64,000 bases of DNA, taken from NCBI RefSeq assembly GCF_012933445.1, contig NZ_JABBNC010000001.1, positions 1-64,000 of the forward strand, written 5' to 3'. The stretch is from Actinoplanes sp. TBRC 11911 (GTDB lineage: Bacteria; Actinomycetota; Actinomycetes; Mycobacteriales; Micromonosporaceae). Of the stretch, positions 1 through 64,000 are shown piece after piece (position 1 is the stretch's first letter; every line of letters begins with the position of its first letter). The notes under the pieces were generated by a model. The model made no database searches and was not told the DNA's origin. It saw only the letters and a program-made list of their open reading frames with translations. Both the position numbers and the translations under genes were made by a program.

Positions 1-376
1 AGGTCTGGAAAATCTGCTGCAGACGCCTGAGCGGGGCAGACGCGCGGACGGACCGGCGGGCGGGATAGGGGACGTAACGAACGACGGATGCCATGGGCTG
101 CCGCGGGACGAGCCGGGACCACCTGCCGCGATGACCGGGCCGGAGGACTCGCTTGGAGGACTGATCAGCCGGGGCGCGGGGCGAAAACATGCGCAAGGCC
201 CGGACGGGGGCGCGCGCACGGCACGGCGGGCGGGACGGGCACGGCACGGCGGGCGGGACGGGCACGGCACGGCGGGCGGGACGGGCGCGCGGGCAAGGGC
301 CGGAAGCCGGGGACGGCCCGGTGTTGCAGGGAGAGTGGCCGTAAAACCTAGGGGACTCTTCGTACGCCGTACGGGC
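1..376. other. Non-coding left edge, GC-rich
   Basis: No convincing gene is seen on either strand of this stretch, which lies downstream of the flippase stop. The open frames that cross it have the arginine/glycine-rich composition typical of shadow frames in high-GC DNA. It contains a 23-bp tandem repeat, listed separately. A short self-complementary stretch of GTACG sequence near 361-373 could form a weak hairpin after the flippase gene but lacks a T-run, so I do not call it a terminator. Confidence 0.6.
216..284. repeat. Three 23-bp tandem repeats
   Basis: Three head-to-tail copies of a 23-base unit start at 216, 239 and 262. Each begins GCACGGCACGG and ends GCGGGACGG, and the copies are identical. 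The array lies in non-coding DNA beyond the flippase gene and probably arose by replication slippage. Confidence 0.85.
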
Positions 377-1852
377 TCAGGCTGGAATGGGGGTTGCCTC
401 GGGGGAATCGTTGCCGACCGAGCGCAACGAGCGGACCGTGCCTCGCATGCCGTAGAGCAGGACGCCCAGGGCGGCGCCGGCGGCCAGGCCAGCGACGGCG
501 ACCGCGCCGAAATCGTTGGTGATGAGGCGTGCGGCCAAGGCGGAGACCAGCGCGACGCACGCGGCGGCCAACGCGGGGGCGGCGAGCCGGCGGGCGACCT
601 GGGAGGTGGCCACGCCGGTGCGGGAAAGCTCGAACAGGTAGATCGGCGCCACCACGAAGGCGGCCACCGCGAAGGCCGCGAACGCCGCGCCGTCGACGCC
701 CAGATAGTGCGCGCCGGCCCACAACGCGGGGGCCAGCGCGGCCAGCCATACCAGCTGCACCGTGAACACGACGCGGGTGTGGGCCAGCACGACGAAATAG
801 TCGTAGACGAGCTCGAACAGGATGCGCAGAGCCGCCAGCAGACCAAGCCAAGCCAGCACGGTGGCGGCCGGCTGCCAGGCCTGGCCGTAGACCAAGGTGA
901 TCAGCGGGTCGGCGGCGGCCGCGAGCACGATGCAGGCCGGCAACGTGATGGCGGCCAGCAAGCCGCCGGTCGACAGGAAGGTCGCGCGCATTACCGGTGG
1001 GTCGTGCTGCAGGCGGGCCAGCAACGCGGGCGCCACCGAGCGGACCGGCAGCGCGAACATCTGGGCCGGCCAGTTCGACAGGTTCGCGGCCAGGACGTAG
1101 AAACCGAGCGGGACCGGGCCGAGGACCGCGCCCACGACGAGTTTGTCGACGTTCGTGACGGCGAACACGACGATGCTGGAACCCGCCAGCGGCAGGCCGA
1201 ATTTGAGCAGGGCGCGCGCCTTGAGCGGGTCGAAGCCGAAGCGCAGCGAGCGCGGCGCGAACGCGATGAACAGGGCCGCGCCGACCGCCGAGCCGGCCAG
1301 CTGGCCGATCGCCAGGCTCATCGCGCCGGTGCCGGCCAGCGCGAAACCGACCGAGGTGAGCGCGCTGGTCCAGCTGCTCACCTGGTCGGCGACCATCTTG
1401 CGGTCCTGGCGGAAGGTGCGCTGCAGCATGGCGACCGGCGCCGCCGCGATGCCGCTGACGATGACGCTGAGGCCGAGGACCCGCACCACCGGGGTGGCGG
1501 CCGGGTCACCCATCGCGGCGGCGAACGCGGGCGCGCCGAAGAAGCAGGCGGCACAGATCAGCGTGCTGGAGAGCACCGAGATCGTGGTGACGGTCGGCGC
1601 GATCTCCTTGGGGTCGCCCGGCCATCGCACGATGGCCAGGCTCACGCCCAGCTCGTTGAAGCTCAGCACGGCCAGCAGCGCGACCGTCGCGACCGCGAAG
1701 GTGCCGAACTCGTGCGGCCCGAGGACCCGCGCGAGCACGATGCCGATCGCGAGCTGGCTGAACTTGGCCAGCGCGGTGCTGGCGAAGCTCCACCCCAGCG
1801 CCCGGCCGGCGCGGGAGAACAGCGAGCCGTCCTCCCGGACTCCCAGACCCAT
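377..1852 (-). CDS. Wzx-type polysaccharide flippase
   Basis: Predicted 491-residue integral membrane protein of the oligosaccharide flippase (MVF/MOP) superfamily, which moves lipid-linked glycan units across the cytoplasmic membrane. About 12-14 hydrophobic helices are visible, starting around residue 14. The N-terminal half has the family-like stretch KFSQLAIGIVLARVLGP and further on KFGLPLAGSSIVVF. The ATG at 1852 was chosen because it follows the stop of the upstream gene by one base (TGAGATG), giving translational coupling. The longer frame upstream is arginine-rich shadow sequence. Together with the sugar-modifying genes to the right it suggests export of a surface polysaccharide. Length is normal for Wzx. 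Confidence 0.85.
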   Translation of the reverse strand: MGLGVREDGSLFSRAGRALGWSFASTALAKFSQLAIGIVLARVLGPHEFGTFAVATVALLAVLSFNELGVSLAIVRWPGDPKEIAPTVTTISVLSSTLICAACFFGAPAFAAAMGDPAATPVVRVLGLSVIVSGIAAAPVAMLQRTFRQDRKMVADQVSSWTSALTSVGFALAGTGAMSLAIGQLAGSAVGAALFIAFAPRSLRFGFDPLKARALLKFGLPLAGSSIVVFAVTNVDKLVVGAVLGPVPLGFYVLAANLSNWPAQMFALPVRSVAPALLARLQHDPPVMRATFLSTGGLLAAITLPACIVLAAAADPLITLVYGQAWQPAATVLAWLGLLAALRILFELVYDYFVVLAHTRVVFTVQLVWLAALAPALWAGAHYLGVDGAAFAAFAVAAFVVAPIYLFELSRTGVATSQVARRLAAPALAAACVALVSALAARLITNDFGAVAVAGLAAGAALGVLLYGMRGTVRSLRSVGNDSPEATPIPA

Positions 1853-1853
1853 C

Positions 1854-4800
1854 TCAGTTGTCCGCTGTGAACACGACGTCCACGTAGTAGTTGTGGTCCA
1901 CGGCGTTGGCCGGGAAGCCGCCGCCGTAAACGTAGGAGCCACCCCCGGCCACCGTACGCAGCGGCGCGTTGACCACCGGTGACTGCAGGCCGCCCACCTC
2001 GACCGCGTAATGGCCGGCCGGCGCGGAGTAGGAGACCACGTACGGGGTGTCCGGGTCGATCGATACCGGCGCGGCGAACAGCATGGTCTGCCATCCGGTC
2101 GCGCTCTCGCCGACGAACGATCCGCTCGCGAGGAAACCACCGGCCGCGGTCCACAACGTGGCGCTGTGCACCCCGCCGTTGTCCTCGCCCTTGTAGAACC
2201 GGACGCCGTTCACCTTGCCGGCCACGTCCGCGGTGAACTTCATGCCGACCTCGACGTCGGCGGGGTCGTTCCAGTTCGGGTTGGCCGGCACGGTGCTCTG
2301 CGGGAACACGGTGACCGCCCCGGACGGCACGGTCGGCTGCTGCGGCGGCGGCGCGGCCACGAACAGCGGATCCACCCAGTAGTTCGTGTTGTTCCACGAG
2401 CTGTCCGGGAACGTGTCGGACCCGTAGTGGTACACGCCGTTCGACCCGCCCGGCGCGCTGAGCGGCGCCCGCGTCCAGGTGCTGTTGAAGAAGCCGGCCG
2501 ACGAGGCGTAGTTGCCGCGCGGGGCGTAGTACGAGGCGACGTAGCCGGTGCCGGCCGTCACCTGGACCGGGCTGGCGAAGTAGACGGTCTGCCAGCCGCT
2601 GGACGACTCGCTGACGAAGGTGGCCGTGGCCAGCCGCGTCCCGGCCGCGGTGAACAGGCTGCCGGTGTGCGTGCCGCCGTTGCCCGTGCCCTTCCAGAAC
2701 CGGACGCCGATGACCGCGCCGGACGTGCTGGGCGTGAACCGGGTGCCGACCGAGATCGCGCCGGAGTCCTTGACCGCGGCCGTGTCGGGTGTGTCCGACG
2801 CCGAGAACAGGGTGCTGATCGTGGTGGTTCCCGGGTCGGTGGTGAACGACCACGTCTGCGGTGCGGCCATCACGTTGCCGTTGGTGTCGGTCGCCTTGGC
2901 CGAGGCCGTGTACTTCTGGCCGGCGGCCAGCGCGGCGGACGGCGTGAACGTCGCGGTCTTCGTGGTCGCGTCGTACGACACCGACCCGGCCACCGAGCCG
3001 CCGCCGTTCGCGGTGACGGTGAACTGGACGGTCGCCGCGTTGACCGGCTTGCTGAACGTCGCGGTCGGGTGGGCCGTGGCCGGCACGTACATCGCGTTCG
3101 GCGTGGGGGTCACGGTGGTGACCGTGGGCGGGGTGAGCGCCGACGAGTCGAACATGACGTCGACGTAGTAGTTCGTCGCGCCGTACGACTTCACCGGGAA
3201 CTCCCCCGGGTCGCCGTACACCCCGTTGCCACCGGAGTCGGCGCTGCGCGGCGTGGACAACGGCGGTGCCGTGACGGCGTTGTAGACGAACGCCCACGGG
3301 TCGGCGGCGAAGTGGCCGTTGGGTGCGGTGTACGAGGCGACGTACGTGTTCCCGGCGATGACCGGGACCGCGTTCTCGAACGTCATGGTCTGCCAGCCGG
3401 ACGTGCTCTCGTCGCCGAACGAGCCGCTGGCCAGCAGGTCGCCGTCCACCGACCAGAGCGTGCCGGTGTGCGTGCCGGTGTTGCCGGTGCCCTTGTAGAA
3501 CCGGATGCCCTTGATGAAGCCGTCGGTCTGCGGCACCACCTTGACGCCCAGCTCGGTGGGGCTCGCGTCGGTGGTCGCCGGAGTGGCCGGCACGCGGCCG
3601 CCGAACAGCGACGTCGAACCGGTCAGCGTCACCGTCCGGGTGGCGACCGGACCGATGTTGGCGCTGTCGTCGGTCGAGCGCACCTTGATGGTGCCGACCC
3701 CGTCGCCGACCAGATAACCGCTGTACGACCAGCTGGTCGTGCCGCTGGCCGCCGGATGCCAGGTGGTGCCGTTGTCGAGCGAGACCTCGACGCCGCCGAC
3801 CTGACCGGCGGTGTCGGTCGCGGTGCCGGTGACGGTGACCTTCGCGCCGTTGGCCACCGAGGATCCCGCGGCCGGCGCGGTGATCGTCGTGGTCGGGCCG
3901 GTCACGTCGGTGGACGCGCTGGCCGCCCGCAGGTTGCTCATCCGGGTGGCCGGCTGCACATGCATGTCGGCCAGCAGGTTGACCAGCATCTGCTGCATGG
4001 GCTGGCTGACCGGCGTCTTCGGGTCGTACGAGCTGTCGTGCTGGTCGTCGAGGCCCCAGGCGAACTGGATGGTACCGGCGCCGAACACCAGCGCCCCGCT
4101 CGCCGCCTTGTACAGCGTCATGTTGTGGGTCGTGGTGCCGGGCACGACGTCCTTGCCGAAGTCGGTCAGGTATTCCGGGGTGTCGCCGGTGGTCTGGGAC
4201 ACCCGGATCAGGCCGGCCGGGCGGAACCCGTTGTCCAGGTCCTCGTCCGACTCGTAGCCGACGGTGTGGTCGCCGAGCGGCGTGGACGCCGCCGTCATGT
4301 TCTCCAGCCCGCTGCCGCGCCAGATCCGCAGCTTGCCCATGGCCTTGGGCACCGTCATGTTCAGGTCGTCGCTGTTCGACATGAACATGGTGCCGGTCAG
4401 CTGGTTCTCCGGGCGGCCGCCGTTGGACGGCGGGCTGTACGTGGGGTCGCGCCAGGTGCCGGTCCACTCGGGCGTCGGGTCGCTCTTGGTCTTGTCCCAG
4501 GTCTCCTTGTAGCAGACCAGCGTGCGGTACGCGGTGTTCGCGCCGTCCTTGCTGGTCTCCCACCGGGTGCGCCAGTAGACCTCGTTGCCGCTGAGGAACG
4601 CCAGGTTGACGCCGGCGTCGCGGGCCGCCTCGACGTTGGCCCGCTCGCCGCCGGACCAGTACTCGTCGTGGCCGACGGACAGGAACGCCTTGTGGTTGGT
4701 GAGCAGGTTGCCGTGCCGATCGGCGTCAATGTCGGTCATGTACGAGACGTCGTAGCCGTTGCGCTCCAGGAAGCGGATCGCCGGGTACTCGTTGCTGAAC

Positions 4801-5540
4801 ACGAAGTCCCGCCCGTCGAGCGCGCCCCGGGTGGCGAACGGGCGGTTGTAGCTGATCTTCGTGGCCCGGCCCTGCGGCCCGCCGTAGAAGTCCGAACCGC
4901 CGAACGTGTTGTACGCCTGCCAGGTCGCGTCGGACGTCTTGAAGATGACGTCCGAGGTGCTGGCGTCGTCGCGGACCACGAACGTGACGTGGCTGCGCAG
5001 CGACTCCTCGGTGTTCGTGCCTTCCAGCAATGCGAAGTACACGCCGGAGACGGAGGTGGCCGGGACCGCCCACGTGGCGGACTGGGCCCACGTGCCGCAG
5101 TCGTAGATCTGCGTGGCGTCGTCCGTGACGCACTGGGTGTTCTGGTTCTGCGCCGGGAAGGTCGTGCTGCCGGTCGCCGTCTTCAGCTGCGTGATCTGCC
5201 GCGCGCCATCGCCGTTGTAGTAACCCATCCGGAAGATGGTGATCGTGTAGGACGACTGGGCCTGGATCTTGAACTTGACGGTCTCGCCGACGTTGACGCT
5301 CATGTCGGTCGTGAAGCCCTGGATCTCGTCGTCGCCGGCCCCGTCGATGTCCCACACCTCGGGGTCGGTGCCGGTCTTCTGGTTCTCGCACACCACCGGG
5401 TTGGGTGAGCAGGCCGCGGCCGAGGCCGGGGTGTCACTGCCGATGAGGCCGGCCGCGATCAGCAGGCCGACGCTCGCCAGCGCCACGAATCCCCGGAATG
5501 GATGACGCTTCCACGGCCCGGCCGCGACCATTATGTCCAT
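1854..5540 (-). CDS. Secreted DMF-amidase-like protein with three DUF4082 domains
   Basis: A 1228-residue secreted modular protein. Residues 1-42 are a signal peptide (basic start, hydrophobic LASVGLLIAAGLIG, then ASAAAC). Residues ~45-540 resemble the C-terminal domain of the N,N-dimethylformamidase large subunit, with GHDEYW and the AFLSGNEVYWR segment. An Ig-like domain (~548-640) follows, then DUF4082 (~643-800), a Big_5/SbsA-type Ig domain (~801-905) and two more DUF4082 domains (~908-1060 and ~1070-1228). Each DUF4082 shows the G(I/V)RFYKG-type and SGWQT motifs. It is coupled to the flippase gene downstream. Similar proteins occur beside actinobacterial polysaccharide loci. A role in binding or processing extracellular glycan is inference; amidase activity is unproven. 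An alternative start is the second Met, four codons in. Confidence 0.8.
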   Translation of the reverse strand: MDIMVAAGPWKRHPFRGFVALASVGLLIAAGLIGSDTPASAAACSPNPVVCENQKTGTDPEVWDIDGAGDDEIQGFTTDMSVNVGETVKFKIQAQSSYTITIFRMGYYNGDGARQITQLKTATGSTTFPAQNQNTQCVTDDATQIYDCGTWAQSATWAVPATSVSGVYFALLEGTNTEESLRSHVTFVVRDDASTSDVIFKTSDATWQAYNTFGGSDFYGGPQGRATKISYNRPFATRGALDGRDFVFSNEYPAIRFLERNGYDVSYMTDIDADRHGNLLTNHKAFLSVGHDEYWSGGERANVEAARDAGVNLAFLSGNEVYWRTRWETSKDGANTAYRTLVCYKETWDKTKSDPTPEWTGTWRDPTYSPPSNGGRPENQLTGTMFMSNSDDLNMTVPKAMGKLRIWRGSGLENMTAASTPLGDHTVGYESDEDLDNGFRPAGLIRVSQTTGDTPEYLTDFGKDVVPGTTTHNMTLYKAASGALVFGAGTIQFAWGLDDQHDSSYDPKTPVSQPMQQMLVNLLADMHVQPATRMSNLRAASASTDVTGPTTTITAPAAGSSVANGAKVTVTGTATDTAGQVGGVEVSLDNGTTWHPAASGTTSWSYSGYLVGDGVGTIKVRSTDDSANIGPVATRTVTLTGSTSLFGGRVPATPATTDASPTELGVKVVPQTDGFIKGIRFYKGTGNTGTHTGTLWSVDGDLLASGSFGDESTSGWQTMTFENAVPVIAGNTYVASYTAPNGHFAADPWAFVYNAVTAPPLSTPRSADSGGNGVYGDPGEFPVKSYGATNYYVDVMFDSSALTPPTVTTVTPTPNAMYVPATAHPTATFSKPVNAATVQFTVTANGGGSVAGSVSYDATTKTATFTPSAALAAGQKYTASAKATDTNGNVMAAPQTWSFTTDPGTTTISTLFSASDTPDTAAVKDSGAISVGTRFTPSTSGAVIGVRFWKGTGNGGTHTGSLFTAAGTRLATATFVSESSSGWQTVYFASPVQVTAGTGYVASYYAPRGNYASSAGFFNSTWTRAPLSAPGGSNGVYHYGSDTFPDSSWNNTNYWVDPLFVAAPPPQQPTVPSGAVTVFPQSTVPANPNWNDPADVEVGMKFTADVAGKVNGVRFYKGEDNGGVHSATLWTAAGGFLASGSFVGESATGWQTMLFAAPVSIDPDTPYVVSYSAPAGHYAVEVGGLQSPVVNAPLRTVAGGGSYVYGGGFPANAVDHNYYVDVVFTADN

Positions 5541-5656
5541 ATTGCTCGATCCATTCAGGGGAGTCTTTAATACGCGCGGGAGAGAAATTCAGGGATGACG
5601 ATAGAACCGCCGTGCCAGCACGGGGACTCCACCGATTGGGCGGTGCCGGAGGAGAT

Positions 5657-6742
5657 TCAGCCGAGCGCGGTCGCCAGAGTGTCCACGACCCGTTCCTGCA
5701 CAGCGGCGGTGATCTGCGGGAAGATCGGCAGGGACAGCAGCTCGGGGGCGGTGGCCTCGGCGTTCGGGAAGGATCCGCCGAGGTGCGCGAACGCGCCCGT
5801 GCGGTGGATCGGCACCGGGTAGTGGATGCCCGCGCCGATCCCGGCCGCGTTCAGCGTGCCGAGCACCTCGTCGCGGCGGCCACCGGGCACCCGCACGCAG
5901 TAGATGTGCCAGACATGCTCGTTGCCGTCGAGGGTCACCGGGCGGATGACGTCCAGCCCGGCGAGGAGCTCGTGGTAGCGGGCGGCGGCCGCGCGGCGCA
6001 GCGCGTTCCAGTCGGCGAGGCGGGCCAGCTTGGCGCGCAGCACCACCGCCTGCAGACCGTCGAGGCGGCTGTTCACCCCGATCAGGTCGTGCGTGTACTT
6101 CTGCAGGCCGCCGTGGCTGCCCAGCGTCCGGACCGTGGTGGCCAGCTCTTCCGACGACGTGACGACCGCGCCCGCGTCCCCGTACGCGCCGAGGTTCTTG
6201 CCGGGATAGAAGCTGGTCGCGGCGATGCCGTCCACGCCCGCCGTGCGGCCGTGGCGGGTCGCGCCCTGGCTCTGGGCGGCGTCCTCCACGATGGCGACCC
6301 CGGCGTCCTTGAGACGCTCCACCGGGGCCATCTGGCCGTAGAGATGCACCGGCACGATCGCGCGGGTCCGCGGGGTGACGGCGGCGAGCGCGGCCTCGAC
6401 GTCGATGAGGAAGGTCGCCGGATCGCAGTCGACCAGCACCACCTCGGCGCCGGCCCGGGCGACCGCCTCGGCGGTGGCGATGAAGGTGTTGGCCGGCACG
6501 ATGACCTCGCTGCCCGGGCCGACGCCGGCCGCGCGCAGCGCCAGTTCCAGGGCGTCCGTGCCGTTCGCCACGCCGACGCAGTGCGGCAGCCCGGAGAACG
6601 CGGCGTACTCCTGCTCGAACGCGGCCACCTCGGCGCCGCCGACGAACGCGGTCTCGGCGATGATGCGCTTGAAACCGGCCTCGACCTCCTCGGCCACCTC
6701 CGCGTGGGCGGCGGCGAGGTCGACGAGCGGGATGCGGGTCAT
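5657..6742 (-). CDS. DegT/DnrJ/EryC1 sugar aminotransferase (WbpE-like)
   Basis: 361-residue PLP-dependent aminotransferase of the DegT/DnrJ/EryC1/StrS family, transferring an amino group to a 3- or 4-keto nucleotide sugar. The cofactor-binding Lys is K182 in SFYPGKNLGAYGD; the VEDAAQSQGA motif (~152-161) supplies the PLP-nitrogen Asp, and GTDAL near residue 61 binds phosphate. It is the last gene of a leftward operon and its ATG overlaps the previous stop as ATGA. The sequence style (IPLVDLAAAHAEV start, ANGTDALELALRA) matches the WbpE/WlbC group of UDP-3-keto sugar aminotransferases more than PglE. With the Gfo/Idh oxidoreductase and WbpD-like acetyltransferase nearby it suggests a 3-acetamido sugar; exact substrate unproven. 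Confidence 0.88.
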   Translation of the reverse strand: MTRIPLVDLAAAHAEVAEEVEAGFKRIIAETAFVGGAEVAAFEQEYAAFSGLPHCVGVANGTDALELALRAAGVGPGSEVIVPANTFIATAEAVARAGAEVVLVDCDPATFLIDVEAALAAVTPRTRAIVPVHLYGQMAPVERLKDAGVAIVEDAAQSQGATRHGRTAGVDGIAATSFYPGKNLGAYGDAGAVVTSSEELATTVRTLGSHGGLQKYTHDLIGVNSRLDGLQAVVLRAKLARLADWNALRRAAAARYHELLAGLDVIRPVTLDGNEHVWHIYCVRVPGGRRDEVLGTLNAAGIGAGIHYPVPIHRTGAFAHLGGSFPNAEATAPELLSLPIFPQITAAVQERVVDTLATALG

Positions 6743-7371
6743 GATGAAGGCTCCTCGATGTCACGCAGTTTGCGGGCCGGGTTGCCGGCCCAGATCTGTC
6801 CGGGCGGGACGTCGTGCAGCACGACCGAGCCCATGCCCACGAGCGACCAGGCGCCCACCGTGACGCCCTCGCGGATGAGTGCGCCGGCACCGATGTACGC
6901 GCCGTCCTCGATGACGGCGCCGCCGCCCAGCCGGACGCCGGACGCGATGGTCGCGTAGTCGGAGATTTTGTCGTCGTGGGTGAGTACGACGTGCGGCATG
7001 ATCGCCACGTGCGCGCCGACTTCGACGTCGGCGGTCAGGACCGTGCCGGCCAGCAGCACGCTGCCGGCGCCGACGACGCTGCCCGCACCGACGACGGCGG
7101 TGGGATGTGCCACGGACGCGTAGCGGACGTCACCCAGACGGTCGACGATCTTCTGGCGCGCCCGGTAGTTACGGGGGTTGCCGACGCACACCACGACGGC
7201 CGCGTCCATGCCCTTGACGGTGTCGACGCTGCCCAGGATCGGCAGGCCGGAGCGGGTGGTGCCGTGCAGTGCCGGGTCGTCGTCGACGAAACCCCGGACC
7301 CGCCAGAGCGCCGCGGCCGCCGCCGTCTCCCGGGCGAAGCCGCCCGCCCCGACGATGACCAGGTCGTTCAC
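6739..7371 (-). CDS. NeuD/PglD-type sugar O/N-acetyltransferase
   Basis: 210-residue acetyltransferase. The N-terminal ~60 residues form a Rossmann-like UDP-sugar binding unit (LVIVGAGGFARETA). From ~85 onward there are left-handed beta-helix hexapeptide repeats (VVGAGSVVGAGSVLLAG and later GGAVIEDGAYIGAGA), ending in the GxPAR-type motif AGNPARKL. This is the architecture of PglD and NeuD, which acetylate 4-amino sugars or sialic acid. The GTG start at 7371 overlaps the stop of the preceding aminotransferase as GTGA, and its own stop overlaps the next start, so it is translated in a coupled series. It probably acetylates the amino sugar made by the adjacent aminotransferase. Confidence 0.85.
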   Translation of the reverse strand: MNDLVIVGAGGFARETAAAAALWRVRGFVDDDPALHGTTRSGLPILGSVDTVKGMDAAVVVCVGNPRNYRARQKIVDRLGDVRYASVAHPTAVVGAGSVVGAGSVLLAGTVLTADVEVGAHVAIMPHVVLTHDDKISDYATIASGVRLGGGAVIEDGAYIGAGALIREGVTVGAWSLVGMGSVVLHDVPPGQIWAGNPARKLRDIEEPSS

Positions 7372-8495
7372 CGCCGGGCCATGTCCCTCAGCACGCCGGC
7401 GATGTGGTCCTGGTCGTCCTCGGTGAGCTTGTGGTGCAACGGCAGGATCAGCGAGTCCCGGGTGATCCGCTCGGTCACCGGCAGCGCCGCCGGGGTGACG
7501 TCGGCGTACGCCGGTTCGAGGTGCGAGGCCATGATGCCGCGCCGCGCGGACACGCCGCGTCGCGCGAGCTCGGCCAGCACCTCGTCGCGGCCCCTGGGAT
7601 ATTCCTCGCGAAGCAGCACCCAGAACGACTGGTAGTTGGTTTGGCCGTGGGCCGGGTCGCGCACCGGCACCAGGCCGTCGATGCCGGCCAGCAGCTCGTG
7701 ATAGCGGGCCGCGAGCTCCCGCCGCTGCGCCACCAGCCCGGCCAGCCGGCCCAGCTGCACCAGCCCGACCGCGGCCTGAATGTCGGTCATCCGGTAGTTG
7801 AAGGCGGTTTCCAGGTACGCCTCGAGGACCGGCTGCGCACTGGCATGGCGCTCGGCGGCCGAGACGTTCATCCCGTGCTCCCGCAGGCGGCGCAGGCGCT
7901 TCGCGCCGTCCGCGTCGTCGAGGGTGACCATGCCGCCCTCGCCGGTCGTGATGACCTTGCGCGGGTGGAACGACCAGGCGGCGATCGCCGCGCCGACCCC
8001 CACCGACTGGCCGTATGCCGTGGACCCGGCGGCGCACGCGGCGTCCTCGACCAGCGCGACGCCCCAGCCGTCCGCGGCCTTGCGCAGCGCGGCCGTGTCG
8101 AACGGCACGCCGCCCTGATGCACCGCGATCACCGCGCGGGTGCGCGGGGTGCGGACCGCGTCGATCGTCTCGACCGTGAGGTTGCCGGTGGCGAGGTCGA
8201 CGTCGGCGAACACCGGGGTGGCCCCGACGTGGCGGACCACGTTGGCGGTGGCGATGAACGACAGCGACGGAACGACCACCTCGTCGCCCGGGCCGAGACC
8301 GAGCAGCACCAGGGCCAGGTGCAGCCCGGTGGTGCAGGAACTGACGGCGACGCCGTGCCCGGCGCCGACCAGGCCGGCGAACTCCTGCTCGAAGCGGGCC
8401 ACCCGCGGGCCCTGCGCGACCCAGCCGGAGCGGACCGCGTCGGCCGCCGCGAGGGCCTCTTCCTCGCCGAGCATCGGCACCATCACCGGAATCAC
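7368..8495 (-). CDS. DegT/DnrJ/EryC1 aminotransferase (PglE/perosamine-synthase-like)
   Basis: 375-residue PLP aminotransferase. K180 in SFHPRKVITTGEGGM is the Schiff-base lysine and this PRK-TTGEGGM form is characteristic of the 4-keto-sugar branch (PglE, RfbE, DesV-like). EDAACAAGS around 150-158 is the PLP-ring motif. The GTG at 8495 overlaps the SDR stop (GTGA); an in-frame ATG at 8483 is the alternative. Placed between an SDR and a PglD-like acetyltransferase, it likely converts a 4-keto nucleotide sugar to a 4-amino sugar, although no 4,6-dehydratase is in the window. Confidence 0.87.
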   Translation of the reverse strand: MIPVMVPMLGEEEALAAADAVRSGWVAQGPRVARFEQEFAGLVGAGHGVAVSSCTTGLHLALVLLGLGPGDEVVVPSLSFIATANVVRHVGATPVFADVDLATGNLTVETIDAVRTPRTRAVIAVHQGGVPFDTAALRKAADGWGVALVEDAACAAGSTAYGQSVGVGAAIAAWSFHPRKVITTGEGGMVTLDDADGAKRLRRLREHGMNVSAAERHASAQPVLEAYLETAFNYRMTDIQAAVGLVQLGRLAGLVAQRRELAARYHELLAGIDGLVPVRDPAHGQTNYQSFWVLLREEYPRGRDEVLAELARRGVSARRGIMASHLEPAYADVTPAALPVTERITRDSLILPLHHKLTEDDQDHIAGVLRDMARR

Positions 8496-9457
8496 TTCGA
8501 CGACCTCCACCAGTCGACCAGGCCCTGCAGGCCGTCGTGCAGGCCGATCTCGGCGCGGAAACCGATCCGCTCGGCGGCCGTGCTGGTGTCGGCGAGCCGG
8601 CGGGTGACGCCGTTGACCGCGCGGGCCGGGCCGTGCTCGGGCGCGAGGTCGGACTTCATCACCTCGCTGAGCGCCGCGGCCAGCTCCTTGAGGCTGGTCT
8701 CGGTGCCGCTGGCCACGTTGAAGACGTCGTCGGTGACGTCCGCCTCGGCGGCCAGGATGTTGGCGCGGGCGATGTCGGCGACGTGCACGAAATCCATCGT
8801 CTGCAGCCCGTCGCCGAGGATCAGCGGCGGCGTGCCCGACTCGATGCGTTCCATCCAGCGGATCAGCACCTCGGTGTAGAGGCCGTAGATGTCCATCCGC
8901 GGGCCGTACACGTTGAAGTAGCGCAGGGCCACGTAGTCCAGCCCGTACATGCTGTGGAAGCTGCGCAGCATGGACTCGTTGAACGCCTTGGCCGCGCCGT
9001 AGAAGGTGTCGTTGTTGTACGGGTGGTGGCGTTCCGTGGTGGGGAACTGCTCGGCCAGGCCGTAGACGGAGGCCGACGAGGACGCGACGACCTTGCGCAC
9101 CTTCTCGGCGGCGGCCGCCTCGAGGACGTTGAACGTGCCGTCGACGAGCACCTCGTTGGCCAGCCGCGGTTCCTCGGCGCACTGGGTGATGCGGATCGCG
9201 GCGAGATGGAACACCAGATCCTTGCCGGCGGTGAGCCGGCGCACCGTTTCCTGGTCACGGATGTCGCCCTCGACCAGTCGCACCGGGCCGTTCGCGGCGG
9301 CCCAGGCGAGATTGTCCGCCCGCCCGCGCACCAGGTTGTCCAGCACCACGATCTCACTCGCGCCGCCGCGGACGAGCTCGTCCACCACGTGCGACCCGAT
9401 CGTGCCCGCTCCGCCCGTGACGAGGGCACGCGCGCCCTCGATCCGTACCGCCGTCAC
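8492..9457 (-). CDS. NAD-dependent epimerase/dehydratase (SDR)
   Basis: 321-residue extended SDR. It has the NAD-binding TGGAGTIGSHVVDEL at residues ~14-28, a conserved acidic patch after LDNLVRGR, and the catalytic Tyr-Lys pair in FYGAAKAFNE with SSSASVYG upstream. RYFNVYGPRM is typical of UDP-glucose/UDP-GlcNAc 4-epimerases and related sugar epimerases. GTG start at 9457 overlaps the upstream stop as GTGA. It probably epimerises or oxidises the nucleotide sugar handled by this operon. It could also be a dehydratase; the diagnostic residues do not settle it. Confidence 0.85.
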   Translation of the reverse strand: MTAVRIEGARALVTGGAGTIGSHVVDELVRGGASEIVVLDNLVRGRADNLAWAAANGPVRLVEGDIRDQETVRRLTAGKDLVFHLAAIRITQCAEEPRLANEVLVDGTFNVLEAAAAEKVRKVVASSSASVYGLAEQFPTTERHHPYNNDTFYGAAKAFNESMLRSFHSMYGLDYVALRYFNVYGPRMDIYGLYTEVLIRWMERIESGTPPLILGDGLQTMDFVHVADIARANILAAEADVTDDVFNVASGTETSLKELAAALSEVMKSDLAPEHGPARAVNGVTRRLADTSTAAERIGFRAEIGLHDGLQGLVDWWRSSK

Positions 9458-10533
9458 GCCAGTTGCCCTTCGTCCAGCTTGATCATCGTGCCGCCCTCGG
9501 CGAGGCTTCGCGAGGCGGCCTGCAAGATTTCCAGTACGCGCAGCCCGGACCGGCCGTCGGTCAGCGCGGGCGTGCCGGTGGTGATGGCCCGGCCGAACTC
9601 CTCGACCATGGTGCGCAGCGCCTCCCGCTCGGTGAGCGCGGGCGCGACCATGTCGCCGGAACGGTACGAGATGAGGATGTCGCGGCGCTGCTCGTCGCCC
9701 AGCTCGTCCGGGGAGGCCACGTCCACGCCGCGGTCGTAGATGGCCAGGCGCTGGCTGGGGTTGAGGTCGTCCCACACCAGGGTGCGCTTGGACCCGCCGA
9801 AGATGGCCGTGCGGACCTTGACCGGCGACAGCCAGTTGACGTGGATGTGCGCGATCGCGCCGCTGCTGAGCTGCAGCGTCAGATAGGCCACGCAGGCCCG
9901 TCCGGCGCCGATGCCGTCGGCGCCGTGCGCGGCGACCGCGACTGGGCGGATGGCCGGCGGCAGCACGAAGTCCAGAATCGACAGATCGTGCGGCGCGAGG
10001 TCCCAGACCACGTCGATGTCGCGCTGCACCAGGCCCAGGTTGATCCGCACCGAGTCGAGGAAGTGCAGGTCGCCGAGCTCGCCGGCGTGCAGCAGCTCGC
10101 GGATGCGCAGCACCGCCGGGGTGTAGCAGTAGGTGTGGTCGCACATCAGCGTGAGCCCGCGGCTCGCCGCCTCGCCGACCAGCTCGCGACCCTCCGCCAT
10201 GGTGGCGGCGAGGGGCTTCTCGACCAGGACGTGCTTGCCGGCGCGCAACGCGGCCATCGCGACCGGCAGATGCGTCCCGGCGGGCGTGGCGATGGCGACC
10301 GCGTGCACGTCCGGGTCGGCCAGGACCTCGTCGAGGTCGGCGGTGACCTGGACGGTCGAGTAGGCGCCGAGCACCCGCTGGGCGCGCTCGACGTCGAGGT
10401 CGCACAGCCGGCGGAGCCGGAACGACGGCGTCGCCTGGAAGTTGCGGACGAGATTGGGGCCCCAGTATCCGGCCCCGATGACGGCGATTCCGATCGGGTC
10501 GTCGAGGGCGGGACGCGATGCAGACACAGACAT
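9454..10533 (-). CDS. Gfo/Idh/MocA oxidoreductase (WbpB-like)
   Basis: 359-residue NAD(P)-dependent sugar oxidoreductase. GIAVIGAGYWGPN (~14-26) is the dinucleotide-binding turn, and VLVEKPLA carries the conserved EKP lysine. The C-terminal alpha/beta domain contains SILDFVLP and HVNWLSP stretches as in WbpB/WlbA UDP-N-acetylglucosaminuronate 3-dehydrogenases. It is first in the leftward operon, with a 240-base divergent promoter region shared with the acetyltransferase at 10774. WbpB forms the 3-keto sugar for the WbpE-type aminotransferase, so its co-occurrence with genes at 5657 and 10774 is coherent. Confidence 0.87.
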   Translation of the reverse strand: MSVSASRPALDDPIGIAVIGAGYWGPNLVRNFQATPSFRLRRLCDLDVERAQRVLGAYSTVQVTADLDEVLADPDVHAVAIATPAGTHLPVAMAALRAGKHVLVEKPLAATMAEGRELVGEAASRGLTLMCDHTYCYTPAVLRIRELLHAGELGDLHFLDSVRINLGLVQRDIDVVWDLAPHDLSILDFVLPPAIRPVAVAAHGADGIGAGRACVAYLTLQLSSGAIAHIHVNWLSPVKVRTAIFGGSKRTLVWDDLNPSQRLAIYDRGVDVASPDELGDEQRRDILISYRSGDMVAPALTEREALRTMVEEFGRAITTGTPALTDGRSGLRVLEILQAASRSLAEGGTMIKLDEGQLA

Positions 10534-10773
10534 CCGTTTCGTCGGGAAGCCACGGCTTCGACGCTGATTCCGACGGGAAGCTATCGAGGGTCTCCACTGT
10601 CACGCCAGAGCGCGGAGCGAATTACAGCTTCGCCGCGATACGAGCCGGACCGTTCGTCGCGCCGGGGGTACGCCCTTCGGTCAGATTGATGGGACTCGTC
10701 GTTTTCCGGACATCGTCCGTGCGGCGTAACCACTACCCTGATCCGACCTCCACGGTGTCGCGAAAGGACTGAA

Positions 10774-11403
10774 ATGACCGATGTCGATGTGACGGTTGCC
10801 GCTACCGCCGATGTGGACGGACGCGCGCAAATCGGGGCAGGCACGCGAATCTGGCATCTCGCCCAGATCCGGGAGGATGCCGCACTGGGCCGGAACTGCA
10901 ACATCGGCCGCGGCGCGTACGTCGGCCCGGGGGTCACCATCGGCGACAACGTCAAGTTGCAGAACTATTCATTGGTGTACGAACCGGCGGTCCTCGGTGA
11001 CGGCGTGTTCATCGGCCCGGCCGCGGTGCTGACGAACGACGAGTATCCGCGCGCGGTCACCCCGTCCGGCCGCCTGAAGACCGACGACGACTGGACGACC
11101 GTCGGGGTGACCATCGGCGAGGGCGCGGCGATCGGCGCCCGCGCGGTGTGCGTCGCCCCGGTGACGGTGGGCCGCTGGGCGCTTGTCGCGGCGGGCGCGG
11201 TGGTTACCAAGGACGTGCCGGACTTCGCCTTGGTGGTCGGCGTCCCGGCGCGGCGAGTCGGGTGGGTCGGCCGTTCGGGCCGGCCGCTCGTCGCCGAGGA
11301 CGGCGGCGTCTGGGTCTGCCCGGAGACCGGGGCAGAGTACACCGAAAAGGACGGTCGTCTGACCGAAAACATTTCGGTCGTTGACGGAGGAAAATCCTTC
11401 TGA
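10774..11403 (+). CDS. WbpD/WlbB-like sugar N-acetyltransferase
   Basis: 209-residue hexapeptide-repeat acyltransferase of the WxcM/WbpD type. The protein opens with VDVTVAATADVDGRAQIGAGTRIWH-like repeat turns; IGAGTRIWH, HLAQIREDA and GRNCNIGRGAYVGPGV are diagnostic for 3-amino sugar acetyltransferases. LTNDEYPRAV holds the usual catalytic-region Asn/Asp, and VVGVPARRVGW is the closing cap. A G/A-rich sequence (GAAAGGAC) ends 4 bases before the ATG. Transcribed divergently from the sugar operon, it completes a WbpB-WbpE-WbpD set. The last ~40 residues include a CPETG stretch with Cys, perhaps a small zinc-ribbon-like tail. Confidence 0.85.
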   Translation: MTDVDVTVAATADVDGRAQIGAGTRIWHLAQIREDAALGRNCNIGRGAYVGPGVTIGDNVKLQNYSLVYEPAVLGDGVFIGPAAVLTNDEYPRAVTPSGRLKTDDDWTTVGVTIGEGAAIGARAVCVAPVTVGRWALVAAGAVVTKDVPDFALVVGVPARRVGWVGRSGRPLVAEDGGVWVCPETGAEYTEKDGRLTENISVVDGGKSF

Positions 11404-11496
11404 AAAGGTTTTCGCTGTACTGCTCGGAACGTCGACCGCCGCGTGCCTCCCCGCGCCCGTCGGTTCCACCCTCCCACCCCGTCCGGAGGTAGCAGC

Positions 11497-12924
11497 ATGG
11501 TCAGAAAATGCGCCGCAGCGCTCCTGCTGGTGCTCGGTCTCCTCCTCATCCCCGGCCGCGCGGACGCCGCGGTCACGTTCACCTCCACGATCGTCAACAC
11601 CGCGAACGGCAACTGCGTCACCGTGCCCGGGGGTGCCACCACCAACGGGCTGCAGCTGACCCAGGCGGCGTGCGGAGTGTCGTTCACCCTCACCCCGGTG
11701 TCCGGCACGTCCGACACGTACACGATTGCCACCGGGGGCGGCCGTTGCGTCGACGTGTCCGGCGCGAGCACCGCCGACAACGCGCAGATCATCCAGTGGT
11801 CCTGCAACAGCCAGACCAACCAGCGGTTCCAGTTGCGGGCGGTCGGTACCAACACGTTCAACCTGGCGGCCGCGCATTCGAGCAAGTGCGTCGCGGCGTC
11901 CGGCAGCACGGCCGGGCTGGTTCAGCTGCCGTGCAGCACCGCGGCGGGCCGGGTGTGGCAGCTGTCCGGGTTCCCCACCGGCTCCGCGCACACTTTCACC
12001 AACCCGTTGAAGACGCAGGGCCCCGACCCGTGGCTCACCTATTACCAGGGCTTCTACTACCTGGCGACCACGACCTGGAACAACACGATCACGATGCGCC
12101 GCTCGGCCACCCTCGGCGGGCTCGCGTCGGCCGCCGACCAGACCATCTTCACGCTGACCCGGCCGAACGGCGCCGGCACCATGTGGGCGCCCGAGTTCCA
12201 CCTGATCAACGGGCACTGGTATCTGTACTACGTGGCCGGCCAGGAGCCGTACAACCTGGGCACCCAGCGCATCCACGTACTCGAGTCGTCCGGCACCAAC
12301 CCGATGGGCCCGTACTCGTTCAAGGCCGACCTGCTCGACCCGACGCAGAACAACACGTGGGAGCTCGACCCGAGCATCCTGCAGCTCAACGGCAAGCTGT
12401 ACCTGCTGGGTACGTATTACAACGGGTCGCAGCCGAACTTCATCCGCGAGCTGTCCAACCCGTGGACCGCCGCCGGGACCCGGCACGTGCTGTCCACCCC
12501 CACGTACAGCTGGGAGACGGTCGGCGGGGCGGTCAACGAGGGCGCCGAGGTGCTGCAGCGGGGCGGGAAGACGTTCATCGTGTTCTCCGCGTCGCACTGC
12601 TCCACGCCGGACTACAAGCTGGGCATCCTCACCTACAACGGCGGTGACCCGCTCAGCGCGTCGTCGTGGGTCAAGTCGTCGCAGCCGGTGTTCCAGCGCA
12701 ACAACGCGGCGGCCGTGTACGGCCCGGGCCACAACGGTTTCTTCAAGTCGCCCGACGGCACCGAGGACTGGATCGTCTACCACGCCACCAGCAACTCGCG
12801 CGGGAACTGCGACATGAACCGGTCCACGAGAGCGCAGAAGATCTCCTGGAACGCCGACGGCACCCCCAATTTCGGTACGCCGGTAGGCCTGGGCGTGACT
12901 CTGACAGCCCCTAGCGGCGAGTGA
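11497..12924 (+). CDS. Secreted RICIN-GH43 glycoside hydrolase
   Basis: 475-residue secreted enzyme. Residues 1-24 form a signal peptide ending RADA. Residues ~28-170 are a ricin-type beta-trefoil lectin domain with paired Cys and QxW-like repeats (RCVDVSG, QIIQWSC, RFQL). Residues ~175-475 are a GH43 five-bladed propeller: catalytic-base Asp in QGPDPWLTYY, pKa-modulating Asp in WELDPSILQL, and acid Glu in NEGAEVLQRG. GH43 enzymes of this type are usually arabinofuranosidases or arabinanases. Start chosen at the ATG after CGGAGGTAGCAGC, a good ribosome site; the longer frame upstream adds no signal-like sequence. Confidence 0.9.
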   Translation: MVRKCAAALLLVLGLLLIPGRADAAVTFTSTIVNTANGNCVTVPGGATTNGLQLTQAACGVSFTLTPVSGTSDTYTIATGGGRCVDVSGASTADNAQIIQWSCNSQTNQRFQLRAVGTNTFNLAAAHSSKCVAASGSTAGLVQLPCSTAAGRVWQLSGFPTGSAHTFTNPLKTQGPDPWLTYYQGFYYLATTTWNNTITMRRSATLGGLASAADQTIFTLTRPNGAGTMWAPEFHLINGHWYLYYVAGQEPYNLGTQRIHVLESSGTNPMGPYSFKADLLDPTQNNTWELDPSILQLNGKLYLLGTYYNGSQPNFIRELSNPWTAAGTRHVLSTPTYSWETVGGAVNEGAEVLQRGGKTFIVFSASHCSTPDYKLGILTYNGGDPLSASSWVKSSQPVFQRNNAAAVYGPGHNGFFKSPDGTEDWIVYHATSNSRGNCDMNRSTRAQKISWNADGTPNFGTPVGLGVTLTAPSGE

Positions 12925-12932
12925 CGACGTCG

Positions 12933-12964
12933 GTGCCGCTCGCCGGTTCTCCGGCGGGCGGCAT
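12933..12964. terminator. Bidirectional hairpin between GH43 and LuxR genes
   Basis: GTGCCGCTCGCCGG and CCGGCGGGCGGCAT pair across a TTCT loop, with one mismatch and a G-U pair. It sits between two convergent genes and touches the stop codon of the LuxR gene. There is no T-run, as usual for actinobacterial terminators. Confidence 0.6.
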
Positions 12965-13704
12965 CACCGATCAATGCCGAAAACCTTGGAGACCGCGGCC
13001 GTACGACTCGACACGTCCAGCCTCGCGAAAATGTTCTCGAGATGCTTGCGGACGGTCGGCTCGGAAATGTAAAGGCGGCGAGCGATCTGAACGTTCGTGT
13101 GACCGGCCGCGACCAGGCCGAGCAATTCCCGCTGCCGGGCGGTGAGAATGTCGGTCCGGTCCCGGCCGGCGCGATAGATGCGGTGGAGGTGCGGGCGTAA
13201 AAGCGTCAGCAGGCCGCGGTCGCGCTCCGTGAAGTTGTTTCCGCTGCCGCGCCAGAAAATCACCCGTAGCACCCGGCCGGGCCGGCTGGGCAGGCAGAGC
13301 ATCATCTCGCGGTACCCGACCGGCTTGAGGAATTCGTTGTACATCGGGCTGGCCAGCAGCTCACGATCGGAATAGAAATCCGCCATCGTGGTCACCGTGG
13401 TCAGGTCGCCCGTGACGTCGGGGTAGCAGCATCCGCGGCTGTTCCAATAGTGGCGCCAGAACGCCCGGTCCAGCTCGGCCTCTTCCTCGGGCGTAACGCT
13501 GTAGATCAGTCCCTCCTCCTGGTCGAATATCTGCACCCGGCGCTCGGTGTCACATTGGGCGAAAGTCACGTTGTCGCAGCCGATCAGCTCGAACAGGCCG
13601 GCCATCACCGAGCCGGGAAGCGGGCTGCCGCCGGAACGGTCCTCGGTGTTCGCGATCTCCAGCATCGCCCGCATGTCGCGATCGGTGATGGTCATGCCAG
13701 GCAT
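12964..13704 (-). CDS. LuxR-family transcriptional regulator
   Basis: 246-residue regulator. The C-terminal ~65 residues form a GerE/LuxR helix-turn-helix, from LTARQRELLGLVAAGHTN to VRKHLENIFARLDVSSR. The N-terminal ~180 residues are not a receiver domain and contain no phosphoacceptor pattern; they may be a PAS/GAF-like sensor. ATG at 13704 is preceded by GGAGGAAACACCT, a strong ribosome site, so the longer frame was rejected. It points away from the GH95-GH2 pair and towards the GH43 gene; control of either is only a guess. Confidence 0.82.
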   Translation of the reverse strand: MPGMTITDRDMRAMLEIANTEDRSGGSPLPGSVMAGLFELIGCDNVTFAQCDTERRVQIFDQEEGLIYSVTPEEEAELDRAFWRHYWNSRGCCYPDVTGDLTTVTTMADFYSDRELLASPMYNEFLKPVGYREMMLCLPSRPGRVLRVIFWRGSGNNFTERDRGLLTLLRPHLHRIYRAGRDRTDILTARQRELLGLVAAGHTNVQIARRLYISEPTVRKHLENIFARLDVSSRTAAVSKVFGIDR

Positions 13705-13823
13705 AGGTGTTTCCTCCCCATCCCATAGAGACACAAGACCGCGGCCGGCGCCATACGCGCATGCGCTGATGGCACGGCGGGAAGCCCGGATCGCAGCCTT
13801 TGGGGTGATGAGGGAGGGACACC

Positions 13824-19280
<5,457 letters not shown>

Positions 19281-19340
19281 CGGTTCTTCCTACCGCAGCG
19301 GCGGCCGAACCTGACCAGGATGTGGTGATCTCCACTAAAC

Positions 19341-19357
19341 AGGACTCTCGGAGTCCT
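19341..19357. promoter_or_regulatory. Palindromic operator candidate upstream of nsrR-hmp
   Basis: AGGACTC-TCG-GAGTCCT is a perfect 7-3-7 inverted repeat flanked by AAAC and CTTT, 21 bases before the nsrR start. Rrf2/NsrR proteins bind such short dyads in their own promoters, so autoregulation of the nsrR-hmp pair is likely. The binding itself is inferred. Confidence 0.6.
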
Positions 19358-19377
19358 CTTTTGCTAGCGTCGCTCTC

Positions 19378-19812
19378 GTGCTTCTGAACCGCGCCACCGA
19401 CATCGGCCTTCGCGTGCTCATGCTGGCCGCCGCGACGAACGGCCGGCACACGATCGACGATCTGGCCGAATCCCTGGTCGTCCCGCGTCACCACCTGGCC
19501 AAGGTGGTGCAGACGTTGCAACACCTCAACCTGCTGGACACGGTCCGTGGCCGGCACGGCGGGGTGAGCCTGGCCGAGGGCGCCGTGAACGTGTCCGTCG
19601 GCGGTGTGGTCCGGACCCTCGAGGCCGACGAGGAGGTCGTCGACTGCGACGAGCCGGCGGCGTGCCCGCTGCGGCACGCCTGCCGTCTGCGGCGTGCCCT
19701 GTGGCAGGCACAGGAGGCGTTCTACGCCAGCCTCGACGAGGTCACCATCGGCGACCTCACCCGCAAGCCGAGCGGCGAGGTGCTGTTGTCGCTCGGCCGC
19801 TCCAGCTCTTAG
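19378..19812 (+). CDS. nsrR: Rrf2-family nitric-oxide sensor NsrR
   Basis: 144-residue Rrf2 repressor. The winged helix begins with TDIGLRVLMLAA and has the recognition region VPRHHLAKVVQTLQHL. Three cysteines, C90, C96 and C102 (VDCDEPAACPLRHACRL), match the [2Fe-2S]/[4Fe-4S] ligands of NsrR. NO reacts with the cluster and lifts repression. The next gene, 8 bases downstream, is the NO-detoxifying flavohaemoglobin, the classic NsrR target. GTG start; a perfect palindrome lies just upstream. Confidence 0.9.
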   Translation: MLLNRATDIGLRVLMLAAATNGRHTIDDLAESLVVPRHHLAKVVQTLQHLNLLDTVRGRHGGVSLAEGAVNVSVGGVVRTLEADEEVVDCDEPAACPLRHACRLRRALWQAQEAFYASLDEVTIGDLTRKPSGEVLLSLGRSSS

Positions 19813-19820
19813 GAGAGATT

Positions 19821-21005
19821 GTGCTTTCTGAAACCAGCAGTGCCGTCGTCCGGGCCACGCTTCCCGCGGTGGGTGAGCATCTGGACGCCATCGCGGGCCG
19901 GTTCTACGAGACCATGCTCGGCGAGAACCCGGACCTGCTCAACCTGTTCAGCCGCAGCGCGCAGGCGACCGGCGAGCAGCGCCGGGCGCTGGCCGGCGCG
20001 ATCGCGGCGTTCGGCGCCCACCTCATCGGCGAGGGGCCGTCGTTCGACGCGATCGCCGCCCGGATCGCGCATCGGCACGCCGCCCTGGGCATCCGCCCCG
20101 AGCAGTACACGGTCGTCGGCAAGTACCTGATGCGCGCCATCTCCGAGGTGCTCGGCGACGCGGTGACGCCGGACGTGGGCGCCGCCTGGGACGAGGTCTA
20201 CTGGCTGTTCGCGACCCGCCTGGTCGGCCTGGAAGCCCGCCTCTACGCCGCGGCCGGGGTCGACGACGCGTCGCCGTGGCGTTCGTTCACCGTCGCGCAG
20301 CGCCGCGAGGAGGCCGAGGACGCGGTCTCCTTCATCCTGACCCCGGCGGACGGCGGTCCCGCCCCGCAGTTCCGCCCCGGCCAGTACGTGACGGTCGCGG
20401 CCGACCTCCCGGACGGCCGGCAGCTGCGGCAGTACTCGCTGTCTCAGGCGCCCGCGGCGGGCGCGCTGCGCATCACCGTCCGGCTGGTGCCCGGCGGCGC
20501 GGTCTCCACCCACCTGCACCGCACCGTCGCGGCGGGTGACACGCTGAGCCTGAGTGCCCCGTACGGGAACAGTCTTCTTCTCAGCCCCGGCCTCACCCCG
20601 CTGGTGCTGATCAGCGCGGGCGTGGGCATCACGCCGATGGCGTCGATCCTCGACCACGTGGCCCGCACCCAGCCCACCCGGGACGTGACAGTGGTGCACG
20701 CCGACCGCAGCCCGGCCCGGCACGCCCTGCACGACGACATCGCGCTGGCCGGCGCCCGGTTGCGCTCGTTCCACGAGATGCTCTGGTACGAGGAGCCGCG
20801 CGACGCCACTGACATCCACAGTGGTCTGATCGACCCGTACCGGATCCCGTTGACCGGCGACAGCGACATCTACGTGTGCGGCCCGCTGCCGTTCATGCAG
20901 GCCGTCCGCCGCGATCTGCTGGACCGGGGCGTCGCGCCGGAACGAATCCGCTACGAGATCTTCGGCGCCGACGTCTTCGAGTCGCCCCGGCCCGTCGCGG
21001 CGTGA
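19821..21005 (+). CDS. hmp: Flavohaemoglobin / nitric oxide dioxygenase
   Basis: 394-residue NO dioxygenase, converting NO and O2 to nitrate using NAD(P)H. The N-terminal globin (~1-135) has the B10-region FYETML, a Gln in the GEQRRAL E-helix and the proximal His in RIAHRHAALGI (H86 most likely). The FAD domain has RQYSLSQ, and the NAD domain GVGITPMASIL, with CGPLPFMQAV near the end. GTG start at 19821 follows AGGAGAGATT; this excludes the longer frame that overlaps nsrR. Cotranscribed with nsrR. Confidence 0.92.
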   Translation: MLSETSSAVVRATLPAVGEHLDAIAGRFYETMLGENPDLLNLFSRSAQATGEQRRALAGAIAAFGAHLIGEGPSFDAIAARIAHRHAALGIRPEQYTVVGKYLMRAISEVLGDAVTPDVGAAWDEVYWLFATRLVGLEARLYAAAGVDDASPWRSFTVAQRREEAEDAVSFILTPADGGPAPQFRPGQYVTVAADLPDGRQLRQYSLSQAPAAGALRITVRLVPGGAVSTHLHRTVAAGDTLSLSAPYGNSLLLSPGLTPLVLISAGVGITPMASILDHVARTQPTRDVTVVHADRSPARHALHDDIALAGARLRSFHEMLWYEEPRDATDIHSGLIDPYRIPLTGDSDIYVCGPLPFMQAVRRDLLDRGVAPERIRYEIFGADVFESPRPVAA

Positions 21006-21009
21006 GGAA

Positions 21010-21035
21010 GAGGGGGATTCCGCGGAATCCCCCTC
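21010..21035. terminator. Bidirectional terminator hairpin hmp / siderophore-binding gene
   Basis: GAGGGGGATTCC and GGAATCCCCCTC form a perfect 12-base stem around a central GC, located between two convergent stop codons. Confidence 0.8.
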
Positions 21036-21039
21036 CACA

Positions 21040-22083
21040 TCAGACGGTCGCGCGCCGTACCGGGGTGGCCGGGTTGCCGTCGATCGCGGCGGCCAGCTGC
21101 GGGACCAGCTTGTCCAGCAGGAACGGCAGGCTCAACGGCGTCACGAACGAGGTGGCCCCGCCAACCAGCTCCTCGTTCTCCAGGTAGACGTCGCGCCCCT
21201 CGGTCTTGACCGCCAGCTTCGCGTAGAGCGGATCCGCCTGCACCTTCGCCTTGTCCGTGTCGTACTTGTCGACCAGCCAGATGAGCACGTCGGTGTCGAG
21301 CATGTCGGTGCGCTCCTTCGACAGGTTCGCGCCGAACTCCTTGCCGGTGATCTCGGCCAGCCCGGCCGGCAGCGTGAAGCCCAGATCGGTGAGGAATCGC
21401 CCGCGCGCGTCCTGCGGCCCGTACACGTAGTACCCCTCGTACGTGGTCGCCATCAGCCCGGTCTTGCCGGCGAACTCGGGGTGTGCGGCCTTCGCCTCGG
21501 CGAATTTCGCCTCGACGTCGCTGACGACTTTCGCCGCCTGCTGGGTGCGTCCCACGGCCGTTCCCACGGTACGCGTGAGGTCCTGCCACGAGACGCCGTA
21601 GTCCACCGCGTCCTTCGGCTGCGCCACGGTCGGCGCGATTTTCGACAGCGTCGCGTAGTCCTCCTTCGTCAGCCCCGAGTAGATCCCGAGGATCAGGTCG
21701 GGACGCAGCGCCGCGACCTTCTCGAACTGAAGGCCGTCGGTGTTGGTCAGCACCTCCGGCTTCGGCGCGCTGCCCAGCGCGGCGGTGGCCCACGGCCAGA
21801 TCGCGCCCGGCTTCTCGCCGAACCATTCGGTGGTCGCGACCGGCACCACCCCGAGCGAGAGCAACGCGTCCTGCTCGACGAGTCCGACCACGACGATCCG
21901 CTTCGGCTCGGCCTTGACGGTGGTGGTGCCGAATTTGTGCTCGATCGACACCGGGAACGCGTCGGTCGGCGCGGCGCTGGACGACGAAGCCGGCGGCTCC
22001 GCATTGCCCCCGCAGGCTGCCAGAAGTAGCAGAAGCCCGGTCGCCGCCGCGATGGCGGTCCGCCGGATGAGGGGTAGCCGCAC
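21040..22083 (-). CDS. Iron-siderophore ABC transporter lipoprotein
   Basis: 347-residue periplasmic-binding-type lipoprotein of the FepB/FhuD (TroA-like) fold. The N-terminus is a lipoprotein signal with lipobox LAAC at C24, so the protein is anchored outside the membrane. PKRIVVVGLVEQDALLSLGVVPVATTEWFG is typical of siderophore binders; RPDLILGIYSGLTKEDY and GGATSFVTPLSLPFLLDKL follow. GTG start at 22083, with GAAAGGATC upstream. It diverges from its permease genes across a promoter carrying an iron box, so it is expected to be iron-repressed. Confidence 0.9.
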   Translation of the reverse strand: MRLPLIRRTAIAAATGLLLLLAACGGNAEPPASSSSAAPTDAFPVSIEHKFGTTTVKAEPKRIVVVGLVEQDALLSLGVVPVATTEWFGEKPGAIWPWATAALGSAPKPEVLTNTDGLQFEKVAALRPDLILGIYSGLTKEDYATLSKIAPTVAQPKDAVDYGVSWQDLTRTVGTAVGRTQQAAKVVSDVEAKFAEAKAAHPEFAGKTGLMATTYEGYYVYGPQDARGRFLTDLGFTLPAGLAEITGKEFGANLSKERTDMLDTDVLIWLVDKYDTDKAKVQADPLYAKLAVKTEGRDVYLENEELVGGATSFVTPLSLPFLLDKLVPQLAAAIDGNPATPVRRATV

Positions 22084-22136
22084 GGCTGATCCTTTCTCGC
22101 GATGAGGAGGCCCCGGATGGTGACCTCGGCGGAAGT

Positions 22137-22158
22137 GTAGGTTAGCCTTCCCTAACTA
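22137..22158. promoter_or_regulatory. DmdR/IdeR (DtxR-type) iron box
   Basis: GTAGGTTAGCCTTCCCTAACTA matches the actinobacterial DtxR/IdeR/DmdR consensus TTAGGTTAGCCTAACCTAA at most positions. It lies between the divergent siderophore-binding lipoprotein and permease genes, 21 bases before the permease start, where a repressor would block both promoters. Confidence 0.8.
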
Positions 22159-22178
22159 CAGAAGGCGGATGGACGGAG

Positions 22179-23234
22179 TTGGCATTGACAACCGGCACCG
22201 GCGTGCTCCCGGCGCCTTCGACGACGCCGGCCCGCGCCGACCGCGGCGGTCGCCGGTGGACCGGCCTGCTGGTGGGTGTCGCGGCCCTGGTCGTGGCGGT
22301 CGCGCTGAGCATCGCGGTGGGCAGCCGCTCGCTTGGTCTCGGCGTGGTCTGGCAGGTGCTCTGGCACGACGACGGCTCGCCGGCCGCGGTGATCGTCCAT
22401 TCGCTGCGTCTGCCCCGGACACTGCTCGGCATCGGCGTCGGCGCCGCCCTTGGCCTGGCCGGCACGATCATGCAGGCGCTCACCCGCAATCCGCTGGCCG
22501 AGCCTGGTCTGCTCGGCGTCAACCTCGGCGCCTCGACGGCCGTGGTGCTCGCGATCGCGTACCTGGGCGTGGCCGGCGCCACCGGCTACGTCTGGTTCGC
22601 CTTCGCCGGTGCCGCGCTGAGTGCGGCAGCGGTGTTCGCGCTCGGCGGTTCCGGCCGCAATCCCACCCCGGAACGCCAGATCCTGGCCGGCATCTCGTTC
22701 ACGTCGGTGCTCGGCGCGTTGGTCTGGGCCGTCCTGGTCACCAGGCGCGAGGCGTTCGACCGCTACCGGCACTGGGACGTTGGCTCGCTCGCCGATCGGG
22801 AAACGGCCACGATCGTGCAGGTCATGCCGTTCATCGCGGTGGGCATCGTGCTCGCGCTCGCGCTGGGCCGCCAGCTCAACGCGCTCAGCATGGGCGACGA
22901 GTCGGCCACCTCGCTCGGCGCCCGCCCGGCCCGGATCCGGTTCCTCGGCATGGTCGCGATCACGCTGCTGTGCGGCGGTGCCACCGCGGCGTCCGGCCCG
23001 ATCTGGTTCCTCGGCCTTGCCGTCCCGTACGCCTCCAGGCTGTTCACCGGCTCGGATCAGCGCTGGATCCTGGCCTACTCGCTGGTCCTGGGCCCGACCC
23101 TGCTGCTGCTGTCGGACGTGCTGGGACGCGTTCTCGTGGCGCCCGCCGAACTGCCCGTCGGGGTGGTCACCGCGTTCCTGGGCGCCCCCCTGTTCATCGC
23201 GCTGTGCCGCCGCCGGAAGTTGAGTGTGTGGTGA
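22179..23234 (+). CDS. FecCD-type siderophore ABC permease 1
   Basis: 351-residue polytopic membrane protein of the FecCD family, with about 9-10 transmembrane helices. Family signatures are HSLRLPRTLLGIGVGAALG, AGTIMQALTRNPLAEPGLLG and GPIWFLGLAVPY; the cytoplasmic coupling region has LNALSMGDESATSLG. No ATG is available in frame. TTG at 22179 is the furthest start; TTG at 22185 has better spacing from GGACGGAG. The ATG at 22169 belongs to another frame. It pairs with the next permease to form the membrane channel. Confidence 0.88.
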   Translation: MALTTGTGVLPAPSTTPARADRGGRRWTGLLVGVAALVVAVALSIAVGSRSLGLGVVWQVLWHDDGSPAAVIVHSLRLPRTLLGIGVGAALGLAGTIMQALTRNPLAEPGLLGVNLGASTAVVLAIAYLGVAGATGYVWFAFAGAALSAAAVFALGGSGRNPTPERQILAGISFTSVLGALVWAVLVTRREAFDRYRHWDVGSLADRETATIVQVMPFIAVGIVLALALGRQLNALSMGDESATSLGARPARIRFLGMVAITLLCGGATAASGPIWFLGLAVPYASRLFTGSDQRWILAYSLVLGPTLLLLSDVLGRVLVAPAELPVGVVTAFLGAPLFIALCRRRKLSVW

Positions 23235-24265
23235 GCCGCCAGATCGTCCTGCGCCGCGGCAGCGGTTTCTCGGTGCGGCTGCACCCGCGCACGCTGATCG
23301 CCGGAACCGGCATGCTGCTGGTCGCGCTGAGCGTCTCCCTGGTGAACCTGTCCACCGGCGACTTCCCGGTCCCGGTCGCCGACGTGCTGCGCAGCCTGAT
23401 CGGCCAGGGCGACACCGGAACCGACTTCATCGTCTACCAGCTGCGGCTCCCCCGGGTCCTGGTGACCCTGCTGGTCGGGGCGGCGCTGGGCGCGAGCGGC
23501 ACGATTTTCCAGGGCCTGACCCGCAACCCCTTGGGCAGTCCCGATTTCGTCGGCCTGACCGTGGGCGCGACCAGCGGCGCGCTGATCGTCATCCTGCTGA
23601 TGCACGGCGGTGGCCTGCAGGTCGCCGCCGGTGCCGTCGCCGGCTGCATCGCGACCGCGGTCGGCATCTATCTGCTCGCGTTCCGCCGCGGTGTGCAACC
23701 GTTCCGGCTGGTGCTGATGGGCATCGGCGTGTCCGCGATGCTCGACGCGTTCAACTCCTACCTCATCTACCGGGCCCGGCTGGACGAGGCCCTCGAGGCG
23801 CAGGTCTGGCAGATCGGCAGCGTCAACGGCGCCGGCTGGACCGAGGTGGCGCTGGTCGGTGTGATGCTGGCGGTGCTGCTGCCGGTCATCCTCTCCTACG
23901 GGCGGCACCTGGACATGCTGGCCCTCGGCGACGAGACCGCCACGCTGCACGGGATGCCGGTCGAGCGCAGCCGCATCATGCTCGCGCTGTCCGCGGCCGG
24001 GCTCGCCGCCGGCGCCACCGCGGCGGCCGGGCCGATCGCGTTCGTCGCGCTGGCCGCTCCCCCGCTGGCCGCCCGGCTCACCCGCGCACCGCGCGCCGGG
24101 GTGCTGCCGGCCGCGCTGATGGGTGCCGCGCTGCTGTGCGCCAGCGACTGGACGGCCCAGAACGCGTTGCCGGCCAACGACATTCCGGTCGGCATCGTCA
24201 CCGCGGCGCTCGGCGGTGTCTACCTGACCTGGTTGCTGATCCACGAGAGGAAGAGGCTGCGATGA
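23231..24265 (+). CDS. FecCD-type siderophore ABC permease 2
   Basis: 344-residue FecCD permease, second half of the heterodimeric channel. It shows QLRLPRVLVTLLVGAALGASG, GLTRNPLGSPDFVG and LDMLALGDETATLHG in the expected order, and ends with a cytosolic Lys/Arg tail. GTG at 23231 overlaps the previous stop as GTGA; another GTG one codon upstream is possible. Stop overlaps the ATPase start (ATGA), so all three transport genes are coupled. Confidence 0.9.
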   Translation: MSRQIVLRRGSGFSVRLHPRTLIAGTGMLLVALSVSLVNLSTGDFPVPVADVLRSLIGQGDTGTDFIVYQLRLPRVLVTLLVGAALGASGTIFQGLTRNPLGSPDFVGLTVGATSGALIVILLMHGGGLQVAAGAVAGCIATAVGIYLLAFRRGVQPFRLVLMGIGVSAMLDAFNSYLIYRARLDEALEAQVWQIGSVNGAGWTEVALVGVMLAVLLPVILSYGRHLDMLALGDETATLHGMPVERSRIMLALSAAGLAAGATAAAGPIAFVALAAPPLAARLTRAPRAGVLPAALMGAALLCASDWTAQNALPANDIPVGIVTAALGGVYLTWLLIHERKRLR

Positions 24266-25074
24266 CGCGCTTGCGGGCCGGCGAGCTGACGTTGGCGTAC
24301 GAGAAACGGGTGGTGGTCGCGAATCTCGACGTGGAGATCACCGATGGTTCGTTCACCGTCATCGTCGGCCCCAACGCGTGCGGCAAGTCGACGCTGCTGC
24401 GCTCGCTGGCCCGGGTGCTGAAGCCGCAGTCCGGCGCGGTCTACCTGGACGGGCAGGCGATCGCCTCGTACTCGTCGAAGCAGGTCGCCAAACAGCTCGG
24501 CATGCTGCCGCAGTCGCCGGTGGTGCCGGGCGGGATCGTGGTCGAGGAACTCGTGGCGCGTGGCCGGTTCGCGCATCAGCGGCTGCTGCGGCAATGGTCG
24601 CCGCAGGACGAGGCCGCGGTCGCCGACGCCATGCGGCTCACCGAGGTCGCCGATCTGGCCGACCGCTTCGTCGACGAGTTGTCCGGCGGCCAGCGCCAGC
24701 GCGTGTGGCTGGCCATGGCGCTGGCCCAGCAGACCCCGATCCTGCTGCTCGACGAGCCGACCACGTTCCTCGACCTGTCGCACCAGTTCGAGGTGCTCGA
24801 CCTGTGCGCCGAACTGCACGAGCAGGGCCGCACGATCGTGGCCGTGCTGCACGACCTCAACCACGCCTGCCGGTACGCCACCGAACTGATCGTGATGCGC
24901 GACGGCGCGATCCTGGCGCAGGGCGCGCCCGCCGAGGTGATGACTGCCGAGCTCGTGGAGCGGGTGTTCAGCATTCCGTGCCGGGTGATGAACGATCCGG
25001 AGACGGACACCCCGATGGTCGTTCCGGCCAGCCGGGCGCGGCGCCGCGGCGGCCTCACCACCGCGACCGCGTGA
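24262..25074 (+). CDS. Siderophore ABC transporter ATPase (FecE/FepC type)
   Basis: 270-residue ABC ATPase. Walker A GPNACGKST (~37-45), Q-loop LPQSP, signature LSGGQRQR, Walker B ILLLDEPT and switch His in VLHDLNHA are all present. The form with TTFLDLSHQ after Walker B is typical of ferric siderophore and B12 importers. ATGA overlap with the permease. It powers uptake of an iron chelate delivered by the lipoprotein encoded divergently. The last ~15 residues are a basic tail. Confidence 0.92.
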   Translation: MTRLRAGELTLAYEKRVVVANLDVEITDGSFTVIVGPNACGKSTLLRSLARVLKPQSGAVYLDGQAIASYSSKQVAKQLGMLPQSPVVPGGIVVEELVARGRFAHQRLLRQWSPQDEAAVADAMRLTEVADLADRFVDELSGGQRQRVWLAMALAQQTPILLLDEPTTFLDLSHQFEVLDLCAELHEQGRTIVAVLHDLNHACRYATELIVMRDGAILAQGAPAEVMTAELVERVFSIPCRVMNDPETDTPMVVPASRARRRGGLTTATA

Positions 25075-25201
25075 TCGCCGGGCCATCACCGCCTCGCTCC
25101 TGTCCAATATGGCCGTCCGGGCGGGCTCCTGCCGGGGGGTGACGCAATCGACGTGGCGCAACTCATGCATCTCCGGACGGCGGCCGCCATACGCTTGTCT
25201 C

Positions 25202-25257
25202 GGAACGGCCGCGCGGCCGGATGTCTCCCCCCGATCGCCCGGCCGTGCGGCCGTTCC
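25202..25257. terminator. Long bidirectional terminator hairpin
   Basis: A 19-base arm at 25202-25220 pairs with 25239-25257 with one mismatch, around an 18-base loop. It lies between the convergent siderophore ATPase and SARP regulator genes, 7 bases from the latter's stop codon. Confidence 0.8.
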
Positions 25258-25264
25258 AGATGAT

Positions 25265-28036
25265 TCAGAGAAGGTCGGCGTCGGTCACCAGGTGCCGCAC
25301 GGCCGGGCGTAACGCGTCCGCCTCGGCCCGGAGCCGCGGGTCGCCGGTGATGCGGGCGAGAGCGTCCAGCGCCAGCATCTCCACCTCACCGTCGCCGGCC
25401 GCCCGCGCCGCCGCCAGGACCCGTTCCAGCCCCGCCGCGTCCCCGTCGATCAGGGCCGTGAGCTGGGCGGACAGCAGGTCCCCGTCGCCGCCACCGGCCG
25501 AGGCGTACCAGTCGCGGGCGATCCGTAGCTCGGCGCGCGCCTCGCCGATCCGGCCCACGGCCCGCAGCACCCGCGCCCGCCGGGTCCGGGCCAGCGCCAC
25601 GGTGCGCAGATCACCGGCCGTCCCGGCGGCGGCCGCGGCCCGGTCCAGCGTCGCCAAGGCCGCCTCCGCCGAGCCGTTCTGCTGCTGCGCCCGGCCCAGA
25701 TTCGCCAGGTGCAACGCGGACGCGGCGCCGAACCCGAGCTGCTCCGCGGCGTCGGCGGCCCGGCTCAGGTGCGCGACCGCCTCGGCGTACCGGTGCTCGG
25801 CCTGAGCCAGGCCGCCCAGCAGGGCCTCGGCGTGCGCGAGCGCCCAGGCGTCGTCCAGGACCCGCCGGGCCTCGTCGCAGGCGGCCCGTGCCCGCCCGAC
25901 GTCGCCCAGCGCGATGCTCGCCCACGCCTCGATGAGCTTGCCCGCGCCCGCCTCCCAGCCGTCCAGCACGGGCAGGGCGTCCAGGGCCTCGGCCGGACGG
26001 CCCTGCTGGGTGTGCAGGAAGGCGAGAAACAGTCCGGTACGCGGCAGCGGCGCGATCTGGCGGGCCGCGCGCACGTCCACGAAGGCGCGGTCCAGATCGC
26101 CGCCGGACGCCTCGAACCAGCCGGCGAACAACAGCGCGTCCACCCGGTCCTCGACGGCGGCGTCCGGGCCGGCCGCGGCGAGCACCGCACGGCTGCGGCG
26201 GGCCGCTTCCGCGCCGGCGCCCAGGAAAATCCACGCCCAGCCGAACCCGTTGACGATCCGCAGGGCCAGCACCGGATCGTGCTCCACCGCCCAGGCCACG
26301 GCGGCGTCGATGTCGGCACGCTCGGCGCGCACGAAGGCCAGATGACGGCCCTGCCCGGGACCCCGGGAATCGGCCCCCGCCGCGGCAGCGGCATACCAGG
26401 CCGCGTGGGCGCCGGCAGCGAGGTCGCCGGCCCCGGCCGCGTGCGCCCGGCCGCGTCCGTAGTCGCGGACGCTGTCCAGCAACCGGTAACGGACCGCGTC
26501 GCCGGTCACCTCGGCGGTGGCGAGCGACCGGTCCACCAGCCGGTCCAGCGCGTCCAGGGCGGCGGGCGCCGGCACGTCGAGCGCGGCCAGCACGTGCTCG
26601 GCGCCCGCCAGCGGGGCGCCGCCGGCGAAACAGGACAGCGCCCACAGCCCGCGCTGGTCGTCCGGGAACAGCAGGTCGTAGCTCCAGCCGATGGCCGCGC
26701 TCAGGGTGCGCTGCCGGGCCGGGCGGCGGCTGGCCGGGTCGGTCAGCAGCGCGAAGCGGTCGTCCAGGCGGCGCGCGATCTCGGGCACCGGCAACGCCTT
26801 CGCCCGGGCCGCGGCGAGCTCGATGGCCAGCGGCAGCCCGTCCAGCGCCCGGCACACCGCGGCGACGTCCTCGTCCGGGCCGATCGCGCGGTGCCGGGAC
26901 GCGCGTTCGCGGAACAGCCGGGCGGCGTCGTCCGGCGGCAACGGCTCCACGGCGTACGTGGTCTCGCCGGGAAGCCCGAGCGGCACCTGGCTGGTGGCCA
27001 GCATCGTGAGCCCGGCAACGTCGCTCAGAAGGCGTTCCACGACCGGGATCAGCCGGTCCACCAGATGTTCGCAGTTGTCCAGCACCAGCAGGGTCCGATG
27101 GCCGCGCAGCCGGTCCAGCACCATCGCCTCGGTCGCCTCCGGCAGGTCGAGTGCCTCCCCGATCGCCTGCCAGATCGGCCCGGCGGACTCCAGCCGCACC
27201 AGCCAGCCGCCCTCGCCGCGGGCCGTGTCCACGGCGAGCCGTGTCTTGCCCACCCCGGCCGGCCCGACCAGCGTCACCAGCCTATGGGTGGCCAGCAGCC
27301 CGGAAAGCGCGGTGCGGTCGGCGTCGCGGCCGATCAGCGGGGCGGTCAGCGCCGGGAGGTTCCCCCGCAGCGGCGCCTGCGCGAGGATCCGCTGGTGCAG
27401 GTCGCGCAGTCCCGGCCCGGGCTCGATGCCCAGCTCGGCCATCAGAGAAGACCGGGCCCTCCGGTACGCCTCGAGCGCCTCCCCCGCCCGGCCGTCGCGG
27501 TACCAGGCCGCGACCAGCAGCTGCCACAGGCCTTCATGCGTGGGGTACGCCGTGACGAGCGCGTCGAGTTCGCCGATGTCCGCGCCGCCCGCGTCGGCGT
27601 AGTGCGCCTCGGCCAGCGTGAGCCGCGCCTGCTCGAGCCGGGCCCGCCACGGCACCGCCCAGTCGCCGTCGCCCGCGTCCGGCAGGATCTCGTCGCCGTC
27701 GAACAGCGTGAAAGCGCCCGGCTCCAGCCGCAGCGCCCGCAACGCGTCCACCGCCTCCGGGCCGACGTGCAGCGTGTATCCGGCCGGGCCGCCGCCGAGC
27801 AGCGCCGGGTCGCCCAGCGCGCGGCGCAGCTTCGACACCTTCACCTGAAGCGTGTTGCGCGCGACGCCGACCGCCTCGCCCGCCCACAGGTCCTCGATCA
27901 GGCGTTCGGCGCGCACCGGCCGCCCCGCCTCCAGGGCGAGGCGGATCAGCAACTCGGTCGTCTTCCCGGCCGGGACGGCCACCGGCACACCGTCGCGGCG
28001 CAGGTCAACCGGGCCGAGGACCGCCACGGTCAGCAC
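25265..28036 (-). CDS. SARP/AfsR-type regulator (BTAD, NB-ARC, TPR)
   Basis: 923-residue regulator. Residues ~1-90 are an OmpR-type winged helix (LTVAVLGPVDLRRDG to NTLQVKVSKLRRALGD). ~95-240 is the bacterial transcriptional activation domain with EALEAYRRARSSLMAELGIEPGPGLR. ~255-560 is an NB-ARC/AAA ATPase with Walker A VGPAGVGKT and Walker B LLVLDNCEHL. The remainder is alanine-rich TPR-like helical repeats. Such proteins activate secondary-metabolism or stress genes. GTG at 28036 places the winged helix at the start, but ATG at 28078 is possible; neither has a clear ribosome site. It diverges from the small gene at 28098. Confidence 0.85.
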   Translation of the reverse strand: MLTVAVLGPVDLRRDGVPVAVPAGKTTELLIRLALEAGRPVRAERLIEDLWAGEAVGVARNTLQVKVSKLRRALGDPALLGGGPAGYTLHVGPEAVDALRALRLEPGAFTLFDGDEILPDAGDGDWAVPWRARLEQARLTLAEAHYADAGGADIGELDALVTAYPTHEGLWQLLVAAWYRDGRAGEALEAYRRARSSLMAELGIEPGPGLRDLHQRILAQAPLRGNLPALTAPLIGRDADRTALSGLLATHRLVTLVGPAGVGKTRLAVDTARGEGGWLVRLESAGPIWQAIGEALDLPEATEAMVLDRLRGHRTLLVLDNCEHLVDRLIPVVERLLSDVAGLTMLATSQVPLGLPGETTYAVEPLPPDDAARLFRERASRHRAIGPDEDVAAVCRALDGLPLAIELAAARAKALPVPEIARRLDDRFALLTDPASRRPARQRTLSAAIGWSYDLLFPDDQRGLWALSCFAGGAPLAGAEHVLAALDVPAPAALDALDRLVDRSLATAEVTGDAVRYRLLDSVRDYGRGRAHAAGAGDLAAGAHAAWYAAAAAGADSRGPGQGRHLAFVRAERADIDAAVAWAVEHDPVLALRIVNGFGWAWIFLGAGAEAARRSRAVLAAAGPDAAVEDRVDALLFAGWFEASGGDLDRAFVDVRAARQIAPLPRTGLFLAFLHTQQGRPAEALDALPVLDGWEAGAGKLIEAWASIALGDVGRARAACDEARRVLDDAWALAHAEALLGGLAQAEHRYAEAVAHLSRAADAAEQLGFGAASALHLANLGRAQQQNGSAEAALATLDRAAAAAGTAGDLRTVALARTRRARVLRAVGRIGEARAELRIARDWYASAGGGDGDLLSAQLTALIDGDAAGLERVLAAARAAGDGEVEMLALDALARITGDPRLRAEADALRPAVRHLVTDADLL

Positions 28037-28097
28037 TGACGCAGCATAAGTCCGCCGCGTCAGCGTCGCGTCAGCCATTGCGGCTTCGCTGGGTGCC

Positions 28098-28325
28098 ATG
28101 ACCGACCTACTCGTGGAGACAGCCCTCCGGTTGCTCGCCGCGGCGCAGGCCACCGCGGTCACCCCGCGGGACCGGCAGACCGTGGCGATCGCCCGCGCCT
28201 ACCTGGCCGGCGACCTCGACCGGGTGGACGTGCTGGCCCGCGACCACCTCGCCGAGCACCCGGACAACGACCTCGTCCGCCGTATCGCGGCCTCCGCCCG
28301 TACCCCCGGAAAGGTTTTCGCATGA
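28098..28325 (+). CDS. Small hypothetical protein, coupled to DUF4386-like gene
   Basis: 75-residue, mostly helical acidic/arginine-rich protein with no membrane segment. LARDHLAEHPDNDLVRRIAA resembles a half-TPR unit. Its stop overlaps the next start as ATGA, which supports translation. It is transcribed divergently from the SARP regulator. Function not recognised. Confidence 0.6.
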   Translation: MTDLLVETALRLLAAAQATAVTPRDRQTVAIARAYLAGDLDRVDVLARDHLAEHPDNDLVRRIAASARTPGKVFA

Positions 28326-29017
28326 ACCGCAAGCTGACCGCGGCGCTGCTGATCACCGCCGCCGTTCTCACGAATGTCGCCTTCTTCGCGCTGGGCAGCG
28401 TCTTCGACTACCCGGACGTCCTGCAGAAGCCCAGCGGCGAGATCCTGGCCGCGTTCACCGCTTCGCAGCGCGCGGTGGTGGGCTGGTTCGTCGTGCTCGC
28501 GCTGTCCGCCGCGTTGTTCGCCCCGATCGCTGTCGGTGTGGGGAAACTGGCCCGCAACCGCGCGATGCGGATCGCGGTGCCGGTCGGCATGGCCGCGGCG
28601 GTGGTCCAGGTGGTGGGCCTGTCGCGCTGGCCGCTTCTGGTTCCCGGGTACGCCTCGGCCGGTGACGTGTCGGCGTTCGAGACCGCGCACCGCCTCCTCG
28701 GCACGCTGATCGGCGAGACATTGGGTTACGCGCTGACCGCCGCCTGGATCCTGCTGGTGCTGGCCGCGCTGGGCCGCTCGTTGGCCGGTCTCTGGTTCGT
28801 CGCCCTCGGCGGGGTGGCGGCCGTGCTGGTCCTCACCGGGGTGGTCTCGCCGTTGGGCGTGCCCGGCGTCGACTTCACGAACTTCCTCGGGTACGTGCTT
28901 TTCAGCGTCTGGCTCGTGGTCTTCGCGGTGGTCCTGCTCACCCGGCCAGGAACTCGAACATCCGCCGATGCGTCTCCCGGCGAGCCAGCGGTTGGCAATG
29001 CCAGTTCGCGCCGGTAG
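28322..29017 (+). CDS. DUF4386-like integral membrane protein
   Basis: 231 residues with about six hydrophobic helices (LLITAAVLTNVAFFALGSVF first). The EILAAFTASQRAVVGWF loop and the AHRLLGTLIGETLGY segment resemble DUF4386 proteins, whose function is unknown. The last helix ends near residue 208. The remaining ~27 residues, a Ser/Gly/Arg tail, lie entirely within an 80-base overlap with the convergent hydrolase gene. Coupled to the small gene upstream by ATGA. Confidence 0.75.
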   Translation: MNRKLTAALLITAAVLTNVAFFALGSVFDYPDVLQKPSGEILAAFTASQRAVVGWFVVLALSAALFAPIAVGVGKLARNRAMRIAVPVGMAAAVVQVVGLSRWPLLVPGYASAGDVSAFETAHRLLGTLIGETLGYALTAAWILLVLAALGRSLAGLWFVALGGVAAVLVLTGVVSPLGVPGVDFTNFLGYVLFSVWLVVFAVVLLTRPGTRTSADASPGEPAVGNASSRR

Positions 29018-30068
29018 CGGCCGTGAAACGAACAAGCTTCTTCGCGCCGGGCAGCCGGTCGTACAGCTCCTGCGACTGCCCCGCGAAGAACTGGTCGTCG
29101 TCCGGCGCGAGCACCAGCATGGGCGTACGGATGTTCTGAATCTCGTCGCCCAGCCGGAACTGCTGCACCACGCGGAACGTGTCGAACGGGTTGTCCTGCC
29201 CGTACGGCCGGCTCCGGAAGGCGAACTCCCGCGCCTGCGCCGGATCCCCGCCGATGCTCGCCATGATCCCGTTGAACGTGTCCTTGTCCCCGCCCCGCAA
29301 CAGGTCGAGCATCTGCGGCGGCAGATTCTTGTTCCACGTACGGGAAACGTCGACCACGCCGCCGTCCACGACCGCGGCCTGGAGGCGATGCTCGAAGGCC
29401 AGCGCCCGCGGCAGCCAGTAGCCGCCCTGGCTGATGCCGTAGCCGGTCAGCCGGTCGGCGTCCACGTCCGGCCGGGTCACGAGGGCGTCGATGACCGGGG
29501 TGAGGACGGCCTCCCAGTCGTGGCGGAACGGCACACCGCGCTGAAAAAGCATGGATTGCTGACCGGGCCCGTCGAACAGGAAGGCATTCCAGCCGCGTTC
29601 CAGGGCCGCCCCCGCGCCGTAGCCGACGAGGCCGGCCATCGAGCCGTCGCTGCCGTTCGTCATGACCAGCGTCGGCCGTCTCGCCCCGGTGTCATCCGGC
29701 CGCAGCAGGTAGCCCGGCAGCGTGGCACCCTCGTAGGGCACATCGATCCGGACAAACTTCCGTTCCCCCGCGTACGCCTCCCACGCCGCGACCTGCCGCT
29801 GGAAGGTGTCCGCCGGGTCCGTCGCCAGCGCGTCCGCGACCACGAGTGCCTTGGCGAAATACGTGCTGGCGGCGAGGTGGTCGGCCTCCTCGGCGGCCGC
29901 GACCCAGGCGTCGAACCAGCTTTGCGCGTCACCGTCCGCGATCCGCCCGATGGTGGCGAGCACCAGCCCCGCGTCGCCGACGCCTTGGGAGACCGCGCCG
30001 AGGGCGATGCGGGTCTCGTAGTCGAAGGTCGGGTCCTTGAAGAAAGCTCCTGCCGAAGTCCAGTCCAT
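28938..30068 (-). CDS. Alpha/beta hydrolase with N-terminal cap
   Basis: 376-residue alpha/beta hydrolase. The N-terminal ~140 residues form a helical cap, followed by the core. Nucleophile elbow GYGISQGGYW supplies Ser; the acid is probably Asp in VLAPDDDQFF; the His lies in GANWHCQP near the end. This architecture resembles the FrsA/pseudooxynicotine hydrolase group and the separate hydrolase at 50356. ATG at 30068 was chosen because an upstream small gene ends at 30073. Likely cytoplasmic. Substrate unknown. Its 3' end overlaps the DUF4386-like gene by 80 bases. Confidence 0.85.
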   Translation of the reverse strand: MDWTSAGAFFKDPTFDYETRIALGAVSQGVGDAGLVLATIGRIADGDAQSWFDAWVAAAEEADHLAASTYFAKALVVADALATDPADTFQRQVAAWEAYAGERKFVRIDVPYEGATLPGYLLRPDDTGARRPTLVMTNGSDGSMAGLVGYGAGAALERGWNAFLFDGPGQQSMLFQRGVPFRHDWEAVLTPVIDALVTRPDVDADRLTGYGISQGGYWLPRALAFEHRLQAAVVDGGVVDVSRTWNKNLPPQMLDLLRGGDKDTFNGIMASIGGDPAQAREFAFRSRPYGQDNPFDTFRVVQQFRLGDEIQNIRTPMLVLAPDDDQFFAGQSQELYDRLPGAKKLVRFTAATGANWHCQPLARRETHRRMFEFLAG

Positions 30069-30072
30069 GGCC

Positions 30073-30255
30073 TCACTGTGGCCAGCCCATCCGGCCCGCA
30101 CAACCGGGCCGCGTGCTCTGCGCCCGCATGACCATTTTGCGTTGCCAGAAACGTTTCCGGGCAGGGGTCCGAATCCGCCGGGCGATCAGGTGGCCCGCGG
30201 GCTCGGCCAACGCGGCGGCCGACACGTATTCGACCTCGATGCGGTAGCGAATCAT
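30073..30255 (-). CDS. Small basic hypothetical protein
   Basis: 60-residue basic protein. Its ATG overlaps the stop of the preceding membrane-protein gene as ATGA, and its stop is 4 bases before the hydrolase start, so it fits exactly into a three-gene leftward operon. The sequence ([21 protein letters not shown]) shows no known domain. Support is the coupling only. Confidence 0.45.
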   Translation of the reverse strand: MIRYRIEVEYVSAAALAEPAGHLIARRIRTPARKRFWQRKMVMRAQSTRPGCAGRMGWPQ

Positions 30256-30758
30256 GCCAGGCCCGATCGTCGGATGCGGCCCCACGGCTTGAACACCGCC
30301 AGCACCAGGGCGACGAGCAGCGCCACCGGGGAGACGATCGGCGGGTAGATCATGTTGCCGATCGAGGTCGTCAGCGCGTGCCCGGCCGCGAGATCCCGGC
30401 CCGTCTCGTTCAGCTCCGACACGCCCGGCGCCAGGGCGAGCGGCACCAGCCCGGTGAGCACGATGTTCAAGCCCAGCTTCACCGCGACCCACCAGTACCG
30501 CACCAGGCCGTACTTGCTGCCCATCCCCAGCAGCACGCCGCTGACGAGGGAGACGGCGCCCGCGGTGAACAGCGGCCAGACCACGAAAAGGTGGAGCGCC
30601 TGATAGCACAGCGCGCGGGTGCCGGCATCGTCGGTGAACAGCGCGGTGAAGACGACCACCGCCATGGCCACGTCGAGGCCGATCCACGCGCCGGCGAACG
30701 CGATGTGAACCACCAGCACACCCTTGCGCGTACGAGGGCCGAGTCGGAAGGATTTCAT
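30252..30758 (-). CDS. DUF2269-like membrane protein
   Basis: 168-residue membrane protein with about four hydrophobic helices. [23 protein letters not shown] opens the chain with a conserved His and Trp, as in DUF2269/CopD-like small membrane proteins. [15 protein letters not shown] and [23 protein letters not shown] follow. ATG at 30758 has GGAAG 6 bases upstream. First gene of a probable operon with a 60-residue protein and the alpha/beta hydrolase. Function unknown. Confidence 0.75.
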
Positions 30759-30916
30759 GCCCGCCACCCTCCACCCGGGACACCGCGCCGCGCGTCCGTC
30801 CGCGCGCTGATCCCCGGCTACGTTCGATGACGTACGCCGGGGCACCGCGACGCGGGACGGCCGGAAATGGCCGCGGCGGGGCATCGCGGCCGACCGAACG
30901 GGTCGACAATGAGCGC

Positions 30917-31666
30917 ATGGATCTCAACAGTGACCTGGGTGAGAGCTTCGGGTCGTGGCGGCTCGGCGACGACACCGCCATGCTCGACGTGGTCAGCAGC
31001 GCCAACATCGCCTGCGGCTTCCATGCCGGCGATCCGCGTACGCTGCTGGCCGCGTGCGAGCGCGCGGCTCAGCAGGGCGTGAGTATCGGGGCTCAGGTGG
31101 GCTATCGGGATCTGCCGGGCTTCGGCCGCCGGTTCATCGACTACGAGAGCGACGACCTGATCGCCGACGTGCTGTATCAGATCGGCGCGCTGGACGGCCT
31201 GGCCCGCGTGTCCGGCAGCCGGGTCCGGTATGTGAAGCCGCACGGCGCGCTGTACAACACGATCGTGCATCACGAGCAGCAGGCCGCCGCGGTCGTCGAG
31301 GCGGTCCGCCGCTACGACCCGGAGCTGCCCGTCCTCGGCCTGCCCGGCTCGGCGTTCCTGCGGCTCGCGGCCGACAAGGGGCTGCGGACCGTGCGCGAGG
31401 CGTTCGCCGACCGCGGCTACCGCAACGACGGCACGCTGGTCCCACGAAGCGACGAAGGTGCGGTCCTGCACGACCCGGTCGTGGTGGCCGCCCGGATGGC
31501 CCGGCTGGTCACCGAGGGCACCCTGGTCGCCACCGACGGGACGACGCTGATGGTGCAGGCCGAGTCGATCTGCGTGCACGGCGACTCGCCGGGCGCGGTC
31601 GCGATGGCGCGCGCCGTCGGCGACGCGTTGCGGGCCCAGGGCGTACGCGTGGAGGCCTTCGCGTGA
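30917..31666 (+). CDS. pxpA: 5-oxoprolinase subunit A (LamB/YcsF)
   Basis: 249-residue LamB/YcsF family subunit of ATP-dependent 5-oxoprolinase, which hydrolyses pyroglutamate to glutamate. Family motifs: [12 protein letters not shown] at the start, [38 protein letters not shown] and [12 protein letters not shown] near the end. ATG at 30917 is placed by the invariant N-terminus. GTGA overlap with pxpB. The whole PxpABC complex is encoded here in one coupled run. Confidence 0.93.
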
Positions 31667-32280
31667 CGCGGTTTCTGCGCTGTGGCCGCGAGGCCGTGCT
31701 GGTCGAGCTGAACGATCTGAGTCAGGCGATTGCCCTGTACGCCTCCCTGAGCGCCGCGGATCTGCCCGGAGTCACCGATCTGGTGCCCGCCGCCCGCACC
31801 GTGCTGATCCACCTGGACCCGGCGGTGACCAGCCCGGACGCGGTGCGCGCCGCGGTCGAGAGCCGGGACACCTCCGAAGCGGCCGCCGCGCCGGCCCGTG
31901 CGGTGCGGATCCCGGTCGTCTACGACGGCCCCGACCTCGCCGACGTGGCCGCCCTGCTCCAGCTGACCCCGGGCGAGGTGGTGGCCCGGCACACCGGCAC
32001 GCCGTGGACGGTCGCGTTCACCGGCTTCGCCCCCGGCTTCGGTTACCTGACCGGCGGCGACCCGGTCTTCGACGTGCCCCGCCGCGAGTCGCCGCGCACC
32101 CGCGTCCCGGCCGGATCGGTCGGCTTGGCGGGCCGGTTCTCCGGCGTCTACCCCACCGACAGCCCCGGCGGCTGGCAGCTCATCGGCCGCACCGGCGAAC
32201 ACCTGTGGGACCTGGACGGCGCCGAACCGGCCCTGCTGCTGCCCGGCGCCACGGTGACCTTCGAGGCGGAGACGCGATGA
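31663..32280 (+). CDS. pxpB: 5-oxoprolinase subunit B
   Basis: 205-residue allophanate hydrolase subunit 1/KipI family member. [32 protein letters not shown] and [15 protein letters not shown] are the family hallmarks. GTG start inside the pxpA stop (GTGA), stop inside the pxpC start (ATGA). With PxpA and PxpC it forms the cytoplasmic ATP-dependent 5-oxoprolinase. Confidence 0.93.
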
Positions 32281-33110
32281 GGATTCTGCGGACCGGACCG
32301 CTGACCGTGCTGAAGGACGCGGGCCGCCTCGGACACGCGCACCAGGGCGTCCCCCGGTCGGGGGCGGTGGACCGGGAGGCGTACGGCAGGGCCAACGCTC
32401 TCGTGGGCAACCAGCCGGGGGCCGCGGTCCTGGAATGCACCTTGGGCGGCCTGCGCGTGGTTTTCGACGAGCCGGCGCTGGCCGTGCTGACCGGGACCGA
32501 CGCGGTGCTCACGGTCGACGGCGAGCCGACCGGCGTGGAGCAGGTGGTGTCCGTGCCGGCCGGCGCGACCGTCGCGGTCACCATGCCGAAGCTTGGTCTG
32601 CGCAGCTACCTGGCCGTGCGGGGCGGTTTCGACGTGCCGCCGGTGCTGGGCTCGCGCTCGACCGACCGGATCGGCCGGGTGGGCCCACCGCAGCCGGCCG
32701 CCGGCGACATTCTTCCCATTGGTACGCCCTTGGGCGCGCCAACCGCCGGAGACGCAACCCGGCGCGAAGGACCGCTGGAGGTCGACCTGGGACCACGCGA
32801 CGACTGGTTCACCCCGGCGGCGGTCGAGACGTTCTTGAGCGCCGAGTACGTGGTGCTTCCGGCGAGCGACTCGGTGGGCGTACGGCTGGATGGTCCGGCT
32901 CTGGCCCGGGCCCGCCCCGAGGAACTGCCGACCGAGGGTGTGGTGCGTGGCTCGGTGCAGGTCCCGCCGGACGGCCGCCCGATCCTGTTCCAGTCCGACC
33001 ATCCGGTGACCGGCGGCTATCCGGTGATCGCCGTGCTCACCCCGGAGTCGGCGGACCGGGCGGCCCAGTTGCGACCGGGAGCGCGCGTCCGTTTTATCGA
33101 AGCCTTTTGA
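32277..33110 (+). CDS. pxpC: 5-oxoprolinase subunit C
   Basis: 277-residue biotin-dependent-carboxyltransferase-like (allophanate hydrolase subunit 2/KipA) protein. GPLTVLKDAGRLGHAHQGVPRSGAVD-type N-terminus, YLAVRGGFDVPPVLGSRSTD and FQSDHPVTGGYPVIAV are conserved. Start overlaps pxpB as ATGA. Slightly shorter than average for the family but has both ends. Confidence 0.92.
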   Translation: MRILRTGPLTVLKDAGRLGHAHQGVPRSGAVDREAYGRANALVGNQPGAAVLECTLGGLRVVFDEPALAVLTGTDAVLTVDGEPTGVEQVVSVPAGATVAVTMPKLGLRSYLAVRGGFDVPPVLGSRSTDRIGRVGPPQPAAGDILPIGTPLGAPTAGDATRREGPLEVDLGPRDDWFTPAAVETFLSAEYVVLPASDSVGVRLDGPALARARPEELPTEGVVRGSVQVPPDGRPILFQSDHPVTGGYPVIAVLTPESADRAAQLRPGARVRFIEAF

Positions 33111-33148
33111 TTCGTCGATATCATCCCGGTAACAGAGGGAGAACCGGG

Positions 33149-34330
<1,182 letters not shown>

Positions 34331-34372
34331 TTAGGCGAGAGGTATCCCGGTCCGCGTCGCACCAAGCGTCTG

Positions 34373-35212
34373 TCAGGTGTTACGGCGATGCTTCTTGACG
34401 AACGTGTAGCCGGGCTCGAGCTCCGTCTCGGTCACCTGTTCGTGCAGCGCCACCTGCCGCTCCGACGGCTGCGCCCCGCGCGGCAGCTTGCGCACGAAAC
34501 CGCTCACCCAATACTCGCGACCCGCCTCCTCCTCACCCGGGTACGGCGCGGGCTCCACCATCGGCGCGTAGAACAACATGTCGGCGGTCTTCTGGCCCCC
34601 GACCGCCGGATACGCCGGGTAGCCGGACGCGTCGAGGCTGCCGGTCACCCGGGTCAGATACCCCTCGCGGATCAGCTGGTCGAGGGCGTTACGCAGCAGA
34701 AACGTCCCGCGACTGCCGCGTCCGAGGCCGGTGCGCGCGGCTAACCCGGCCTCGGCGAGCACCGCGCTTCCGTCATCAAAGACACGACCATGCTTGCGTA
34801 CGGCGTACAGCACCTGCCCCCGGTTCGACGTGCCCGCCTCGAACTCCCTGGTGACCACCCGCGGGTCGTACTCGTGGAAGTAGTCGACGCCGTCCACGCG
34901 GATTGGCTCCTCCATCGCGGTGGTCCGCACGACCACCTCGTCGGGGCGGCCGGCCTGCCAGGACACGGTGGCGAACACGCCGGGGCGTACCTCGTCCGGC
35001 CAGACGATGTCGCCGAACTGCCACTCGATGTCCTGGCGCAGGGCCGTCTCGAAGGTGCGCGTCGCGGGCGTCATCCCGTACGCCTGGTGTTCCAGGACGA
35101 GCGAGATGGGCCCGCGATCGCGCAGCACCTCGACACACTCCTCGGGGGCGGCGCACACACCGCCGTCGAGGTCGGCCCGCCAGAGCGCGAGCCGGCGGGT
35201 CGCCTTCTTCAT
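34373..35212 (-). CDS. Uncharacterised protein with possible winged-helix segment
   Basis: 279-residue soluble protein with no signal or membrane segments. It opens with basic KKATRRLALWRADLDGG, has a middle region of beta-strand character (DIEWQFGDIVWPDEVRPGVFATVSW), and GLGRGSRGTFLLRNALDQLIREGYLTRV near ~170-200 looks like a winged-helix unit. The C-terminus (YWVSGFVRKLPRGAQPSERQ) is probably conserved across actinobacteria. No function recognised. It ends 9 bases before the FprA stop side on the same strand, so it probably lies downstream of another unit's promoter or has its own. Confidence 0.65.
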   Translation of the reverse strand: MKKATRRLALWRADLDGGVCAAPEECVEVLRDRGPISLVLEHQAYGMTPATRTFETALRQDIEWQFGDIVWPDEVRPGVFATVSWQAGRPDEVVVRTTAMEEPIRVDGVDYFHEYDPRVVTREFEAGTSNRGQVLYAVRKHGRVFDDGSAVLAEAGLAARTGLGRGSRGTFLLRNALDQLIREGYLTRVTGSLDASGYPAYPAVGGQKTADMLFYAPMVEPAPYPGEEEAGREYWVSGFVRKLPRGAQPSERQVALHEQVTETELEPGYTFVKKHRRNT

Positions 35213-35221
35213 GCCGGAAGG

Positions 35222-36556
35222 TTACCGGTGACTGAACCCGATCATGTGGTCGCGCGGGACCACCTTGATGCGGGCGCGGCCGTGCGGCTGCCCCAGCGCG
35301 ATCTCGTGCGCGTCGAGCAGCTGCCAGCCCGCCCACGTGGTGAACTTGATACCCCGGTTGTGCAGGTAGCCGAGCACGTCCTCGCGTTCCGCGGCGGGCA
35401 GCGACGGCAGGTCGGCGAGCAGGCTGGCGATCGTCTCGTTGGCGTCCTTCTTGGTGTGCCCGATCAGGCCGACCGGCCCGCGCTTGATCCACCCGGTGGC
35501 GTACATGCCCGGCACCCGGTCGCCGTCAAGGTCCAGGATGCGGCCCTGCGCGTGCGGGATGGTCGCGCTGCGCTCGTCGAACGGCAGGTCGGCGATGGGC
35601 CGGCTGCGGTAGCCGATGGCCCGGTACACCGACTGCACGTCCCAGTCGGTGAACTCGCCGGTGCCGCGGACCGAACCGTCGCCGGTCAGCTCCTGGCGCT
35701 CGGTGCGCAGCCCGGTCACGCCGTCCACGCCGAGGATCGCCACCGGCGCCTCGAGGAAGTGCATGTGGATGCGGTGCTGCTTGCCGCGCGGCTCACGGGC
35801 CGCCCAGTTCTGCAGGATGTCCACGCACATCTTGATGCTGCGCTTGCCGCGGATCGTGGCCATGCTGCCCTCGTCGAACTCGATGCCCTCGGGGTGCACG
35901 ACGACCTCGACGTTCGGCGAGTCGTCCATCTCGCGCAGTTCCATCGGGGTGAACTTGACCTGCGCCGGGCCGCGCCGCGAGAACAGGTGCACGTCGGTGA
36001 CCGGGCTGGCGGCGAGCCCGCGGTGCACGTTGTCCGGGATCTCCGTCTCGAGCAGTTCGTCCGCGGTCTTGGCGAGGATCCGGGCGACGTCGATCGCCAC
36101 GTTCCCGGCGCCGAGCACGGCGGCGCTTGTCGCGGTCAACGGCCACTCGCGGGGCACGTCCGGGTGACCGTCGTACCAGGAGACGAAGTCGGCGGCGCCG
36201 AAGCTGCCCGGCAGCTCGATGCCCGGAATGTCCAGGTCGCGGTCCCGGTCGGCGCCGGTGGCGATGACCGTCGCGTCGTAGAACGGACGCAGCTCCTCGG
36301 CCTTGACGTCCACGCCGAAGTCGACGTTGCCGATGAACCTGATGCGCGGCTCGTCCAGCACGTGGTGCAGGGCGGTGATGATCTCTTTGATGCGCGGATG
36401 GTCGGGGGCCACGCCGTACCTGATCAAACCGTACGGGGTGGGCAGCCGGTCGAAGATGTCGACCGTGACCTCCGGAAGGGCCTTGATGAGTATGTCGGCG
36501 GCGTAGATGCCGGCCGGGCCGGCGCCGATGACGGCGACCCGCGGGGCGTCCTGCAT
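35222..36556 (-). CDS. fprA: Ferredoxin/adrenodoxin-NADP+ reductase FprA-like
   Basis: 444-residue flavoprotein of the FprA/adrenodoxin-reductase family, moving electrons between NADPH and ferredoxin. FAD site VAVIGAGPAGIYAADIL at the start; NADPH site AAVLGAGNVAIDVARILAK (~146-164); RRGPAQVKFTPMELREM and GWIKRGPVGLIGHTKKDA are diagnostic. ATG at 36556 was preferred; a TTG six codons upstream is an alternative. GAGGAC lies about 10 bases upstream. Divergent from lexA. Could supply electrons to P450 or Fe-S enzymes; no such partner is adjacent. Confidence 0.9.
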   Translation of the reverse strand: MQDAPRVAVIGAGPAGIYAADILIKALPEVTVDIFDRLPTPYGLIRYGVAPDHPRIKEIITALHHVLDEPRIRFIGNVDFGVDVKAEELRPFYDATVIATGADRDRDLDIPGIELPGSFGAADFVSWYDGHPDVPREWPLTATSAAVLGAGNVAIDVARILAKTADELLETEIPDNVHRGLAASPVTDVHLFSRRGPAQVKFTPMELREMDDSPNVEVVVHPEGIEFDEGSMATIRGKRSIKMCVDILQNWAAREPRGKQHRIHMHFLEAPVAILGVDGVTGLRTERQELTGDGSVRGTGEFTDWDVQSVYRAIGYRSRPIADLPFDERSATIPHAQGRILDLDGDRVPGMYATGWIKRGPVGLIGHTKKDANETIASLLADLPSLPAAEREDVLGYLHNRGIKFTTWAGWQLLDAHEIALGQPHGRARIKVVPRDHMIGFSHR

Positions 36557-36707
36557 AGTTGAGTTTGTCCTCAATGCCTTGCAACGGTTGAACTAGAACG
36601 GTAGAACCTGAACCTGGCTTCAAGTCAATGTGCACGGGATTACGAGACGCGGGTCACTCCGGCGCGCCTCCCCGCCCCGGTGCCCGCCGTCCGGCAAGAT
36701 CGTTTGG

Positions 36708-37337
36708 ATGCTCGACGATCTCGAAACCTCCGGCCTCACGCCCCGGCAGCGGCGGATCCTCGAGGTCATCCGCGACTGGGCGCAGCGGTACGGGCACGGT
36801 CCGTCGACGCGTGAGCTCGGCGCCGCGGCCGGGCTGTCCGGCTCGTCCGTCAGCCGGCACCTGCGCACCCTCGAAGACCTGGGCTTTCTCCAGCGAGGTG
36901 CGTCGGTTTCCCGGCCCATCGACGTACGCCCGTACCTGGCACCCGCCGTGGCCCAGCCGGACGGCGTGGAGGTCCCGCTGGTCGGCACCATCGCCGCGGG
37001 TGTCCCGATCCTCGCCGAGCACATGGAGGACGAGCGCCTGATCGTGCCCCGCGAGCTGGTCGGCCGCGGCGGCACCCTGTTCAGCCTGCGCGTGCGGGGC
37101 GACTCGATGATCGATGCGGCGATCTGCGACGGCGACATCGTGGTGGTCCGCCAGCAGTCCGAGGCGTACAACGGCGACATCGTGGCCGCGATGATCGACG
37201 AGGAGGCCACCGTGAAGGTGTACCGCCGCCGCGCCGGCCACGTCCTGCTGGAACCGCGCAACCCGGCCTACGAGCCCCTCGACGGCGACCGCGCGGTGAT
37301 CCTCGGCAAGGTGGTCTCGGTCCTGCGCCGCGTCTGA
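36708..37337 (+). CDS. lexA: LexA-type SOS repressor (S24 self-cleaving)
   Basis: 209-residue LexA family protein. The N-terminal winged helix (LTPRQRRILEVIRDWAQRYGHGPSTRELG) is followed by the S24 domain. Self-cleavage site A97-G98 (TIAAGVPI), catalytic S133 (RGDSM) and K170 (ATVKVYRR) are all present. It is shorter than typical actinobacterial LexA. No GAACnnnnGTTC SOS box was found in its upstream 150 bases, only four directly repeated GAAC half-sites, so it may be a second LexA-like regulator. Divergent from fprA. Confidence 0.85.
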   Translation: MLDDLETSGLTPRQRRILEVIRDWAQRYGHGPSTRELGAAAGLSGSSVSRHLRTLEDLGFLQRGASVSRPIDVRPYLAPAVAQPDGVEVPLVGTIAAGVPILAEHMEDERLIVPRELVGRGGTLFSLRVRGDSMIDAAICDGDIVVVRQQSEAYNGDIVAAMIDEEATVKVYRRRAGHVLLEPRNPAYEPLDGDRAVILGKVVSVLRRV

Positions 37338-37413
37338 GCGAGGTCCGTCAGGATGAGCCCGCACGTACATCGAGGGCTGGTCCGGCCCGGCCGGAGGTTG
37401 CTCGACAAGGTAA

Positions 37414-37445
37414 AAGCGGGAGCGGCCAACTGGCGACTCCCGCTT
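37414..37445 (+). terminator. Extended hairpin after lexA
   Basis: AAGCGGGAG (37414-37422) pairs perfectly with CTCCCGCTT (37437-37445); inside the loop GCCA and TGGC extend the structure. It is preceded by AAA and followed by CTTAG. It can end lexA transcription but is also the first of two adjacent hairpins before the atypical gene at 37495. Confidence 0.65.
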
Positions 37446-37453
37446 CTTAGAAA

Positions 37454-37474
37454 CCACAGGCTTGCGGCCCGTGG
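37454..37474 (+). other. Second hairpin upstream of HEPN-like gene
   Basis: CCACAGGC pairs with GCCCGTGG around TTGCG (one mismatch), 20 bases before the gene at 37495 and 8 bases after the preceding hairpin. The following CTACCGTAG and GCATGC are also self-complementary. This dense secondary structure in the presumed leader could control expression or be a small structured RNA. Confidence 0.4.
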
Positions 37475-37494
37475 CTCTACCGTAGCATGCACGG

Positions 37495-39117
37495 ATGCCC
37501 CCGCAGGACAAGAACGTCGAGATGATGCTCAAGCGTCGACTTCTGGAGCTCTTCGACCGTCGCACTTCCTGGAACCGAAGCCTATGGCAGGTCGGAACCA
37601 ACCTTGCGCTTCAGGAAGTGCTGGAATATGCCGACGGGTACCGCTCGGGGACGGTCTCAGATGAGGGCCTGAGGCACGTAACCGCGTCCGCCGCCGTACT
37701 AACGCGACGTGATATCGGGCTTGGCTCGGACGAGGTGCGCGACAAGATAGAAGCTCTTTTGCGCGCAACACATGCACGCAAGACCTCGGCTGGTCTCGCA
37801 TCCACTACCAACGCCGATGAACTGCGTGAGCTGGCGCGCAGAACCCAAACTCGATATCTTGAGTCCTGGGCCGAGGTCGCCGATCAAGGACTTATCACTC
37901 CTAGCCTCATCGAGATGGTGGCCCGATCAGTGGCCGCCCATCTTCTGGACGCACAATTTTCCGCAAACCATCTACACGGCTGGCTCCTGTCGACGCTGGA
38001 CAAGCATCGAGAAATATCGGTGAGCGAATTATTCTCACAGGCACACAAGATGTGGGAGCAGACGCCGACTCCCTACACAGTTATCGTCCCATTCCATAAA
38101 TTGCCGGCAGAGGTGACCAGCGCCGCCGGTGACGATTTTGTTTCTTGGAGCGACCTTCGTGCGATACGCGTCTCGACCCCGGCTGGGACGCCAAAGCTCC
38201 GACAGGGCGCTGGGGCCTTGCGCTTTCATGTCGTCACAAGAGAGCCTTTCGCGGCGATCGCAGCAGCGGAGGACGAGGTGCGACGCCTGACCGCTCGGGC
38301 GGTGGTCGGGCTATCTTCCGCTTCGATCGAGGCCGCCTCAGACGCCTTGGTTGGAAACAGCTCAGATTCGCTTAGGTGGCGTCCGTTTCGGAGCTGGCGT
38401 AAGGACGTCGTCGTTCCCTCGATACAGCGCAACGGATTGCTATTGACGCGATCTTATCCAGACGTTACCGCTGCTCTAGACGACGCTTTTGAATTGCTGG
38501 CAAGCGCTGGCACTTCGACCACGTGGGCTTCTGTTGCTGCAACGTGGGCCGTTGTCGAAGGGCTCCTCGCGCCGCCTGACGACTCGGGAGCCAGCTCAGC
38601 GGACAGGATGGCTGCCATTGTTGCGTGCAGTTGGCCACGGGCGGAAATGACGCAATTGGTTGATGTTCTGATTTCCGCGGGAGGGGAAACTGGGAATCTC
38701 CTTAGAGGCGAACCTACCGTCACCGACCGCCTCGACGTCCTGGATAAGCTTCTTGCCAGAAAGGTCGATCTACCGCTAACAGAGCCAGCCGACATGGCAG
38801 CCTTAGCCCGGATGCGAGCCTTGTACGAGAATCCGCAGGCCGTTCTCGGAAGAGTACGATCCTATTATTCCGATGCATTTCGCAGGCTGTACCAACAGCG
38901 CAACCTGGTCATGCATAAGGGGCGCTCGAACTCTGTGGCCTTGGCTCCGACCCTTCGAACCGTGCCAGTACTGGTTGCTGCAGGGGTTGATCGCCTCGTA
39001 CATGCCGCGTTCCAGCCGATGCCGTCAACACCTGCAGCGCTCGCGGCACGCGCTTCCGTTGAGCTGGGGTTGGTCGGCGCCCCTGGAGGCAAGCGGATAC
39101 ACAGAATGCTAGATTGA
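37495..39117 (+). CDS. Atypical protein with C-terminal HEPN-like RxxxxH motif
   Basis: 540-residue protein without signal or transmembrane segments. The C-terminal helical region has RRLYQQRNLVMHKG, where R469 and H474 form the R(x4)H signature of HEPN RNase domains, in the usual place at the start of a helix followed by a second helix (TLRTVPVLVAAGVDRLVHA). The rest is helical and unrecognised, with DEVRDKIEALLRA and LARRTQTRYLESWAEV stretches. Base composition is visibly less GC-rich than all neighbours and an in-frame TTA codon occurs at 38029. It stands alone after two hairpins, so recent transfer and a defence role (ApeA-like single-gene RNase) are reasonable inferences, not demonstrated. 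Confidence 0.7.
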   Translation: MPPQDKNVEMMLKRRLLELFDRRTSWNRSLWQVGTNLALQEVLEYADGYRSGTVSDEGLRHVTASAAVLTRRDIGLGSDEVRDKIEALLRATHARKTSAGLASTTNADELRELARRTQTRYLESWAEVADQGLITPSLIEMVARSVAAHLLDAQFSANHLHGWLLSTLDKHREISVSELFSQAHKMWEQTPTPYTVIVPFHKLPAEVTSAAGDDFVSWSDLRAIRVSTPAGTPKLRQGAGALRFHVVTREPFAAIAAAEDEVRRLTARAVVGLSSASIEAASDALVGNSSDSLRWRPFRSWRKDVVVPSIQRNGLLLTRSYPDVTAALDDAFELLASAGTSTTWASVAATWAVVEGLLAPPDDSGASSADRMAAIVACSWPRAEMTQLVDVLISAGGETGNLLRGEPTVTDRLDVLDKLLARKVDLPLTEPADMAALARMRALYENPQAVLGRVRSYYSDAFRRLYQQRNLVMHKGRSNSVALAPTLRTVPVLVAAGVDRLVHAAFQPMPSTPAALAARASVELGLVGAPGGKRIHRMLD

Positions 39118-39298
39118 CAGGAATCTCTGGATGGCTGAGAACAGCCGTCAACGCGCCGACTCCCAACCAGCGATCCATCGCGCACAACCCCTTCGAGCCG
39201 CGAGCAACCCACGGCGGTCGCCCGCGGCTCGACGAAAGAACCGGCATGCTCGCAACAGAGCCATTAGAACCAAGAACTTACGTGACTATCCTTTGCCG

Positions 39299-40204
39299 GT
39301 GACGACAGATCGTTCGCGGCTGATGGGGTTTGCCGTGGTGGCGTTGAGTTACGCCGCGGCCGGGCTAGCCGCCTGGGGGCTCGTCGCGGTGCTGCCGGGC
39401 CGGCATCCCCTCGCCGTCACGCTCTACGCCGACCTGCTCGCGACCATTGTGGTGTTCGCGGCGAGCATGGTGGTGCGCAACGCCAGCCTGTACGACCCGT
39501 ACTGGAGTGTCGCCCCGGCCGTGATCGTCGCCGCCTGGGTGTGGCAGGCCGGGCTCAGCGGGCGGCGGATCGCCGTGCTGGTCCTGGTGCTGGTGTGGGC
39601 GGTCCGGCTGACGGCCAACTGGGCGTCGTCCTGGCGCGGGCTCGGCCACGAGGACTGGCGATACGTCCAGCTGCGCGAGCAGCGCCCGCGCCTGCTGCCG
39701 TGGTGGCTGCTCAACCTGACCGGGATCCAGCTGATGCCCACGCTCGTCGTCTTCGCCGGGCTGCTCGCGGTCTGGCCGGCCGTCAAAACGAACGAGCATT
39801 CGTTCGGCCTGATCGACGTCCTTGCCGTCGTGGTGACCGGGACGTCCATCGCCGTCGAGGCGACCGCGGATCGGCAGCTGCGCCGGCACGCACGCCCCGG
39901 CCGGACCCTCGACAGCGGACTGTGGCGTTACTCGCGGCACCCCAACTACCTGGGCGAGATCGGCTTCTGGTGGGGTCTGTGGCTGTTCGCCCTGGCCGCG
40001 GCCCCGAGCTGGTGGTGGACCGTCGCCGGGCCGATCACGATGGTCCTGCTGTTCACCTTCGTCAGCGTGCCGTTGATGGACCGCCGATCGCTGAGCCGCC
40101 GCCCCGGCTACGCCGATCACATGCGTCGCGTGCCGGCGTTACTGCCCCGCATCGTGTCGGTGGCGGCGCGACCGAGCCCTGAGCGTCGCGACGGTGTGCC
40201 ATAA
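39299..40204 (+). CDS. DUF1295 / steroid 5-alpha-reductase-like membrane protein
   Basis: 301-residue membrane protein with 7-8 hydrophobic helices. The C-terminal half carries the isoprenylcysteine-methyltransferase/steroid-reductase pattern SGLWRYSRHPNYLGEIGFWWGLWLF and ends RRPGYADHMRRVPALLPR, the DUF1295 signature. DUF1295 enzymes are thought to be NADPH-dependent or methyl-transferring membrane proteins. GTG at 39299 chosen because upstream residues are arginine-rich shadow sequence; ATG at 39323 is possible. A TTA codon at 40139 lies near the end. Overlaps the convergent 82-residue gene by 66 bases. Confidence 0.85.
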   Translation: MTTDRSRLMGFAVVALSYAAAGLAAWGLVAVLPGRHPLAVTLYADLLATIVVFAASMVVRNASLYDPYWSVAPAVIVAAWVWQAGLSGRRIAVLVLVLVWAVRLTANWASSWRGLGHEDWRYVQLREQRPRLLPWWLLNLTGIQLMPTLVVFAGLLAVWPAVKTNEHSFGLIDVLAVVVTGTSIAVEATADRQLRRHARPGRTLDSGLWRYSRHPNYLGEIGFWWGLWLFALAAAPSWWWTVAGPITMVLLFTFVSVPLMDRRSLSRRPGYADHMRRVPALLPRIVSVAARPSPERRDGVP

Positions 40205-40387
40205 AAGGAGTGCCCAGCCGATCGCGGCCAGCCATCGCGGTCCCTGCACCGAAAAGAACACCGACAGCGCTACCACCCCGACAACGCTGACAAACTGCGC
40301 AGCACGCTCCCACGCGGGCGACCGCCAGATCGACCGTTTGCCCACCTCGTCGGCCTCGTTTCCGGATGGGGATGACTCGGCATCCAC
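40139..40387 (-). CDS. Small membrane protein
   Basis: 82 residues with an acidic N-terminus (DAESSPSGNEADEVG) and two hydrophobic helices (FVSVVGVVALSVFFSV and WLAAIGWALLLWHTVATL), then an Arg/His-rich tail. The GTG at 40387 follows GGCGGGGGTAGAC, a good ribosome site. Amphipathic organisation and codon use look real. It is divergent from the response regulator at 40520 and overlaps the DUF1295 gene's 3' end. Function unknown. Confidence 0.55.
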   Translation of the reverse strand: MDAESSPSGNEADEVGKRSIWRSPAWERAAQFVSVVGVVALSVFFSVQGPRWLAAIGWALLLWHTVATLRARSRRHRHDAGQ

Positions 40388-40519
40388 GTCTACCCCCGCC
40401 CTGTCTCAGAATTTGGATAATAGCCGCATTTCGCAAGGTCCGGCATGCCTGCCCGTGGAGGCGCAGGGGGGATTCCATCGGGGGCGGCTGGCGCGCGTCC
40501 GACCCGATACGGTGGCGCG

Positions 40520-41164
40520 ATGAGGATCGTTGTGGCCGAGGACCTTATGCTGCTGCGGGACGGGATCGTCCGGATGCTCGAGGCGTACGGGTTCGACGTG
40601 GTCGCGGCCGTGGACAACGGTCCGGACCTGGTGAAGGAGCTGGTCGGGCAGCGCCCGGACGTGGCCGTCGTGGACGTGCGGCTGCCGCCGACCTACACCG
40701 ACGAGGGGCTGCGGGCCGCCCTGACCGCGCGCGCCGAGATCCCCGGGCTCCCGGTTCTCGTGCTTTCCCAGTACGTCGAGCGCCTGTACGCCCGTGAGCT
40801 GCTCGCCGACGGCGCCGGCGGGATCGGCTACCTGCTCAAGGACCGCGTCTCGGACATCGACGAGTTCATCGACGCGGTCCGCCGGGTCGCGGCCGGCGGC
40901 ACCGCGCTCGACCCCACCGTGGTGGCGAAGCTGATGGACAGCCGCGAGCACATCGTGTCGCTGACCCAGCTCACCGCCCGCGAGCGCGAGGTGCTCGGGC
41001 ACATGGCCCAGGGCCGCTCCAACGCCGCCATCGGCACCGCCCTGTTCATCACCGAGAAGGCCGTCGCCAAGCACACCAACAACATCTTCGCCAAGCTGGG
41101 CCTGCAGTCCTCCGAGGACGACAACCGCCGCGTCCTGGCGGTGCTTCGATACCTGGACGGGTAG
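40520..41164 (+). CDS. NarL/LuxR-family response regulator
   Basis: 214-residue response regulator. Receiver domain with acidic pair E7-D8, phosphoacceptor D52 in VVDVRLPP and lysine in YLLKDRV; C-terminal LuxR helix-turn-helix LTAREREVLGHMAQGRSNAAI to KHTNNIFAKLGL. ATG at 40520 overlaps the end of a weak purine-rich site. It is followed at 67 bases by a DUF418 gene and then a HisKA_3 kinase, the likely cognate sensor. Closely similar to the regulator at 46386. Confidence 0.92.
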   Translation: MRIVVAEDLMLLRDGIVRMLEAYGFDVVAAVDNGPDLVKELVGQRPDVAVVDVRLPPTYTDEGLRAALTARAEIPGLPVLVLSQYVERLYARELLADGAGGIGYLLKDRVSDIDEFIDAVRRVAAGGTALDPTVVAKLMDSREHIVSLTQLTAREREVLGHMAQGRSNAAIGTALFITEKAVAKHTNNIFAKLGLQSSEDDNRRVLAVLRYLDG

Positions 41165-41231
41165 TAGTACCCCCACGGAACGGGTTCCAGTGCCATCGTG
41201 GCCGGCATCGGTTTCGACGAATCTTGTCGGC

Positions 41232-42383
41232 ATGACAACCTCGCTGGTCAAGCCCATCGCCGAACCCGTCCGGCGCGCCGAGCGGGCGCTCGCCCCGGAC
41301 CTCACCCGCGGCGCCATGCTGCTGTTCATCGCGCTCGCCAACGCCGCCAACTTCGCCTTCGCCGGGCAGCCCGGCCTCGACGGCACCCCGCACGGCCTGC
41401 AGCGGGTCATCAACTTCGCGATGGCCACCCTGGTCGACAGCCGCGCCTACCCGGTGTTCGCGGTCATGTTCGGCTACGGGCTGGTGCAGATGTACCGCCG
41501 GGTCCAGGACCGCCGGATCCTGCTGCGCCGCAACACCGCGCTCGTCGTCTTCGGTCTGGCGCACGCCACGCTGCTCTACTTCGGGGACTTCCTCGGGGCG
41601 TACGGGATCGTGGGAATCATCTGCACGGTGTTCCTGCTGCGCCGCGGTGACCGGTTCCACCGGCTGATCCTGTGGCTCTGGGGCCTGCAGACGCTTGAGG
41701 CCGTCGTGTTCGCGGTGGTCGCCGCCACCCGGCCCCACTCCGGCGACGCCGGCATCGTCAACACCCCCAACCCCTCCCTCGGCGCTTCCTCGTACGCCTC
41801 CTCGCTGCTCGACCGGCTGGCCGAGTGGCCGGTGCACACCGCCTCGGTCATCCCGTTCATCATCATCGTCTGGCTGGGCATCTGGGCCGCCCGCAAGCAG
41901 ATCCTGGAAAACCCGGGCTTGCACCGTACGCTGCTGCGCCGCACCGCCGTCGCGGGATTGAGCATCTCGATCGCCGGCGCCCTGCCCTACGCCCTGATCG
42001 CGGCCGGAGTGTGGCACGTCGATGCCGGTACGGTCGGTGCCATGAGCATGGTCCACAACATCACCGGTGAATACGGCGGTGTCGGATACATCGCGCTGTT
42101 CGCCCTGATCGCCCTGCGCCTGGGCCGGCCCACCCGCCTGACCGCGCCGGTGGTGGCGCTGGGCCAGCGCTCGCTGAGCGGCTACCTGTTCCAGTCCGTG
42201 GCGTGGCTGGCCCTGTTCTCGCCGTGGGCCCTCGGCCTGGGCGGCAACACCTACGTCGCGCTGCTCGCCGCGGTCGCCGTCTGGGGCGTCTCCGCCCTGG
42301 TCGCGCAACGGATGAGCGAGGCCGGCAACCGCGGCCCGGCGGAGACGCTGCTGCGCCGGATCACCTACCGGTCCGCCGCATGA
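41232..42383 (+). CDS. DUF418 polytopic membrane protein
   Basis: 383-residue membrane protein with about ten helices. Early residues RGAMLLFIALANAANFAFAG and the later C-terminal block (LTAPVVALGQRSLSGYLFQSVAWLALFSPW) are the YeiB/DUF418 signature, a family with distant likeness to acyltransferases but no confirmed activity. ATG at 41232; ATGA overlap with the downstream histidine kinase. The position between response regulator and kinase suggests a role as sensor partner or target. Confidence 0.87.
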   Translation: MTTSLVKPIAEPVRRAERALAPDLTRGAMLLFIALANAANFAFAGQPGLDGTPHGLQRVINFAMATLVDSRAYPVFAVMFGYGLVQMYRRVQDRRILLRRNTALVVFGLAHATLLYFGDFLGAYGIVGIICTVFLLRRGDRFHRLILWLWGLQTLEAVVFAVVAATRPHSGDAGIVNTPNPSLGASSYASSLLDRLAEWPVHTASVIPFIIIVWLGIWAARKQILENPGLHRTLLRRTAVAGLSISIAGALPYALIAAGVWHVDAGTVGAMSMVHNITGEYGGVGYIALFALIALRLGRPTRLTAPVVALGQRSLSGYLFQSVAWLALFSPWALGLGGNTYVALLAAVAVWGVSALVAQRMSEAGNRGPAETLLRRITYRSAA

Positions 42384-43270
42384 TCGTCCTTGCCGGGGTG
42401 GCCGCGGCGCTGTGCGCCGCGGCCGCGGTGTATCTGTTCCGCCTTTTTCTGCGGATGGTCCCGGGCCGTCGTCGCTGGCTGGCCGCCACCGCCACCTTCG
42501 GCGCGGGGCTCGCCACGGTCGACCTGATCGTCTGGGTGGCCACCGGCGGCGGCTACTTCTGGCCGGCCTGGACCATCCTGGGGCTGTCCGCGCTGCTCAG
42601 CCTGCACGCGTGGATCGTCAGCCGGCCGCCCGGCCGCCGCGAGCGCGAGCTGGCCGCCCGGGTCGGCACGCTGACCCGCTCGCGCAGCGAGGCCCTGGAC
42701 CGGCAGGCCGCCGAGCTCAAGCGGGTCGAGCGGGACCTGCACGACGGCGCGCAGGCCCGGATGGTGTCGCTGGCGCTGACCCTGGGGCTGGCCGGGCGGA
42801 TGGTGCGGCACGACCCGGACGGGGCCGAGCGGCTGCTCGACGAAGCCCGCTCGACGGCCCGAGCCGCGCTCGACGACCTGCGCGCGGTCATGCACAGCAT
42901 CCATCCGCCGGTGCTGGCCGACCGGGGGCTGGGCGACGCCGTCCGGGCGCTGGTGCTCGACCTGGCCGTGCCGGTGACGGTGACCGGCGAGGCGCCGTCC
43001 GGGCTGAACGCGGCCACCGAGACCGCCGCCTACTTCGCGGTCGCCGAGTGCCTCAGCAACGTCGTCAAGCACAGCGGCGCCACGGCGGCCGAGGTGACCT
43101 TCGCGGACCGGCTGATCACCGTGACCGACGACGGCACGGGGGGCGCGGACCTTGCCGCGGGCACCGGGCTGCGCGGCATCGCCGACCGCCTGGACGCCGT
43201 GGACGCGCGCCTGGAGGTGGACAGCCCGCCGGGCGGTCCGACCCGTATCGTCCTGCGAATCCCGATTTAG
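42380..43270 (+). CDS. HisKA_3 sensor histidine kinase
   Basis: 296-residue sensor kinase. Two hydrophobic helices (~1-25 and ~36-78) anchor it. The dimerisation/phosphoacceptor box is VERDLHDGAQARMVSLAL with H121. The ATPase domain has N-box ECLSNVVKHS and G-box VTDDGTGGAD...GTGLRGIADR. The extracellular region is minimal, so sensing is probably within the membrane or through DUF418. ATG overlaps the DUF418 stop (ATGA). Its last 4 bases overlap the convergent dodecin gene. Confidence 0.9.
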   Translation: MIVLAGVAAALCAAAAVYLFRLFLRMVPGRRRWLAATATFGAGLATVDLIVWVATGGGYFWPAWTILGLSALLSLHAWIVSRPPGRRERELAARVGTLTRSRSEALDRQAAELKRVERDLHDGAQARMVSLALTLGLAGRMVRHDPDGAERLLDEARSTARAALDDLRAVMHSIHPPVLADRGLGDAVRALVLDLAVPVTVTGEAPSGLNAATETAAYFAVAECLSNVVKHSGATAAEVTFADRLITVTDDGTGGADLAAGTGLRGIADRLDAVDARLEVDSPPGGPTRIVLRIPI

Positions 43271-43476
43271 TCTTCTACGCGGAAGCCAATCTTCATCCGC
43301 ACCTGGAAGTAGGCGACCTCGCCGTCGGTCACCTGGCCGCGGATCTCCTGCGTCTCGAACCACTCGATGTTGCGGACCGTGCGGTTGGCCTTGGAGATGG
43401 CCGTGCGGATGGCGTCGTCGACGCTGGTCGGGCTGCTGCCGACGACCTCGGTGAGCCGGTACACGTGGTTGGTCAT
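43267..43476 (-). CDS. Dodecin
   Basis: 69-residue dodecin. The family sequence is clear: HVYRLTEVVGSSPTSVDDAI, followed by RTVRNIEWFETQEIRG with the flavin-stacking Trp, and AYFQVRMKIGFRVED. Dodecins form hollow dodecamers that store FAD/FMN or CoA. ATG at 43476, with GGAGG upstream. Convergent with the kinase gene, touching it by 4 bases. Confidence 0.95.
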   Translation of the reverse strand: MTNHVYRLTEVVGSSPTSVDDAIRTAISKANRTVRNIEWFETQEIRGQVTDGEVAYFQVRMKIGFRVED

Positions 43477-43620
43477 GCGGGCCTCCTGGTCCTGTCTCTC
43501 TGGAGGTTATAGCTGACCAGACCCCGAACTGGTACGCAGCTGCGTTCTTGTTCCGGCGGGTATACGCGACTGAAGATCGGGAGCGGAACCGGCGATGTGT
43601 GGAGAGCGGAGACGCGGCGG

Positions 43621-43935
43621 ATGAGCCCGGTGAAGGTGCTGACGGCAACCTCGGACCCCATGGACGCGAGCACGCGTCTCGACTTCGCGCGCCTGCTGCG
43701 TGCCCTGATGCAGGAGCGCCGGCGGTCCGCGGACAGCGTGGCGCGGCGCAGCCGGTACGCGGGGATGCCGATCTCCCGCGCGACGGTCTACAACCTGATC
43801 GCCGCCGAGGGCGTGCCCCGGAGGGAGACGGTGCTGGGCTTCCTCCGGGGCTGCGGCCTGCCGGCCCAGGAGCAGATCCGGTGGCTGGTCACCTTCGACC
43901 GGCTGTACCCGGCCGGCAGGCGGGCCGCGTCCTAA
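43621..43935 (+). CDS. Small helix-turn-helix protein
   Basis: 104-residue protein with an XRE-like helix-turn-helix: LRALMQERRRSADSVARRSRYAGMPISRATVYNLIAAEGVPRRETVLGF-type spacing, residues ~25-75. Start taken at ATG 43621; a GTG eight codons upstream is equally possible. No regulated partner is obvious; it precedes the large sensor kinase by 80 bases. Confidence 0.65.
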   Translation: MSPVKVLTATSDPMDASTRLDFARLLRALMQERRRSADSVARRSRYAGMPISRATVYNLIAAEGVPRRETVLGFLRGCGLPAQEQIRWLVTFDRLYPAGRRAAS

Positions 43936-44015
43936 ACGGTGATCTCGATCACCGCGGCCCCGCCTGAGGCCCCCTTCGTTTCGCCACATCGCGGGACGGT
44001 GGCAGCCTCGATGCC

Positions 44016-46055
44016 GTGCAACTGAGAGCCCGCCGCCTCCCTTTCTCACTCGAGGTGGCGCTGTCCGTCGTGGTGGCCATGATCGCGTTCGCCGCGGCGA
44101 GCGGGGTCTGCGTCGCCGCGCGGCACAGCCACGTCCCCGACCTGGTTCTCGGACTCGCACTGCTGGCGGTCGTGCTGGCGGTGGCCCAGACCGCCGGAAT
44201 CCTGTACGCGCTACCGGTCGGCGTGGTCGCCACCGAGGCGTACGACTGGTTCTTCCTGCCGCCGCTGCGCTCGCTCGACCCGGCCACCTTCTCCGTCCTG
44301 GGCCTGCTCATCGCGATGGCGACGATGGTCGGCGCGGTGACCACGACGATCGCCCGCAACGCGGTGGCCTCGGAGCGCGCCCGCGGCAACCTGGCCGACG
44401 AGCAGGCCGCCCTGCGACGCGTCGCCACCCTGGTCGCGGGCGGTGCGGCGCCCTCCGAGGTGTTCGCGGCGGTCTCCGACGAGCTGGGCCGCCTGTTCGG
44501 CGCCGACGCCAGCTTCGTGGCCCGGCTCGACACCCACCCGGACGCCGACCAGACCGAGCCGTGGGTGACCGTGGTCGGCTCGTACGGGCTCTCCACCGGC
44601 GACGCCCCGGTCGGGACCAGGGTCGACCTGCCGCCCGGCCGGATGATGCGCTCCGCGATCGACGGCGGCAAGCCGGTGCGGCTGGTCGGCGACCGGCTGA
44701 TCGTCGGGCCGTTCGGCGTGATCGCCGCCAAGCTCGGTCTGCTGTCCGGGATCGCCACCCCGATCAAGGTGGGGACCCGCACCTGGGGCGTGACGGTGAT
44801 GGCCTCGCGCGACGACTTCCAGCCCGGCGCCGAGTCCCGCATCGCCGACTTCATGGAGCTGGCCGCCATGGCCATCGCCAACACCGAGGCCGACGAGCAG
44901 CTGCGCCGGCTCGCCGACATGCAGGACTCGCTGCGCCGGCTGGCGTTCCTGATCGCCCGGGGCGTGGAACCGGAGCGGGTGTTCTCCGCGGTCACCAAGG
45001 AGGTCCTGCGTCACTTCGGCGACGGCGGCACGGCCCGGCTGCTGCGCTACGAGCTGGACGGCACGGTCACGCTGCTGGCCAACGAGGGCACCTCCGGGCC
45101 GCACGTGCAGGTCGGCGGCCCGTGGGAGAACCGGCCGCCGGAGGGCGTGCTGGAGACCGTGCGGCGCACCGGGCGTCCCGCCCGCGTCGACGACTACCGC
45201 TCGCTGCCGGGCGGCGAGGTGTACGCCGCCGAGGGCATGATCTCCGCGGTCGGCATGCCGATCCACGTCAACGGGCGCCTGTGGGGGCTGATCTCGGTCG
45301 GCACCGGGCACGGGCACCTGCCGCCCGACCTCGAGGCGCGGATGACCGAGTTCACCGACCTGGTGGCGACCGCGGTGGCGGACGCGCAGAGCCGTGACGA
45401 GCTGACCAACTCGCGGGCCCGGATCGTCGCCGCCTCCGACGAGGCGCGCCGGCGCATCGAACGCGACCTGCACGACGGTGTCCAGCAGAGCCTGGTGGCG
45501 CTCGCGCTGCGGCTGCGCTCGGCGGCGATGGACGCGGCCGCCCGCGGCGAGGCCCACGAGGAGGTGGCGGACGTCGCCACCACGCTGATGTCGGTCATCG
45601 AGGAGCTGCGGGAACTGTCCCGCGGCATCCATCCGGCGGTGCTCTCGGACTCCGGTCTGCGCCCGGCTCTGCGGGCCCTCGGCCGCCGGTCACACGTGCC
45701 GATGAAGGTGGACGTCCGCTTCGAGGGGCGTCTTCCGCTGCCGGTCGAGGTGGGTGCCTACTACGTCGTCTCGGAGATGCTCACCAACGCCGTGAAGCAT
45801 GCCGGCGCCTCGCTGGTCGAGGTCGAGGCCGACGAGAAAGACGATGTGCTGACGCTGCGGGTCCGGGATGACGGCGTCGGCGGCGCCGACCCGGAGCGGG
45901 GAACGGGGCTTCTCGGTCTCAAGGACCGGATCGAGGCCCTGGGCGGGACGTTCGACGTGCACAGCCCCGTAGGCGAGGGCACGACCGTCACGTGCCGGAT
46001 TCCGACGCGGCGCGCCATCACGGCGGAGACCAGCGGCGGATTCCGGCGAAACTAA
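44016..46055 (+). CDS. DUF4118-GAF-GAF-HisKA_3 sensor histidine kinase
   Basis: 679-residue kinase. Residues ~10-115 hold four transmembrane helices in the KdpD-like DUF4118 arrangement (EAYDWFFLPPLRSL). Two GAF domains follow (~130-290 and ~305-460). HisKA_3 phosphoacceptor His lies in RRRIERDLHDGVQQSLVALA; N-box EMLTNAVKHA; G-boxes RDDGVGGAD and GTGLLGLKDRIE. GTG start at 44016. The response regulator at 46386 is the probable partner, separated only by the oppositely oriented DUF5999 gene. GAF domains could bind haem or small ligands as in DosS-like kinases; no clear haem ligand was identified. Confidence 0.9.
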   Translation: MQLRARRLPFSLEVALSVVVAMIAFAAASGVCVAARHSHVPDLVLGLALLAVVLAVAQTAGILYALPVGVVATEAYDWFFLPPLRSLDPATFSVLGLLIAMATMVGAVTTTIARNAVASERARGNLADEQAALRRVATLVAGGAAPSEVFAAVSDELGRLFGADASFVARLDTHPDADQTEPWVTVVGSYGLSTGDAPVGTRVDLPPGRMMRSAIDGGKPVRLVGDRLIVGPFGVIAAKLGLLSGIATPIKVGTRTWGVTVMASRDDFQPGAESRIADFMELAAMAIANTEADEQLRRLADMQDSLRRLAFLIARGVEPERVFSAVTKEVLRHFGDGGTARLLRYELDGTVTLLANEGTSGPHVQVGGPWENRPPEGVLETVRRTGRPARVDDYRSLPGGEVYAAEGMISAVGMPIHVNGRLWGLISVGTGHGHLPPDLEARMTEFTDLVATAVADAQSRDELTNSRARIVAASDEARRRIERDLHDGVQQSLVALALRLRSAAMDAAARGEAHEEVADVATTLMSVIEELRELSRGIHPAVLSDSGLRPALRALGRRSHVPMKVDVRFEGRLPLPVEVGAYYVVSEMLTNAVKHAGASLVEVEADEKDDVLTLRVRDDGVGGADPERGTGLLGLKDRIEALGGTFDVHSPVGEGTTVTCRIPTRRAITAETSGGFRRN

Positions 46056-46061
46056 GCGTAG

Positions 46062-46298
46062 TTACGCGGCAACCGGCTGCTGACGCTGCTCGCGACGCGC
46101 CCGGATCGTGGTGCGGGTGTTGGTGCGGCGAGGCGTACGGCGTTGCTGCTGTTGCGGCAGGGCCTGCTCGGCGACGTCCAGGACGATCGCGCCGTTGCAC
46201 AGCATGCTCCAGCCCAGCTCCGCGTGATGGACGACGACGCAGGCGTTGTGCGCGTTGGGCTCATCAATGGACGGGCACTCGGGTCGATGCGTACACAT
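46062..46298 (-). CDS. DUF5999 protein
   Basis: 78-residue actinobacterial protein of DUF5999. The N-terminus MCTHRPECPS and the central HAELGWSMLCNGAIVLD are the family signature; Cys/His spacing (C2, H4, C8, later C) suggests metal binding. It ends in an Arg/Gln-rich tail. ATG at 46298. Longer open frames over this region are shadows of the response regulator. Function unknown. Confidence 0.85.
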   Translation of the reverse strand: MCTHRPECPSIDEPNAHNACVVVHHAELGWSMLCNGAIVLDVAEQALPQQQQRRTPRRTNTRTTIRARREQRQQPVAA

Positions 46299-46385
46299 GC
46301 CAATTAGAGTCGCGGAAATCACGAGGCGCCACATCGAGGGCAGCCCCACTCCTGAAGTACCGGCTAGCCGGTATCGTTCGGGGAC

Positions 46386-47039
46386 GTGGCGGGGCTGCGG
46401 GTGGTGGTAGCGGAAGACGACGTGCTGCTGAGAGAGGGCATCGCGAGTCTTCTGGAGCGTTCTGGCCTGGAAGTGATGGGCCAGGTGGGTGACGGGGCCG
46501 AGTTGCTGGAGGTGGTCCGGCGCACGCACCCCGATGTCGTGGTGGTCGACGTGCGAATGCCGCCGACGAACACGACCGAGGGGCTGCAGGCGGCCCGGGC
46601 GATCCGCGAGGAGCTGCCGGACACGGCGATCCTGGTGCTTTCCGCGTACGCCGATGTGGAACAGGCCATGGAGCTGCTGGCCAGCGGGCGCAGCATCGGA
46701 TACCTGCTGAAGAGCCGGATCACCGACGTGCAGGAGTTCCTGGCGGCGCTGGAGCGGGTCGCGAACGGCGGCTCGGTCATCGATCCGGCCCTGGTCGAGG
46801 AGCTGGTGACCGCGCGCCGGCGGGACGATCCGCTGGCGGCGCTGAGCCCGCGGGAGCGCGAGGTGCTGGCGCAGATGGCGGAGGGCCAGTCGAACTCGGG
46901 GATAGCGCGGCGCCTGTGGATCAGCGAGGGGACCGTGGAGAAGCACGTACGGGCCGTGCTGACCAAGCTGAACCTGCCGGACACCGACGACCATCATCGG
47001 CGCGTCCTGGCCGTCCTGACGTTCCTGGACGCGGCCTGA
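46386..47039 (+). CDS. NarL/LuxR-family response regulator
   Basis: 217-residue response regulator: receiver domain with acidic residues at 10-12, phosphoacceptor D55 (VVDVRMPP), Lys in YLLKSRI; C-terminal LuxR helix-turn-helix LSPREREVLAQMAEGQSNSGI to KHVRAVLTKLNL. GTG start. Probable partner of the GAF kinase immediately upstream. Strong resemblance to the regulator at 40520 suggests duplication of a two-component module. Confidence 0.92.
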   Translation: MAGLRVVVAEDDVLLREGIASLLERSGLEVMGQVGDGAELLEVVRRTHPDVVVVDVRMPPTNTTEGLQAARAIREELPDTAILVLSAYADVEQAMELLASGRSIGYLLKSRITDVQEFLAALERVANGGSVIDPALVEELVTARRRDDPLAALSPREREVLAQMAEGQSNSGIARRLWISEGTVEKHVRAVLTKLNLPDTDDHHRRVLAVLTFLDAA

Positions 47040-47169
47040 GGGTGCGGCGCCCGGGGCCGGGGCGCCCCGGGTTCGCGTTTTCGCCCATCGGCCCGCGGCA
47101 CGATCCCCTTTATCACGATATTTCGGGCAATCAGTGGACAGAAACCGGCATCGTCCGACCGGCTCTCAC

Positions 47170-47541
47170 TCAGGCTGATACGCCGCTGCCGGAAAGCAGC
47201 TCGTTCACCGCGCGGGCCGAAAGCGCGACCTTCGACAGATACCCGACCGCCGGGCTGGCCGCGATGATGTCCGCGTAGTCGTCCCCGCCGTGCGTGGAGA
47301 TCATGATCACGGGGACCGGCCGAGCCGTACGGGAAAGCTGTTTGGCCAGTTCGAAGCCGCTCTCGCCGCCGAGGTTGATGTCGACCAGCGCCACGTCCGG
47401 CCAAAGCTCGTCGGCCCGCTCCACCGCGTCCGCGATGCGGGTTGCGGTGCCCACGACAACAAGTCCCTCGCGCTCGAGCAGGGTCCGGGCGGCAGCGAGG
47501 AACTGATGGTTGTCGTCCACGAGCAAGCAACGCAGTGTCAC
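47170..47541 (-). CDS. Stand-alone receiver-domain protein
   Basis: 123 residues comprising only a receiver domain: acidic D9-D10, phosphoacceptor D54 in ALVDINLGGESG, Thr/Ser in MISTHGG and Lys in YLSKVAL. No output domain follows; the frame ends GSGVSA. GTG at 47541. Single-domain receivers act as phosphate sinks or protein-binding switches. It could connect with either nearby HisKA_3 kinase. Confidence 0.85.
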   Translation of the reverse strand: MTLRCLLVDDNHQFLAAARTLLEREGLVVVGTATRIADAVERADELWPDVALVDINLGGESGFELAKQLSRTARPVPVIMISTHGGDDYADIIAASPAVGYLSKVALSARAVNELLSGSGVSA

Positions 47542-47652
47542 ATGAACCAGGGTGCCAAACACGGACCCTCCCCGCATGCCTGCTAGCCGGAGGTTTCTCC
47601 GGCTGATGGTCCCGGTCGCATAGGCCGCGACGGGTGGGGTACTCCGGCAAAC

Positions 47653-48060
47653 ATGGCTACCAAGGCAGGACATGAGCTGGACACCGCAGAGCGTAACGCA
47701 ATGCCCGACAGCGAGTACGCGTTCCCCCGCCTGCGGAAGGAACCGCTGAGCGACGCACGTCACGTCCGTAACGCGATCGCCCGGTTCGACCAGGTGAAGG
47801 ACGCCACCGACAGCGAGCGCGACGAGGCCTTCCGCCGGATCCAGAAGGCCGCCGCGCGGTTCGGCGTGCACGTGAGCGAGAGCCGCTGGCAGGAGCTCGG
47901 CAAGCCGGGCAAGGGCATGCGCTCCTCCGGCAAGCCCGAGCGCGGCAGCTCCGCGCGTACCGGAAAATCCAAGGCCGAGTTGTACGCCGAGGCGCGCCGG
48001 CGTGGCATCGCGGGCCGCTCCGCGATGACGAAAGATGAGCTGCTGAAGGCCCTCGGGTAG
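47653..48060 (+). CDS. DUF6582 protein with SAP/Rho-N-like tail
   Basis: 135-residue basic protein. Residues ~20-78 (YAFPRLRKEPLSDARHVRNAIARFDQV, then FRRIQKAAARFGVHV) match DUF6582, found in actinobacterial stress and phage-related proteins. The last ~30 residues SKAELYAEARRRGIAGRSAMTKDEL form a Rho-N/SAP-like helical unit likely to bind nucleic acid. ATG at 47653. Possibly a chromatin- or stress-associated protein; inferred. Confidence 0.8.
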   Translation: MATKAGHELDTAERNAMPDSEYAFPRLRKEPLSDARHVRNAIARFDQVKDATDSERDEAFRRIQKAAARFGVHVSESRWQELGKPGKGMRSSGKPERGSSARTGKSKAELYAEARRRGIAGRSAMTKDELLKALG

Positions 48061-48074
48061 CGCCCGGCGCCCGG

Positions 48075-48752
48075 TCAGAAGTCGGTGCGCCGGTAACCGC
48101 TCATGATCGAATCGAGGCGCAGCGTGAAGCCCATCGCCCGGTAGAGGCTGATCGCGGCCGTGTTGGTCGCCACGGCGTGCAGGAACGGCGTCTCGCCGCG
48201 GGCCCGGATGTCCGCGATGATCGTCTCGACGAGGCGGGTCGCGAGGCGCTGGCCGCGAAAGGCCGGATCGGTGCAGACCAGGCTGATCTCGGTGTAGCCC
48301 GGCGGGCGCATACGTTCGCCGGCCATGGCGATGAGCGCGCCGTCCCGGCGGAATCCCACGAACGTGCCCATCTCGATGGTCCGGGGCAGGAACGGCCCCG
48401 GCTCGGTGCGGCGCACCAGATCGCGGATCTCGGGAAGGTCCCCGTGGCCCAGCACCACCGCCTCGGGATCCGCCGCGGCGTACACGTGTTCGCCCACCAT
48501 CTGGACGCCGCCGCCCTTATGCACCAGCTCCCAGCCGGGCGGCGGGGTGTGCGTCTCGATCGGCACGAAGAACTCGCCGCCCGGCGGGACGAATGCGGCC
48601 ATGTCCGCCCACGCTCGCGGATCGTCCGGGTCTTCGAGGGCATAGAACGGCGACACGTCGGTCTGGTAGCGCGCGGCTCGTCCGCTCACTTCGGCGAACC
48701 TCGCCTGTGCGCCGCGTAGCGCGCCCCACGCGGGGTTGTCCAGCACTGTCAT
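48075..48752 (-). CDS. GNAT-family N-acetyltransferase
   Basis: 225-residue acetyltransferase. The C-terminal GNAT domain has the acetyl-CoA site in LVCTDPAFRGQRLATRLV (Q/RxxGxG/A pattern) and HAVATNTAAISLYRAMGF; the N-terminal ~100 residues include FYALEDPDDPRAW, typical of actinobacterial FR47-like proteins. ATG at 48752. Substrate unknown. Confidence 0.88.
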   Translation of the reverse strand: MTVLDNPAWGALRGAQARFAEVSGRAARYQTDVSPFYALEDPDDPRAWADMAAFVPPGGEFFVPIETHTPPPGWELVHKGGGVQMVGEHVYAAADPEAVVLGHGDLPEIRDLVRRTEPGPFLPRTIEMGTFVGFRRDGALIAMAGERMRPPGYTEISLVCTDPAFRGQRLATRLVETIIADIRARGETPFLHAVATNTAAISLYRAMGFTLRLDSIMSGYRRTDF

Positions 48753-48810
48753 GCCTACATTTCACTGCTGCGCCACGCACATTCTTTGCGGTTGGGACCA
48801 ACGTCACGGT

Positions 48811-49518
48811 TCAGAACAGCCGAATGACAACCGCGACAATCGACCCCAGGCCGTACGCGACAACGCTGTAAACGGTGACCGGAAACCGCAGTGATTCGCG
48901 CCGTTTCGGCAGCCACATCGCGACCGTAAAGGCCAGTGTGACAAGCGAGAAGACCAGTCCCGCGAGCACCGTGTCGAAGGCCGCGTACGCCACGACGGTA
49001 GCCGCGAACACCACCGCGTTGACCCCGAGCAGCGGCAGATCCCGCCGCCCGAACGAGTCGTTGGGCAGCAGCCGCTCGGCGAGGAGCAACGCGGCCGTCG
49101 TCAGGAACGCCCCCACGAAGAACAGGATGTTCCCGGTATAGAAATCGTTGACGAAGAGCCCGCCGCACAACGTGCCGGCCGCGTGCTCCGGATCCGGGCA
49201 CTGCGAGTTGAGCAGATAGGACGAGACCTCGTGCAGCCCTTCGCCGGCCCCGTAGAGGTACGTGCCGACGACAAACGTGACGGCGAGCCAGAACGTCGCG
49301 CGCGTGGGGATCCCGCGCAGCCGCCCCGACACCACAAAGAACGTCCAAAAGAACGTCACGGTGCCGGCCAGGATCAGCACACAGGTCTGCACCAGCTGAT
49401 GAAGACTGAGAAACGAATGCGGCTGCAGAATGACATCGGTGGTAGCCGAGAACCGCTCGACACTGACCAGCACGACAAGCAGCGAATTGACAAGAAATAT
49501 CCGATTGAGAATGTGCAC
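48811..49518 (-). CDS. Uncharacterised seven-helix membrane protein
   Basis: 235-residue membrane protein with about seven hydrophobic helices, beginning HILNRIFLVNSLLVVLVSVERF. An external loop between helices 3 and 4 has two cysteines (SQCPDPEHAAGTLCGG) that may be disulphide-linked. GTG at 49518 follows GAGGGGTACC. Short 17-base gap from the DUF6973 gene, so probably an operon. Not recognised. Confidence 0.75.
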   Translation of the reverse strand: MHILNRIFLVNSLLVVLVSVERFSATTDVILQPHSFLSLHQLVQTCVLILAGTVTFFWTFFVVSGRLRGIPTRATFWLAVTFVVGTYLYGAGEGLHEVSSYLLNSQCPDPEHAAGTLCGGLFVNDFYTGNILFFVGAFLTTAALLLAERLLPNDSFGRRDLPLLGVNAVVFAATVVAYAAFDTVLAGLVFSLVTLAFTVAMWLPKRRESLRFPVTVYSVVAYGLGSIVAVVIRLF

Positions 49519-49535
49519 GGTACCCCTCGCCCCGG

Positions 49536-50240
49536 TCACGCGACACCGGGCGGCAGCCCGCCGTCCGCATCGGCACGCGGGCCATCGCCGTCCGCGTTCC
49601 CGCCCGCCTGCGGAGCGCCACGCAGGCCATCGCCGTCCGCGTTCCCGCCCGGCTGCGGAGCGCCACGCGGGCCATCGCCGCCCTGATCGCCGTGCGGGCT
49701 GGTGCGCCGCAGGCGGCCGTCCGGGCCGATCTCGACGGTCTTGCCGTCGCGGACCGCGGCCGTGACCATGTCCTGCAGGCGGTCCCGGGTCGCGTCCGGG
49801 TGGGCGCTTCCCAGTCCCCGGCCGAACTCGTTGTTGTGCAGGTCCATCGCCATCGCGACCACGTCGGCCGAGGGCAGCCGCTCGTGCGCCGTGGTGAGCC
49901 GCGCGGCCCACTCCGCTCCGAAGTGCTGGGTGAGCCGGGCACTCCAATACGTGTGCCGGAACGCGTCGGCGAGCCCACCGTTGAGCCCCGTCCGCCCGAA
50001 CACCCGGATACATCGGCGGGCCGCGTCCTGCGTGATGCTCACCAGCGTGACGAGCTGCGCCGGACGCAGGCCCCGGATCAGCTCGGCCTCCGAGTGCGGC
50101 ACCCGCCGCACCAGCCCGGCCTTCGTCATCACACGCCCCAGCCGACCGCCGAAGATCGGCCCGAGACCCTCCGGATCGGACGTCACCTGGTAGGCCGCGA
50201 GCAACTCGTCGTGCAGATCGACCGTGTCCGGCTCCGGCAT
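49536..50240 (-). CDS. DUF6973-type domain protein with repetitive tail
   Basis: 234 residues. The central part, ~90-150, has ADAFRHTYWSARLTQHFGAEWAARLTTAHE and AMDLHNNEFGRGLG, matching DUF6973, a domain with conserved H, E and N residues seen in polymorphic toxins and secreted actinobacterial proteins. No signal peptide. The C-terminal ~45 residues are a 15-residue repeat rich in Gly/Asp. ATG at 50240 chosen over a farther start because the extra residues are not conserved-looking. Cotranscribed with the seven-helix protein, which might be a cognate partner. Confidence 0.72.
   Translation of the reverse strand: MPEPDTVDLHDELLAAYQVTSDPEGLGPIFGGRLGRVMTKAGLVRRVPHSEAELIRGLRPAQLVTLVSITQDAARRCIRVFGRTGLNGGLADAFRHTYWSARLTQHFGAEWAARLTTAHERLPSADVVAMAMDLHNNEFGRGLGSAHPDATRDRLQDMVTAAVRDGKTVEIGPDGRLRRTSPHGDQGGDGPRGAPQPGGNADGDGLRGAPQAGGNADGDGPRADADGGLPPGVA
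49581..49680. repeat. 45-bp in-frame repeats in DUF6973 gene
   Basis: Two near-identical 45-base copies begin at 49581 and 49626, and a partial third at 49671. They encode ADGDGLRGAPQAGGN-type units at the C-terminus of the protein. Confidence 0.85.
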
Positions 50241-50355
50241 CGGCCCGCTCCTCCAGATCGTGCCCGGCCACATCTTCTGCCCCTGATAGACGGGTCAGAC
50301 GGCCGGGAAGTTCACGCCGGAACCCTATAGACCCACCTCCCTGCGTCCGCTGTCG

Positions 50356-51435
50356 TCATCGCCCGACCGTGTCCGGCGACACGCCCAGATGATCGGCCAT
50401 CCAGTCGGCGATCATCGGGCGGGCCTTCGACGGCAAGTTGGACACACCGTGGTTGCCCTCGGGGAAGCAGACGAACGTGCCCTTCGGCGTCTCGTCCGCC
50501 TGCCGCTGCGTCTGCTGCCACGGAATCAGCCGGTCGAGCTTGCCGGTCACGTACAGCGCGGGCACGCTGATCTGCTGGCACACCCCGTCCAGGTCGAGGG
50601 TGAGGGCCAGCCGCCGGCCCTCCTCGTCGTCGCGCGCTCCGGACTTCACCACGAACGCCTGACGGGTCATCGGCGGCAGGTCGTCCCACATGTCGCCGAA
50701 CCGGAAGGGCCCGCTGATCGCGGCGACCGCGGCAACCCGCGGCTCGTGAGCCACCGCACGTGGCGCGTAATACGCGCCCAGGCTCACACCGGCGACACCG
50801 ATCCGTGCGTGGTCCAGGTCGTCGCGATCGGACAGCAGGTCGAGCAGCGGGCTCACCGCCACCTCGTAGTCCGGCCGGATCCGCAGCTTCAGCCCCGTCT
50901 CCCCCTGCCCCGGCCCGTCCAGCGAGACGGTGGCCATGCCACGGTCCAGGAAGGACTGCTCGAAGTAGAAGAACTCCTCCTTCGTCGAGTCCAGCCCGGG
51001 GATCACGACGACGTAGGGCGGCCGTTCGACGCCCGCGGGCCGCCGCAGGTTGGCGTAGGCCGTGCCATCGGGAATCGGGATCTCCAGACGCTCGCCCGAC
51101 GGGTCGAGGCGCTCCAGCGCGGTGCGGGTCTCCCACACCGACCGGTGGGTGGCCTCGGCCGCCAGATCGAGGTCGACCATCCAGACGAACTTGCCGAAGT
51201 GCCGGTTCACCGACGCTCGCCGCCAAGCCTGCCCGGCGGTCAGCGCGTGCCCGGTCGCGTCCGCCTCCCGCGCGAACTCCGCCTGCTCGTCCGCGGTCCG
51301 GTTCCACTGCGGCAGCCAGTCCGCCCAGGTCTCGGTGCGCGCGATCGTCGCCATCAGGTCGTTGTAGTCCACGCCGTTCTGGATCAGCCGGGGTCCCCAG
51401 TGGGCGAGTGCGGTCTCGATTGCGGTGTCGGGCAT
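50356..51435 (-). CDS. Alpha/beta hydrolase (dihydropseudooxynicotine-hydrolase-like)
   Basis: 359-residue alpha/beta hydrolase with an N-terminal helical cap (~1-120) and core. Nucleophile Ser in GVAGVSLGAYYAP; acid probably Asp in VTGKLDRLIPW; His in PEGNHGVSNL. The overall layout matches 2,6-dihydropseudooxynicotine hydrolase of nicotine catabolism and related C-C bond hydrolases. It begins 12 bases after the E2 gene stop, so it is the last gene of the E1-E2-hydrolase operon. Role in cleaving a diketone-type intermediate is inference. Confidence 0.85.
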   Translation of the reverse strand: MPDTAIETALAHWGPRLIQNGVDYNDLMATIARTETWADWLPQWNRTADEQAEFAREADATGHALTAGQAWRRASVNRHFGKFVWMVDLDLAAEATHRSVWETRTALERLDPSGERLEIPIPDGTAYANLRRPAGVERPPYVVVIPGLDSTKEEFFYFEQSFLDRGMATVSLDGPGQGETGLKLRIRPDYEVAVSPLLDLLSDRDDLDHARIGVAGVSLGAYYAPRAVAHEPRVAAVAAISGPFRFGDMWDDLPPMTRQAFVVKSGARDDEEGRRLALTLDLDGVCQQISVPALYVTGKLDRLIPWQQTQRQADETPKGTFVCFPEGNHGVSNLPSKARPMIADWMADHLGVSPDTVGR

Positions 51436-51447
51436 GCGGAACCTCCG

Positions 51448-52743
51448 TCAGACCAGAATGCGGACAGGGGCCTCGAGGAGGCCGAGGAAGTGCGCCATCC
51501 AGCGGGCGCCGAGCACGCCGTCGACCGGCCGGTGGTCGACCGAGAGCGACACCCGCAGCACGGTGGCGACGGCGGGTTGCCCGTCGACGGCGACGACCTC
51601 CGGCCGGGCGGCGCCGACGGCCAGGATCGCGGCCTGCGGCGGGTTGATCACCGCGGTGAACTCCTCCGTCCCGTGGACGCCGAGGTTCGTGACGGTGAGC
51701 GTGCCGCCGTCCAGCTCGTCCTGGCGCAGCTTGCCGTCCCGGGCGCGGGCCACCAGCTCGGCGCTGCGCCGGGCCAGCGCGGAGACGGTCAGGCTCTGCA
51801 GGCCGCGCATCACCGGCGTCACCAGTCCGCTGTCGGTGGCGACCGCGATCGCGAGGTCGACGTCGTGGAACCGCCGGACAGCGTCGTCGGTCCACACCAC
51901 GTTCATGTCCGGGATGGCGACGTGCGTGCGCGCGGCCGCCGCGACGACCAGGTCGTTGAGCGAGATCTTCACGTCGGTGGCGGCGTTGAGCTCGGTGCGG
52001 AGCGCGAGGAGGGCGTCGACCCGCGCACTCCCCCGGATCGTGAAGACCGGTGTCTGGCCGGCGGCCGTGCCCAGGCGGGACGCGATGGCCCGCCGCATCC
52101 GCGAGTGCGGGATCTCGTCGTATCCGGCCGGGGCGTCGTCCACGACCGCGGGTTCGGTACGCGACGGTCCAGCAACCTGAGGACGGTCGCTGCTCGGCGC
52201 GACGCCGTTGGGGACGGGTCGAACGGCCGCGCGAGCCGCCAGCGCTCGGTGAATGTCGCTGCGGACGATCCGCCCGCCGGGCCCGGTGCCGTCGAGGTCC
52301 TCGACCCGCAGACCGTTCTCCCGGGCGAGCCGGCGGGCCAGCGGGCTCGCGAACACCCGTTGCCCAGCCGTGCTCGCGAGCTCTCGCTCCGCGGCGTTCT
52401 GGCTGACCTCGCGATCGCCCGCCGGAGCCGGTTCGTCCGGCACCGGCGGCGACGCCGCCCCGATGAGCGCCCGCACCAGGGCGTCGATGTCGTCGACGAC
52501 CTCGCCGGGCTCGGCGAGCAGCGCCATGGGCGTGCCCACCGATACGGCCTTGCCGGGCTCGACCAGCATCCGCAGCAGAACCCCGTCGCTGTCGGCGGGC
52601 ACGTCCACGACGGCCTTGTCGGTCTCCACCGTCGCGATCGGATCGCCTTGCGCGAACGCCGCGTTCTCGGCGAGCGGCCACTCGCTCAGCACGGCCTCCA
52701 CCACGTTGGCGGAGATCGCCGGCATCCTCAGCAGGCTCGCCAT
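51448..52743 (-). CDS. 2-oxoacid dehydrogenase E2 (dihydrolipoamide acyltransferase)
   Basis: 431-residue E2 component. Lipoyl domain (~1-78) with K43 in VETDKAVVDVP; peripheral subunit-binding domain (~130-165: ASPLARRLARENGLRVEDLDGTGPGGRI); catalytic domain with SVDHRPVDG near the end. ATG at 52743 follows the E1 stop after one base. No E3 (lipoamide dehydrogenase) gene is in the window, so a shared E3 must be used. Probably serves a branched or acetoin-type oxoacid rather than pyruvate, from its context. Confidence 0.9.
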   Translation of the reverse strand: MASLLRMPAISANVVEAVLSEWPLAENAAFAQGDPIATVETDKAVVDVPADSDGVLLRMLVEPGKAVSVGTPMALLAEPGEVVDDIDALVRALIGAASPPVPDEPAPAGDREVSQNAAERELASTAGQRVFASPLARRLARENGLRVEDLDGTGPGGRIVRSDIHRALAARAAVRPVPNGVAPSSDRPQVAGPSRTEPAVVDDAPAGYDEIPHSRMRRAIASRLGTAAGQTPVFTIRGSARVDALLALRTELNAATDVKISLNDLVVAAAARTHVAIPDMNVVWTDDAVRRFHDVDLAIAVATDSGLVTPVMRGLQSLTVSALARRSAELVARARDGKLRQDELDGGTLTVTNLGVHGTEEFTAVINPPQAAILAVGAARPEVVAVDGQPAVATVLRVSLSVDHRPVDGVLGARWMAHFLGLLEAPVRILV

Positions 52744-52744
52744 C

Positions 52745-54913
52745 TCACGCCTCGCCGATCTGGCGCAGCGCTCCGGCGACCTCGTCGGCACGCGCGATCG
52801 CCGCTCGCTCCAGCACCTTGGAGATGCTCGGGGACGCCTCGCCCCCGGTGACCCGCTGGATCGGTGCGTCCAGCCAGTCGAAGAACCGGCGCTGGATCTC
52901 GTCGGCCAGCCACCCGCCGTAGGAGGTGCCGACCGCGCCCTGCTCGACGATGAGGATCCGGTTGGTCTTGCGGATGCTCTCGCCGACCGTCTCCCAGTCG
53001 AGGCTGGCCCGGTCGAGCCAGCGCAGGTCAATCACCTCGGCGTCCACGCCGGTCTCGTCGGCCGCGGCCAGTGTCTCGGCGACCATCGAGAGGTAGGTCA
53101 GGACGGTGACCGCCTCCCCGGTGCGGCGCACGGCCGCCTTGCCGACCGGCAGGCAGTAGTCGTAGTCGTCGACCGGGGCCTCGCCGGTGCTGTTGTAGAG
53201 GTCGACGTGTTCGAGCACGACCACCGGGTCGTCGCAGCGCAGGGCGGCGTTCATCAGGCCGACGTAGTCGAACGGGGTGGACGGCGCGACGATCCGCCAG
53301 CCGGCCGACGTCGCGTACACCCCCGCGGGATCCATCGAGTGCTGCGAGCCGTAGCCGGTGCCGGCCGCGGATTTGCTGCGCAGCACGAGCGGGACCGGGC
53401 CGTCGCCGCCGAACATGTGCCGCGCCTTGGCGACCTGGTTGAACAGCTGGTCGGCGGCGACCCACATGAAATCGGCGTACATGAACTCGACCACCGGCCG
53501 GAACCGGCCGTCCAGAGCGATGCCGCCGGCCAGGCCGGTGAAGGCGTTCTCGCTGATCGGCGTGCCGAGCACCCGATCGGGGAAGGCGGCCTTGAGCCCC
53601 TTGGTGGCCCCGTTGGTGCCGCCGTTGAGCCGGTGCACGTCCTCGCCCAGCACGATGATGCGGTCGTCGGTCTCCATCCGGCGGCGCATCACCTCGGCGA
53701 CCACGTCGATGAACTTCGCCTCGTGCACGGCGACGTCCCCGTCGGCCGTGCGGACGCCGTCGAACTCGCGCAGATCGCCCCGGACGCCCACGTTGACGAA
53801 GGTGGGGTCGGGCCACTCCCCCGGCCGGATGCGCCGCTCGCCGGGCTTGCCGCCGGGTAAGGACTCGAGCAGGGTCGAGCCCGCCGCGTCCATGGCGGCC
53901 CGCGCGCCCGCAACGGCTGCCGCCCGCGCCTCGGCGGTGAGCAGGCCCCGGCGTACGAGATGGGAGGCGACCTGGTCGATGGGGTCCCGGGCGCGCCATC
54001 GCGCTTCCTCGTCCTTGTCGCGATAGCGGAAGGCACTGCCGGGGAAAGGCCCGTTCTGGTGGAAGTAGCGGTAGGTGTCCGCCTCGACGAGCGTGGGGCC
54101 ACGGCCGGCCCGCATGTGCGCGGTCGCCTCCCGCATGGCCAGGTGGACGGCGAGCGGGTTCATGCCGTCGACCCGCCAGCTCGCGATGCCGAAGCCGGGC
54201 CCGCGCGCGGACAGCCGCGGCTCGCCGGTCGCCTCGGCGACGCTGGTGGACACGGCGTACTGATTGTTCTCCAGGAAGAAACAGACGGGCAGCTGCCAGG
54301 CGGCGGCCAGGTTGAACGTCTCGAGCGTGGAGCCGATGTTGGCGGCGCCGTCGCCGAAATAGGTCGCCGCGACGGCGTCGGTGCCCGCGTGCCGGCAAGC
54401 CCACGCGAAGCCGGCCGCGAGGGGCACACCGCCGCCGACGATGGCGTTCGTGCCCATCGCGCCGGCTTCCTTCCATTGCAGGTGCATCGAGCCGCCGCGG
54501 CCGTGACTGAAGCCGCGGTCCAGCCCGCAGATCTCGCCCAGCGTGCGGAGCAGCAGCGTGCGGATCTCGTCGGGCAGCTCGGCGGTCAGGTCGAAGCCCT
54601 TGGGTGCGACGTGCTGCAAAGCCTTCGCCAGGAACTGGTGGTGGCCGCGATGCGACCCGTTGACCTCGTCGCCGGGCGCGAGCGCGAGAACCGACCCGAC
54701 CGCGCCGCCCTCCTGGCCGATGCTGGAGTGCGCGGGGCCGTGCACGAGGCCCGCGCCGGCCAGCTCCAGCACATATTCCTCGAAGGCACGGATGAGCACG
54801 AGCTGATGGAACATCGTGGCGAGCAGCTCGGGGTCGGCCGCGTCCCAGTCGGCATCGGTGGTGACGAGCTCCCGCCAGGGGGCATCGGGGTGAAGCGATT
54901 GGTGGTCCGGCAT
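52745..54913 (-). CDS. Fused 2-oxoacid dehydrogenase E1 alpha-beta
   Basis: 722 residues combining both E1 chains. The alpha half (~1-370) has HRGHHQFLAKAL, the ThDP motif GDGAANIGSTLETFN ending LENNQYAVST, and HGRGGSMH. The beta half (~395-722) has GEDVHRLNGGTNGATKGL, PISENAFTGLAGGIAL, FMYADFMW and HSMDPAGVY. The alpha type resembles acetoin and branched-chain dehydrogenases, and the fused form is unlike the split genes common in actinobacteria. First gene of its operon, starting 36 bases beyond a likely GntR operator. Confidence 0.9.
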   Translation of the reverse strand: MPDHQSLHPDAPWRELVTTDADWDAADPELLATMFHQLVLIRAFEEYVLELAGAGLVHGPAHSSIGQEGGAVGSVLALAPGDEVNGSHRGHHQFLAKALQHVAPKGFDLTAELPDEIRTLLLRTLGEICGLDRGFSHGRGGSMHLQWKEAGAMGTNAIVGGGVPLAAGFAWACRHAGTDAVAATYFGDGAANIGSTLETFNLAAAWQLPVCFFLENNQYAVSTSVAEATGEPRLSARGPGFGIASWRVDGMNPLAVHLAMREATAHMRAGRGPTLVEADTYRYFHQNGPFPGSAFRYRDKDEEARWRARDPIDQVASHLVRRGLLTAEARAAAVAGARAAMDAAGSTLLESLPGGKPGERRIRPGEWPDPTFVNVGVRGDLREFDGVRTADGDVAVHEAKFIDVVAEVMRRRMETDDRIIVLGEDVHRLNGGTNGATKGLKAAFPDRVLGTPISENAFTGLAGGIALDGRFRPVVEFMYADFMWVAADQLFNQVAKARHMFGGDGPVPLVLRSKSAAGTGYGSQHSMDPAGVYATSAGWRIVAPSTPFDYVGLMNAALRCDDPVVVLEHVDLYNSTGEAPVDDYDYCLPVGKAAVRRTGEAVTVLTYLSMVAETLAAADETGVDAEVIDLRWLDRASLDWETVGESIRKTNRILIVEQGAVGTSYGGWLADEIQRRFFDWLDAPIQRVTGGEASPSISKVLERAAIARADEVAGALRQIGEA

Positions 54914-54948
54914 CTCGACCTCCTTCGTCGCGAGTCAGCCTGCCATGC

Positions 54949-54960
54949 ATTGGATCCAAT
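54949..54960. promoter_or_regulatory. GntR/FCD operator candidate 1
   Basis: ATTGGATCCAAT, a perfect 12-base palindrome, lies 35 bases before the E1 ATG. Dyads of the form ATTGxATnCAAT are typical binding sites of GntR-family FCD regulators. Confidence 0.75.
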
Positions 54961-55010
54961 TTTCAACCCCGGCCCGGCTTCCGTCGACCACGGCGGGTGC
55001 GATAGGTTCG

Positions 55011-55022
55011 ATTGGATCCAAA
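55011..55022. promoter_or_regulatory. GntR/FCD operator candidate 2
   Basis: ATTGGATCCAAA repeats the same palindrome, one base off, 12 bases before the VOC gene start. The two centres are 62 bases apart, close to six helical turns, allowing a looped complex across the divergent promoter. Confidence 0.75.
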
Positions 55023-55034
55023 CGGAGGTGCGCG

Positions 55035-55529
55035 ATGGGACTCCCCGGTCTACGACGGCTCGACCACGTCGGCTTCACCGTGCCCGACCTCGACGAGGCG
55101 CAGAAGTTTCTGGTCGACGTGCTCGGCTGTGAATACCTGTATTCGCTCGGCCCGTATGCCGACGACGGCTCATGGATGGCCGTCCACCTCAACGTGCACC
55201 CGCGCGCGACGATCCCGGAAAACCGGTTCTTCCGCCTCGGCGACCAGGCGATCCTCGAGGTGTTCAGCTACACCGCGCCGGACCAGTGCGCCACCCCGCC
55301 GCGCAACAGCGACATCGGCGGCCACCACGTCGCGTTCTACGTCGACGACCTGGACGCGGCGGTGGCGCACCTGCGCGACCACGGCGTGACCGTGTGCGGC
55401 GAGCCGACCACGAGTCGCGGGCCGCACGAGGGGCAGCGGTGGATCTACTTCCTGGCACCATGGGGCATGCAGTTCGAGCTGGTGTCCTACCCGCACGGCC
55501 GGGCCTTCTTCCGGAACGAGAAACGATGA
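55035..55529 (+). CDS. VOC-family (glyoxalase/dioxygenase-fold) protein
   Basis: 164-residue protein with two vicinal-oxygen-chelate modules. LDHVGFTVPDLDEAQKFLVDVLG opens the first; GGHHVAFYVDDLDAAVAHLRDHG the second; His residues and the C-terminal Glu in GMQFELVSYPHGR are candidate metal ligands. VOC proteins include glyoxalases, epimerases and ring-cleaving dioxygenases. ATG follows GGAGGTGCGCG. It starts the rightward operon and overlaps the GntR gene by 4 bases. Confidence 0.85.
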   Translation: MGLPGLRRLDHVGFTVPDLDEAQKFLVDVLGCEYLYSLGPYADDGSWMAVHLNVHPRATIPENRFFRLGDQAILEVFSYTAPDQCATPPRNSDIGGHHVAFYVDDLDAAVAHLRDHGVTVCGEPTTSRGPHEGQRWIYFLAPWGMQFELVSYPHGRAFFRNEKR

Positions 55530-56167
55530 CCGTCGCTACTCAACGCGTCGCCGACCACCTGCGCAGCGCCATCCTGGGCGGGCACATCGCGCCGGGCGAG
55601 CGCGTCCGCCAGGAGGACATCGCGCAGCAGCTCGGAGCGAGCCGGCTGCCGGTTCGCGAGGCGCTGCAGATGCTCGCGGCCGAGGGCCTGGTCGAGCACG
55701 AGCCCAACAAGGGCGCCCGGGTGCCGTGGTTGTCCATGCACGAGGTCGATGTCATGTACAAGATGCGCGAGCAACTCGAGCCGCTCGCGCTGGCCGAGAG
55801 CATGCCGTTCCTGACCCCCGGCGACCTGCTGCGCCTCGACGAGATCCAGGAGGAGATCGAGACCGGCGTCGACGTGGAGAGCTTCATGTCACTGGACCGC
55901 GAGTTCCACCTCCGGACGTACAGCGCCTGCGGGATCGACCAGCTCACCAACGCGGTGACCCGGCTGTGGAACTCGACGCAGTACTACCGGCGCGCGTTCA
56001 TGCAGCTCACCGGTCCGAGCCGGCGGTGGGTGGTGAACGCGGAACACCGCCTGATCATCGACGCGGTCAGCCGCCGCGACGAGGTGGACGCCGGTCGCTT
56101 CCTGGCCGGGCACATCCGGCGCACCCGCATCGAGCTACGCCGTCATCCCGAGGTCTTCGCGGAGTAA
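55526..56167 (+). CDS. GntR-family regulator with FCD domain
   Basis: 213-residue regulator. Winged helix ~1-70 (RVADHLRSAILGGHIAPGERVRQEDIAQQLGASRLPVREALQML); FCD all-helical effector domain ~85-210 with metal-binding His in DREFHLRTYSA and AEHRLI and GHIRRTR. FCD ligands are usually carboxylate metabolites. ATG overlaps the VOC stop (ATGA). It probably controls the divergent E1 and VOC promoters through the paired palindromes. Confidence 0.9.
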   Translation: MTVATQRVADHLRSAILGGHIAPGERVRQEDIAQQLGASRLPVREALQMLAAEGLVEHEPNKGARVPWLSMHEVDVMYKMREQLEPLALAESMPFLTPGDLLRLDEIQEEIETGVDVESFMSLDREFHLRTYSACGIDQLTNAVTRLWNSTQYYRRAFMQLTGPSRRWVVNAEHRLIIDAVSRRDEVDAGRFLAGHIRRTRIELRRHPEVFAE

Positions 56168-56169
56168 AT

Positions 56170-56613
56170 ATGATCAGCTTCTTGGTGAACGGGGTGCCGC
56201 GCGAGGTCGACGCGGATCCGGAAACCCCGCTGCTGTACGTGTTACGCAACGACCTGGGGCTCATGGGCGCCCGGTTCGGGTGCGGGCTGGGGCTGTGCGG
56301 CGCGTGCTTCGTGCACGTCGACGGCGTCGCGGTGCCGTCCTGCGACACGCCGATCTGGTCGCTCGCCGGCAAATCCGTGGTGACCGTCGAGGGTCTGACG
56401 CCGCACCCGGTCCAGCAGGCGTTCCTCGACGAGCAGGCGGCCCAGTGCGGTTACTGCGTCACCGGCATCGTCATGTCCGCGGCGGCCCTGCTCGACCGCG
56501 AGCCGCATCCCGACGAGCGCCGGGTGGCCGAGGCACTGGACCGGCACCTGTGCCGGTGCGGATCGCAGCAGCGGATGGTGCGCGCGATCGTGAAGGCGGG
56601 CCGCGATGGCTGA
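56170..56613 (+). CDS. [2Fe-2S] subunit of molybdenum hydroxylase
   Basis: 147-residue small subunit of the xanthine-oxidase family. The plant-type cluster is formed by cysteines in GCGLGLCGACFVH and VPSC; the second cluster by CGYCVTG and HLCRCGSQQ. The absence of a separate FAD subunit points to the IorAB/nicotinate-dehydrogenase type, which passes electrons to another carrier. A TTA codon (56242-56244) falls at residue 25. ATG at 56170, 2 bases after the GntR stop. Confidence 0.92.
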   Translation: MISFLVNGVPREVDADPETPLLYVLRNDLGLMGARFGCGLGLCGACFVHVDGVAVPSCDTPIWSLAGKSVVTVEGLTPHPVQQAFLDEQAAQCGYCVTGIVMSAAALLDREPHPDERRVAEALDRHLCRCGSQQRMVRAIVKAGRDG

Positions 56614-58765
56614 GCCACGCAACGACCCGAGCGCACACCCCCGCCATGGCAGCCCGGCCCCGGCGGACCCGAGCGCGGAGCCACGCACGGACCCGAGCGC
56701 GGAGCCACGCACGAAAACCAGCGCGGAGTCACGCACGGACCTGCCCAAGGACCTCGCGGCCAACCCGATCCTGTCCCGCTGGATCCGCGTCCAGCCGGAC
56801 GGCGTGATCGACGTCCAGGTCGGCAAGGTCGAGCTCGGCCAGGGCATCGTCACCGCCCTGGCGCAGATCGCCGCGGACGAGCTCGGCGTCGGCATGGACG
56901 CCGTCCGCATGGTGCCGGCCGGGCCGGGCGGACCGGACGAGGGCATGACCGCCGGCAGCATGTCGATCATGGATTCGGGCTCGGCGCTACGCGTCGCGGC
57001 CGCGAACGTCCGGGCCCTCTTCGAGGCTGCCGCGGGCACTGCCGATTTCTCGTACGCGGAATGGGCCGATCGCGTCGACCTCAACGTGTGCGCCCTGGCG
57101 GACGTCCCGCTGCGCTCCGAGGCGGTGCTGGTCGGGCAGGACGTCGCGCGGCTCGACCTGCCCGACAAGATCTTCGGACGGCCGCGCTACATCCAGGACA
57201 TGCGACTACCCGGGCAGCTGTTCGGGCGGGTGGTGCGGCCGCCGTCGCGCGGCGCCCGGCTGCTCTCGGTGACCGGCGACCTGGCCGACGGCGTGTCCGT
57301 GGTGCGCGACGGCTCCTTCCTGGGGCTGGTGGGGGCCGACGAGGCGCGGGTGGTCCGATGCGCCGAATCGTTTCGCCGCGGGTCGCGCTGGGCCGAGCAC
57401 GACTCCCTGCCCGACGAGAAGGAGCTGGACAAATTCCTGCGCGCCGGGCCGCACGAGACGATCGAGGTGATCGACGACGCGGCCGAAACGCACGGCGGCG
57501 ACCGGTTGGTGCGGGCGACCTACAGCCGGCCGTTCGTCGCGCACGCCTCGATGGCGCCGAGCTGCGGGGTCGCGGTCTGGCGTGGCCCGGCCGAGGTCGA
57601 CGTCTGGTCGCACAGCCAGGGTGTCTTCCCGCTCGGGCGGGCGATCGCGGCCGCCCTGGGCCTCGACCCGGCCGGGGTGCGGGTCGAGCACGCCGAGAGC
57701 GCAGGCTGCTACGGGCACAACGCCGCCGACGACGCCGCGTTCGACGCGGTGCTGCTCGCACGGGCCGTCCCGGGTACGCCGGTGCAGGTGCTCTGGAGCC
57801 GGCAGGACGAGTTGTCGTGGGCCCCGTTCGGGTCGGCGATGACCGCGGACGTCGCCGCCACGCTGTCCGCCGACGGCCGGCTCACGTCGTGGCACTATGA
57901 CGTCTACAGCCAGGGGCACACGGCCCGGCCCGGGTACGCGGGCGGGGTGCCCGGGCTCCTCGCGGCGACCTTCCTGAAGGAGCCGGCCGACTATCCGGCC
58001 GCGGTGGATCCGTCGGCCGCCAGCGGGTACGGCGGCACGCGTAACGCGCTGCCGGGCTATGACCTGCCACGCCGCCGGATCACCGGGCATCGGCTGACCG
58101 AGTCGCCGATCCGGAGCTCCGCGATGCGGGCGCTCGGCGCGTATCTGAACGTTTTCGCCATCGAGTGCTTCATGGACGAGGCCGCCGAGCACGCCGGCCG
58201 CGACCCGCTGGAGTTCCGGCTCGCGCACCTCAGCGATCCGCGCGGCCGGCGCGTGCTCACCGCGGCTGCCGAGGCGGCCGGCTGGGGAAGCCCGCAACCC
58301 GAGGGAGTCGGTCTGGGGCTGGGGTACGCCCGGTACAAGGGCCGAGGTGGCTACTGCGCGGTGGTGGCCGAGGTGGAGGCGGAGTCCGAGGTGCGGCTGC
58401 GCCGGCTCACCATCGCGGTCGACGTGGGCCGGGTGGTCAATCCGGACGGCGTCCGCAACCAGATCGAGGGCGGCGCCCTGCAGTCGGCGAGCTGGACGCT
58501 GGTCGAGCGGGTCCGCTTCGATCGGCGCCAGGTCACGAGCGACACCTGGGAGACCTATCCGATCTTGCGCTTCTCCCAGGTCCCGCGCGTCGACGTCACC
58601 GTGCTGGACGGCGGCGGCGAGAAATCGGTCGGCGCCGGGGAGGCCGCTCAGGGCCCGACGGCGGCCGCGATCGGCAACGGCCTCGCGGCCGCGATCGGCG
58701 TGCGCGTGCGGGATCTCCCCTTGACGAGCGAGGCGGTAATCACGGCGATAGAACGCGACAACTGA
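56606..58765 (+). CDS. Molybdopterin-binding subunit of molybdenum hydroxylase (IorB-like)
   Basis: 719-residue large subunit. VGKVELGQGIVTALAQIAADEL is the first molybdopterin segment; GNDR-like loops are replaced by TESPIRSSAMRALGAYLNVFAIECFMDE; the catalytic Glu lies in EKSVGAGEAAQGPTAAAIGNG near the C-terminus. Such enzymes hydroxylate N-heterocycles or aldehydes with water-derived oxygen. The first ~50 residues are a low-complexity DPSAEPRT repeat, in place of the Tat signal found on many IorB proteins. ATG overlaps the small-subunit stop by 8 bases. Cytoplasmic location is implied by lack of a signal. Confidence 0.88.
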   Translation: MAEPRNDPSAHPRHGSPAPADPSAEPRTDPSAEPRTKTSAESRTDLPKDLAANPILSRWIRVQPDGVIDVQVGKVELGQGIVTALAQIAADELGVGMDAVRMVPAGPGGPDEGMTAGSMSIMDSGSALRVAAANVRALFEAAAGTADFSYAEWADRVDLNVCALADVPLRSEAVLVGQDVARLDLPDKIFGRPRYIQDMRLPGQLFGRVVRPPSRGARLLSVTGDLADGVSVVRDGSFLGLVGADEARVVRCAESFRRGSRWAEHDSLPDEKELDKFLRAGPHETIEVIDDAAETHGGDRLVRATYSRPFVAHASMAPSCGVAVWRGPAEVDVWSHSQGVFPLGRAIAAALGLDPAGVRVEHAESAGCYGHNAADDAAFDAVLLARAVPGTPVQVLWSRQDELSWAPFGSAMTADVAATLSADGRLTSWHYDVYSQGHTARPGYAGGVPGLLAATFLKEPADYPAAVDPSAASGYGGTRNALPGYDLPRRRITGHRLTESPIRSSAMRALGAYLNVFAIECFMDEAAEHAGRDPLEFRLAHLSDPRGRRVLTAAAEAAGWGSPQPEGVGLGLGYARYKGRGGYCAVVAEVEAESEVRLRRLTIAVDVGRVVNPDGVRNQIEGGALQSASWTLVERVRFDRRQVTSDTWETYPILRFSQVPRVDVTVLDGGGEKSVGAGEAAQGPTAAAIGNGLAAAIGVRVRDLPLTSEAVITAIERDN
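56666..56737. repeat. 24-bp in-frame repeats in Mo-hydroxylase gene
   Basis: Two identical 24-base copies start at 56666 and 56690, with a decayed third to 56737. They encode eight-residue units DPSAEPRT, DPSAEPRT and KTSAESRT. Confidence 0.85.
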
Positions 58766-58940
58766 CTACCAACTGCGGTTGGTGGTCGGGTTAGACATGC
58801 CCGTCGACCCGCGGGCGCGGATCGCGCCGCGGCGGCCCGTAGGCGATCGGCGACCTGGGCTACGGGTCGTGGCTGCCCCTGGCTGGAGACCGCCGGGAAA
58901 ATCTTCACCGTTCCCGGCGCGGCCCGCCCCAGCCCAACCC

Positions 58941-59000
58941 GGTGCGACCCGGTGCGGCCCGGTGCGACCCGGTGCGGCCCGGTGCGGCCCGGTGCGGCCC
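58941..59000. repeat. Six 10-bp tandem repeats
   Basis: Six consecutive units of GGTGCGRCCC fill 58941-59000 exactly, with A or G at position 7. Non-coding. Confidence 0.9.
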
Positions 59001-59208
59001 GGTGGCCCGCGACCTGACCGCCTCTCCCGTTCCGCGAACGAGCGTTCGTTTCTCATCGAGCCGAACACCGCGGTGCAGGCCTGGGTGGGACGGCGCATTC
59101 GCGGTGCCGAACGGAGCTAAACGTTCACGGGACATCATATACACCTTTTCACCCGGCTTGGACCGCTTCAATGTCCACATCGGTCGGCTGCGCGCGATCG
59201 GATTTCCG

Positions 59209-59255
59209 GACCTTGGAGAGTTGTGGTTCATATATGGGCGTAACTCTCCAAGGTC
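59209..59255. terminator. Perfect 14-base inverted repeat
   Basis: GACCTTGGAGAGTT (59209-59222) is exactly complementary to AACTCTCCAAGGTC (59242-59255) across a 19-base A/T-rich loop. In the convergent spacer it could terminate transcription from both sides; it might also be the remnant of a small mobile repeat. Confidence 0.65.
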
Positions 59256-59823
59256 TCGAAATCGCCCGGCCAGCAGCCCGCCCAAAAGCCGCTAACCCGG
59301 GTAAAACCACTGTCCTATTCGAACGTCCATCCCGGTATGCAGGAATCCGCGACCGCATACTGAGAGCGCGGCCGGACGCGGACACCATTCGCCAGCACCC
59401 GCGCGACCGCCGAGAGCGCGGGCGTACCTTATCAGTATTTATCGGATATCGGGCGCGCGCCGCTGGGCCTCCCGCGTTGCTCGCCGGCCCCGGCACCGCG
59501 CTGCCAACGAGCGCACGGCCCGACCTCGCGCAGCACCTCGAGCGCGACCGGCACTCCCCTGAGCCGTGGCCCGGCGACATGTCTCGGCCGGGCGGTGCAG
59601 AATCCAAGAATTACTCGTCTGGCTGGTCCTGCCGGTCTCGCTATCCGTGCCGGGCTGGCAAGAGCGCGGACGCGAATGGCACCCGGTCGCGGCCGAGGTC
59701 CGGTCGTACGGCGTCCGGCCGCGCCACCAAGGCGACCAAGGCCACGAAGACGACCGGAACCCGTACGCGCCGAAGCTGATTCACGTTCAGGTCGCGGTGC
59801 GCGGGGTCCTGCGGACCGTCGAA

Positions 59824-61245
59824 TCACCAGTCGACGGCGATGTACTTCGACTCCAAATAGTCCAGCATTCCCTCGTGGCCGCCCTCCCGCCCGAGCCCGC
59901 TCTGCTTGACCCCGCCGAACGGCGCGGCCGGGTCGCTGACCAAACCCCGGTTCAAGCCCACCATGCCGGCCTCGAGAGCCTCGCTCACCCGCAGGCCGCG
60001 GGCCAGGTCGCCGGTGTAGACGTACGCCACCAGGCCGAACTCGGTGTCGTTGGCGAGCCGTACGGCCTCGTCCTCGGCGGTGAACGTGACGATCGGCGCC
60101 ACCGGCCCGAAGATCTCCGAACGGAGGATCGCGGCGTCCGGAGCCACCCCGGTCAACACAGTCGGCGGGTAGTAGTAACCCGGGCCGGGCAGCCGCGTGC
60201 CACCGGTGACCACGACGGCCCCGCCGGCCAGGGCCGAACGGACCAGCCCGTCCACCTTCGCCACCGTGTCCTCGTTGACCAGCGGCCCGACCTGCGTGTC
60301 CGCGGAGACACCGGGCCCGACGCGCAACTCTGCCATCCGCGACGACAACCGTGACGCGAACTCGCCTGCGACCGACGCGTGCACGTAAAACCGATTGGCC
60401 GCCGTGCACGCCTCCCCCGCGTTCCGCATCTTCGCCACCATCGCACCCTCAAGAGCCGCGTCCAGATCGGCATCCTCGAACACGAGGAACGGCGCGTTGC
60501 CCCCAAGCTCCATCGACGTATTCACCACGTTGTCCGCCGCCGAGGCCAGCAACACCCGGCCCACTTCGGTCGACCCGGTGAACGACACCTTCCGCACCCG
60601 CGGATCGTGCAGCATCGCCGACACGACGGCCCCGGAACGCCGCGAGGGCAGCACATTCACCACCCCGTCCGGCACCCCGGCCTCGGCCAGCAGCGCCGCC
60701 ATCGCCAGCGCGGTCAACGGCGTGTCGCTGGCCGGCTTCAGCACCATCGTGCATCCCGCCGCCAGCGCCGGCCCGATCTTCCGGGTGGCCATCGCGGCCG
60801 GGAAGTTCCACGGCGTCACCAGCACACAGACGCCGACGGGCTGCCGCACCACCAGGATGCGGTTCGCCCCCGACGGAGCGGTGCCGACCGTGCCCGACCC
60901 GCGCACCGCCTCCTCCGAATACCACCGGAAGAACTCCGCGGCGTAGGCCACCTCGCCGAGCGCGTCCGCATACGCCTTGCCGTTCTCCAGGCTGATCAGT
61001 TGCGCGAACGCGGAGGCCCGGGAAGTCATCAGCTCGAACGCCGCCCGGAGAATCGCCGATCGCGCGCGCGGCGACGTGGCTGCCCACGAGGCAGCCGCCG
61101 CCGACGCCGAGTCCACCGCGGCGAGAGCGTCGGCGACCGAGCCGTCCGAAACCGAGGTGATCACGCCCCCGGTGGACGGGTCGATCACGTCGAAACGGGA
61201 CGCGGCGGCCACCCATTTGCCACCGATGAATAGGTCAGTGTCCAC
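59824..61245 (-). CDS. Aldehyde dehydrogenase (succinate-semialdehyde dehydrogenase-like)
   Basis: 473-residue NAD(P)-dependent aldehyde dehydrogenase. TPWNFPAAMATRKIGPALAAG binds the cofactor, FTGSTEVGR precedes the catalytic Glu in MELGGNAP, and nucleophile Cys lies in NAGEACTAANRF. The GEACTAANR and KQSGLGREGGHEGMLDYLESKYI forms are of the GabD/semialdehyde group. GTG start at 61245, GAGGAG site overlapping the M24 stop 10 bases upstream. Likely oxidises an acid semialdehyde in the island's pathway. Confidence 0.9.
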   Translation of the reverse strand: MDTDLFIGGKWVAAASRFDVIDPSTGGVITSVSDGSVADALAAVDSASAAAASWAATSPRARSAILRAAFELMTSRASAFAQLISLENGKAYADALGEVAYAAEFFRWYSEEAVRGSGTVGTAPSGANRILVVRQPVGVCVLVTPWNFPAAMATRKIGPALAAGCTMVLKPASDTPLTALAMAALLAEAGVPDGVVNVLPSRRSGAVVSAMLHDPRVRKVSFTGSTEVGRVLLASAADNVVNTSMELGGNAPFLVFEDADLDAALEGAMVAKMRNAGEACTAANRFYVHASVAGEFASRLSSRMAELRVGPGVSADTQVGPLVNEDTVAKVDGLVRSALAGGAVVVTGGTRLPGPGYYYPPTVLTGVAPDAAILRSEIFGPVAPIVTFTAEDEAVRLANDTEFGLVAYVYTGDLARGLRVSEALEAGMVGLNRGLVSDPAAPFGGVKQSGLGREGGHEGMLDYLESKYIAVDW

Positions 61246-61255
61246 AAACCACTCC

Positions 61256-62494
61256 TCAGTACGGGTTCGCCACTACCAGGTCCTGCGCCGGGAACAGCGT
61301 CAGAATGCGCGGCCCTTCCGGCGTCACCACGACCTCTTCCTCGATCCGCGCCGCCGAGAACCCGTCACTGGCCGGGCAATACGTCTCCAGCGCGAACACC
61401 ATCCCCACCTGCAACTCCACCGGCGCGGTCATGCTGTTGAGCCGCGAGATGATCGGCCGTTCGTGCAGCCCCAGCCCGAGCCCGTGGCCGAATTGGAGTC
61501 CGAAGGCGGCCATCTCGTTCTCGAAACCGAATTCCGGCGCCGTGGGCCACACCGCCGCGATCTCGTCGGTACCCACCCCGGGCCGGACGGCCGCGATCGC
61601 CGCGTCCATCCATTCCCGGGCTTTCCCGTACGCCGACCGTTGCGCCTCGGTCGACCGCCCCACCCCGAGCGTGCGGTAATAGCAGGTCCGATACCCGTTG
61701 TAGGAATGGATGATGTCGAAGAACGCCTGATCCCCCGGCCGGATGATGCGATCGGAGAAATTGTGCGGGTGCGGATTGCACCGCTCCCCGGACACCGCGT
61801 TGATGGCTTCGACCTGGTCCGAACCCATGTCGTAGAGGCGCTTGTTGGCCAGCGCCACGATCTCGTTCTCCCGGATCCCGGGCTTGAGCACCTCGACGAT
61901 GTCCTGGTACACCCCGTCGACCATCGCCGCCGCCTGGTTCAGCAGCATGATCTCGTCCGGCGACTTGATCAGCCGGGCGTCGAGCATGAGCTGCTGGCAG
62001 TCGACGACCCGCAGGCCCTGGCGCTGCATCTCGAACAGGAACGGCGGCTCCACGATGTCCACGCCGACCGGCTGATCGGCCACCCCGGCGTCGACGAGCA
62101 TGCCCTTGATCTCGCGGACGGCGGACTCCATGAGCCCGGCGGACGGCGCGATCGCCCCGCGCATCCCGAGCATCCCGGCCCGGCAGTCGTCCGGGTCGAG
62201 CCACGGCGCGTACAGCTTGTGGTGCCGCGCCGCCGAGCCGAAGTCCCACAGCGTCGGCTTCGCGGAGCGGGTGAGCAGCGCGTACCGGGTCATCTTGTCG
62301 CCCAGCGCACCACCGATCCAGGTCTGCGTGGTGTAGCGGATGTTGTAGAAGTCGAACAGCAGGAACGCCCCGCACTCCGATCCGGCCAGCGCTTTCTGGG
62401 CGCGTTCCAGCCGGTAGCGCCGCAGCCGGTCGAAGTCGACCCGCTCCTCGTAGTCGACGCCCATGTGCCCCGGCGCCGCGAGAGGCCGGCTCAT
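61256..62494 (-). CDS. M24 (creatinase/prolidase-fold) protein, altered metal site
   Basis: 412 residues: creatinase-like N-terminal domain (~25-165) and pita-bread M24 domain (~175-412). Metal-site positions: first Asp present (D260 in AFFDIIHSY), second Asp replaced by C271 in GYRTCYYRT, His in FGHGLGLGLHERP, Glu in GMVFALET and in AARIEEEVVV. One of five usual ligands is therefore changed. ATG overlaps the beta-HAD stop (ATGA). Members of this fold include aminopeptidases, creatinase (metal-free) and DMSP lyase, so peptidase function should not be assumed. Context suggests hydrolysis or elimination on a small catabolite. Confidence 0.85.
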   Translation of the reverse strand: MSRPLAAPGHMGVDYEERVDFDRLRRYRLERAQKALAGSECGAFLLFDFYNIRYTTQTWIGGALGDKMTRYALLTRSAKPTLWDFGSAARHHKLYAPWLDPDDCRAGMLGMRGAIAPSAGLMESAVREIKGMLVDAGVADQPVGVDIVEPPFLFEMQRQGLRVVDCQQLMLDARLIKSPDEIMLLNQAAAMVDGVYQDIVEVLKPGIRENEIVALANKRLYDMGSDQVEAINAVSGERCNPHPHNFSDRIIRPGDQAFFDIIHSYNGYRTCYYRTLGVGRSTEAQRSAYGKAREWMDAAIAAVRPGVGTDEIAAVWPTAPEFGFENEMAAFGLQFGHGLGLGLHERPIISRLNSMTAPVELQVGMVFALETYCPASDGFSAARIEEEVVVTPEGPRILTLFPAQDLVVANPY

Positions 62495-63423
62495 GAGCCC
62501 AGCCCGTCGTCGACGAAGACGTCGGACGGCTTCAGCGTCAGCCCGGCGGCCGCCGCCTGCTGGTCGAGCAGGATCGCGAAGTCCTCGCTCACCCGCCCGG
62601 ACGCGACCGCCTGGTTCACCAGCTGGGCGGTCAGCCCGGCCAGCGGCATCGGCACGTTCAGTTCGTGCCCGGCCGCCAGCCCGAGGTCGAAGTCCTTCTG
62701 CAGCAGCACCGGGGTGAAGGTGGGCGTGTAGTCGAGGTGCACGAAGGCCGGCGATTTGTACCGGGTGAACATCGACCCCATCACGCTGTCGTTGAGGAAC
62801 TCCAGGAACGCGGCCCGCGACACGCCGCCCCGCTCGGCCAGCACGGTGATCTCGGCCAGGCACTGGGTGACCACGCCGAGCATCAGGTTGTGGCAGATCT
62901 TCACGAGCCGCGAGACATCACCCTCCCCCACGTACGTCACCGAGCGCCCGATGTGCCGCAGCAGGTACTCGACACGCTCGAACGCGGAAACCGGCCCGGA
63001 CACCGCGATGCTCAGCTTCCCGGCCGTGACCACCTTGCCGTTCCCGCTGACCGGAGCGGCCAGGAACGGCACGCCGCGCAGCAGGCACTCGGCCCGGACC
63101 AGCGCCGACCCCTCGGTCGAGACGGTCGAGCAGTCCACCACCACGCCCGGCAGCCGGGCCGGGTCGGCGAGCAGCCCGTCCTCGCCGAGGAGCACCGCCT
63201 GCAGGTCCGCCTCGGTGGCCACCATCGTGAACACCACGTCCCGATCGCGCAGGTCGGCCAGCGAGTCGGCGACCGAGCAGCCGTGCTCGACGGTGGCGAG
63301 GGCCTTGGACCTGGTCCGGTTCCAGACGGCCGGGGGCGCACCGGCGCGGGCCAGCCGGGTCGCCATCGCGGCGCCCATCCGGCCGGCGCCGATCCAGCCG
63401 ACGGTCAGTTCGTTGTCTGGCAT
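62491..63423 (-). CDS. Beta-hydroxyacid dehydrogenase (3-hydroxyisobutyrate type)
   Basis: 310-residue NAD(P)-dependent dehydrogenase. GWIGAGRMGAAMATRLARAG is the Rossmann turn with NRTRSKA following; substrate motif VDCSTVS, linker FLAAPVSGNGKV and catalytic Lys in RLVKICHNLML are present. The family includes 3-hydroxyisobutyrate, tartronate-semialdehyde and 2-(hydroxymethyl)glutarate dehydrogenases. ATG at 63423, 17 bases after the ABC gene. Probably oxidises or reduces a hydroxyacid semialdehyde of the same pathway. Confidence 0.9.
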   Translation of the reverse strand: MPDNELTVGWIGAGRMGAAMATRLARAGAPPAVWNRTRSKALATVEHGCSVADSLADLRDRDVVFTMVATEADLQAVLLGEDGLLADPARLPGVVVDCSTVSTEGSALVRAECLLRGVPFLAAPVSGNGKVVTAGKLSIAVSGPVSAFERVEYLLRHIGRSVTYVGEGDVSRLVKICHNLMLGVVTQCLAEITVLAERGGVSRAAFLEFLNDSVMGSMFTRYKSPAFVHLDYTPTFTPVLLQKDFDLGLAAGHELNVPMPLAGLTAQLVNQAVASGRVSEDFAILLDQQAAAAGLTLKPSDVFVDDGLGS

Positions 63424-63440
63424 GTGATCTCCCAGGAAGT

Positions 63441-64000
63441 TCAGGTGGCAGGGGTGGGCGAGGGCGTGGTGCCGCCCAGGTACAAGGAGGCCATCTCCGG
63501 GTGGTCGCGGACCTCGGCCGCGGTGCCGGTGAGCCGCACCTTGCCGCCCTCCATCACCACGCCGTGGGTGGCCAGGCCGAGCCCGAGCCGGACGTTCTGT
63601 TCGACCAGCAGCACGGTCGTACCGCCGGAGTTGAGGCTCTGGATGAGCGCCGCCACCGCGGCCAGCGACCGCGGGTCCAGCCCCAGCGACGGTTCGTCGA
63701 GCAGCAGCAGCTTCGGGTCGAGCATCAGGCAGCGGGCGATCTCCACCATCCGCCGCTGCCCGCCGGACAGGTTGCCGGCGTGGTCCGAGGCGCGTTCCGC
63801 GACGAGCGGGATCCGCGCGACCACCGCGTCGTACCGGGCGGCGAGCAGCTTGCGGTCGCGCCGGATCAGATAGCCGCCGAGCAGCACGTTCTCGCGCACC
63901 GACATGCCGGGGAACAGCGCCTGCGACTGCGGCACCTGGGTGATGCCCAGCTTGAGGATCTCCTCCGGGGCCAGGCCGTCGGTGCGCACGCCGTCCATCT
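63441..64000 (-). CDS. Branched-chain-amino-acid-type ABC ATPase, LivF-like (partial)
   Basis: C-terminal ~186 residues of an ABC ATPase; the N-terminal part with Walker A lies beyond the window edge. Q-loop [17 protein letters not shown], signature [13 protein letters not shown], Walker [12 protein letters not shown] and switch region LLVEQN are present, and YLG near the C-terminus is typical of LivF. It should serve a HAAT-family importer for amino acids or carboxylates, with companion genes to the right. Same strand and 17 bases from the dehydrogenase, so uptake appears to be in the same operon. Confidence 0.9.

Follow-up and report, generated by a model that had tools for sequence, protein, structure and literature searches.

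Thirteen catabolic and regulatory features lie together at one end of the window, by which we mean the whole stretch of 64,000 nucleotides from Actinoplanes sp. TBRC 11911 that was analysed, and they raise the question of whether they serve a single pathway and, if so, which compound it breaks down. The original prediction had named and placed the genes among them, and all of these were confirmed as open frames at their predicted positions, with family-model matches for all but the importer ATPase, which was identified from its sequence. Judged from sequence comparison, the gene set looks like one jointly controlled import and breakdown pathway that is carried by many actinobacteria.

Gene content and extent of the cluster

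50356..51435, minus strand, alpha/beta hydrolase (ABH) resembling 2,6-dihydroxypseudooxynicotine (DHPON) hydrolase (2JBW match, E 8.7e-45)
51448..52743, minus strand, E2 acyltransferase of a 2-oxoacid/acetoin dehydrogenase-type complex (Pfam lipoyl, E3-binding and catalytic domains)
52745..54913, minus strand, fused E1 alpha/beta, ThDP-dependent (PF00676, PF02779 and PF02780; ThDP motif)
54949..54960, no strand, predicted GntR/FCD operator ATTGGATCCAAT
55011..55022, no strand, second predicted GntR/FCD operator, ATTGGATCCAAA, from the site search
55035..55529, plus strand, VOC protein (family model; conserved His11, Glu75, His98 and Glu148)
55526..56167, plus strand, GntR/FCD transcriptional regulator (PF00392 and PF07729)
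56170..56613, plus strand, molybdenum (Mo) hydroxylase small subunit with two [2Fe-2S] domains (PF00111 and PF01799, both above cut-offs)
56606..58765, plus strand, Mo hydroxylase large subunit, IorB-like (MoCoBD_2 piece ahead of MoCoBD_1; Glu679)
59824..61245, minus strand, aldehyde dehydrogenase (ALDH), succinate-semialdehyde-dehydrogenase-like (PF00171; below the TIGR01780 cut-off)
61256..62494, minus strand, M24-fold enzyme with Cys for the second metal-ligand Asp (PF00557; alignment to prolidases)
62491..63423, minus strand, beta-hydroxyacid dehydrogenase of the HIBADH family with SGN motif (family models)
63441..64000, minus strand, LivF-type importer ATPase, cut at the window end (whole gene C1 63441-64175), identified from sequence alone

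The window stops inside the system, and the whole cluster occupies 50356-75382 of contig C1. Up to 71358, C1 carries further genes for LivG/LivM, LivH, a substrate-binding protein, an NMT1-like protein, an MFS transporter and a LacI regulator, and with this sequence included the Liv-type importer is complete. The original prediction's GntR/FCD regulator is thus present, but it is not the only regulator, as the LacI regulator lies at the other end. The NMT1-like protein (C1 68236-69078) has a periplasmic binding-protein fold; on inspection by eye only, neither a signal peptide nor a lipobox was seen, and several homologues start at the fold itself. A CrtO/CrtI-like FAD oxidoreductase at C1 73691-75382 recurs in relatives and probably belongs to the cluster. 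FolD was considered as a pathway member and rejected as a coincidence; in L196 and L198 it adjoins mdh/idh-like housekeeping genes (by eye). Between the two halves of the cluster (58700-59900), a scan returned 0 promoters against 0.1 in shuffled sequences, and 1 terminator against 0.7.

Co-occurrence of the two halves

The original prediction took these genes for one system and proposed asking whether the halves 50356-58765 and 59824-64000 ever occur together in homologous neighbourhoods. They do: M24 is also present in 11 of the 16 named loci that have the Mo hydroxylase and fused E1 (among the other five, 10 kb downstream of the Mo gene was available only in L032 and L033), and all 11 loci holding both halves also carry VOC and GntR genes. 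Among 393 other genomes of the class, M24 was present in 19 (counted at 63% identity or more, a limit chosen post hoc from the observed matches), E1 in 24 and the Mo large subunit in 17. Without correction for kinship, E1 accompanied M24 in 16 of these 19 genomes (1.2 expected) and the Mo large subunit did so in 12 (0.8 expected), which supports the claim of a single system.

The proposal that the cluster is built around the Mo hydroxylase was not supported, since in 18 fetched M24 loci this enzyme was found in only 4 (large subunit), compared with 14 for HIBADH and 11 for E1. Mo genes are missing from some of the fetched stretches, which carry flavin oxygenases or SDRs. The most frequent common part is M24/HIBADH/VOC/E1-E2/ALDH, while the front-end oxidase differs. 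We also dropped the idea that the Mo hydroxylase is merely peripheral, given its genome-wide linkage to M24.

Predicted operators and proposed joint control

The dodecamer ATTGGATCCAAT between E1 and VOC is identical to the operator printed for the GntR/FCD regulator VanR in the available text of PMC7970624. Exact copies of its 11-mer ATTGGATCCAA number two in the whole genome (9.66 Mb), and both lie between E1 and VOC; a site with at most one mismatch occurs in 26 of 33 divergent E1|VOC gaps and is missing from the other seven. No such site was found in a search of the second half of the cluster. The regulated genes here are not those of the VanR system, the ligand presumably differs too, and the site here is a predicted one. 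A different GntR regulator with a different palindrome is described in the available text of PMC7797058.

A second, LacI-type palindrome is predicted at the importer|NMT1-like promoter, as GCAATCGTTTGC here and GCAATCGATTGC in relatives. In the latter it stands ahead of genes for the importer, HIBADH, M24 and the Mo hydroxylase, even when these are on different contigs. With the pattern GCAAWCGWTTGC, 16 of 24 sites lay upstream of the start of a cluster gene by at most 260 bases, where 1.6 were expected, in loci that had been selected for holding cluster genes; three other palindromes gave 0 of 7. Exact GCAATCGATTGC occurred at 19 sites in 7 of 13 chosen genomes, while the reversed control occurred at none. 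All 19 are at most 200 bases from a cluster-gene start, two of the assignments (TauE in L182, bicupin in L212) having used query genes from those loci themselves. The exact sequence is absent from the other six genomes, including all three of the same genus, and the degenerate pattern GCAANCGNTTGC showed no enrichment in the genome studied here (15 sites against 16 for the control). In this genome, the first half of the cluster has no exact LacI site, and one of the five A/T-type sites of the degenerate pattern precedes a different LacI cluster (C2). The palindrome also precedes a CMD-like gene (C46:29452; gene match 29507-30109, 79%) and an alpha/beta hydrolase gene (C78:176442 and 176490) here. 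In some relatives HIB2-cupin-MhpD genes lie near it; because a close relative of this cupin was not found in our genome (best 34%), hosts may not all use the same route.

The presence here of two regulators, each with its own predicted operator, could mean that two unrelated catabolic clusters are adjacent by chance, and partial loci exist in both directions, with E1 and Mo but no M24 in L032 and L033, and M24 and Mo but no E1 in L039 and L086. However, the halves co-occur far beyond expectation, one palindrome precedes both Mo-hydroxylase operons and HIBADH/M24/importer operons in relatives, and it is common to separate contigs within single genomes such as G354 and G066. On the grounds of this co-occurrence and shared palindrome we set chance adjacency aside as very unlikely.

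Enzymes of the cluster

In the Mo large subunit, residues 58-144 match MoCoBD_2 positions 50-137 and residues 297-437 match MoCoBD_1; we take a MoCoBD_2 piece N-terminal to MoCoBD_1 to be the hallmark of IorB, so that the domain order would be that of IorB. The active-site Glu679 is conserved in all 90 rows that have a residue at that position. The best solved match of the large subunit is 8gy3, an aldehyde dehydrogenase (E 3.1e-40), and no close characterised relative was seen. As in IorAB, NicAB (nicotinate), NdhAB (nicotine, strain S33) and the deoxyribose dehydrogenase of Pseudomonas simiae, [2Fe-2S] and Mo subunits occur with no adjoining FAD subunit (none is encoded between 55035 and 58765), but unlike in that group, no cytochrome c gene was recognised adjoining the Mo hydroxylase genes. 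The available texts report nicotine and nicotinate as substrates of such FAD-less two-subunit enzymes (PMC5500553), and deoxyribose as oxidised by an IorAB-like one (PMC6365646).

The M24 protein belongs to a fold that also serves catabolic operons as a non-peptidase, in ectoine hydrolase DoeA, whose operon includes the semialdehyde dehydrogenase DoeC, and in DMSP lyase DddP. It scores far below the cut-offs of both models (DddP, 86 bits against 600; DoeA, 55 against 613). Of the Asp, Asp, His, Glu, Glu ligands of prolidase, the window's protein keeps the first Asp, the GHG His and both Glu, and has Cys in place of the second Asp, as do all 50 aligned M24 rows, so the five-ligand dinuclear set is incomplete.

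The acyl-CoA end foreseen in the original prediction is plausible, as the E1 ThDP motif GDG...ENN is present in 41 of 41 rows and the E2 domains are in place. Neither E1 nor E2 reaches the cut-off of any of the NCBIfam rows listed. Acetoin, pyruvate and branched-chain 2-oxoacid dehydrogenase complexes likewise have E1 and E2, and in some hosts of the cluster ALDH and butanediol-dehydrogenase-like SDRs are nearby, as with these complexes. In contrast to those complexes, E1 alpha and beta are fused here, a VOC protein is a partner, and so is M24 in many of the loci seen. The scanned cluster genes included no recognisable E3; in some relatives one lies near E2 (L153, by eye; L168; L170). All four VOC residues, presumably glyoxalase I/epimerase-type ligands, are conserved in 38 of 38 rows. 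Ser218, Asp301 and His329 of ABH, which we take to be the catalytic triad of the DHPON-hydrolase family, are conserved in 16 of 16 rows and align with 2JBW; the relationship is distant, and the neighbouring genes are unlike those of nicotine degradation. ALDH reaches 564 bits against the TIGR01780 cut-off of 646, and HIBADH keeps Asn128 and Lys175 in 29 of 29 rows. Solved-structure matches of E1 and HIBADH gave no pointer to a substrate.

Proposed pathway and candidate substrates

The interval probably belongs to a single catabolic system that acts on a small polar compound and is controlled by two regulators. From the gene content, conservation, co-occurrence and palindrome positions that we observed, we infer the pairing of regulators with palindromes, the chemistry and the order of steps as follows. 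The VanR-type GntR regulator would act at the E1|VOC promoter via ATTGGATCCAAT, and LacI at the importer|NMT1-like promoter via GCAATCGTTTGC. The substrate would be taken up by the Liv importer and MFS transporter, oxidised by the Mo hydroxylase and perhaps also the CrtO-like enzyme, and split hydrolytically by the Cys-variant M24 and ABH, possibly joined by the second alpha/beta hydrolase and the CMD-like protein encoded elsewhere behind LacI-type palindromes. The resulting fragment, an alcohol or semialdehyde, would be oxidised by HIBADH and ALDH, and the VOC protein may catalyse an isomerisation. E1/E2, with E3 from elsewhere, would form an acyl-CoA from a 2-oxoacid or, in the manner of acetoin dehydrogenase, from an acyloin.

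As for the substrate, an N-heteroaromatic compound, towards which the original prediction leaned, is quite possible, if short of probable. The Mo hydroxylase would add water-derived oxygen to the ring, M24 would open a lactam or amidine like ectoine hydrolase, and the DHPON-like hydrolase would cut a C-C bond. This fits DHPON hydrolase as the best solved relative of ABH, DoeA among the M24 matches, amidohydrolase-2, MhpD-like and cupin genes in some relatives, and a flavin oxygenase, an amidase and RidA adjoining a Paenarthrobacter plasmid module. However, the cluster genes scanned included none recognisable as N-heterocycle-specific, with enamidase, maleamate amidohydrolase and 2,6-dihydroxypyridine hydroxylase all absent from them. 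The module is moreover accompanied by LacI regulators, and several hosts have importers of sugar type beside it. A slightly less likely alternative, a carbohydrate, cyclitol or aldehyde, would make the Mo enzyme an aldose or aldehyde dehydrogenase, with HIBADH or SDRs oxidising alcohols. E1/E2 would then cleave an alpha-ketol, like acetoin dehydrogenase, and pass the aldehyde to ALDH. LacI control agrees with this, as do RbsABC-type importers and acetoin-reductase-like SDRs adjoining M24/E1/E2/ALDH/E3 in Phaeobacter, sugar-type genes adjoining SDR-E1-VOC-E2-E3-ALDH in Pseudomonas oryzihabitans, and a 46% Mo homologue beside an apparent sugar-acid dehydratase gene (by eye) in a 1.5-Mb genome. 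The window's importer is of Liv rather than sugar type, however, and sugar routes do not usually include genes for a DHPON-like hydrolase or for CMD-like and MhpD-like proteins. The Mo enzyme itself points both ways, with the nicotine and nicotinate enzymes (PMC5500553) on one side, and 8gy3 and aldose oxidation by a like enzyme (PMC6365646) on the other. A sulfonamide link of the Paenarthrobacter module was dropped, as the available text of PMC10873849 deals with sad genes carried by different plasmids and does not mention the module.

A nicotine cluster of the pyridine pathway, in degenerate or variant form, might be suspected from the Mo hydroxylase, the DHPON-hydrolase-like enzyme, the succinate-semialdehyde-dehydrogenase-like ALDH and an amine-oxidase-family FAD enzyme. 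It is extremely improbable, as we know of no role for M24, E1/E2, HIBADH or NMT1-like genes in that pathway, and the FAD subunit of Arthrobacter nicotine dehydrogenase is missing here (compared in the available text of PMC5500553).

Implications

No published description of the gene set was found in titles and abstract beginnings of the open-licence PMC literature. We tentatively put forward, as plausible, that the system is an undescribed actinobacterial pathway, widespread and also present on Roseobacter-group plasmids, in which the Cys-variant M24 performs a non-peptidase cleavage, possibly a ring opening, the cytosolic protein with a binding-protein fold is an enzyme or soluble sensor, and the Mo hydroxylase is one among several exchangeable front ends of a single acyl-CoA-forming core. 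The M24 subfamily, in which Cys takes the place of a metal ligand, could add a new type to the non-peptidase M24 proteins. The predicted operators mark members of the system without knowledge of the substrate, joining genes on different contigs, and screening inducers with one of the promoters could disclose that substrate. The system spans several genera and families of actinobacteria. It is also present in two genomes as small as 1.5-1.8 Mb (G358, G318), and a pathway retained at that size is likely to be important.

Gene content of the cluster

The original prediction had named an importer, a molybdenum hydroxylase and associated hydrolase, E1/E2 and dehydrogenase genes as one catabolic island, and open reading frames and family models bore these genes out where it had placed them. 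The genome comprises 9.66 Mb in 97 contigs, and on contig C1 (681,460 bases), whose positions 1-64000 make up the window, the cluster goes on beyond the window with LivG/LivM, LivH, a substrate-binding protein, an NMT1-like protein, MFS and LacI, reaching position 71358.

Genes of the cluster on C1
50356-51435 (-), alpha/beta hydrolase
52745-54913 (-), fused E1 alpha/beta
55035-55529 (+), VOC protein
55526-56167 (+), GntR/FCD regulator (GntR)
56606-58765 (+), Mo large subunit
59824-61245 (-), ALDH
61256-62494 (-), M24 protein
62491-63423 (-), HIBADH
start 68236 (280 residues) or alternative start 68119, NMT1-like protein
70318-71358, LacI regulator (LacI)
73691-75382, CrtO/CrtI-like FAD oxidoreductase (probable member)

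Relatives of the FAD oxidoreductase occur at 53-66% in five loci with cluster genes (L040, L044, L156, L161 and L152, which sits at a contig end) and at 36-37% in three further loci. No oxygenase was recognised among the scanned genes from 50356 to 71358. A flavin monooxygenase, aromatic-type by eye, lies at C1 77433-79370, 2 kb past the FAD oxidoreductase and after a regulator that looks AraC-like; none of the relative loci that were compared contains a match to it. Between the convergent Mo and ALDH genes, a gap of 1.06 kb holds a 10-base tandem repeat, CCCGGTGCGG (58938-59004, 6.7 copies), and an imperfect inverted repeat of 37 bases (59186-59278).

The M24 protein aligns with prolidases across the ligand motifs, but every one of the 50 aligned rows (identity 36-100%, our own gene counted twice) has Cys where prolidases have the second Asp. 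Also kept are His11, Glu75, His98 and Glu148 of VOC (38/38), SGN (29/29) and Lys175 of HIBADH, the hydrolase triad (16/16) and Glu679 of the Mo large subunit (90/90). The Mo large subunit carries an N-terminal extension of ~45 residues (56606-56741) from a 24-base tandem repeat (DPSAEPRT); because most of 20 aligned rows lack it, the annotated start may be too early. In another genome of the genus (G003, C10:84876-87081) the match to the Mo large subunit is broken into several fragments, of which one contains two TGA codons in frame, and this copy is possibly decaying or misassembled.

Conservation of the neighbourhood

The best organism-named relatives of the Mo large subunit are Actinoplanes/Paractinoplanes proteins. 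Named genomes were scanned with an alignment of this subunit, and among the best 80 of 586 loci fused E1 (at least 60%) was found in 16, M24 (at least 60%) in 13 and both in 11: two Paractinoplanes, Actinoallomurus, Actinophytocola, Actinomadura, three Nocardioides, Sphaerisporangium, a Geodermatophilaceae bacterium and Nonomuraea. These 11, many of whose flanks stop early, also hold VOC (11), GntR (11), HIBADH (9), E2, hydrolase and ALDH (8 each), the NMT1-like gene (6), a CMD-like gene (5) and LacI (2). Five loci have E1 without M24, three of which (L034, L036, L051) stop less than 1 kb from the Mo gene and two of which (L032, L033; Planotetraspora) do not; two Kibdelosporangium loci (L039, L086) have M24 and Mo without E1. 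Three Burkholderiales loci (L058, L068, L083) combine Mo genes with HIBADH at 49-52%, a CMD-like gene and one other gene, which in L068 gives NMT1 Pfam matches. Directly after the Mo large subunit, a Burkholderiales locus (L048:12124-12816) encodes an SBP_bac_11 binding protein and a Bradyrhizobium locus (L049:12103-12810) a binding protein recognised by eye, both without an evident signal peptide and possibly cytosolic handlers of molybdate or cofactor.

M24 was also followed on its own, in 20 fetched loci. M24 reaches at least 60% in 18 of them, several on short contigs; there it is accompanied by HIBADH in 14, by E1 in 11, by VOC and ALDH in 10 each, by E2 in 9 and by the Mo large subunit in 4. 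On plasmids, the module is accompanied in Streptomyces YIM 121038 by a luciferase-like monooxygenase and a flavin reductase, in Paenarthrobacter SD-1 by an amidase, RidA and an HsaA-like flavin oxygenase, and in Rhodobacteraceae SC52 and Phaeobacter (the latter also with E3) by SDRs and importers of the sugar type. Pseudomonas oryzihabitans and Caballeronia have E1-VOC-E2-E3, M24 being absent from the fetched 12-13 kb. Our own genome has an M24 paralogue (C31:74499-75746, L165; 54-56%, same Cys motif) near a VOC relative of 31% and importer-like genes. A triad of a second HIBADH-type gene (HIB2), a cupin and an MhpD-like hydratase recurs in seven loci (L040, L044, L151, L162, L187, L212, L214); its cupin has no close relative in our own genome.

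The modelled NMT1-like homologue P0122 has a periplasmic-binding-protein fold (pLDDT 94.8), nearest to transport proteins such as NrtA, CmpA and SsuA and also to the enzymes Thi5 and MqnD. Since no signal peptide was seen by eye in the NMT1-like sequences, the protein may be a sensor or enzyme.

Predicted operators

The divergent gap between E1 and VOC contains ATTGGATCCAAT at 54949 and ATTGGATCCAAA at 55011, and the 11-mer ATTGGATCCAA occurs without mismatch nowhere else in the genome. E1 and VOC occur together in 38 loci, of which five are non-divergent and were left out; TTGGATCCAA with at most one mismatch is present in 26 of the remaining 33 gaps, our own included. VanO, the VanR operator, is printed in PMC7970624 as the same dodecamer as the site at 54949. 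GntR is the likely binder of this predicted operator.

A second, LacI-type palindrome lies between the importer and the NMT1-like gene, as GCAATCGTTTGC at 68111 and GCAATCGGTTGC at 68209, and GCAATCGTTTGC recurs at the equivalent place in Paractinoplanes lichenicola (L029). A set of 50 loci, selected for carrying cluster genes, contains 24 GCAAWCGWTTGC sites; 16 of them lie no more than 260 bases ahead of the start of a cluster gene, against 1.6 expected. Exact GCAATCGATTGC has 19 sites in 7 of 13 hand-picked genomes, against none for the reversed control pattern, and every site is at most 200 bases from a cluster-gene start (importer, HIBADH, M24, CMD and Mo operons, hydrolase|HIB2 and a cupin operon). 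The HIB2-cupin-MhpD triad adjoins the palindrome in some of its loci, and in two genomes (G354, G066) the palindrome precedes the Mo operon on one contig, while a second contig has it ahead of the importer or HIBADH. Our own genome has five sites of the A/T form.

A/T-form sites in the genome
C1, one, before the importer
C46, one, before a CMD-like gene
C78, two, before an alpha/beta hydrolase (about 175523-176419)
C2, one, before another LacI cluster

The C78 hydrolase is 56% identical to a gene adjoining CMD and the alpha/beta hydrolase in a relative (G358). Because the degenerate pattern is not enriched in our own genome (15 sites, 16 for the control), the case for a LacI-type site rests on position and relatives. 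LacI is its likely binder.

Occurrence and proposed route

M24 (E <= 1e-120) is found in 8 of 67 genomes of the genus, our own included, six of the 8 at 91% or more, and the system is therefore accessory. In 393 further genomes from the same class, E1 occurs in 24, the Mo large subunit in 17 and M24 in 19 at a limit of 63% chosen after first viewing the matches, which leaves out a further group at 55-59%. By a statistic that ignores kinship, M24 and E1 co-occur in 16 of these genomes (1.2 expected), M24 and Mo in 12 (0.8) and E1 and Mo in 11 (1.0).

What the system degrades may be an N-heterocycle or, scarcely less plausibly, a carbohydrate or aldehyde, both of them tentative readings; among solved structures the Mo large subunit matches best an aldehyde dehydrogenase (8gy3), which does not decide between them. 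We favour one inducible catabolic route, whose substrate and step order we infer. The substrate would be imported, oxidised by the Mo/FAD enzymes and hydrolysed by M24 and the alpha/beta hydrolases; an alcohol/semialdehyde branch would then be oxidised, and E1/E2 would form an acyl-CoA.
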